Below are positions 1 to 28,739 of a stretch of 28,739 nucleotides of DNA, piece by piece. A model generated the notes under the pieces. The model saw only the letters and a program-made list of their open reading frames with translations. It was not told where the DNA came from and did not search any database. The translations under genes were made by a program, and so were the position numbers. The DNA is taken from positions 1 through 28,739 of the IMG/VR virus record IMGVR_UViG_3300031951_000926; one strand, given 5' to 3'. Source of the stretch: a virus. Numbering within the stretch: position 1 is the first letter of the stretch; each line of letters starts with the position of its first letter.

Positions 1-1552
1 GAGCGAAATCCTGCATGGAAGCAGGCGATTTAACGTCGATGGTAAACGCACGGACAGGCCCAAACTTTTCAGCTTCGGTTTTATTCTTGGTAAACCAAGA
101 CCCCGGAGTGGATCCAATCGTCGGATCGAATACAGGAATCTCTCCCTGCTTAGTACCGTGATAAAAAATTTCTGATTCAGGTGGTGCAACTTGCGCCGCT
201 TCCGGCACTCGAACAGGCTCAGTCTCCGCCAACGCCTCGGGCGTCAAGAACGGATTGACGAGCTTAGGCCGTGCCGTCTCAACCGGCGGCGTTTCAATAG
301 TCGGGGCTTCAACAGTCTCGGGAGCTAAGGCGCGGCGGAGCAACGGCTCCACTTCTGCACGAGTCGTCGATTTATCTACGCTCTCATAGCCCAATTTGCG
401 GGCAACCGCACGAGCCTTGAAGAGATCAAACTTTTTGTCGCCTTCAAACTTGGCAACGAGTTCGGCTGCTTCCTCAACTGCACCGGGCTGCGGCTCAGCG
501 GTCTGCTCAAAAGCCCGTACTTCGCGGGTAGGAACTTCTTCTGCCTTGGGTGCACTTGGCACCAAACCTTGCAGTTCTTCCAGCGTCTTGGCACGGATGG
601 GTGCAGCACGAGTCGGAGTGCCTTTAGGCGCAAGTTGCTCCGCAGTTAATTCAGGCTCAGCCGGTTCTTCGGGCGGGGCTTCTTCGGTCGGTTCTGCCTC
701 GGGACCACGCAATCTACGACCCAAGGCCAAGTCAGCAATCGCACTGACCACAGCACCGGCTCCACCACCCAATGCAGCAGCTTCACCAACACCGCCGAAC
801 ACGGCCTCATCAGGTGCATACACACCCTTGGCAATGAGGTTCTGGAGGACTTGGCCACTCGCTTCCGTCAGGGCTTCTTCACCACCTGCCCGAGCAGCAC
901 GACGCAACGCCGGGACAAACCCAGCAACTTCCTTGACGGCCTCATCACCGAAGCCGAACCGACGTAGGATTTTTATTGGTGCATACAGTTCAAGCGCACC
1001 GGGGATCGTGCCCAACGCCGTGGCTGCACCACGCTCACCCTCAGTAGCACCAGCCCGTTCAGCCCGTTGCCTAGCCTCACCTGCACCTGCTGCAACAGTA
1101 GTCGCGGCTGCCCCTGCTACACCAAGCGGACCCAAAGCCAATAGGCCAAGAGTAGGTAGTGTAGAGCCTACCGCTTCACTAACTCCACGAACCGCCGTAT
1201 CTTCATAGCCCGCAGCAGGAGCCAAGAACTCTCGGGCTGGCTGGGTTACGCCAGTCACTGCCTCACGGACAGATTGCTCAGCCTCTTCAGGAAGGAGTGC
1301 AGCCGCACCCGTAACCGCTGTTTCGCCAAGCCCGACAACGCCAGCACCCAGTCCCTTCAGGGTCTCCTTGGCATAACCGCCTAGGGTACGTTCGGGTTCA
1401 GCAGCAGGGGCACGTTCGAGGTGCCGAATCTGTTTACCTTGAAAGTCCCGTGCAGCCCGTGCAGCAACCTGCTCAGGCGTAGCATCCTCGGGCACACTTC
1501 GGTATTCGTGCCTTGAACCGTCTGCAAAATAGACGGTTATGTTCCTAGCCAT
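1..1552 (-). CDS. Large internal/polyvalent phage protein with ADP-ribosyltransferase-like domain (C-terminus beyond window)
   Basis: The frame is open from an ATG at 1552 to the left edge (517 codons, no stop), so the gene is cut by the window. The ATG overlaps the stop of the preceding gene (TAATG). Residues 1-48 form a small beta-rich domain (starts MARNITVYFADGS, then TPEQVAARAARDF) of the kind seen at the N-terminus of long phage virion proteins. Residues 60-260 are Ala/Gly-rich with hydrophobic stretches. Residues 265-460 are Pro/Glu-rich and probably disordered. From about residue 460 the sequence turns into FYHGT (H465), then GSWFT (485-488) and AEKFG, followed by a strand (AFTIDVKSP). 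This matches the first two blocks of ADP-ribosyltransferase folds in phage polyvalent proteins. The third block with the catalytic Glu would lie outside the window. I infer a protein ejected with the DNA that modifies a host target; the target is unknown. Confidence 0.8.
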   Translation of the reverse strand, partial: MARNITVYFADGSRHEYRSVPEDATPEQVAARAARDFQGKQIRHLERAPAAEPERTLGGYAKETLKGLGAGVVGLGETAVTGAAALLPEEAEQSVREAVTGVTQPAREFLAPAAGYEDTAVRGVSEAVGSTLPTLGLLALGPLGVAGAAATTVAAGAGEARQRAERAGATEGERGAATALGTIPGALELYAPIKILRRFGFGDEAVKEVAGFVPALRRAARAGGEEALTEASGQVLQNLIAKGVYAPDEAVFGGVGEAAALGGGAGAVVSAIADLALGRRLRGPEAEPTEEAPPEEPAEPELTAEQLAPKGTPTRAAPIRAKTLEELQGLVPSAPKAEEVPTREVRAFEQTAEPQPGAVEEAAELVAKFEGDKKFDLFKARAVARKLGYESVDKSTTRAEVEPLLRRALAPETVEAPTIETPPVETARPKLVNPFLTPEALAETEPVRVPEAAQVAPPESEIFYHGTKQGEIPVFDPTIGSTPGSWFTKNKTEAEKFGPVRAFTIDVKSPASMQDFA

Positions 1553-3303
1553 TACTGATCCCAGCCGCTAGACGAATACGGCCCAGTATACGCTCCCCCG
1601 GTCAAACCTTGATCCTGTGCTATACGCGGACCTGCGCCCATTGTGCCCACAGCTTGAGCTTCCATGACCCGCATAGCCTGACGAGCATCGTCGCGCTCTT
1701 TTTCCGTTTCGGCATTCTGTGCAATCCGCTGCATCCGCATGTACATCGGGTTCTTGGCCAGATTAGCCAGTCGGGTATCTGCCGCAGTGCCTGCACGAAT
1801 TTCAGCCGAAACGCCGCCCGCCGTGGTTGCAATCGTGTTCTGCCGCATCGCTTCACGATACTGCTCGTAATAGTCCATCTTCTGTTCTTTCTTAGATGGA
1901 TCTGTTTCAGATATCGCGTCCTTCCAGAGCTTATTGAGTTCATCTACGGCTTTCTCGTTGCCATAACGACGAAGCTCGGCCAGCGTAAGGTCATGCTGAC
2001 GGTCAAGTACTTTCTGCTGAATGCCGACTCGGGCTTCGAGGATCTTGAAGTTCGTGTTTCTGGCACGTTCATTCAGCACATCGAAGCGATCCTGATCCGC
2101 CTGACTACCCGACTCCATCGCCTGCTCTTGAGCACGACGTAACTGAATCTCTTGCAGCCGAAGCTGCTTCGACTCGTCCTTCAGGGTTTTAAGGTCGCGT
2201 ACCAAACCACCGTAGTTCTCCTTGACACTCTCGCCTAACGCACCCAAAAAGCTCGGACTCTTGTTAGCCATGAGCGATGCACCGGTCATGACCCAGAAGT
2301 TACGGTAAGCCTGTTTCTCATCCCCGCCCTTATCTTTCTGCTCTTTGATGTATGCAGCCAAATCAGCATCGGCCTGACTATAGGCACCTGTCTTAGTAGC
2401 CTTCTGCCGCTCTTCACGTTCGGCTCGAATCTTCGCCAAATCTGGCGTTTCCATCTCGTACTGCGTGAACACATCACCTTTGGGTGCAGTCTGCGCTACA
2501 CGAGGCCGTGCAGGAGCAGCGGGTTTTGCTTCTTGTACAGGCGGCGCTGCGGGGCGAGTTGCCATCTGACTAAAGACGCCCTGCAAATTTTCATCCGGAG
2601 AAGCAAACGGACTCGTTGCACGGAATGGCATATCCGGCGCAGGTTTTTCTGAACTTAACGGTGCTGGAGCAGCCTCAACTGGTCCCGCTACACCACGTTG
2701 TTCTAAAGTGTTTCTGGCAGCACGAGCACGCATATAGACAGGCTCGAACTGCTTCAAAACTTGCGCTTTTTGATCAGCCGACAAAGTGTCAAAGTTCGGC
2801 ATCTGCTTACGGACGAACGACACGATATCCATGTCTTCGTTCATGAAGGACGGAACTTGCGCTTCTAGGTCATCGTTAAATTCGTAAGGCTTGGTCGAAC
2901 CTGTACCGCCAGCACTAAATGCAACAATTCCACCGCCCGCAAACTGCGGGTACTCCATGCGACCAGCGTCAATCGCACCAAGCCCACGGTCCATCGGCTG
3001 ACCTGCCGGAGGCGGAGCCTGCATACCCGCAATACCACCTTGCTGAGCCTGCATCTGCTGCTGTTGATCAGCCATGTTCAACTGATCTTTAATCGTCGGC
3101 GGCGTTTGCGGAGGTTGAACCTGTTGCTGCTTCAGTCGCTGGAACTGATTCATCATGGCGTAGAGATCAGCCAGAGGAGCCACGCCCTGCGTAGCCATGC
3201 CTTTGACGTACTGAATCGCCTGATCAGGCGGCATACCTTTGGACATGGCCTGCTGAAGTGAGGCCATCATCGCACGACCCGTACCGCTAACTGGACCGAT
3301 CAT
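1552..3303 (-). CDS. Internal virion / ejection-type protein, 583 aa
   Basis: The function is not proven. The N-terminal 60 residues are helical and Met/Gln-rich, followed by a Pro/Gln-rich linker. The motif YPQFAGGGIVAF (about 118-129) recurs in proteins of this type in aquatic phages. Residues 150-200 look helical, and 200-275 is a Pro/Ala-rich linker. Residues 330-345 (FWVMTGASLM) are hydrophobic. From about 360 to 550 there is a long, highly charged helical, coiled-coil-like region with many Glu, Arg and Gln. The start ATG lies 3 bases after the stop of the 709-aa gene, and its own stop overlaps the next ATG, so the two are coupled. Position among other long low-complexity proteins downstream of the tail genes suggests a packaged protein released during DNA entry. 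A scaffold or tail accessory role is possible. Confidence 0.75.
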   Translation of the reverse strand: MIGPVSGTGRAMMASLQQAMSKGMPPDQAIQYVKGMATQGVAPLADLYAMMNQFQRLKQQQVQPPQTPPTIKDQLNMADQQQQMQAQQGGIAGMQAPPPAGQPMDRGLGAIDAGRMEYPQFAGGGIVAFSAGGTGSTKPYEFNDDLEAQVPSFMNEDMDIVSFVRKQMPNFDTLSADQKAQVLKQFEPVYMRARAARNTLEQRGVAGPVEAAPAPLSSEKPAPDMPFRATSPFASPDENLQGVFSQMATRPAAPPVQEAKPAAPARPRVAQTAPKGDVFTQYEMETPDLAKIRAEREERQKATKTGAYSQADADLAAYIKEQKDKGGDEKQAYRNFWVMTGASLMANKSPSFLGALGESVKENYGGLVRDLKTLKDESKQLRLQEIQLRRAQEQAMESGSQADQDRFDVLNERARNTNFKILEARVGIQQKVLDRQHDLTLAELRRYGNEKAVDELNKLWKDAISETDPSKKEQKMDYYEQYREAMRQNTIATTAGGVSAEIRAGTAADTRLANLAKNPMYMRMQRIAQNAETEKERDDARQAMRVMEAQAVGTMGAGPRIAQDQGLTGGAYTGPYSSSGWDQ

Positions 3304-3306
3304 TTC

Positions 3307-5436
3307 TTAACCCCCAGTGGTTTGGCCAAGGCCGCCGAACAAACCGCCGACACCCATCATACCGGCACCGGCAATCTGGTTGAATATACTCGGAGCCTGC
3401 TGGTACATAGATCTAGACGCATCCGTTGGTAAGCCGCGCAAAATGCCCATTGCAAACTCAGCTTGCTTATACGGGAACTGCTGCTGATTAATGAAGTCCT
3501 GATACTGCTGATTGAGCATCTGTTGGTTGAATGCCTGTTGCTGGCCGCCCATGCCCAACTGACCCTGCGTGATGCCCATCTGCTGACCAAACTGTTGCTG
3601 GCCAAGATTACCAAGCATACCCGCTGAAGCCAGACGCTGTTGCAGACCTTGCATACCCAATCCAGCCCCAAACTGACGAGACTGCTCGGCAAGATTCGCA
3701 CCGGCCAGACCGTACTGAGCGCGTTGCGCCGCATTCTGCTGCGAGAACTGATTAGCCTGAGCCAACTGTGCCAGCATTTGCTGCTGAGCCTGAAGCTGCG
3801 CGGCCTGATTCATCTGCTGGGCTTGGAGACCCTGACCCGCACCAAACTGCGACTGATTGATCAATGCTTGAAGGTTAGTTTGACCCGTCTGCTGCCGCGC
3901 CGCTTGGTTGGCAAGTTGTGCCTGCAACGACTGTTGAGCACCAAGCCCCTGAGTCTGTAGCAGCGCAGCCAAGTTTTGCTGACCCGTAGTGAGTCCAGCC
4001 TGTTGGTTGGCGAGAGCCGCCTGAAGACCCTGCTGACTCAAAAACTGCTGACGGGCTTGTTCAGCAGACAGATTCTGCTGACCCACATTGAAACCCATCT
4101 GCTGATTAGCCAACGCCGCTTGCATGGCTTGCTGGGCACTGAGTCCCTGAGTCTGCAAAGCCGCAGCCAGATTCTGTTGTTCAGTAGTAAGACCAGCCTG
4201 CTGGTTAAGACGCTGGGCCTCCATACCGGCCTGTTGATTAGCCAGTGCAGCCTGCTGCTCGGCAGACAAGTTTTGTTGTCCAACCGTAAGACCCGCTTGC
4301 TGATTAGCCAGCGCAGCCTGAAGTCCAGACTGAGTTCCCAACTGCTGTACGCCAAGAGCAGCGGCCAGATTCTGCTGACCCGTGGTCAGTCCAGCCTGCT
4401 GGTTAGCCAACGCAGCCTGCATCATTGCAGCACGGTCTTGACCAAACTGACTTGAGGCTTGTTGGTAAGCCTGCTGAAGACCTTGCGACTCAATATCGCC
4501 AAGACGCTCGGCCAAACCACGACGCGCCTCAGACTGCATCAATGCTTCACGAGTACCACCCTTGGCACCAGCACGAGCAGCGGCAGCGCCCATACCGGGA
4601 ATCTGCCGCATATAGTCTTGAACTGCACCGCGCTTCTGGGATTCCACGACACCCTGCATATAGGGCGACATGTATTCCTGCATCGCACCAAGGCCGAATC
4701 GCTCCGCGCCAACGCGCTCTGCCGGACCCATCTGGTACTGTTGCAATGAACCGATACCGACACGCTCGGGGCCAGCCATACGCGCCGCAGCAATACGCTC
4801 AGCACCCACATCACGTGGGCCTTGCATACGGAAACGTTCAAGTTGTTGGGCCTGAACATCCGCAGGGCCGGTCATACCTAACTGGCCGTATTCCCGCGCT
4901 CTTACATCAGCAGGACCCTGCATTTGCAGGCGTTCGAGTTCTTGTGCTCTTACGTCTCCCGGCCCTTCCATCTGGAACTGGGTAGCCGCAGCGGGGCCAA
5001 CACGCTCAAAGTCCGTCTGCATCCGTTGGAATTCAGGCGAGTCATAGAAGTTTTGAGCAGCAGCCGGGTTGTATTGCGAAAGTCGTGAGGCATCTTGACC
5101 AGCAGAACTAGCAAGCCGACTTGCTTCATCCAACTGCCGACTGGTCTGCATCCCAGCCATGCGATCAAACGCTTGCTGCTGCATCGGGGTGAATTCAGCA
5201 AAACGCTGCCCCGGTTGCATAACAGGCTGGCCTTTTTCATCTTTGACGATGTTGCCTTGAGCATCCCGCTTCGGGACCATGTAAGGCTGATAACCTTGTC
5301 CGACAAGACCGGGAATAAATTTTCCCGTTGTTGGGTCTTGCCCACCAAACACACTACCCAGCAACTGCTGAGCGTAGGGCTGCATCCATGCAGGTATGTT
5401 GGACTGGACTTGTTCGACGTATTGTGGCGTAGCCAT
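3307..5436 (-). CDS. Glutamine-rich repeat protein, probable internal virion/ejection protein, 709 aa
   Basis: The ATG at 5436 is preceded by GGGAG at good spacing. The N-terminal 100 residues look globular (IPAWMQPYAQQLL, FTPMQQQAFDRMAG). Residues 156-251 hold six 16-residue repeats with the core GPxDVxA. Residues 258-340 look helical. Residues 341-604 hold 24 uninterrupted 11-residue units rich in Gln, Ala and Leu, predicting a long helical rod. The segment YQDFINQQQFPYKQAEF (644-660) resembles a conserved stretch in phage internal proteins. The C-terminal 30 residues are Gly/Met-rich and hydrophobic, so they may insert in a membrane. Together with its long neighbours this suggests part of the DNA ejection apparatus. 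There are no catalytic motifs, so the role is inferred from composition and position only. Confidence 0.8.
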   Translation of the reverse strand: MATPQYVEQVQSNIPAWMQPYAQQLLGSVFGGQDPTTGKFIPGLVGQGYQPYMVPKRDAQGNIVKDEKGQPVMQPGQRFAEFTPMQQQAFDRMAGMQTSRQLDEASRLASSAGQDASRLSQYNPAAAQNFYDSPEFQRMQTDFERVGPAAATQFQMEGPGDVRAQELERLQMQGPADVRAREYGQLGMTGPADVQAQQLERFRMQGPRDVGAERIAAARMAGPERVGIGSLQQYQMGPAERVGAERFGLGAMQEYMSPYMQGVVESQKRGAVQDYMRQIPGMGAAAARAGAKGGTREALMQSEARRGLAERLGDIESQGLQQAYQQASSQFGQDRAAMMQAALANQQAGLTTGQQNLAAALGVQQLGTQSGLQAALANQQAGLTVGQQNLSAEQQAALANQQAGMEAQRLNQQAGLTTEQQNLAAALQTQGLSAQQAMQAALANQQMGFNVGQQNLSAEQARQQFLSQQGLQAALANQQAGLTTGQQNLAALLQTQGLGAQQSLQAQLANQAARQQTGQTNLQALINQSQFGAGQGLQAQQMNQAAQLQAQQQMLAQLAQANQFSQQNAAQRAQYGLAGANLAEQSRQFGAGLGMQGLQQRLASAGMLGNLGQQQFGQQMGITQGQLGMGGQQQAFNQQMLNQQYQDFINQQQFPYKQAEFAMGILRGLPTDASRSMYQQAPSIFNQIAGAGMMGVGGLFGGLGQTTGG
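3625..4416 (-). repeat. 24 tandem 33-bp units encoding 11-residue repeats
   Basis: Within the 709-aa protein (residues 341-604) the sequence divides exactly into 24 units of 11 residues with no insertion or deletion. Most units group in threes (33 residues, 99 bp) whose first unit resembles AALANQQAGLT, the second TGQQNLAAALQ and the third TQGLGAQQSLQ. Early groups have two or four units. Eleven residues are close to three helical turns, so this is a hendecad-type helix pattern. The last groups are more diverged than the first. Confidence 0.85.
4684..4971 (-). repeat. Six tandem 48-bp units encoding 16-residue repeats
   Basis: Residues 156-251 of the 709-aa protein. Each unit starts with Met followed by GPxDV or GPERV (for example MQGPADVRAREYGQLG). 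The sixth unit is shifted by one residue and the last two are the most diverged. This is a second, independent repeat class in the same protein. Confidence 0.85.
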
Positions 5437-5448
5437 GATCGCTCCCGA

Positions 5449-8400
5449 TTAAGCAGGTAACAGTCGGTCAGTCTTTACCGCAGGGGCTTGTCTAGTTTTG
5501 CCCGTACGCGCTTTCCGAACCTGCGCCATCATTTGATACAGTTTTTTGGCCCCTGCCTTGGTGGAGCCATTACCGAGATGCGATACCACATCAGCCGGGA
5601 TGACGAACTCGCCATCTGCCAACGCAGCACGTTGTACACCCTTACCGCGAATTACGGCAGGAATATCGTCGGACATACCGTCGCCGGGGCCATCTAACAA
5701 CTTACCGCCAGCTTTGTACTCCGACATACCACCGCCAGCGAATCCAAAGTTGTAGTCATCACCAACGGCACCGCCGTCAGCAAACGGCGTGATGATCCCG
5801 TAAGGATTCTGAGCCTGCATGAAATCAGCAAGAGCGCGTGGGTCAATATCCTGCCCCATGCCTTGAGTGTTAGCTTGCTGAGTCTGCTGAGCACCGGCTG
5901 GAGCATTACCCGCATAGACAGGTCTTTCGCTGACAATTTTGAACTTCTTGTCGCCCTTAACCTGCGCGTTGCTAATCGGTTTACCCTGCATGAAGTTATA
6001 GATCAAGTCCGTCATCATGAAGTCTTGAATGCGTCGAGCGTCCGCATCCTTCGGACCTGATCCCATGCTGTTCAGCCAAGGCTGTACTGCCTTCTGATAA
6101 ATCTCTTCAGGCGTGGCGTCCTTTGACACCGTGCCATCTTGCACAGCCTTATTTACGACTTGCGTCATGTCGTAGACAAAATCTTCGTTGCCCTTGCGCC
6201 CGTACTTCTCTTGACCAGCAAACTCGTTTTTGTTGGTGCGGTAGAAGTTGATGAAACCGTTTGCAAGTTCTTCAGGCGGCGCACTACCGATACCGCGACC
6301 TTGATCAACCGCTTTCCAGTAGTTACGCAGAGCAACGTCACCTTGCTCCTTGGTATTAACAAGCGAAGCACCGATTGCTGCAACCGCAGCGGCAGCAAGA
6401 CCGACCGGACCGAAGCCAGCAAGAGTTGTTAAACCCGCACCGCCAAGTCCTGCTGCTCCTGCCAAGTAAGCACCACCCGCACCAGCCAACGCACCACCGG
6501 CAGCGGCCTGACCTTCCTTGCCCTTACGGATACCTTCATATGCCTGATGAGCGCCGTATAGTGCAGCCAAGCCAGCCGCAGTTGTACCCAGAGGAGTCGC
6601 ACCACCTTTAAGTGCAGATGCCCCCGCAGCACTACTCCCACCGCCACCAGCCGCAGTACCACCAGCCGCAGTACCACCAGCCGCACCAGTAGTGGCTCCC
6701 GTAGCCCCAGTAGCAGCACCCGCCGCACCAGCAGCACCCGTTGCGGCACCAGCCGCGCCAGCACCACTGGCAACAACAGTGCCGTCCATAAGAGTGATGG
6801 TTAGCAGACCTTGCTTAGCAGCAAGTGCCTTTGCCGCTGCAATAGCAGCCGCGCTAGTACCACCAGCAATTACGATATTTTTAACAGGATCAAAGCGAGG
6901 TTGCCCTTCTCCACCAGTCTGCTGCTGATTCTGCTGTTGTTGATTCTGGTTCTGATTCTGATTTTGGTTTTGTTGATTCTGGTTCTGGTTTTGATTTTGG
7001 TTTTGGGTGTTACCAGTATTAGTTCCAGTATCTGTTCCAGTACCAGTACCCGTTCCAGTGCCTGTACCAGCCTTCTCAGCATTCAAGAATGGACGATCGG
7101 CCCACTTCATACCGCTGGAAATCCAATCACGTAACGCAGCGGCATTACCCGGCTGCATCATCCAATTCATACCAACTTGTGTGGCAAGGAACGCAGCGAC
7201 ATCACCAGTACTGCCGCCGGTAGATGGTTGTTGGGTAGGTGGAGGAGTAAGCGGTCCGCCATACGGATTAGTGCCCGTCCACGGGGTATTCGTGCCGCCC
7301 AACCCACCGGCAAAGTTCATCCCATATGGGTTATTCACCGGGTTTAGAGCACGGCGATTCAGTTCTTGAACGTAAGCACGATTGGCAGCAACGTTCGGAT
7401 CTTCCCGAGTAGTGGCTGTTTCGAGAGGTGTCGTCGCGTTAACACCTACCGGAGCTACAAGTGGACGATACTCCGTATTGTCCCCCGGCGGTCCACGACC
7501 CTCCATAATCCGGATTTGCTCTTCCGGACTGACGCCAACAACTTCACCACCATCCGCAAAGCCACGTGCCCCCGGTGCCATCTGGAACGGGTTATGAGGC
7601 ACCATGCCTTTTGCTGTTCGTTTGTAATAGCGCCCCGGCAACTGATAAGGCTGATCTGCTCCAGTACCATATTGCGGGTTAAATCCGCCCGGAATGTAGA
7701 CGATATCTTCGCCCATGCCCGGAACATTGATTGGCTTAGGCTCCTCGGCAAACGGAAGCGCGGCACCAGCAAACGTGGCGTACTTGCTTAACGAACCGCC
7801 AAGGGAGTCCATGAAGGTCTTACCCGCGCCCTCCTGTCCCGTAAACACGTTGCGGATACCCTGACCAATCGCACCAAAATTAGAGGTAGGCGGCTTGACC
7901 GTAGTCTGAGCTTGAACTGCCGCTGCGCCTGTATTTGAGGCCGCCCAGTTCTGACGGGCAAGCGGATCCACATCAAACATCGTAGGCGCTTTACCGCCAA
8001 ACATGATCTGATCTTTCGTTGATGTAGGCGCAAACTGCGGGGTCGGAGGAGGCGCAGTCTTTACAGTACTCGGGGTTTCTACTGGAGCAGTCGGGGTTCC
8101 CGCTGCCTTAAACGCCCCCGCGATATTGGCTCCGCTGTACGCACCCAGACCCGCCATCAAACCCTTTTGCAGGTCGCCTTCGACCAACCCAGTTACCGCA
8201 CCCACCGTGGCAGCGGCAGTAAACGGATTCATACCAAACCCGCCCGTCAGCACCGCACCGGCAATCTGGGGCAAAATCTTCTTGAGGAACGAGAACTGGG
8301 GCTGGCCGGTCAGAGGATTGTAAAGATCGCTTTCCTGTGCGCCCATCGACCGAGCAAGTTGCTGGAGGCCCGACACCTCTTCGGGTGCCATATGCACAAC

Positions 8401-8490
8401 CATAGAGTCCCCGCCCTGTCCACGGGAGGCCAGAAGGGAGGCAATACCAGCCTCGGGGGGATCAGTGTATTTCGGGTCGTTGTTGTACAT
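5449..8490 (-). CDS. Long internal virion/ejection-type protein with NQ-rich linker, 1013 aa
   Basis: I chose the ATG at 8490 because GGGG lies about 5 bases upstream; a GTG six bases earlier (8496) is the alternative. The N-terminus PPEAGIASLL followed by VVHMAPEEVSGLQ is a signature I know from long proteins of aquatic phages. Residues 70-130 are hydrophobic and Gly/Ala-rich. FADGGEV occurs near 311. Residues 475-525 are a Gly-Thr then Asn-Gln tract. Residues 575-620 are AAG/ATG low complexity. Residues 635-710 are strongly hydrophobic Ala/Gly segments that could cross or perforate a membrane. A mixed alpha domain follows (715-840), then FADGGAV (903-909) and a conserved C-terminal block, GDGMSDDIPAVIRG then DGEFVIPADVVSHLG. 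The layout (two membrane-active zones, flexible linker, conserved tail) suits an ejection protein; this is inference. Confidence 0.8.
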   Translation of the reverse strand: MYNNDPKYTDPPEAGIASLLASRGQGGDSMVVHMAPEEVSGLQQLARSMGAQESDLYNPLTGQPQFSFLKKILPQIAGAVLTGGFGMNPFTAAATVGAVTGLVEGDLQKGLMAGLGAYSGANIAGAFKAAGTPTAPVETPSTVKTAPPPTPQFAPTSTKDQIMFGGKAPTMFDVDPLARQNWAASNTGAAAVQAQTTVKPPTSNFGAIGQGIRNVFTGQEGAGKTFMDSLGGSLSKYATFAGAALPFAEEPKPINVPGMGEDIVYIPGGFNPQYGTGADQPYQLPGRYYKRTAKGMVPHNPFQMAPGARGFADGGEVVGVSPEEQIRIMEGRGPPGDNTEYRPLVAPVGVNATTPLETATTREDPNVAANRAYVQELNRRALNPVNNPYGMNFAGGLGGTNTPWTGTNPYGGPLTPPPTQQPSTGGSTGDVAAFLATQVGMNWMMQPGNAAALRDWISSGMKWADRPFLNAEKAGTGTGTGTGTGTDTGTNTGNTQNQNQNQNQNQQNQNQNQNQNQQQQNQQQTGGEGQPRFDPVKNIVIAGGTSAAAIAAAKALAAKQGLLTITLMDGTVVASGAGAAGAATGAAGAAGAATGATGATTGAAGGTAAGGTAAGGGGSSAAGASALKGGATPLGTTAAGLAALYGAHQAYEGIRKGKEGQAAAGGALAGAGGAYLAGAAGLGGAGLTTLAGFGPVGLAAAAVAAIGASLVNTKEQGDVALRNYWKAVDQGRGIGSAPPEELANGFINFYRTNKNEFAGQEKYGRKGNEDFVYDMTQVVNKAVQDGTVSKDATPEEIYQKAVQPWLNSMGSGPKDADARRIQDFMMTDLIYNFMQGKPISNAQVKGDKKFKIVSERPVYAGNAPAGAQQTQQANTQGMGQDIDPRALADFMQAQNPYGIITPFADGGAVGDDYNFGFAGGGMSEYKAGGKLLDGPGDGMSDDIPAVIRGKGVQRAALADGEFVIPADVVSHLGNGSTKAGAKKLYQMMAQVRKARTGKTRQAPAVKTDRLLPA
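6637..6768 (-). repeat. Ala/Gly/Thr low-complexity tract
   Basis: Encodes about residues 575-618 of the 1013-aa protein as short imperfect units such as GAAGAATGA and GGTAA, just before the hydrophobic Ala/Gly region. It is imperfect at DNA level. Confidence 0.7.
6916..7068 (-). repeat. Microsatellite-like tract encoding Gly-Thr then Asn-Gln repeats
   Basis: Encodes about residues 475-525 of the 1013-aa protein: a GT-dipeptide run followed by an NQ run with short QQQ interruptions. The DNA is a near-hexanucleotide repeat on both halves. It joins the N-terminal half of the protein to the hydrophobic C-terminal half, so a flexible linker is the simplest reading. Confidence 0.85.
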
Positions 8491-8524
8491 ACTCACCCCA
8501 CGGGGTCAAGTTCGGTAGATAGTA

Positions 8525-9124
8525 TCATTCGTTGGATGCAAAGTTCGATACCCAAGCTACCGTCAGGATAATGGACGGAATAGCCGGAATATTGCCGCTT
8601 GCCGCTACGTACGGGATGACCACGTTAGTGTCAGCAGCCTGCCAAGCCAACTCAAAATAGTCGTTGGCTTCCAATACCAACATAAAGTTCCAAGCCGCCA
8701 CGATCTCGTTGTTGGGACCGTCGATGACGATCTTGGTAGCTGAGTCCGGCAAATTCACCCCATTAACGCGGGGCCAAATGTAGACCGGACTTGCGGAACC
8801 ACCGGTCTTGTCCAACTGAGCCGAAAACTGAAAGTTGTATACGCCTGTGTTGTTTACGTAGATCTTGGAAGTCGGCGTACCGCGAACAACCTGAAACTCA
8901 GAAACGACCGAGTTGTACGTAAACAAATTGACTGTATCAGCTACCGGATTCGTCTGCGTCGTGGTGTCAAAGTACGAAGCATGTGCAGTAGGCGAGTTGA
9001 TGCGGTTTGAGACTTGGGTAAAGAAGAGGCGCAGAACATTATTGAACTGCTCCATACCTCGTTGATCGTACTCACGCAGAGCAACCGGAAGGTTCGGCGG
9101 AACTACGTTACGGGGTACAGTCAT
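8525..9124 (-). CDS. Phage tail protein with probable C1q/TNF-like jelly-roll fold, 199 aa
   Basis: The ATG at 9124 overlaps the stop of the 769-aa gene (TAATG); an upstream in-frame start would sit inside that gene and is not needed. The first 50 residues (VPPNLPVALREYDQ, QFNNVLRLFF) look helical and could attach to the tail. The rest is beta-rich with the pattern NTGVYNFQFSAQLDKT, then IWPRVNGVNLPDS, then LEANDYFELAW. This succession of strands resembles C1q/TNF-like sandwiches in phage tail tips and fibres. The protein sits directly after the nozzle-like protein, so I infer a tail-tip or fibre-base component. The family assignment rests on pattern memory only. Confidence 0.7.
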   Translation of the reverse strand: MTVPRNVVPPNLPVALREYDQRGMEQFNNVLRLFFTQVSNRINSPTAHASYFDTTTQTNPVADTVNLFTYNSVVSEFQVVRGTPTSKIYVNNTGVYNFQFSAQLDKTGGSASPVYIWPRVNGVNLPDSATKIVIDGPNNEIVAAWNFMLVLEANDYFELAWQAADTNVVIPYVAASGNIPAIPSIILTVAWVSNFASNE

Positions 9125-11433
9125 TACCGACGCCCATCCGGTCGCATATCCAGACGCATCGCACCCATCTGCCAAGCCACACCAAGCGCAGTCGAGGCTA
9201 TACGGAAGGCAATCTGCCTACCTCTGATACGGGTGAAGACCTGATCCGTATACCGCTCAATCGGTAGAACCACCGTAGCCTGCACTGCATCCGTATCGCC
9301 CGTGCCATAAGCCGCGCCGGGGTAGTTGTGCGGAGTTACCGTCAGGTCAACAGCCGGGGTCGAGGTAGAAGAACCAAGGAACTTAACGTCCGGAATGATG
9401 CGCGAGACAAAGGCAAAGTGTTCACCGTCACCGATGGCGAAGTCCGAAGATTCGATAAACGCCGTAATTGGCTCTGCCGTACCAGTCGAAGTGTCGTCCC
9501 AACCGACTTCGTGGAACATGACTTGGTTCGGAGCCGTCATCGCCACTGCCGTATACGCAGTATGTGAAGCAGCAGTAGTACCGTTAGCACCACGCACGCA
9601 CCCAGTAAGAGTGTTGTTTGTTTTGCCGGTGTAAGTAATTTCTTCAGAGTCGATGGCAATCGTGCCAGCATTCGGATACGACGAAGCATTGATGAGCGAT
9701 ATAGTGGTGACAGACGAATTGATGTCCGTGTCGAGATAAGACTCTTGAATGCTGAACGAAAGTTGCGGGAACTCACGAATTGTCTGCCGAGCAAACGCCG
9801 TTCGCATTAACGACCCGTACGCCCACACCTGATCTAAATAGTTGTACGTCACATACAGGCTATTCGTATTGCTACCCGTGCCGGGATAAAACCACCAGAT
9901 TTCGCTGAAGGCTTCGTTGTTACCACAGACAACTTGGGCAATTTGTTCTCGATTCAATGTACTAAACACGTGCTGGCGCAACGTGCAGGGCAGCGTATTT
10001 ACGCGACCGTCATACACGAAGAACTTGTCCGTACCCATCCAGTACGTCGCGTTGTTGACCGAGATGACAGAGTTTGGTGACGCAACCGAAATGTCTTCGT
10101 CAAGGATGGTAAAACCCCACACAAACGGAGGCCCAAGGTACTGCATCGAATAGATCGACGTATCCGTAAGCACCAAGATTTCTTGGCGAGTACCAACCGC
10201 AGCGACAATCTCAGACCCACTGGAGAGGCGTTGTTCACCTGACTGGTTCGTAACCTCCGGCACCCATTCCCACGGATTGTCTTGATCGGACCAACGAACA
10301 AGTAGCGGATCAAAGTTGGTCGTGAAATCAGTCGGATCGTATGGGTTAGCCCCCATCGCAATCGTAAAGTCGTTAACCGGCGAACTAATGACAAGATTCG
10401 TTTCATTCGGCACATGCCGACCAGCGTAGCTAAACGAAACATCCGTCAAAGTGCCTGATGCCGTGGTAACAGCCGAGAGCAGAACGCTTGTGCTGCCATC
10501 CCAGTCTTCATCAACATAAGTGCCAGCGGCTATGCCACTACCCGTAACGACCGCGCCCGTGTTGATCCCCGTGGCATCAGCAACAGTAATAGTAAGAGTG
10601 CTAGCCGCAAACGTACCAATAGTGCTGACTTTAACGATGGAGTTGGCTTTGGCTGCAAGCGTAGTTGCTCGTGCCCAAGTCGAAGTGTCCTTCGTCCAGT
10701 AGAAAATCTCGCCTGAACGCTCAGCAAAAATTAGGTCATCGCCGTAGTTAAACTGCGACCAAAGACGTAGCGGGATACCCTGCGGATTAGCCGAACCCCA
10801 ACCGCCATAGCCCCACGGAGGACCGCCCCAACCAACTTGAGTCGTATATACAGCAGGACCAGCGTTGATCTGGTAGTTAGCAACGACTAGCGAACCGCCA
10901 CCTGTAACAGAACTCGTGGCTGCACTTGGAGCGATAATCGTAAACGTGTTGGCACTAGGCACCGAAATAACTTCAAACTCGCCATTTAAGACGAGACTCA
11001 TGCCACCGCCTGTGAGCGCCGTAGCACCAGAGAAAGTAACGTAAGAGCCGATTGAAGTGCCGTGCGCCGTGGCGCTAACAAATACAGATTTGCTACTGGA
11101 TGTCGTCGTAAACGGATTTTGAGAAAGCGTGACCGAAGCAGCACGAAGCGGGGTGATGTCATAGTAGGCACCACCTAATTCCACGTAATACTTCTGATTT
11201 GTGCCAACACCCAGCAGGTTTTGGGAGGTAAGCGTGACCCAGTTCCAGAGTGCACGGGCAACGCCTTTAAACGTCGAGCCAGCAATAGAAGTAATGTTGA
11301 CCCAGCCGCCGATCTTCTGGGTGAAGCCACCACGGAACCGTATCTTTTCGGATACAAAGAAGCCGCCTTCGTTGGCGTAGTTAGTGGTCTCGCGGTTTAC
11401 GCCGGGACGGAATTGAACCTTCTGAATTGGCAT
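9124..11433 (-). CDS. Tail nozzle / DNA stabilisation protein (P22 gp10-like), 769 aa
   Basis: The ATG at 11433 overlaps the lysozyme stop (TGATG); a TTG one codon earlier is less likely. The N-terminus (VQFRPGVNRETTNYANEGG, then RFRGGFTQKIGGW) and the centre (LLVRWSDQDNPWEWVP at about 378-392, ILVLTDTSIYSMQYLG at 419-434, NNATYWMGTDKFFVYDG) follow the signature I associate with podovirus tail stabilisation or nozzle proteins. That family forms the end of the short tail and holds the packaged DNA in. Residues 100-180 and 260-335 look like inserted beta domains (TAHGTSIGSYVTFSGA; ATGINTGAVVTGSGI), and about 565-635 holds another (GTIAIDSEEITYTGK). Such insertions explain why it is longer than the 470-residue P22 protein. 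The beta-rich layout suits a propeller-like hub. Confidence 0.75.
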   Translation of the reverse strand: MPIQKVQFRPGVNRETTNYANEGGFFVSEKIRFRGGFTQKIGGWVNITSIAGSTFKGVARALWNWVTLTSQNLLGVGTNQKYYVELGGAYYDITPLRAASVTLSQNPFTTTSSSKSVFVSATAHGTSIGSYVTFSGATALTGGGMSLVLNGEFEVISVPSANTFTIIAPSAATSSVTGGGSLVVANYQINAGPAVYTTQVGWGGPPWGYGGWGSANPQGIPLRLWSQFNYGDDLIFAERSGEIFYWTKDTSTWARATTLAAKANSIVKVSTIGTFAASTLTITVADATGINTGAVVTGSGIAAGTYVDEDWDGSTSVLLSAVTTASGTLTDVSFSYAGRHVPNETNLVISSPVNDFTIAMGANPYDPTDFTTNFDPLLVRWSDQDNPWEWVPEVTNQSGEQRLSSGSEIVAAVGTRQEILVLTDTSIYSMQYLGPPFVWGFTILDEDISVASPNSVISVNNATYWMGTDKFFVYDGRVNTLPCTLRQHVFSTLNREQIAQVVCGNNEAFSEIWWFYPGTGSNTNSLYVTYNYLDQVWAYGSLMRTAFARQTIREFPQLSFSIQESYLDTDINSSVTTISLINASSYPNAGTIAIDSEEITYTGKTNNTLTGCVRGANGTTAASHTAYTAVAMTAPNQVMFHEVGWDDTSTGTAEPITAFIESSDFAIGDGEHFAFVSRIIPDVKFLGSSTSTPAVDLTVTPHNYPGAAYGTGDTDAVQATVVLPIERYTDQVFTRIRGRQIAFRIASTALGVAWQMGAMRLDMRPDGRR

Positions 11434-11921
11434 CAAACTACTCCCGAGAGGTACAACGCCCGTTCGTCGTTGCGCCTTTTTACCAGCCCCGGCAGGACTC
11501 TACCACCCGCCTTTGTCCACTTCAGAAACTCGTCAGCCGCTTCCTCAAACTCGCCTCGGTTAGTCTTCATCCGAAGGGAAGAGCGTTGGAGATTGCCAAG
11601 ACCCACGTTGAAGGCAAAACTGACGAGAGAATCGAAGACTCCCTGATTACCAACAGCAGCAGGGCAAAGTCGAACCACGCCACGCTCAAACCGACCAAGG
11701 TCTTGAGAAAGTATCCGATCCACCTCGTCCATCGTGAGAACCCGGTCCCAGCCTGCGGGTATCGGTAGATTCTTGCGCTCCTCATACTTCACCGTAGCGT
11801 GAGCGGGATCAATCACGTGGCCGACACCGACAGTCCACAAGAGGGCAGGGCAGCGGTAAGGCTTGGTCCGTACCCCCTCGTGATGTTTGATCATGTCGAT
11901 GGCAGCCTTGGAGACTTTCAC
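11433..11921 (-). CDS. Endolysin, T4-type lysozyme (GH24), 162 aa
   Basis: It cleaves the glycan chains of peptidoglycan to release progeny. The best start is the GTG at 11921, which overlaps the holin stop as GTGA and gives the usual short lead MKVSKAAIDMIKHHEG; a TTG further upstream would add ten atypical residues inside the holin gene. The GH24 catalytic pattern is complete: E15, eight residues, C24, five residues, T30. Cys in place of Asp at the second site is a known variant of the E-8-D/C-5-T motif. VGVGHV (31-36) follows, then SLVSFAFNVGLG (98-109) and the C-terminal RRNDERALYLSG. There is no signal peptide or SAR segment, so export depends on the holin encoded just upstream. Confidence 0.95.
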   Translation of the reverse strand: MKVSKAAIDMIKHHEGVRTKPYRCPALLWTVGVGHVIDPAHATVKYEERKNLPIPAGWDRVLTMDEVDRILSQDLGRFERGVVRLCPAAVGNQGVFDSLVSFAFNVGLGNLQRSSLRMKTNRGEFEEAADEFLKWTKAGGRVLPGLVKRRNDERALYLSGVV

Positions 11922-12403
11922 TTCTTGCCGAACGCCTGCGTGCCGAACCAAAAGGCGATGATCGAAGACAGGATCAGCATCTCGTCGTCCGAGAATACTT
12001 CAGCCATCGCAGCGGCAAACGGCACACCCGTGTTATAGGCATACCAAACTCCAGCGATGTTGATGGCGACTAACTCCAGCACGAAGATATAAGTTACAAC
12101 CGGACGGACGCTGGCGCGAAGATTAATCATCCACTGGCTTGCGCCTTTGCCAATCTCCATGTCGTGCTGGTACAGGGCTTGGCGTTCCTCGCCTGCCGTC
12201 TGCGTCTGGATCTGCTCCAACTTGATCTCTTCTACCCGTGCCTGAGCAATGAAGCCACGCTCAGCCAAGGCCAATTCACGCTCCTTCTGGGCAGCAACCA
12301 GAGCCAACTCATGCTTCTTGTCCTGCCGATCTTGGAAGATCTGAAGGATCTTAGGCAGCCCACCCGCGAGAAAGGACAGGAAGGTTGAGATCATCGTCAT
12401 CAT
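11918..12403 (-). CDS. Holin of the three-TM GTA/phage type, 161 aa
   Basis: It has a hydrophobic N-terminal segment (about 4-22), a charged helical coiled-coil region (26-85) rich in Glu, Gln and Ala, then two strong membrane segments (about 99-121, VVTYIFVLELVAINIAGVW; and 142-157, ending IIAFWFGTQAFGKK). This order matches the three-TM holin family found in gene transfer agents and aquatic phages (Pfam GTA_holin_3TM, from memory). The ATG overlaps the fibre stop (ATGA) and its own stop overlaps the lysozyme GTG, so holin and endolysin are translationally coupled. It would permeabilise the inner membrane at lysis. Confidence 0.88.
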   Translation of the reverse strand: MMTMISTFLSFLAGGLPKILQIFQDRQDKKHELALVAAQKERELALAERGFIAQARVEEIKLEQIQTQTAGEERQALYQHDMEIGKGASQWMINLRASVRPVVTYIFVLELVAINIAGVWYAYNTGVPFAAAMAEVFSDDEMLILSSIIAFWFGTQAFGKK

Positions 12404-13899
12404 GGATGCGTCCTCTTGTACTCGTCAAACTCGGCTTTGAGTTCTTGGATGGCTTTGATTAGCGGGGCTACCAACTCTTCATAACCAATAGTTAAAACAG
12501 CATCGCCACCCTTGATGCTGTGATCCTGATAGCCACCGAAATCCACGCCCATCGCATCCATCGTCTGTTTGACTTCTTGAGCAATCAGACCTTGGTGGTA
12601 ACGAGTGCGGGTATGGGTTCCATTGTGAGTAATGTTGGCGAGTTTGTTTGCCTCTTCCCAGTTGGCGTAATCCGTTTCCCATTGGCTAAACGCGACCTGA
12701 TAAGCAGCATCGTTAGGATAAGAGAGAGGATTAGGTTTTTCAGGAGCGGCGGTGCGATAGTCTTCACGCATGTCCCACTTAAAATCGCGGGGACGCAGGG
12801 CCAGAATAAAATTTAACCCTAGTTGCGTATCACGAATGTCAGTCTTATCCCGAGCATCCGAGCGATCCTGCACAGCGCCATAGGCATACGTCGTGGTTGA
12901 CGAGTTACCAAGTTGAACTTGATTGCTGCCCGTTACACTTGAGTTGTAGCCAAGACAAGTTGAGTTGCTGTAGTTACCACTAGCGTACGCGGTGTCTCCA
13001 AGTGCAGAGTTATTATTTCCAGTGGTGATACCACCGCCAGCCGCAAATCCAACCATTGAGTTGGCGCTACCACTTGTAATGGAATCACCGGCATTCATGC
13101 CGATTAAAGTGTTATATGACCCAGTGCTGACAACAGTACCTGCCGTATCACCAAATCCAGCATTAGCACTACCTGAAGTTATTTCACGGAGCGCCCAAAA
13201 ACCAAAGGCAGTATTGTTTGTACCGGTAGCAGATGTTCCTACACCCTGAAGTGCAGAATTTCCCATCGCCGTATTGCCGTTAGACTGAACATTTCTTCCG
13301 GCTTGATATCCAACGTAAGTGGTAAAAGAGACGTTATAAATCCCACCACCTGCGTCGTACCCAACATGAGTGTTTGAAACTCCAGTGGTAACTGCGGTTC
13401 CGGCATTAACACCAACAAGTGTATTTAATGAGCCAGTGGTAATACTGTCGCCTGCGTCAACGCCAAATCCCGTATTGGATGCGCCAGTAAAACCCTCAAG
13501 TCCGGAATCAATCGCCTCAACAATATCCGTACCATTTGACACCAAGATTTGCTTGGCACCATTTTCAATCGTGACACCCGTCTGACCGGCCACCTTCATC
13601 GTGATCGTGCCAGAGGTGCAGTTGTTGTAAACGAAATAGAGTTTCTTATTGGACGGGACGATGACCGTGCTGCCGTTCCCAGTGAACTCAAGGTACATGT
13701 TCCGGGCTACGCCAGTTGCACCATTGGGAATGGTCAGAGTCAGGGTGACTCCGGAAGTTAGGGCTTGGGTTTCATACCCAGAAATGGCCTGCTCGACCAA
13801 AGTTCCCAAGTTGGTGTTGGTGGTATTGCCCCATGTACCGGCTTGATCGCCAGTCCCGATGAGTTCCAATGCCAAGTTGGTGCTGTATGTACTAGCCAT
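12400..13899 (-). CDS. Tail fibre with C-terminal S74 self-cleaving chaperone, 499 aa
   Basis: The ATG at 13899 has GAGG upstream. The N-terminus (NLALELIGTGDQAGTWGNTTNTN) is a common phage fibre attachment signature. Residues 135-320 are beta-roll-like repeats of the form SxNTxxGxxAG, typical of trimeric fibre shafts. The C-terminal domain carries S347-D348 with K352 (SDARDK), the Ser/Lys dyad spacing of intramolecular chaperone (peptidase S74) domains, then GLIAQEV (437-443) and a C-terminal helix. In this family the domain trimerises the fibre and then cuts itself off just before the Ser. That would give a mature 346-aa fibre and a 153-aa released chaperone. Receptor binding is the likely role. 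Confidence 0.92.
   Translation of the reverse strand: MASTYSTNLALELIGTGDQAGTWGNTTNTNLGTLVEQAISGYETQALTSGVTLTLTIPNGATGVARNMYLEFTGNGSTVIVPSNKKLYFVYNNCTSGTITMKVAGQTGVTIENGAKQILVSNGTDIVEAIDSGLEGFTGASNTGFGVDAGDSITTGSLNTLVGVNAGTAVTTGVSNTHVGYDAGGGIYNVSFTTYVGYQAGRNVQSNGNTAMGNSALQGVGTSATGTNNTAFGFWALREITSGSANAGFGDTAGTVVSTGSYNTLIGMNAGDSITSGSANSMVGFAAGGGITTGNNNSALGDTAYASGNYSNSTCLGYNSSVTGSNQVQLGNSSTTTYAYGAVQDRSDARDKTDIRDTQLGLNFILALRPRDFKWDMREDYRTAAPEKPNPLSYPNDAAYQVAFSQWETDYANWEEANKLANITHNGTHTRTRYHQGLIAQEVKQTMDAMGVDFGGYQDHSIKGGDAVLTIGYEELVAPLIKAIQELKAEFDEYKRTHP
12844..12861 (-). other. Predicted S74 autocleavage site codons (S347 to K352)
   Basis: Codons for SDARDK in the 499-aa fibre. By family knowledge the Ser/Lys dyad is separated by five positions and the chain is cut immediately before the Ser. 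Spacing and context match here. Confidence 0.8.
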
Positions 13900-13909
13900 G
13901 TTTAAGCCT

Positions 13910-14599
13910 CTACGCCGCTATTGGCGTCCAAATATCTGTATCGCCCGTACTAATCGGTGTCCACGTTGATGCTGACGGGTCAGGAATGGGCGTCCACGGC
14001 CCGGTCGGAACAGGCACGATATTACCCCAAACGGTGACTTGCCCCACGACTCCCACTGCCGACACGCCCGTGACGAGAACCGTAGCGCCCGCCGAGACCG
14101 CAACCGTGCCGACCTGACCTGTGGCCGAGACTCCGGTGGGTTTGACAATCGTCTCGACAAGAACCGTGACTTGGCCGACAACGCCGGTACCTTCGACTCC
14201 CGTGAGAAATACAGTGGCTGCACCTGTGGCAGTAACCGTACCGACCGCGCCTGAAGCCTCAACCCCAGTGACCGGAGCATTGGCAGCGGCAGCGACAGCG
14301 ACCGTTCCGACTTCACCTGTGCCTTCAACCCCAGTGAGCAGGATTGTGGCTGTGCCGGTAACTTGGACTGTGCCGGTTTGCCCGTTGGCTTCGACTCCCG
14401 TGACGGGAACATTGGCTTCACCAAAGACAAAGACGGTTCCAATCTGTCCGTTAGCCTCGACCCCGTTGACCAGAGTGTTGGCATCGGCAACAACAAGAAC
14501 CGTACCGACGAAGCCATTGCCCTGTACCCCCGTGACAACAACCGCCCCTTCCCCCAGTGCGGAGAATGGTGCTGCTGAAAGAGGTACAAAGCCGAGCAT
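13910..14599 (-). CDS. Repeat-built virion protein with eight 22-residue units, 229 aa
   Basis: The ATG at 14599 follows the previous stop by 4 bases. Residues 1-21 are a hydrophobic lead (MLGFVPLSAAPFSALGEG). Residues 22-197 are eight exact-length 22-residue repeats with the core TGVEGxGxVGTVxV. The tail has three WTPI motifs (202-205, 213-216, 224-227). I recognise this design from aquatic phage genomes but know no function. The alternating Val/Gly pattern predicts a beta-solenoid or stacked hairpins, and WTPI could be an attachment or lectin-like tip. It sits just before the S74 fibre, so a tail or fibre accessory role is plausible. Other frames over this gene are also open, but only because the repeat unit is a multiple of three. 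Confidence 0.8.
   Translation of the reverse strand: MLGFVPLSAAPFSALGEGAVVVTGVQGNGFVGTVLVVADANTLVNGVEANGQIGTVFVFGEANVPVTGVEANGQTGTVQVTGTATILLTGVEGTGEVGTVAVAAAANAPVTGVEASGAVGTVTATGAATVFLTGVEGTGVVGQVTVLVETIVKPTGVSATGQVGTVAVSAGATVLVTGVSAVGVVGQVTVWGNIVPVPTGPWTPIPDPSASTWTPISTGDTDIWTPIAA
14009..14536 (-). repeat. Eight tandem 66-bp units (22-residue protein repeats)
   Basis: Residues 22-197 of the 229-aa protein. Units begin VTGV, LTGV, VNGV or PTGV and end before the next, all exactly 22 residues. Many third codon positions differ between units while the protein pattern is kept. Confidence 0.88.
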
Positions 14600-14603
14600 C
14601 GGC

Positions 14604-14984
14604 TTAGATCGTCAGCGAACCTGCGCTCGGAACTTCAACCCACGACTGCGTGGCTTCGTCCCATGAGTACATCTTGCCATCTTGCGGCATCGGTACTGGG
14701 GCTTCCCACTGCGCGGTGTTGCTGTTCAGAACCCACGACGGATAGGGCTTCGGCGGAACAAATGCGTCGATACCGGCATCGTAGGTGTAGCCAACACCCG
14801 CATAGTTCTTGCGAATGTTGCCGTTGTAGGAAGTCTGTTTCCAGTTCCCACCCAGCAAACGCTGGCAGAACGCCACGCCAATGCTATCGACTTCGTTGCC
14901 GTTAGCGTCAGCCGTATCCTTGTTGGCTACGACGATGACTCGCAGCACAACATTGTTATCATCAATTTCAGCAAAGTGAGCCAT
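14604..14984 (-). CDS. Conserved aquatic-phage protein of unknown function, 126 aa
   Basis: The ATG at 14984 has GAGGGA upstream, spanning the stop of the oxygenase gene. The sequence MAHFAEIDDNNVVLRVIVV, then VAFCQRLLGGNWKQTSYNG, then RKNYAGVGYTYDAGIDAFVPPKPYPSW is a pattern I know from many marine and freshwater phages, usually among tail genes. No catalytic motif is visible. The C-terminal part (MYSWDEATQSWVEV) resembles the short Trp-rich ends of tail fibre-associated proteins. Probably a small virion or tail accessory protein. Confidence 0.8.
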   Translation of the reverse strand: MAHFAEIDDNNVVLRVIVVANKDTADANGNEVDSIGVAFCQRLLGGNWKQTSYNGNIRKNYAGVGYTYDAGIDAFVPPKPYPSWVLNSNTAQWEAPVPMPQDGKMYSWDEATQSWVEVPSAGSLTI

Positions 14985-14986
14985 GT

Positions 14987-15592
14987 TTAATCCCTCAAAT
15001 GTAAACCGGTTAGAGACTTCTCATCCCCAACGTAACCAACAGGAAACGTGTTAAACGACAAACTGATCCGAGTGTCTTCGCCCTGCACGGTCTGAACCAT
15101 GTGCGTGAGGCTAGACGGGAACAGGATCAACTCTTTTGCAACTGCTTCAAACCACCAAGACTCGGAGTTGTACAAGTTCCAGTTCTCGGTCGGTAGGCTG
15201 ATCTGCTTGTAGCCGTCCTTGTAGAAATAGATCTTGTCCGATTCTTTGTTGGCTTTGATGTAAAGCACACCAGAGACAAAAGAGTTTGGATGAGCGTGTT
15301 TGTGATGCCACTGTCCGGGCTTGGTGTAGTTCAACCAAGACTGCGTGATCCGAAGGTTTACGTCCTTGCTCGGGGCATGGATCTCCTTCAGGTACGTCGC
15401 AACAGATGCCTCACAAAAATCGCTCAAGCCCTTCAACTCAATGTTGTTGAAGACGTAGTTATCGTCGCTTGTCGTGTTGCCTTCGTTGTTGTGCTGAGAT
15501 TGTTTCAGCACGAACTCCAACTCCCGCTCCGTGAACTCACGGTCGAGGTTGAACCGGGCAACCGGTGTTGGGAATATCCCGTGCAGAATCAT
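14987..15592 (-). CDS. 2OG-Fe(II) oxygenase family protein, 201 aa
   Basis: The start (MILHGIFPTPVARFNL) and the core match the phage-encoded putative 2OG-Fe(II) oxygenases. The metal site is probably H99/H101 (HAHPNSFVSGVLYI) and H164 (FPSSLTHMV), with R175 (TRISLSFN) as 2-oxoglutarate ligand. The usual HxD is replaced by HxH followed by PNS, as I recall for this subfamily. The protein length is typical. The ATG overlaps the preceding stop (ATGA). Such enzymes hydroxylate a protein, nucleotide or small molecule; the substrate here is unknown. Its position between adhesin and fibre genes makes modification of a tail protein one possibility. Confidence 0.85.
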   Translation of the reverse strand: MILHGIFPTPVARFNLDREFTERELEFVLKQSQHNNEGNTTSDDNYVFNNIELKGLSDFCEASVATYLKEIHAPSKDVNLRITQSWLNYTKPGQWHHKHAHPNSFVSGVLYIKANKESDKIYFYKDGYKQISLPTENWNLYNSESWWFEAVAKELILFPSSLTHMVQTVQGEDTRISLSFNTFPVGYVGDEKSLTGLHLRD

Positions 15593-15837
15593 GCAGCCGC
15601 CTGTTCAATTTGTTTGGCGTACTCGTCAAAAGCCTTCTGCTGCTCCGGCAACAGGATCGTGGGAACCGCATCTTCCAGTTCCTTGATCTTTTCAATCGTG
15701 AACATGATCTCTTCCCACGAGGGCTTCGGACGCGGATCTTCCCACCGCGTGATCTCACGATTGCTGATTTCCCACTTCGCACCCGGACGAAGCAAGTGCA
15801 TCGCCGTGTCAATACCCATGATTTGATACGCTTTCAT
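15589..15837 (-). CDS. Small helper-like protein next to adhesin, 82 aa
   Basis: The ATG at 15837 overlaps the stop of the 1053-aa adhesin gene (TAATG), and its own stop overlaps the oxygenase ATG (ATGA). The sequence KAYQIMGIDTAMHLLRPGAKWEIS, then ITRWEDPRPKPSWEEI, then a charged helix to the end is a form I have seen directly downstream of phage fibre genes. Size, helix content and position suggest an assembly helper for the neighbouring glycine-rich protein, but this is inference and no assay-backed family name is recognised. Confidence 0.75.
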   Translation of the reverse strand: MKAYQIMGIDTAMHLLRPGAKWEISNREITRWEDPRPKPSWEEIMFTIEKIKELEDAVPTILLPEQQKAFDEYAKQIEQAAA

Positions 15838-18800
15838 TAGAAATTCACCTTGAGAATTACGATACCTGAACCACCTGCGCCGCCAGCAAAAACGGTATCT
15901 CCTGCGTTATGACCGCCACCTCCACCTCCACCGCCAGTATTGGCGGTACCTGCTGTTCCAGCCGCGCCTAATCCACCTGCACCGCCGCCACCGGAACCGC
16001 CCGATCCTGCGTTAGTTGATGACCGCCAATTTGATCCGCCACCGCCGCCAGCATAAGTAACTGATGAGCCACTAATGGACGAAACAGTACCATTGCCTCC
16101 GTTACCGCCGTTCGTAGAAGTTCCATCTGCGCCTACGGCAGACGCTCCACCGCCACCACCTGCTCCGTAATTCGGAGTTGTAGCAGGTGCGCTTCCTCCA
16201 TTATTACCTTGAGATGGCGAAGTATTTGGCGTATTTCCTGCCGCACCCGGTATAGCCCCCGGAATACCAGCCGCTGCTCCACCACCACCAGAGCCGCCTG
16301 TTTGAGCGGCCGTTAATGTTCCTGCACCACCCCCGCCGCCAGCAGAGGTAATAGTGCTAAATACTGAATTTGAACCAGACGTTCCGCCGTTACTTCCAAC
16401 AATTACCGCAGGGCCACCGGCCCCACCAGCCCCAACCGTAATCGTATAAGAAGTTCCCGCTGTTATAGAAAGTCCCGTTCCAGTGCGGAACCCACCGGCT
16501 CCACCACCGCCAGCAGAATCTCCACCGCCGCCACCACCACCGGCTACAACCAAATAATCCACGCTCACCGCACCAGCCGGAGCCGTCCACGATTCTGTCG
16601 CAGTGAAGGTGTAAAGCAGGTAATTGTTGAAGTTCAACTTCAGGATGACTACGCCGGAGCCGCCTGCTTTTCCGAGGCCGTTGTTTGAACATCCACCGCC
16701 GCCGCCACCACCTGTGTTGGCAGTTCCGGCAGTTGCATTGTCTTGACCGCTTTGTCCAACGCCGCCCTGTCCGCCTCCGCCAGAGCCGCCAGAAGCCGCA
16801 GGAGATACTGCCCCGCCACCACCGCCACCACCGGCATACGTTACGCTACTGCCAGAAATAGATGATGCGGTTCCAGCGCCACCAGCACCACCACTAGCAT
16901 TTGTTAACGCAGTAGAACTCGTACCAGTTGCACTTGCTCCACCACCACCGCCACCAGCGTTATTGGCGGCTCCTGCTGGAGTTCCGGTATTTCCATTTCC
17001 ACCACTTGATCCTTGAGATGGATTTACAAATGGAGTGTTCCCAGCGCCGCCTGTTCCTCCCGAGGCGGGAGAGTTGTTTGATCCACCGCCACCGCCAGAA
17101 CCACCAGCAATACCGTTATTTTGATATGCGCCGCCGCCACCGCCGCCCGCGCTAGTAATTGTACTAAATACCGAATTGCTGCCTGCTGATCCATTATTTG
17201 ACCCGCCTGCCGCGCCGCCGTTACCCCCAGCGCCAACGGTGATTGTGTAAGTAGATCCCGGCGTAACGGTCAAACCGGTTCCAGTACGCATACCCCCCGC
17301 ACCGCCACCACCAGCCGCGTTTGTTCCACCTCCACCACCTCCCGCAACCACGAGGTAATCCACACTGCTGACACCAGCAGGCATCACAAAGTTGGTGGTT
17401 GAGTTGAACGTCAGGATCGAAGCAGTACCCAGTGTGTACTTGATGAGGACGATGCCGGAGCCGCCTGCAAATCCATTTACCGAACCGCCACCGCCACCGC
17501 CTCCAGTATTAGTGGTTCCAGCAGTTCCAGAAGAACCACCATTTCCACCACCGCCTGATCCGCCATTGCTAGGTGTAGTTCCTAGACTTCCCCCGCCGCC
17601 AGCGTAAGTAACGCTCCCCCCAGAAATAGAAGACGCTGTGCCAGCACCGCCAGCCCCAGCAGCAGCCGGAGATGCAGTTGCAGCGCCACCTACCGCGCTT
17701 GCGCCACCACCACCGCCACCTTGCCCAGTTCCACTTGCGTCTGCGCCTGCCCCGCCGTTATTACCTTGGCTTGGCGCAACAGATGGAGTATTTCCATTGC
17801 CAGCCGTACCGGTGTACCACGCACCGCCACCAGAACCGCCGTTTCTACCGTTAAAGTTTGAGCCGGAGCCACCGCCGCCACCGCCAGTTGATGTGATAGT
17901 GCTAAATACGGAGTTATTACCATCCCCGCCTTGGTTTCCGATAGCAGTTGATCCAGTTCCACCAGCACCAACGGTAATGGTGTAAGAAGTTCCAGCAGTA
18001 ACGCTAAATCCAGTTCCGGTGCGGAATCCACCGGCACCACCACCTGCGCCGTTATTTCCACCACCTGCACCACCCGCTACAACGAGATATTCAACCTCGC
18101 TCACACCAGTCGGCGGAACAAAGATTCCGGATGCAGTGAAAGACTGAACTACGGTCTGAACAGGGACTGCGTAGCGAAGAATGACGATGCCGGAGCCGCC
18201 TGCACCAGAATTCTGCCCTGCTGCGGCGTAAACGCCAGCGCCACCACCACCAGTATTAGCAGTTCCTGATTGAGCAGGATTGTTAGCAGAGCCGCCACCG
18301 CCAGAGCCGCCAGTTCCTCCGGTGCCTGCAACATACGGCGCTCCACCGCCGCCACCAGCGTAGGTTACAGAACTTCCAGAGATAGATGACGCGGTTCCAT
18401 TTCCTCCGTTGCCGGAATTTGTGCCGTCGCCAGTTCCACCGACAGCAGACGCGCCGCCGCCACCGCCGGAACCAAAGTTTGGGCCAACCCCAGCAGGGCC
18501 ACCCGCGCCACCATTATTTCCTTGGCTTGGAGCCGTACTCGGCGTGTTACCAGCGCCACCCGCGCTGCCGCCATAACCGCCGCCGCCGCCAGAACCGCCA
18601 GCATTGCCACTTGAGGAATTGTATCCATTTCCACCACCACCGCCGCCGGTGCTAGTTATGGTGCTAAACGAACTGTCACTACCATTACCACCCGCTGAAT
18701 CAGAAGTAATGGATTTTGCGGCACCGCCAGCGCCAACAGTAATCGTGTAATTTGTGCCAGCCGTTACAGAAAAACCTGTGCCGGTACGGAATCCACCAGC

Positions 18801-18998
18801 GCCGCCACCACCGGCTCCGCTACGTTGAGGCGAGGATGTAGCAGACCCACCACCACCGCCGCCACCCGCAATGACAAGGTATTCAACCTCAGTCACGCCA
18901 GTAGGAGCCACCCACGAGCCTGTAGTCGTGAAGGTTTTGACTTCAACATATCTAGTGCCGACGACACGCGCCAGCAAAAGCATCATGATGCCGGACAT
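15837..18998 (-). CDS. Glycine-rich adhesin-type tail protein, four modules, 1053 aa
   Basis: The ATG at 18998 overlaps the preceding stop (TAATG). A short lead (MSGIMMLLLARVVG) is followed by four copies of one module at residues 20-276, 286-521, 529-790 and 796-1053. Each module runs: beta strands (APTGVxEVEYLVVAGG), poly-Gly, GGFRTGTGxSVTAGTxYTITVGAGG, VFSTITSxGGGG, GNTPxxxPSQGNNGG, GGGGGASAVG, TASSISGSSVTYAGG, TANTGGGG and a closing strand SGIVILK. Long Gly runs recall the polyglycine-II lattice of the S16 distal adhesin, but the sequence is not the same protein. I infer a surface-exposed receptor-binding or tail protein whose variable loops lie between Gly runs. Confidence 0.82.
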   Translation of the reverse strand: MSGIMMLLLARVVGTRYVEVKTFTTTGSWVAPTGVTEVEYLVIAGGGGGGGSATSSPQRSGAGGGGAGGFRTGTGFSVTAGTNYTITVGAGGAAKSITSDSAGGNGSDSSFSTITSTGGGGGGNGYNSSSGNAGGSGGGGGYGGSAGGAGNTPSTAPSQGNNGGAGGPAGVGPNFGSGGGGGASAVGGTGDGTNSGNGGNGTASSISGSSVTYAGGGGGAPYVAGTGGTGGSGGGGSANNPAQSGTANTGGGGAGVYAAAGQNSGAGGSGIVILRYAVPVQTVVQSFTASGIFVPPTGVSEVEYLVVAGGAGGGNNGAGGGAGGFRTGTGFSVTAGTSYTITVGAGGTGSTAIGNQGGDGNNSVFSTITSTGGGGGGSGSNFNGRNGGSGGGAWYTGTAGNGNTPSVAPSQGNNGGAGADASGTGQGGGGGGASAVGGAATASPAAAGAGGAGTASSISGGSVTYAGGGGSLGTTPSNGGSGGGGNGGSSGTAGTTNTGGGGGGGSVNGFAGGSGIVLIKYTLGTASILTFNSTTNFVMPAGVSSVDYLVVAGGGGGGTNAAGGGGAGGMRTGTGLTVTPGSTYTITVGAGGNGGAAGGSNNGSAGSNSVFSTITSAGGGGGGAYQNNGIAGGSGGGGGSNNSPASGGTGGAGNTPFVNPSQGSSGGNGNTGTPAGAANNAGGGGGGASATGTSSTALTNASGGAGGAGTASSISGSSVTYAGGGGGGGAVSPAASGGSGGGGQGGVGQSGQDNATAGTANTGGGGGGGCSNNGLGKAGGSGVVILKLNFNNYLLYTFTATESWTAPAGAVSVDYLVVAGGGGGGGDSAGGGGAGGFRTGTGLSITAGTSYTITVGAGGAGGPAVIVGSNGGTSGSNSVFSTITSAGGGGGAGTLTAAQTGGSGGGGAAAGIPGAIPGAAGNTPNTSPSQGNNGGSAPATTPNYGAGGGGGASAVGADGTSTNGGNGGNGTVSSISGSSVTYAGGGGGSNWRSSTNAGSGGSGGGGAGGLGAAGTAGTANTGGGGGGGGHNAGDTVFAGGAGGSGIVILKVNF
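15840..18941 (-). repeat. Four tandem glycine-rich modules (about 235-260 aa each)
   Basis: Approximate module limits on DNA: 18171-18941, 17436-18143, 16629-17414 and 15840-16613. Short linkers of 5-10 residues separate them. Conserved landmarks occur in the same order in each, while the segments between Gly runs differ in sequence and length. Confidence 0.85.
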
Positions 18999-19459
18999 TA
19001 GGTGACGTTCCCCGTAACAACCACGGCTGAAGCAGACAAGAATAGTAATGTCGCCAGACCCCGAGTTGCCAGAGTCATCGTGGCTTTGTCGGAATCAGTT
19101 CCCGCGATGTAAGCCGTCGTGATGCTCATCGTCAGCGTGACGTTACCGGATGTGTTGTTGTAGATAGAGACAGCGTTGCCTGCACTGAACACATCATTGA
19201 CGACCGTGATACTGCCGCTGGTTCCGACCGTAACGTACTCACCGATATCAGAGATGGTGAGAGTATATGCAGAAGTTTTGGCTGCACCGGCTGACGGGAT
19301 GTTGCGAAGGTTGCCAACCGAGTCAGATAGGTTGGAGATAGTAACGGACTGACTTGACCCGATTGAAATGGCCGTAACACCGCCTGTCTGAATGTTTAAC
19401 TCAGACGTTGAATCTGCGGTCGATACGATCCCGTTTTGGGCATTGATTACGTTAGCCAT
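18998..19459 (-). CDS. Small beta-rich virion protein, 153 aa
   Basis: The ATG at 19459 has GAGG upstream. The sequence (ANVINAQNGIVSTADSTSELNIQTGG, then TISDIGEYVTVGTSGSITVVND and NNTSGNVTLTMS) is rich in Thr, Ser, Val and Ile and looks entirely beta-stranded, without charged clusters. The first 40 residues resemble segments at the ends of phage fibres. The C-terminal half (TLTISDIG onward) resembles the N-terminal beta domain of the S74 fibre in this window. It lies between the two glycine-rich proteins and is coupled to the second, so a shared tail or fibre complex is plausible. No specific function is recognised. Confidence 0.72.
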   Translation of the reverse strand: MANVINAQNGIVSTADSTSELNIQTGGVTAISIGSSQSVTISNLSDSVGNLRNIPSAGAAKTSAYTLTISDIGEYVTVGTSGSITVVNDVFSAGNAVSIYNNTSGNVTLTMSITTAYIAGTDSDKATMTLATRGLATLLFLSASAVVVTGNVT

Positions 19460-19476
19460 TTCAAAACCTCAAACCT

Positions 19477-21204
19477 TTAATAGTTTACTTTTAGGATCAC
19501 GATACCGGAACCGCCTGCTGCACCATTTCCGTAAGGGGCTTCAGAACCAGCGCCCCCACCCCCACCCGTGTTGGCTGTTCCAGCGGTGTTTGCGTTACCG
19601 CTGTTTGAGCCATTGCCACCGCCACCTGTGCCACCTGTACCGCGTGTTCCCGGTGAAAAAGTGCCGCCACCACCACCACCAGCATACGTTACGCTGCTGC
19701 CAGAAATAGACGAGGCCGTGCCGTTACCACCGTTACCGCCGTCGGAATTGGTTCCGTTTGAACCAGTTGCGGAAGCACCGCCGCCGCCTGCGCCACCATA
19801 GTTAGGCGCATTACCCCCAGAACCACCATTGTTTCCTTGAGACGGTGAGGTATTTGGGGTATTTCCAAGGCCAGCATTTGCGCGGTTTGCACCGCCGCCG
19901 CCAGAACCGCCATTTGCGCCAGCAGCAGGAGCATTCGGGAAGGCTGGACTATTTGAGCCACCGCCACCGCCGCCTGTAGCGGTAATAGTGCTGAACGTAG
20001 AATCGCTGCCGTTGATGGTCGTTACTGTAGTTGCCCCAGCGCCGCCACCGCCAACAGTAATCGTATATTCCGTTCCTGCTGTAATACTTAACGCGGTCCC
20101 CGTGCGGAAGCCGCCTGCCCCGCCGCCGCCAGCAGAAATGTACCCACCTCCACCACCCCCCGCAACAACGAGGTAGTCAACGCTTACCGCACCAGTCGGG
20201 GCTATCCATTTCTGAGTAGATTTAAACGTGAATATGGTTGTAGTTAATGGCGCTAAATATTTGAGAACGACGATGCCGGAGCCGCCCGTGCCCCCAGTTT
20301 GTACGGCTGATCCGTTGTAGGCACCGCCGCCTCCACCACCACCGGTATTGGCTGTGCCACTTACTCCTTGGTAAGCGGGACTCGTAGTGTTATCGCCGCC
20401 TTTTCCACCGCCGCCTGACCCACCTGTGCCGCCAGTTTGCGGAGTATTGCGTTGATCACCAGCACCGCCACCACCACCTGCGTAGGTTACAGATGACCCA
20501 GAAATAGATGACGCAGTACCGGCACCGCCATCTCCACCCTTCATGTTTGGTGCGGTAACAGAAGCATCGCCACCAATAGCAGAAGCGCCGCCGCCTCCAC
20601 CACCAGCAATAATGCCTGTACCTACTACACCAGTACCACCATTACTACCTTGAGATGGATTTACAGAAGGAGTATTGCCACTACCACCGGGACCGGGAGT
20701 TACTGACTGTGATCCAGAACCGCCCCCGCCAGAGCCACCGTTACCACCATTACTAACAGCAGTATTAGTTGGATTTGAATAACTTCCGCCACCTCCACCA
20801 CCAGCAGAAGTGATGGTGCTAAATACAGAATCTGTACCAGATGCGGCCCTTGCTGCGCTTGTTGTGCCTGCCCCTCCGCCACCAACGGTAATGGTGTAAT
20901 CAGTCCCTGCGGTAACACTTAATCCTGTGCCTGTTCTAAAGCCTCCAGCACCGCCGCCACCACCAAAAGAACCACCACCGCCGCCACCTGCAACGACAAG
21001 GTATTCAACTTCAGTTACACCAGTCGGGGCAGTCCAAGTGCCAGAGGCAAGAAAGGTTTGAATAATGGTGACAGCCGGAACAGGCCACGTTCCCGCAGCG
21101 CGATAAGGCAGAGCCTGACTTAAAAGCCAAACTCCTTTAGCAGAAGACGCACTAACTGTAGGCGCAGCCGCTCGTATGACTCCGCCTGTATATCGCAGGG
21201 TCAT
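19477..21204 (-). CDS. Glycine-rich adhesin-type tail protein, two modules, 575 aa
   Basis: The start is the ATG at 21204, overlapping the preceding stop (TAATG) with GAAGAG upstream; a TTG six codons earlier is unlikely. The N-terminal 48 residues (TLRYTGGVIRAAAPTVSA, then GVWLLSQAL) differ from the 1053-aa protein and may be the virion anchor. Two modules follow (residues 49-316 and 324-575) with the same ordered landmarks as in the 1053-aa protein. Its last module shares with the last module of that protein the opening GAVSVDYLVVAGG and the ending SGIVILKVN. Likely an adhesin or tail protein, and a paralogue of the downstream one. Confidence 0.82.
   Translation of the reverse strand: MTLRYTGGVIRAAAPTVSASSAKGVWLLSQALPYRAAGTWPVPAVTIIQTFLASGTWTAPTGVTEVEYLVVAGGGGGGSFGGGGGAGGFRTGTGLSVTAGTDYTITVGGGGAGTTSAARAASGTDSVFSTITSAGGGGGGSYSNPTNTAVSNGGNGGSGGGGSGSQSVTPGPGGSGNTPSVNPSQGSNGGTGVVGTGIIAGGGGGGASAIGGDASVTAPNMKGGDGGAGTASSISGSSVTYAGGGGGAGDQRNTPQTGGTGGSGGGGKGGDNTTSPAYQGVSGTANTGGGGGGGAYNGSAVQTGGTGGSGIVVLKYLAPLTTTIFTFKSTQKWIAPTGAVSVDYLVVAGGGGGGYISAGGGGAGGFRTGTALSITAGTEYTITVGGGGAGATTVTTINGSDSTFSTITATGGGGGGSNSPAFPNAPAAGANGGSGGGGANRANAGLGNTPNTSPSQGNNGGSGGNAPNYGGAGGGGASATGSNGTNSDGGNGGNGTASSISGSSVTYAGGGGGGTFSPGTRGTGGTGGGGNGSNSGNANTAGTANTGGGGGAGSEAPYGNGAAGGSGIVILKVNY
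19480..21060 (-). repeat. Two tandem glycine-rich modules
   Basis: Approximate limits 20257-21060 and 19480-20235. Same landmark order as the four modules at 15840-18941, giving six copies in the window. Confidence 0.82.
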
Positions 21205-21578
21205 TAGTTGATCTCTTCCCAAGAGGCAACAACAACAAGATCGCTGGCAGTGCCAGCCGTCGCGCCAATAGACTGATCTTCCTTCAAGTAGATTGAAGTG
21301 TTTTTGTCAATCACTACTAACGTCGCATCAGCAGGAACAGATACTGTGGAAGCCAGCGCATAAGCCGTACCGCCTAGGTCATCCTGACTGTAGACATTGA
21401 TCGTGATATCGGCAGCAGAAGCACCATCCACGTTCGCCACAATAATGCTATTGATCTTGAAGACCTTGCCGCTAGATGCAGCGTTGTTCACGATAGCCGT
21501 TGCGTTCGTGGTGGTCAGTGATGTCAGTGAATTGTTCCCGTAGATTGCGGAAACGCTGACAATGTTTGGATTCGCCAT
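21204..21578 (-). CDS. Small virion protein, 124 aa
   Basis: I chose the ATG at 21578 because GGAGG lies 8 bases upstream; a longer reading would start inside the preceding gene. The protein (ANPNIVSVSAIYGNNSLTS, then GKVFKINSIIVANVDGASAADITINVY, ending ASWEEIN) is beta-rich and close in style to small structural proteins of marine cyanophages and pelagiphages that lie among fibre genes. It is coupled to the two-module glycine-rich gene. Probably a decoration or fibre-base protein; the exact role is unknown. Confidence 0.78.
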   Translation of the reverse strand: MANPNIVSVSAIYGNNSLTSLTTTNATAIVNNAASSGKVFKINSIIVANVDGASAADITINVYSQDDLGGTAYALASTVSVPADATLVVIDKNTSIYLKEDQSIGATAGTASDLVVVASWEEIN

Positions 21579-21582
21579 CTCA

Positions 21583-22896
21583 TCAACCTCCGAACACAAT
21601 CGACATTGCGATTGCCTTTCCAACTGTTGCTATCGTCCCGGCACCGCTGCCAGCCGCTTGATTCAAAACTACCCAAGTCTGACCGGCTGGAACAGTGACG
21701 TTGTAACCCGACGCAATGGTGACAGGTCCAACACTCAAACCATTCTTGCCGGTTGTCAGCGTGTAGTTTTCGTCAATCGTGATTTCTGATTCTAAAATCG
21801 GGCCAGTAACGCTGGTTGCCGATATCGTGATCGAACCCGGCGCATTAGCAACGCTGATTCCGGTGCCAGACTTAAGAGTGTTTAAACTGTATCCAGTGCC
21901 GTTACCAGTCAGCAGTTGACCGTCAGTCGGGGCAGTTGTTAATCCAGTACCGCCATTTGCGACCGTAACTGGAATATCCAGAGAGATCGTTGGGCCACTG
22001 ATAACAATCCCATTACCACCAGCATAAATCTGCGTAGATGAGACTTGGACAAAGTTGATGGCGGTTGTGCCGAAGACAATCGTTCCCGTCGTGTTGCAGA
22101 CGTAAGTCTCACCGGCTCCGGTGTTACCCGAGGTGATGAAGAACGCATCGCCCGAACCCAAGCCATTGGGGTCTTTCAGAGCGTAAGTATCAGCGTCCGT
22201 AGCGCGAGTCAGAACCCACGATGTTGATGCGTTACCAACTGTTGTGACCGTGTAGACGCCATTCTCAAATGCATTCGTCTGGCTATAGATCAGAATACGG
22301 TCACTGATCGTGGCGGTCGTGCCATCTGGAACAAACGCAGCCAGCGTTCCAGCATTCGTTAGGGTTGCACCAACACCGTCACCGGGACCGCCCGGCTGGT
22401 TATACGTTGCGACGAGGTTGCCTGTGGTGTTAGGCACCTCATACTTAACCGGCGTGTGGTAGGTAATACCACTGGCCACGAGATCATCAACGTACTGCTT
22501 ATTGACCGCATCGCCAGCAACAGTGGGAGTTGCAACATCCGTGATCGTGCCGGAGTTCGCACTGATCGTTCCAGACTGGGTGAAGAAGACCGACTTGCCA
22601 GCAGGGTAGGTAACAAAGACCTGCTTCGTTCCTGCGGAGAATCCGACCTTGGCTCCACTTGCGCTAGAGGCTAAGACCGTATCACGAGAAAGCGTATCGC
22701 CTACTGAGGTGTAGGTTCCAATACCCACTTCCCACTCAGAGCCACCTTCAAGGGCTATGGTGTAGTAGGTTTGGTTCCCGTCACCAACGCCAGTCGAAAA
22801 GCCTTGATAGCCGACACTCGCACCGGCAAGCGAAATGGTTCCACTACCACTGGTAGTAGAAGTCTCTAGGACGCGATCCGCAAGTACGAGGGCCAT
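21583..22896 (-). CDS. Tail fibre protein, 437 aa
   Basis: The N-terminal 110 residues (ALVLADRVLETSTTSGSG, then YYTIALEGGSEWEVGIGTYT and LSRDTVLASS) and the central block (AVNKQYVDDLVASGITYHTPVKYE, NGVYTVTTVG, WVLTRATDAD, GETYVCNTTG) are signatures of fibre or tail-tip proteins in many marine phages. AVNKQYVDD is the usual short repeat unit preceding a trimeric fibre shaft. The C-terminal 150 residues are Thr/Gly/Ser-rich with SVANAPGSITISATS. The last residues (AIAMSIVFGG) also recall fibre ends. Likely trimeric and receptor-facing. No S74 domain is present here. Confidence 0.85.
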   Translation of the reverse strand: MALVLADRVLETSTTSGSGTISLAGASVGYQGFSTGVGDGNQTYYTIALEGGSEWEVGIGTYTSVGDTLSRDTVLASSASGAKVGFSAGTKQVFVTYPAGKSVFFTQSGTISANSGTITDVATPTVAGDAVNKQYVDDLVASGITYHTPVKYEVPNTTGNLVATYNQPGGPGDGVGATLTNAGTLAAFVPDGTTATISDRILIYSQTNAFENGVYTVTTVGNASTSWVLTRATDADTYALKDPNGLGSGDAFFITSGNTGAGETYVCNTTGTIVFGTTAINFVQVSSTQIYAGGNGIVISGPTISLDIPVTVANGGTGLTTAPTDGQLLTGNGTGYSLNTLKSGTGISVANAPGSITISATSVTGPILESEITIDENYTLTTGKNGLSVGPVTIASGYNVTVPAGQTWVVLNQAAGSGAGTIATVGKAIAMSIVFGG

Positions 22897-22908
22897 TTAA
22901 ACCCCCGA

Positions 22909-23364
22909 TTAGGCAATACGCAGGATCGCGGTCGAAGCAGCGGCAGCGGGGAATTGGATCGTGAAGTTACCAGCGGTGGAAGTCTTGTCACTACCAAACG
23001 CCAGAACCGCAACAGCCTTATTACCTTGGGTCGCGTTGTAGATCAAAGCACCGTTGGCCGTGATCGTCGCTGAAGCCCACGTAATATCGTCAAAATCCAA
23101 AAACGCCGTCGTGCCCGTCGAGGTCGGAGCCTGCGAGATCGTCAGCGTCAAACCACCAGCCCCGTAGTTCGTACCAGACGAGGAAACCTCATCCGTAGTT
23201 GTATATACCGTAGTCGAAGCATCAAGCGTTGCCGACGAGGTGTACAGCGCAAGTTTGAACACATCCGCAGCCGCCGAAGCGCGAATAACACCTGAACCGA
23301 AATTGTGGACGCCCTCAAGGATTTGAACCTTGAACGACGTAACCATCGCTTGTGAAATAGCCAT
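22909..23364 (-). CDS. Conserved virion structural protein, 151 aa
   Basis: The ATG at 23364 overlaps the preceding stop (TAATG). The sequence (MAISQAMVTSFKVQILEGVHNF, then FKLALYTSSATLDASTTVY, ending FTIQFPAAAASTAILRIA) follows a pattern seen in structural proteins of marine phages upstream of fibre genes. It is mostly beta with a short N-terminal helix. A role as tail or fibre-attachment protein fits its neighbours; nothing in the sequence is catalytic. Confidence 0.82.
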   Translation of the reverse strand: MAISQAMVTSFKVQILEGVHNFGSGVIRASAAADVFKLALYTSSATLDASTTVYTTTDEVSSSGTNYGAGGLTLTISQAPTSTGTTAFLDFDDITWASATITANGALIYNATQGNKAVAVLAFGSDKTSTAGNFTIQFPAAAASTAILRIA

Positions 23365-23609
23365 TAGAGGTCTCCAATTAAGTGTGCGATTTCCGCATAG
23401 CCTTTTTGATCTAGTTTCTTACAGATTGACTCACGTTCAGCCGTTTGAGCTTCAGTGAGGTATTTAACCAGCCAATAATGCAGTGCTTCCTTGGAGTCGG
23501 CACTGAGGATGCGGTTAGCCGCACGTTCTGCAATTTCTTCGACAGTGTGCCCACGGCGCTCCGTGGTCTGTACAAACACCTGCCCGGTTTGAGTCTCTGC
23601 GTTAAACAT
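23364..23609 (-). CDS. Small conserved phage protein, helical, 81 aa
   Basis: The ATG at 23609 overlaps the HNH stop (TGATG); a GTG one codon earlier is also possible. The sequence (FNAETQTGQVFVQTTERRGHTVEEIAERAANRIL, then a helical C-terminal half ending EIAHLIGDL) resembles small proteins that sit between the adaptor and fibre genes of similar phages. It is acidic-to-neutral and helical. Function is unknown. The HNH nuclease gene now separates it from the adaptor gene. Confidence 0.72.
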   Translation of the reverse strand: MFNAETQTGQVFVQTTERRGHTVEEIAERAANRILSADSKEALHYWLVKYLTEAQTAERESICKKLDQKGYAEIAHLIGDL

Positions 23610-24112
23610 CACGTAGTCACCGGAAGCTTATTAGATTTACGCCGATTTTCAGACATCAGCACTACACGCAAATTTAAAGGAACATGTAACCCTGATACCG
23701 ACTTACCGCGTAAAGGTAGTAAGTGATCTACTTCCCAAGATGCCCCGGTTAATTTAGACCGTAAAACGGCAAGGTCATAAATTTCGTTAATCAACCAGTG
23801 ATGTTCAGTTCCGGGTCTTGCCCATACGGGAGTAGCTTTTGTCTTTGCAGCATAACGCCTAGCGGTACGGGCGTTAACAGCACCACGATTACGTTTCACC
23901 CATGCAGTACATTTTTTATTGTGGCGCTCCCGATTTGCGTCCGCCCAATCCAAAGCACGCTTAATAACTTTGTCTTTGTTGCGATCGTAGTAGCCGTACA
24001 TGTAATGATTTACGCAGGGCTTACAGAGATTTCTGTACCCGTCTTTACGACTTTTGTCCCGATGAAATTCGGTAAGTCGTTTTAATTCATTACATTTGCT
24101 GCAAGTTTTCAT
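23609..24112 (-). CDS. HNH endonuclease with N-terminal zinc module, 167 aa
   Basis: C4-C7 and C30-C33 form a zinc-binding module (CSKCNE, then CKPC). A basic helical region follows (40-95). The nuclease core reads WEVDHLLPL (D129-H130), GLHVPLNL (H143, N147) and ENRRKSNK (N156, N161), a clear HNH signature. It would cut DNA with a divalent metal. Both ends overlap neighbouring structural genes by stop/start overlaps, so it is translated with them. Freestanding HNH genes between structural genes are usually mobile (homing-type) insertions. The sequence here is visibly richer in A and T than its neighbours. Confidence 0.9.
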   Translation of the reverse strand: MKTCSKCNELKRLTEFHRDKSRKDGYRNLCKPCVNHYMYGYYDRNKDKVIKRALDWADANRERHNKKCTAWVKRNRGAVNARTARRYAAKTKATPVWARPGTEHHWLINEIYDLAVLRSKLTGASWEVDHLLPLRGKSVSGLHVPLNLRVVLMSENRRKSNKLPVTT

Positions 24113-24750
24113 GATGTAACTGGGATACGCGCCTGCCCAGAACGGTAAGCATCTTGTCGATTGAGTCCATCGCCCAACCGCATAAGTTGCTGCACTGCCT
24201 CTTGATATCGCTGTTCGTAGTAATTCATCATGTCTTGTTCACCCTTCAGGTACACATAAGCTTCCCGAAGACTTCCGTACAACAAGACATTCTCGTAGTT
24301 ATCGCCTAGCCACGAAGTACCTGCATTTACAATAGAAGCAGGATACGAATAATAGTGCAATTCAGCCGTGTACGCGAGGTCTGGCGCAGGGCCAAGAATC
24401 ATCGTGTTGTCATCCCAGATAGCGTAATACTTGGGTAACCCAGTATCGTCTGCATCCGGGTACGCCTGACGAATATAGTTCACATCCTTATTCAGCAGGT
24501 ATGTGTATTCGTTATTGGACGGATTGAACACCGCCAAAGAGAACGTCGAAAGCCAGTCAGACGGGAGGGCCATGTACTTGTTCCCAATCGACATCGTGGC
24601 AGTCGAGTTCTTACGAATCGCCGGGATCTGAACGGAGTTATAAATCCGCTCTTCAGCTAACTGCACAAAAGTCGGGATATTCGCCACGAAAGAAGTTTCC
24701 GTGGACTGAACGTAGTCCTGAATCAGTGTAGAAAGCTGAGAGTAATTCAC
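24109..24750 (-). CDS. Head-tail adaptor protein, 213 aa
   Basis: The start is a GTG at 24750, coupled as GTGA to the upstream stop. The N-terminal helices (NYSQLSTLIQDYVQS, then FVQLAEERIYNSVQIPAIRK) followed by YMALPSDWLSTFSLAVF, PKYYAIWDDNTMILGPAPD and a tyrosine-rich helical end (GSLREAYVYLKGEQDMMNYYEQRY) match the phage adaptor family of SU10- and T7-like podoviruses (gp11-type). That protein forms a ring below the portal and receives the tail nozzle. It fits with the neck-like protein upstream and the nozzle downstream. Confidence 0.85.
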   Translation of the reverse strand: MNYSQLSTLIQDYVQSTETSFVANIPTFVQLAEERIYNSVQIPAIRKNSTATMSIGNKYMALPSDWLSTFSLAVFNPSNNEYTYLLNKDVNYIRQAYPDADDTGLPKYYAIWDDNTMILGPAPDLAYTAELHYYSYPASIVNAGTSWLGDNYENVLLYGSLREAYVYLKGEQDMMNYYEQRYQEAVQQLMRLGDGLNRQDAYRSGQARIPVTS

Positions 24751-24944
24751 GGCGACCAGCCTGACCTGTACTTGGCGTTGTTCTCAAGGTTGATCTGCGA
24801 CACGAACTTTTTACCCTTCGTAGCAGCACCAGCACCCTTCATATCCATGTGGGTGACGCCCTTGTTCACATCCTTCTCCGGGTAGCCATTACGCCCCGTC
24901 GAGTCGGTGTTCGGCCTAATTTTGCCGGGATTTAATTCTTTCAT
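24747..24944 (-). CDS. Small basic phage protein, 65 aa
   Basis: The ATG at 24944 has GAGGT upstream, and the stop overlaps the adaptor GTG start. The sequence (MKELNPGKIRPNTDSTGRNGYPEKDV, then TKGKKFVSQINLENNAKYRSGWSP) is hydrophilic with Gly/Lys/Asn-rich stretches and no hydrophobic core. It has no motif I recognise. Coding is supported by a good ribosome binding site, tight packing and the coupled start of the adaptor. Its place among other tiny basic proteins suggests a virion-associated or DNA-binding role, which is inference only. Confidence 0.7.
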   Translation of the reverse strand: MKELNPGKIRPNTDSTGRNGYPEKDVNKGVTHMDMKGAGAATKGKKFVSQINLENNAKYRSGWSP

Positions 24945-24949
24945 GGCAC

Positions 24950-25132
24950 TTACCTCGGGCCAGAAGACTTACGCACCGGACTGCGCTGGTTCATCACCTT
25001 CGCCATGTTCCGACCGTACTTCTTCATCTCGCTGTTGGTCTTGCCGCCAGCACGCATCTTCTTCGCGCCGTGCATCGCACGCTCGTGCTTACCAACCTCT
25101 TCTCGCGCAATTTTACGCATACCGTTCTTCAT
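24950..25132 (-). CDS. Small highly basic protein, 60 aa
   Basis: I chose the ATG at 25132 with AGGAG 6 bases upstream over a GTG one codon earlier. About a third of the residues are Lys or Arg (MRKIAREEVGKHERAMHG, AKKMRAGGKTNSEMKKYG, ending RSPVRKSSGPR), with Met and Gly making up much of the rest. No known domain. It could bind DNA or pack in the virion. It is separated from the 65-aa protein by 5 bases. Confidence 0.72.
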   Translation of the reverse strand: MKNGMRKIAREEVGKHERAMHGAKKMRAGGKTNSEMKKYGRNMAKVMNQRSPVRKSSGPR

Positions 25133-25141
25133 CACAATCTC

Positions 25142-25519
25142 CTAGGTCGTAACGACCGTTACCGTTCCTACTTCACCAGCCGGGGCCAGAGGGTTAGGTG
25201 TTAATTCTGCGTCAAATGAACTCGATCCGCCAACCGGATTCCATCCCCAATAAATTTGACGACTGCCATTAGCACCGTCATTACCGACCGCAAAATAACT
25301 CGTGTCCGGTCTTGGGTTCCGTAGAGCCTGCGGGTCGTCCACAGGATACAGACCAAGCGAGAGTTGAGGCTGGTCAGGCTCCCAACACTCCGGACAGACC
25401 AAGATATTCACGTTCTTGGTCTTCACCACAATCGACTTTAGCTGCTTCAGTTTGTACTGAAACCCGCATCGGTCGCACATGGCGATTGCGTTCTTGCCAC
25501 TTGCAAACCTGTTTGGCAT
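25142..25519 (-). CDS. Zinc-ribbon phage protein, 125 aa
   Basis: Residues 15-45 form a zinc ribbon: C15-x2-C18, then 23 residues, then C42-x2-C45 (CDRC and CPEC). The core between them (LKQLKSIVVKTKNVNILV) is a typical ribbon hairpin. After it come DPQALRNPRPD and a Trp/Gly segment (IYWGWNPVGG). The ATG overlaps the stop of the 241-aa gene (TAATG). I know similar zinc-ribbon proteins between neck and adaptor genes of podovirus-like aquatic phages. Possibly structural, with zinc stabilising the fold. Confidence 0.8.
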   Translation of the reverse strand: MPNRFASGKNAIAMCDRCGFQYKLKQLKSIVVKTKNVNILVCPECWEPDQPQLSLGLYPVDDPQALRNPRPDTSYFAVGNDGANGSRQIYWGWNPVGGSSSFDAELTPNPLAPAGEVGTVTVVTT

Positions 25520-26244
25520 TAGTAGCCACCCAAGAAGCTCTCACGTGGGACAAACCGCACCGCCGCCTTTTCCCGATCCTCACCAGCCGCCAAGTCCCAA
25601 GCCTCGTCGTACTGGGCTTTCAGGATCTGCGTACGCGCCTCTGCACCGGGGATCTTCATCGACAGCATATAAGCCAAGCCTGCAACCATGCAGGGCAAGA
25701 ACCGAAACGGAATGTCTTGTCCGTTGACGCCGTTACCCACATCGAACATCCGACGCAGGCGCGTGTAGTACAAGGTCCAAGTTGTGCTGTTGTCTGGCTT
25801 CGGCCATACCGTAAACTGCGGATAGACAATGACGTTATCAGCACCCGTGGCACCGGTACGGCGATTGATCCAAATCTGAATCGGGCGACCCGTCGCGTTC
25901 TTGTTCGGGATCGACACGTAGGTGCTGGACGAGATACGGCTGATATTGATGTCCTGCTGATTCGTCCCAGAGCCAGTGCGGATTACGTGGTCAAGCAGAT
26001 CAACCGTATCCACCGGCAGGTCATACGTACCGACGTTGTAGATCAGGGTGTGGGTGCCCTGTTCTAGAGTCCAGAGGTTGATGCCCCGGTTAGCCCAGTC
26101 CATCAGCAAAAGCGACAGACTACGCTTCGACGTACGGAAGTCATAACCCGTACGCAGTTCAGAACCGCAACGCTCGTAAGCCTCTTCAATGATCGTGTTG
26201 AGGTCGAGGTTAAAGTCTGTAGTAGCTGTAGTCTTGTCTACCAT
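25519..26244 (-). CDS. Neck/tail structural protein, 241 aa
   Basis: Helical N-terminus (LDLNTIIEEAYERCGSEL, then LLLMDWANRGINLWTLEQG) followed by beta segments (YDLPVDTVDLLDHVIRTG, RPIQIWINRRTG, FTVWPKPDN, TLYYTRLRRM) and a C-terminal helical block (FRFLPCMVAGLAYMLSMK, then AQYDEAWDLAAGEDREKA). This is the pattern of phage neck proteins and adaptors similar to P22 gp4 or tail tubular protein A. Together with the 213-aa adaptor it likely completes the portal-to-nozzle connection. I cannot say which ring each occupies. Confidence 0.78.
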   Translation of the reverse strand: MVDKTTATTDFNLDLNTIIEEAYERCGSELRTGYDFRTSKRSLSLLLMDWANRGINLWTLEQGTHTLIYNVGTYDLPVDTVDLLDHVIRTGSGTNQQDINISRISSSTYVSIPNKNATGRPIQIWINRRTGATGADNVIVYPQFTVWPKPDNSTTWTLYYTRLRRMFDVGNGVNGQDIPFRFLPCMVAGLAYMLSMKIPGAEARTQILKAQYDEAWDLAAGEDREKAAVRFVPRESFLGGY

Positions 26245-26657
26245 TACTTCCTCGCTGTCACTACGTCGTCACCCTTGGTGACGGTGACATGATCGCCTTC
26301 TACATCAACCCGCATCGGCTGTTCCTTTCGGTCCAGCTTGTCGAGCTTCTTGATGAGTTCGTTAATAACTGCAAACTCAGGCTTCTCTTCTTTCTCAACC
26401 GTGCCTGCAATCCCGTTCAGCATCGAAATCAACGCAGTCAAAGACGCGCCAAGCAAGCCCATCACGGCGGCAATCTTGTCGTTGTCCAAGAAGAGACTAG
26501 AAACAACACCGATCACGACGATAGCCGTAATGTACTTCAGGCCGTCTTTGCCGATAGCTTTACCAGCAACAGTCTTCGCAGACGCCTTGGCTTCAAGCCG
26601 ATTTAACTCGGCCTGAACCTGCTCTTTGAACATTTCGATGTCGTGTGGCTCAGTCAC
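26244..26657 (-). CDS. Small two-TM membrane protein, 137 aa
   Basis: The start is a GTG at 26657, 3 bases after the preceding stop; an ATG at 26633 is the alternative. A charged helical N-terminus (1-38) precedes two membrane segments (about 41-57 and 62-85, GLLGASLTALISMLNGIAG), then a Lys/Glu-rich tail containing EKPEFAVINELIKKLDKLDRK and a beta-like end (MRVDVEGDHVTVTKGDDVV). No signal peptide. It could be a holin-like or membrane-remodelling protein, but a clearer holin lies beside the lysozyme, so I leave the role open. Confidence 0.75.
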   Translation of the reverse strand: MTEPHDIEMFKEQVQAELNRLEAKASAKTVAGKAIGKDGLKYITAIVVIGVVSSLFLDNDKIAAVMGLLGASLTALISMLNGIAGTVEKEEKPEFAVINELIKKLDKLDRKEQPMRVDVEGDHVTVTKGDDVVTARK

Positions 26658-26660
26658 TTC

Positions 26661-26906
26661 TTACTTGCCCCTTTGACGATACGCACGGGTTTTCTGCGAG
26701 ATGCCTTTGGGCTGCGCGACGAACTGCTTACCTTGGGCTTTTCCTTTTCGCTTGACTGCGGTAGTTCGGGCGTACTCAGCAGGGCTGAGAGCTTTAATCG
26801 CAGCCTCTGGTAGATATCTTTCACCCGTATCAGAAGATCGTTTACCACTTTTAGTTCTCCATTTCTGGGCAGTCCACGCCTTCAAAGATTGCTGCGGAGC
26901 TTTCAT
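26661..26906 (-). CDS. Small basic conserved protein, 81 aa (possible DUF5872 type)
   Basis: The sequence WTAQKWRTKSGKRSS, then TGERYLPEAAIKALSPAEYARTTAVKRKGKAQGKQFVAQP, follows a conserved pattern of small basic proteins seen in phages, bacteria and large viruses. I believe the database name is DUF5872, but this is from memory. Roughly a quarter of residues are Lys or Arg. The ATG overlaps the stop of the 98-aa gene (ATGA). Function is unknown; the KRKGK and GKQF patches suggest nucleic-acid contact. Confidence 0.78.
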   Translation of the reverse strand: MKAPQQSLKAWTAQKWRTKSGKRSSDTGERYLPEAAIKALSPAEYARTTAVKRKGKAQGKQFVAQPKGISQKTRAYRQRGK

Positions 26907-27199
26907 GACTTGTACCCGCCGCCCTTTTCCTTGTACCGCTTAGCCAACAACTGCGCCTTACGAGCCGACCATTGACCTGCCGCCGTGCCCTGAACAGCAC
27001 TATTCTTGATGCTGTTGAACAATGCTTTACGCATACTGGGCTTGGTGTAGTTACCGGCCTCGTTGACCTTGCTCTCACCACCCTTTTTGTATGTACGAAT
27101 AGGTTTGCCCGTCCCGATCACAGGCTTATCATCCCCGCGCCGCTTTGCTCGCGGCACCTTCTTGGGATTGATATCACCCATGCCTCGGGAGGGCATCAT
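26903..27199 (-). CDS. Small basic conserved phage protein, 98 aa
   Basis: The sequence starts MMPSRGMGDINPKKVPRAKRRG and ends QWSARKAQLLAKRYKEKGGGYKS. The WSARKAQLLAKRYKxKGGGYK block is a pattern I remember from many phage and prophage genomes next to other small basic proteins. The middle (YTKPSMRKALFNSIKNSAVQG) is helical. The ATG overlaps the preceding stop (TGATG). Highly basic, with no membrane segment. Function is not established. Confidence 0.78.
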   Translation of the reverse strand: MMPSRGMGDINPKKVPRAKRRGDDKPVIGTGKPIRTYKKGGESKVNEAGNYTKPSMRKALFNSIKNSAVQGTAAGQWSARKAQLLAKRYKEKGGGYKS

Positions 27200-27477
27200 C
27201 AGACCATCCGTCCCTTTGTCTTGCCACGAACAGCGCAGCCGTCAGCGCGGCTGGAAGCAGACCCGCCAGAGCGCATCTTCTTAACTTTCCCACCATGCCT
27301 CATACCGATAGTGTCAGCTTCCGGACTCTTCTGGAAGTTCTCATAAGCCTCGCGCATCTTCTTAGCCATGTCTTGATCTTTGACGGCTTGAATAGCGGCA
27401 GCCTGCTTTTGAGTTGCAGCCTTACCACGCGGACTTGTCGGGCCATACGCCCCGCGAGTTTTTGGGCCGCTGCTCAT
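27199..27477 (-). CDS. Small basic protein with ADGxAxxGKTKG end, 92 aa
   Basis: Starts MSSGPKTRGAYGPTSPRG, then a helical middle (ATQKQAAAIQAVKDQDMAKKMREAYENFQ), then GMRHGGKVKKMRSGGSASS and the C-terminal ADGCAVRGKTKGRMV. The same C-terminal pattern occurs in the neighbouring 132-aa protein (ADGIAIKGKTKGKEV). Start and stop overlap both neighbours (TAATG, TGATG). No function known. The repeated motif suggests that the two proteins bind the same partner or are packaged by the same route. Confidence 0.78.
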   Translation of the reverse strand: MSSGPKTRGAYGPTSPRGKAATQKQAAAIQAVKDQDMAKKMREAYENFQKSPEADTIGMRHGGKVKKMRSGGSASSRADGCAVRGKTKGRMV

Positions 27478-27875
27478 TAGCAGTAACCTCCCTTATTCAT
27501 CTTGACTTCCTTACCCTTGGTCTTGCCTTTGATAGCGATACCGTCAGCAGCTTTGCGGTAGGAACCACCAGACTTGGCCATGCCGCCCTTCTTCATGCCG
27601 TACTCGGCCTTCTCGTGCTTGATCATGGACTTGGGAGCGCCCTTCTTTTTCATGAAGGAAATCTCTTTCTTAGCCATTGCTTTGGAGTCTTTCACTTTGC
27701 CACCTTTTTTGTAGGACATTTCTGGTTCGACCGGACGGTTTGCACGGACAGGAGGAGCGACACCAACCGGGCTTTGACCGGCCCCTGCCATCGCACGACC
27801 CATCATGTCTTTGCTAGGATTTCTCATGGCACGACCCGCCATGTCAGCCATACGGCCACCAAATTTACGCATCAT
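27477..27875 (-). CDS. Lysine/glycine-rich basic protein (KGGK type), 132 aa
   Basis: By my count 33 Lys+Arg against 10 Asp+Glu in 132 residues. The first 30 residues are Met/Arg/Gly/Ala-rich (MRKFGGRMADMAGRAMRN). Then come repeated KKGGK-type patches (SYKKGGKVKDSK, EISFMKKKGAPKSMIKHEKAEYGMKK), ADGIAIKGKTKG and the C-terminus GGYC. Proteins with KGGK patches are common among the small late genes of aquatic phages. Coupled on both sides (ATGA, TAATG). A nucleic-acid or capsid-interior role is plausible but untested. Confidence 0.78.
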   Translation of the reverse strand: MMRKFGGRMADMAGRAMRNPSKDMMGRAMAGAGQSPVGVAPPVRANRPVEPEMSYKKGGKVKDSKAMAKKEISFMKKKGAPKSMIKHEKAEYGMKKGGMAKSGGSYRKAADGIAIKGKTKGKEVKMNKGGYC

Positions 27876-28021
27876 TTTGACTTACCTTTGAATTTACGAC
27901 CCTTATCAGCCTTCATGAATTCCTTCCCAACCTTCTGGGGGACTCCAAGACGTTTGGCTGCTTTCGGGTCATTAGCAACCAAGGCCATCAAACGATGTTG
28001 TTTACCCGACTTGCTTGGCAT
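27872..28021 (-). CDS. Very small basic protein, 49 aa
   Basis: I read this gene directly because it is easily missed for its length. The ATG at 28021 opens a 49-codon frame, MPSKSGKQHRLMALVANDPK, then AAKRLGVPQKVGKEFMKADKGRKFKGKSK, ending in TGA that overlaps the next ATG (ATGA). The start lies 20 bases inside the preceding membrane-protein gene. The pattern (short basic lead, NDPKAAKRLGVP, KVGKEFMKADKG) is typical of small phage proteins. Without it, about 125 bases would be the only non-coding stretch in this region. Function is unknown; a basic DNA-associated protein is likely. Confidence 0.78.
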   Translation of the reverse strand: MPSKSGKQHRLMALVANDPKAAKRLGVPQKVGKEFMKADKGRKFKGKSK

Positions 28022-28250
28022 TGTGACTCACCAATCGGTCAATTTTTTGCTCCAGCCGGTCAAGCCGGTCAAGGAGAACCTGTGCATCGGCTCGCACTTC
28101 AGCACGAGTAACATGGTCACGAGCGACTTCTTCTCGGGTCTTGTTGAGAAGTATCCCTAAGCGTTGAAGCTCAGCAAACTTCTCTTTCACAACAAAACCC
28201 AAAACGGCCACGATTCCCGTAAGAACCATGTTCCAAACCAGCATTTCCAT
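28002..28250 (-). CDS. Small membrane protein with coiled coil, 82 aa
   Basis: One N-terminal membrane segment (about 4-21, LVWNMVLTGIVAVLGFVV) is followed by a charged helix with a leucine periodicity (LLDRLDRLEQKIDRLVSHNAKQ) and a basic end. The N-terminus lacks a cleavage site, so it probably stays as an anchor with the coiled coil in the cytoplasm. It follows the endonuclease gene by one base. I do not recognise a family. It might help lysis or anchor a phage complex; neither is shown. Confidence 0.75.
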   Translation of the reverse strand: MEMLVWNMVLTGIVAVLGFVVKEKFAELQRLGILLNKTREEVARDHVTRAEVRADAQVLLDRLDRLEQKIDRLVSHNAKQVG

Positions 28251-28251
28251 C

Positions 28252-28698
28252 TCAACAGTTCCATTTCTTCAAATAGACAGCTAATTGCTCAGCGCGAATG
28301 GAGCTATCGTTCACGTTACCAGCCGCTAGATTACACCGCCCACATAAAAGATCGCGGACTTCATTTGTAACATGATTATGGTCTACGCATGGTCGGTCTG
28401 ATTTTTTACCTTCCATACTAAATTGGATGCCACAACAAGCGCATTTACCACCTTGTACTAAAAGCATTTCAGCAAATTTAGATGCTGAAATACCGTACTT
28501 TACAGGTAAATTATATTTACGCGTTTCAACTTTCATACAAGGCTTACAAGCGTAATTAAGCCCGGACAATTGTTTTTTGTTACGGCTAAATTCAGTAGAC
28601 AGCTTCCATTCTCGGCACTTACTGCACCGATACTGCCCATGCTCATTAGGCTTTTTTGGTACCCGGCCCCAATCCCGTTTTGTCGCTAACATGCCCAT
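28252..28698 (-). CDS. Endonuclease VII-type HNH nuclease, 148 aa
   Basis: C25-C28 (CSKC) with C51-C54 (CKPC) form an N-terminal zinc module. Then C86-x2-C89 (CACC), D106-H107-N108-H109 (CVDHNH) and C119-x2-C122 (LLCGRCN) build the zinc-bound endonuclease VII fold, whose His/Asp residues cut branched or nicked DNA. The length is typical of phage endonuclease VII proteins. The gene is visibly richer in A and T than neighbours, as is the other HNH gene here. The start at 28698 lacks a strong ribosome binding site. It may be a resolving nuclease for packaging or a mobile gene; the zinc module shared with the other nuclease slightly favours the latter. Confidence 0.9.
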   Translation of the reverse strand: MGMLATKRDWGRVPKKPNEHGQYRCSKCREWKLSTEFSRNKKQLSGLNYACKPCMKVETRKYNLPVKYGISASKFAEMLLVQGGKCACCGIQFSMEGKKSDRPCVDHNHVTNEVRDLLCGRCNLAAGNVNDSSIRAEQLAVYLKKWNC

Positions 28699-28739
28699 GC
28701 TCTCAAGGACTTGTTGATACGACTGTTGGGATCATTGGC

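What the first reader, a model, noticed from the sequence alone, without database searches (positions are those of the whole stretch)
1..1552. Edge-truncated phage protein with ADP-ribosyltransferase-like start, possible ejected effector
The frame is open to the left edge, so an ORF search that needs a stop codon would miss it. It joins a small beta domain, Ala/Gly-rich hydrophobic regions, a Pro/Glu linker and a domain with FYHGT and GSWFT. That order matches phage polyvalent proteins, which are packaged and ejected and can modify host targets. The gene is the last of four long proteins placed where ejection proteins are expected. The catalytic Glu lies outside the window, so activity is not shown.
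Basis: partly seen in the sequence, partly recalled or inferred. Interest (0 to 1): 0.8.

Follow-up and report, generated by a model that had tools for sequence, protein, structure and literature searches.

The report
Truncated phage-ejected ADP-ribosyltransferase fusion protein
The left edge of this phage fragment holds the first part of a very large protein, probably packed in the virus particle and injected into the bacterium, that carries an enzyme domain likely to tag host proteins with ADP-ribose; proteins of this kind are already known, and this one helps show that the domain sits in a swappable slot.

Summary
ORF 2..1552 (-) codes for 517 residues and runs off the left end of the record, which is the whole IMG/VR contig. 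It is a real gene: relatives share about 68-81% identity over the N-terminal region, and codon changes show purifying selection. The edge domain (residues ~460-517) is the N-terminal part of an ART-PolyVal ADP-ribosyltransferase. Pfam's partial hit is below its cut-off, but two relatives with the whole domain (L035, 63% identical to the window; L102) pass it clearly. The L035 domain folds as an ART. Its best solved match, ahead of PARPs, diphtheria toxin and AcrIF11, is a protein in the pre-ejectosome of podophage A-4L. Full-length relatives are 2064-2644 aa polyvalent proteins, so the ART here is probably internal, not C-terminal. It sits in a hypervariable slot between conserved flanks, where relatives carry ParB-like, YkuD-like, GHKL-ATPase or other sequence. 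One clear ART presence/absence pair exists (L046/L052). Most likely the protein is packaged and ejected, and the ART modifies a host target early in infection. Activity, target and packaging are not shown for this phage. Published work gives Asp, not Glu, as the third catalytic residue. New member of a known kind.

The parts
2..1552 (-). 5' part (517 aa) of a giant polyvalent-protein gene, open at the record's left end; its ATG overlaps the TAA stop of the upstream gene (TAATG)
   Evidence: the start-on-stop overlap is also seen in L002, L005, L037, L012
1412..1552 (-). N-terminal small beta-beta-alpha-beta domain (residues 1-47); a different first ~45 residues is found in L009, L010, L011/L012 and L035
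   Evidence: strands 3-9, 14-20, 42-47, helix 26-36, pLDDT ~80
704..1390 (-). Ala/Gly-rich, predicted mostly helical, hydrophobic region (residues 55-283), the part most widely conserved in relatives (replaced in L005)
   Evidence: dN 0.125, dS 0.86 against L002 over the N-terminal 283 codons
518..703 (-). Pro/Glu-rich linker (residues 284-345), predicted disordered
   Evidence: pLDDT mostly below 50
320..517 (-). helical mini-domain (residues ~346-411), conserved in L002, L003, L005 and L037
   Evidence: pLDDT blocks 87-96
176..319 (-). second Pro/Glu-rich linker (residues 412-459), start of the hypervariable slot
2..175 (-). N-terminal part of an ART-PolyVal domain (residues 460-517), cut by the contig edge; Pfam-matched core is bases 59-169
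158..160 (-). H465 of FYHGT, motif I histidine
95..97 (-). W486 of GSWFT, motif II aromatic position (Tyr in Iyer's description; Trp also in L018, L031, L034, L035, L102)
1552..3303 (-). 583 aa gene directly upstream, conserved partner of the giant gene; no family match of weight
3307..5436 (-). 709 aa Gln/Ala-rich repetitive protein, conserved synteny, 65 related loci
5449..8496 (-). 1015 aa Gly-rich protein, conserved synteny; likely virion-internal by position only

Best explanation
The gene encodes a giant polyvalent protein of a podophage-like virus. Its N-terminal domain, long hydrophobic helical region and linkers probably form the part that is packed with the internal ejection proteins. 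In the hypervariable slot after them sits a compact ADP-ribosyltransferase of the ART-PolyVal (Tox-ART-HYD2) family. After delivery with the DNA the ART is expected to use NAD+ to ADP-ribosylate a host protein, to help the incoming genome (as T4 Alt does for RNA polymerase, or AcrIF11 for Csy1). Shown here: the gene is real and under purifying selection; the domain is an ART fold by homology; relatives are polyvalent; gene order is conserved; an ART fold exists inside a solved podophage pre-ejectosome. Inferred: that this protein is full length in the real genome, packaged, ejected, active, and what it targets.
For: ART-PolyVal partial hit E 1.1e-4. Closest complete domain L035, 63% identical to the window fragment, E 1e-18, 68.9 bits against a cut-off of 31.2; L102 61.6 bits. 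L035 model pLDDT 83.5; top PDB match 9k3a_B residues 1418-1601, Z 8.9, 114 aligned, rmsd 3.4; then PARPs, diphtheria toxin and 6kyf at Z about 6. 9k3a_B matches Anabaena phage A-4L ORF27L over all 1717 residues, which is encoded next to an M23 peptidase gene among the virion genes of that phage. In L102 the same ART sits in a 465 aa protein directly after a T7-gp16-like internal virion protein with endolysin domain (phrog_342, E 4.7e-22). Relatives carry LPD38/LPD39, HEXXH and DarB-like regions. dN 0.245, dS 1.75 between the window and L035 ART codons.
Against: The window contains less than half of the ART and not its third motif; its own Pfam score (23.4) is below the gathering cut-off (31.2). 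Motif II is Trp, not Tyr. No experiment shows packaging or activity for this lineage. The A-4L domain is a fold match, not an assayed ART; the deposition calls the chain a 'Tail protein'. VIA Z 8.9 is only modestly above the background of 7-8 stated by the tool.
Confidence: 0.72

Rival explanations
1. The ART fold is present but catalytically dead or purely structural in the ejection complex.
For: Motif II is Trp; one related domain (L011/L036 residues 820-967) has lost the motif I His and scores below the family cut-off (29.6 bits), so decay or change happens in this family. The A-4L domain is resolved as part of an assembled pre-ejectosome.
Against: His in FYHGT and the following motif are kept in window, L035 and L102, and the codons are under purifying selection. 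Trp at the motif II position recurs in other members, some over the cut-off.
Confidence: 0.15
2. The protein is a short one that ends soon after the ART, as in L102 (465 aa), not a giant polyvalent protein.
For: L102 carries the same ART in a 465 aa protein; L035's contig ends soon after its ART in a Pro/Ala repeat, so its length is unknown.
Against: The window N-terminal region (residues 1-406 or more) is 67-71% identical to giants L002, L003 and L037, and every uncut relative with that N-terminal region runs to at least 1,970 aa.
Confidence: 0.12
3. The ART acts as an anti-defence enzyme against a specific host immune protein (AcrIF11-like), not as a general reprogrammer of the host. This is a narrower form of the best explanation and not exclusive of it.
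For: AcrIF11 (6kyf) is the second Foldseek hit, E 1.5e-3. DarB-like antirestriction parts sit in the same proteins of the sister group. The slot varies like an arms-race locus.
Against: Fold similarity gives no target; PARPs and diphtheria toxin match equally well by Z.
Confidence: 0.3
4. Chance resemblance in Pro/Glu-rich sequence.
For: A home-made HMM without L035 gives only 9.5 bits.
Against: Pfam E 1.1e-4; 63% identity to a complete, over-cut-off ART domain.
Confidence: 0.02

Closest known systems
Polyvalent proteins of phages with ART-PolyVal domain (Iyer et al. 2017, PMC5512222; Pfam PF18760)
   Same: Very large multidomain phage proteins; ART of the H-Y-D type; LPD38/LPD39, metallopeptidase HEXXH and DarB-like parts in full-length relatives
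   Different: Window ART is compact (lacks the usual F..WFG.S..V...G.P lead-in) and has Trp at motif II; only the first 517 residues are known
Anabaena podophage A-4L ORF27L, chain B of the pre-ejectosome structure 9k3a (Hou et al. 2025, PNAS, citation seen in PMC12810830; the paper itself is not held)
   Same: Large protein encoded at the end of a run of virion genes; ART fold with YHGT and GTYFS; best structural match
   Different: 1717 aa, ART near the C-terminus; no Pfam match for its ART; no other sequence relation found
T4 Alt
   Same: Head-packaged, injected ART (literature)
   Different: R-S-E active site, another family of ARTs
AcrIF11 (6kyf)
   Same: Phage ART fold with proven NAD+-dependent modification of a host defence protein
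   Different: Free small protein, not shown to be ejected; its target cannot be carried over
DarB-like/PLxRFG giant proteins of Pseudomonas phage Skulduggery, Serratia phage Parlo, Klebsiella phages SopranoGao and LASTA, Sinorhizobium phage PBC5
   Same: C-terminal ~690 aa related to the C-terminal half of L004/L046 (24-27% identity)
   Different: Sister type of C-terminus; whether the window has this or the LPD38 type is unknown

Membership tests
ART-PolyVal (PF18760, Tox-ART-HYD2) | Profile score over the curated cut-off | tested here: inconclusive
   Window 23.4 bits over 38 of 140 positions, cut-off 31.2; truncated. Relatives L035 68.9 and L102 61.6 bits pass
ART-PolyVal (PF18760, Tox-ART-HYD2) | His in strand 1 | tested here: met
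   H465 in FYHGT, in strand 460-467 of the model
ART-PolyVal (PF18760, Tox-ART-HYD2) | Tyr in strand 2 | tested here: inconclusive
   Trp486 at this position; Trp also in L018, L035 and L102, which score over the family cut-off, so Tyr is not strictly required
ART-PolyVal (PF18760, Tox-ART-HYD2) | Asp in strand 5 | not testable with these tools
   Outside the record; L035 and L102 have FDGIRD and a GD before the closing strand
Phage polyvalent proteins | Several unrelated enzymatic or LPD domains in one chain | not testable with these tools
   Window shows only one; full-length relatives of the same N-terminus show LPD38, HEXXH, ParB-like, YkuD-like
Phage polyvalent proteins | Encoded among virion genes of a tailed phage | tested here: met
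   SU10 adaptor, structural, tail spike and endolysin genes on the same strand
Ejected internal virion proteins (ejectosome) | Present inside the virion and delivered to the host | not testable with these tools
   Needs proteomics; inferred from gene position, L102 context and 9k3a
Alt/VIP2-type R-S-E ARTs | Arg in strand 1 | tested here: not met
   Window has His in FYHGT at this position

The most novel reading that the evidence does not exclude
A podophage lineage uses one ejected scaffold protein with a fixed effector slot, into which enzyme cassettes (ARTs of different types, ParB-like, YkuD-like, GHKL ATPase) are exchanged within the lineage and across unrelated phages, so that delivery and payload evolve separately, much like polymorphic toxins but with the payload inside the chain.
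Probability: 0.4. Interest if true: 0.6.

Novelty: new member of a known kind. Interest (0 to 1): 0.42.

Why it matters
If right, it ties the predicted class of phage polyvalent ARTs to a physical delivery route: an ART-fold domain already visible inside a solved podophage pre-ejectosome. The set of relatives, including one pair that differs by presence or absence of an ART between well-conserved flanks (L046/L052), points to payload swapping on a conserved scaffold, which makes the question 'what does an ejected ART do for the phage' directly testable.

Tried and rejected
The DNA left of base 1 cannot be had: the record ends there. No match to the window protein or the ART fragment in 50,697 phage records; L035's ART finds only weak phage and plasmid matches. 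No prophage or host genome relative, so the host stays unknown. A degenerate DNA search for the FYHGTKQG motif found nothing. PDB sequence searches gave nothing useful for the window protein or the ARTs. PF03496 did not confirm the R-S-E-like pattern in L044 and L072. The 517 aa model is weak overall (pLDDT 61); its N-terminal domain aligns with T7 Gp2 and YkzG (Z 5.3 and 5.2, rmsd 1.9 and 1.8, 46 and 44 residues), which is within background for so small a fold and is kept only as a lead.

Full report
Observation. ORF 2..1552 on the minus strand starts with ATG, codes for 517 residues and leaves the record without a stop. The record is the window (28,739 bases, a virus record), so no sequence exists to the left. 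The ATG overlaps the TAA of the 583 aa gene upstream (TAATG); the same start-on-stop arrangement recurs in relatives L002, L005, L037 and L012. The motifs FYHGT and GSWFT lie at residues 463-467 and 484-488.

Is it real? The closest relatives share about 67-71% identity over residues 1-406 or more. Codon comparison with L002 gives dN 0.125 and dS 0.86 for the N-terminal 283 codons; the ART codons of window and L035 give dN 0.245 and dS 1.75. It is a protein under selection.

What the edge domain is. Pfam finds ART-PolyVal in residues 462-498, E 1.1e-4, profile positions 8-45 of 140, below the curated cut-off because only a part is present. A scan with the 63 edge residues found L035, whose domain is 63% identical to the window's and complete. 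L035 scores 68.9 bits (cut-off 31.2), and a second relative, L102, 75% identical to L035, scores 61.6. These make the assignment firm; a home-made HMM without L035 scores the fragment only just above shuffles. The L035 domain was modelled from a nine-row alignment that included the window fragment (pLDDT 83.5). Its best solved match is chain B of the cyanophage A4 pre-ejectosome, 9k3a, residues 1418-1601 (Foldseek E 4e-4; VIA Z 8.9, 114 residues, rmsd 3.4), followed by AcrIF11 (6kyf), PARPs and diphtheria toxin. By sequence, 9k3a_B is Anabaena phage A-4L ORF27L, encoded beside an M23 peptidase among that phage's virion genes, with YHGT and GTYFS in the matched stretch. Structures of viral proteins with similar folds are mostly annotated as PolyVal ADP-ribosyltransferases or unnamed giants.

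Active site. Iyer et al. 2017 (PMC5512222) describe polyvalent-protein ARTs as His in strand 1, Tyr in strand 2 and Asp in strand 5. The window shows the His (H465) and Trp486 at the second position; Trp is also found there in L018, L031, L034, L035 and L102. The third position lies outside the window. L035 and L102 have FDGIRD and a GD just before the closing strand (VVAVF or VAAVF, then .PEQIK); which of these acids is catalytic is not settled here.

The rest of the protein. Full-length relatives with the same N-terminal module are 2064 (L037), 2336 (L003), 2526 (L002) and 2644 (L005) aa. L002, L003, L005 and L037 share a ~1,420-aa C-terminal region at 76-84% identity with LPD38 and an HEXXH motif. 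Between N-terminal ~410-430 and that region lies sequence that differs in each: ParB-like in L002, a YkuD-like L,D-transpeptidase motif in L005, unknown in L003 and L037. L004/L046, L010/L052, L011/L036 and L012 share the Ala/Gly-rich region but have another, DarB-like, C-terminal type; L009 carries a GHKL ATPase. The window's ART lies at the start of this variable slot. In L046 a ~225-residue stretch with an ART is present where L052 has none, with flanks 74% and 90% identical, and a short repeat (Q-x-A-P-S) borders it. ART-PolyVal was found in 7 of 39 related records (L102, of another lineage, left out) and in the window, so it is an optional cassette.

Context. The order structural protein (~770 aa), 1015 aa, 709 aa, 583 aa, giant protein recurs in most of the 65 loci found with the 709 aa gene. 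The virus has SU10-type adaptor proteins, a tail spike, and a protein related to podophage stabilisation proteins. In L102, a different kind of podophage, the same ART sits in a 465 aa protein directly after a T7-gp16-like internal virion protein with an endolysin domain. Together with 9k3a this supports delivery from the virion, but packaging of the window's protein is inferred.

How it most likely works. Shown: the gene, its selection, its homology, its gene position. Inferred: during assembly the protein is packed with the internal proteins; at infection it leaves the head ahead of or with the DNA; the ART transfers ADP-ribose from NAD+ to a host protein. The target is unknown; T4 Alt (RNA polymerase) and AcrIF11 (Csy1) are the models (PMC5512222, PMC12421852).

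Novelty. Polyvalent ARTs were described in 2017; this is a new member. The compact form, the swappable slot across relatives and the match to a solved pre-ejectosome are the added value.

Noticed in passing
L044 residues ~421-495 and L072 residues ~652-725: An R-S-E type ART-like pattern (LYRG ... SY[ST] ... acidic-rich EEEILIP / EAEVIIP) in the variable part of giant proteins; Iyer 2017 says Alt-type ARTs are not found in true polyvalent proteins. PF03496 gave no hit.
   Followed up: partly
L103 20116-25269 (-), residues 1418-1601 (PDB 9k3a chain B): Anabaena phage A-4L ORF27L, deposited as a tail protein, has an ART fold with YHGT and GTYFS that Pfam does not recognise.
   Followed up: partly
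window 1412-1552 (-): The first ~47 residues fold as beta-beta-alpha-beta with weak likeness to T7 Gp2 and YkzG, both RNA polymerase binders; several relatives have a different N-terminal domain.
   Followed up: partly
L005 residue ~1127, L050 ~1129, L016-L018 ~1900-1968: YkuD-like L,D-transpeptidase motif (S[YF]GCINV) inside giant proteins.
   Followed up: no
L009 residues 627-700: GHKL/HSP90-like ATPase domain in the variable slot.
   Followed up: no
window 14987-15592 (-): 2OG-Fe(II) oxygenase (PF13759, E 2.7e-20).
   Followed up: no
window 15837-18998 and 19477-21222 (-): Two large tail-region proteins end in the same Gly_rich_2 domain (PF21722).
   Followed up: no
window 24109-24750 and 25519-26244 (-): Two separate SU10_adaptor hits, the second weak.
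   Followed up: no
window 28252-28698 (-): Endonuclease VII (PF02945) at the right end.
   Followed up: no
L084 residues ~1670-2182: At least two tandem ART-PolyVal copies in one giant protein.
   Followed up: no
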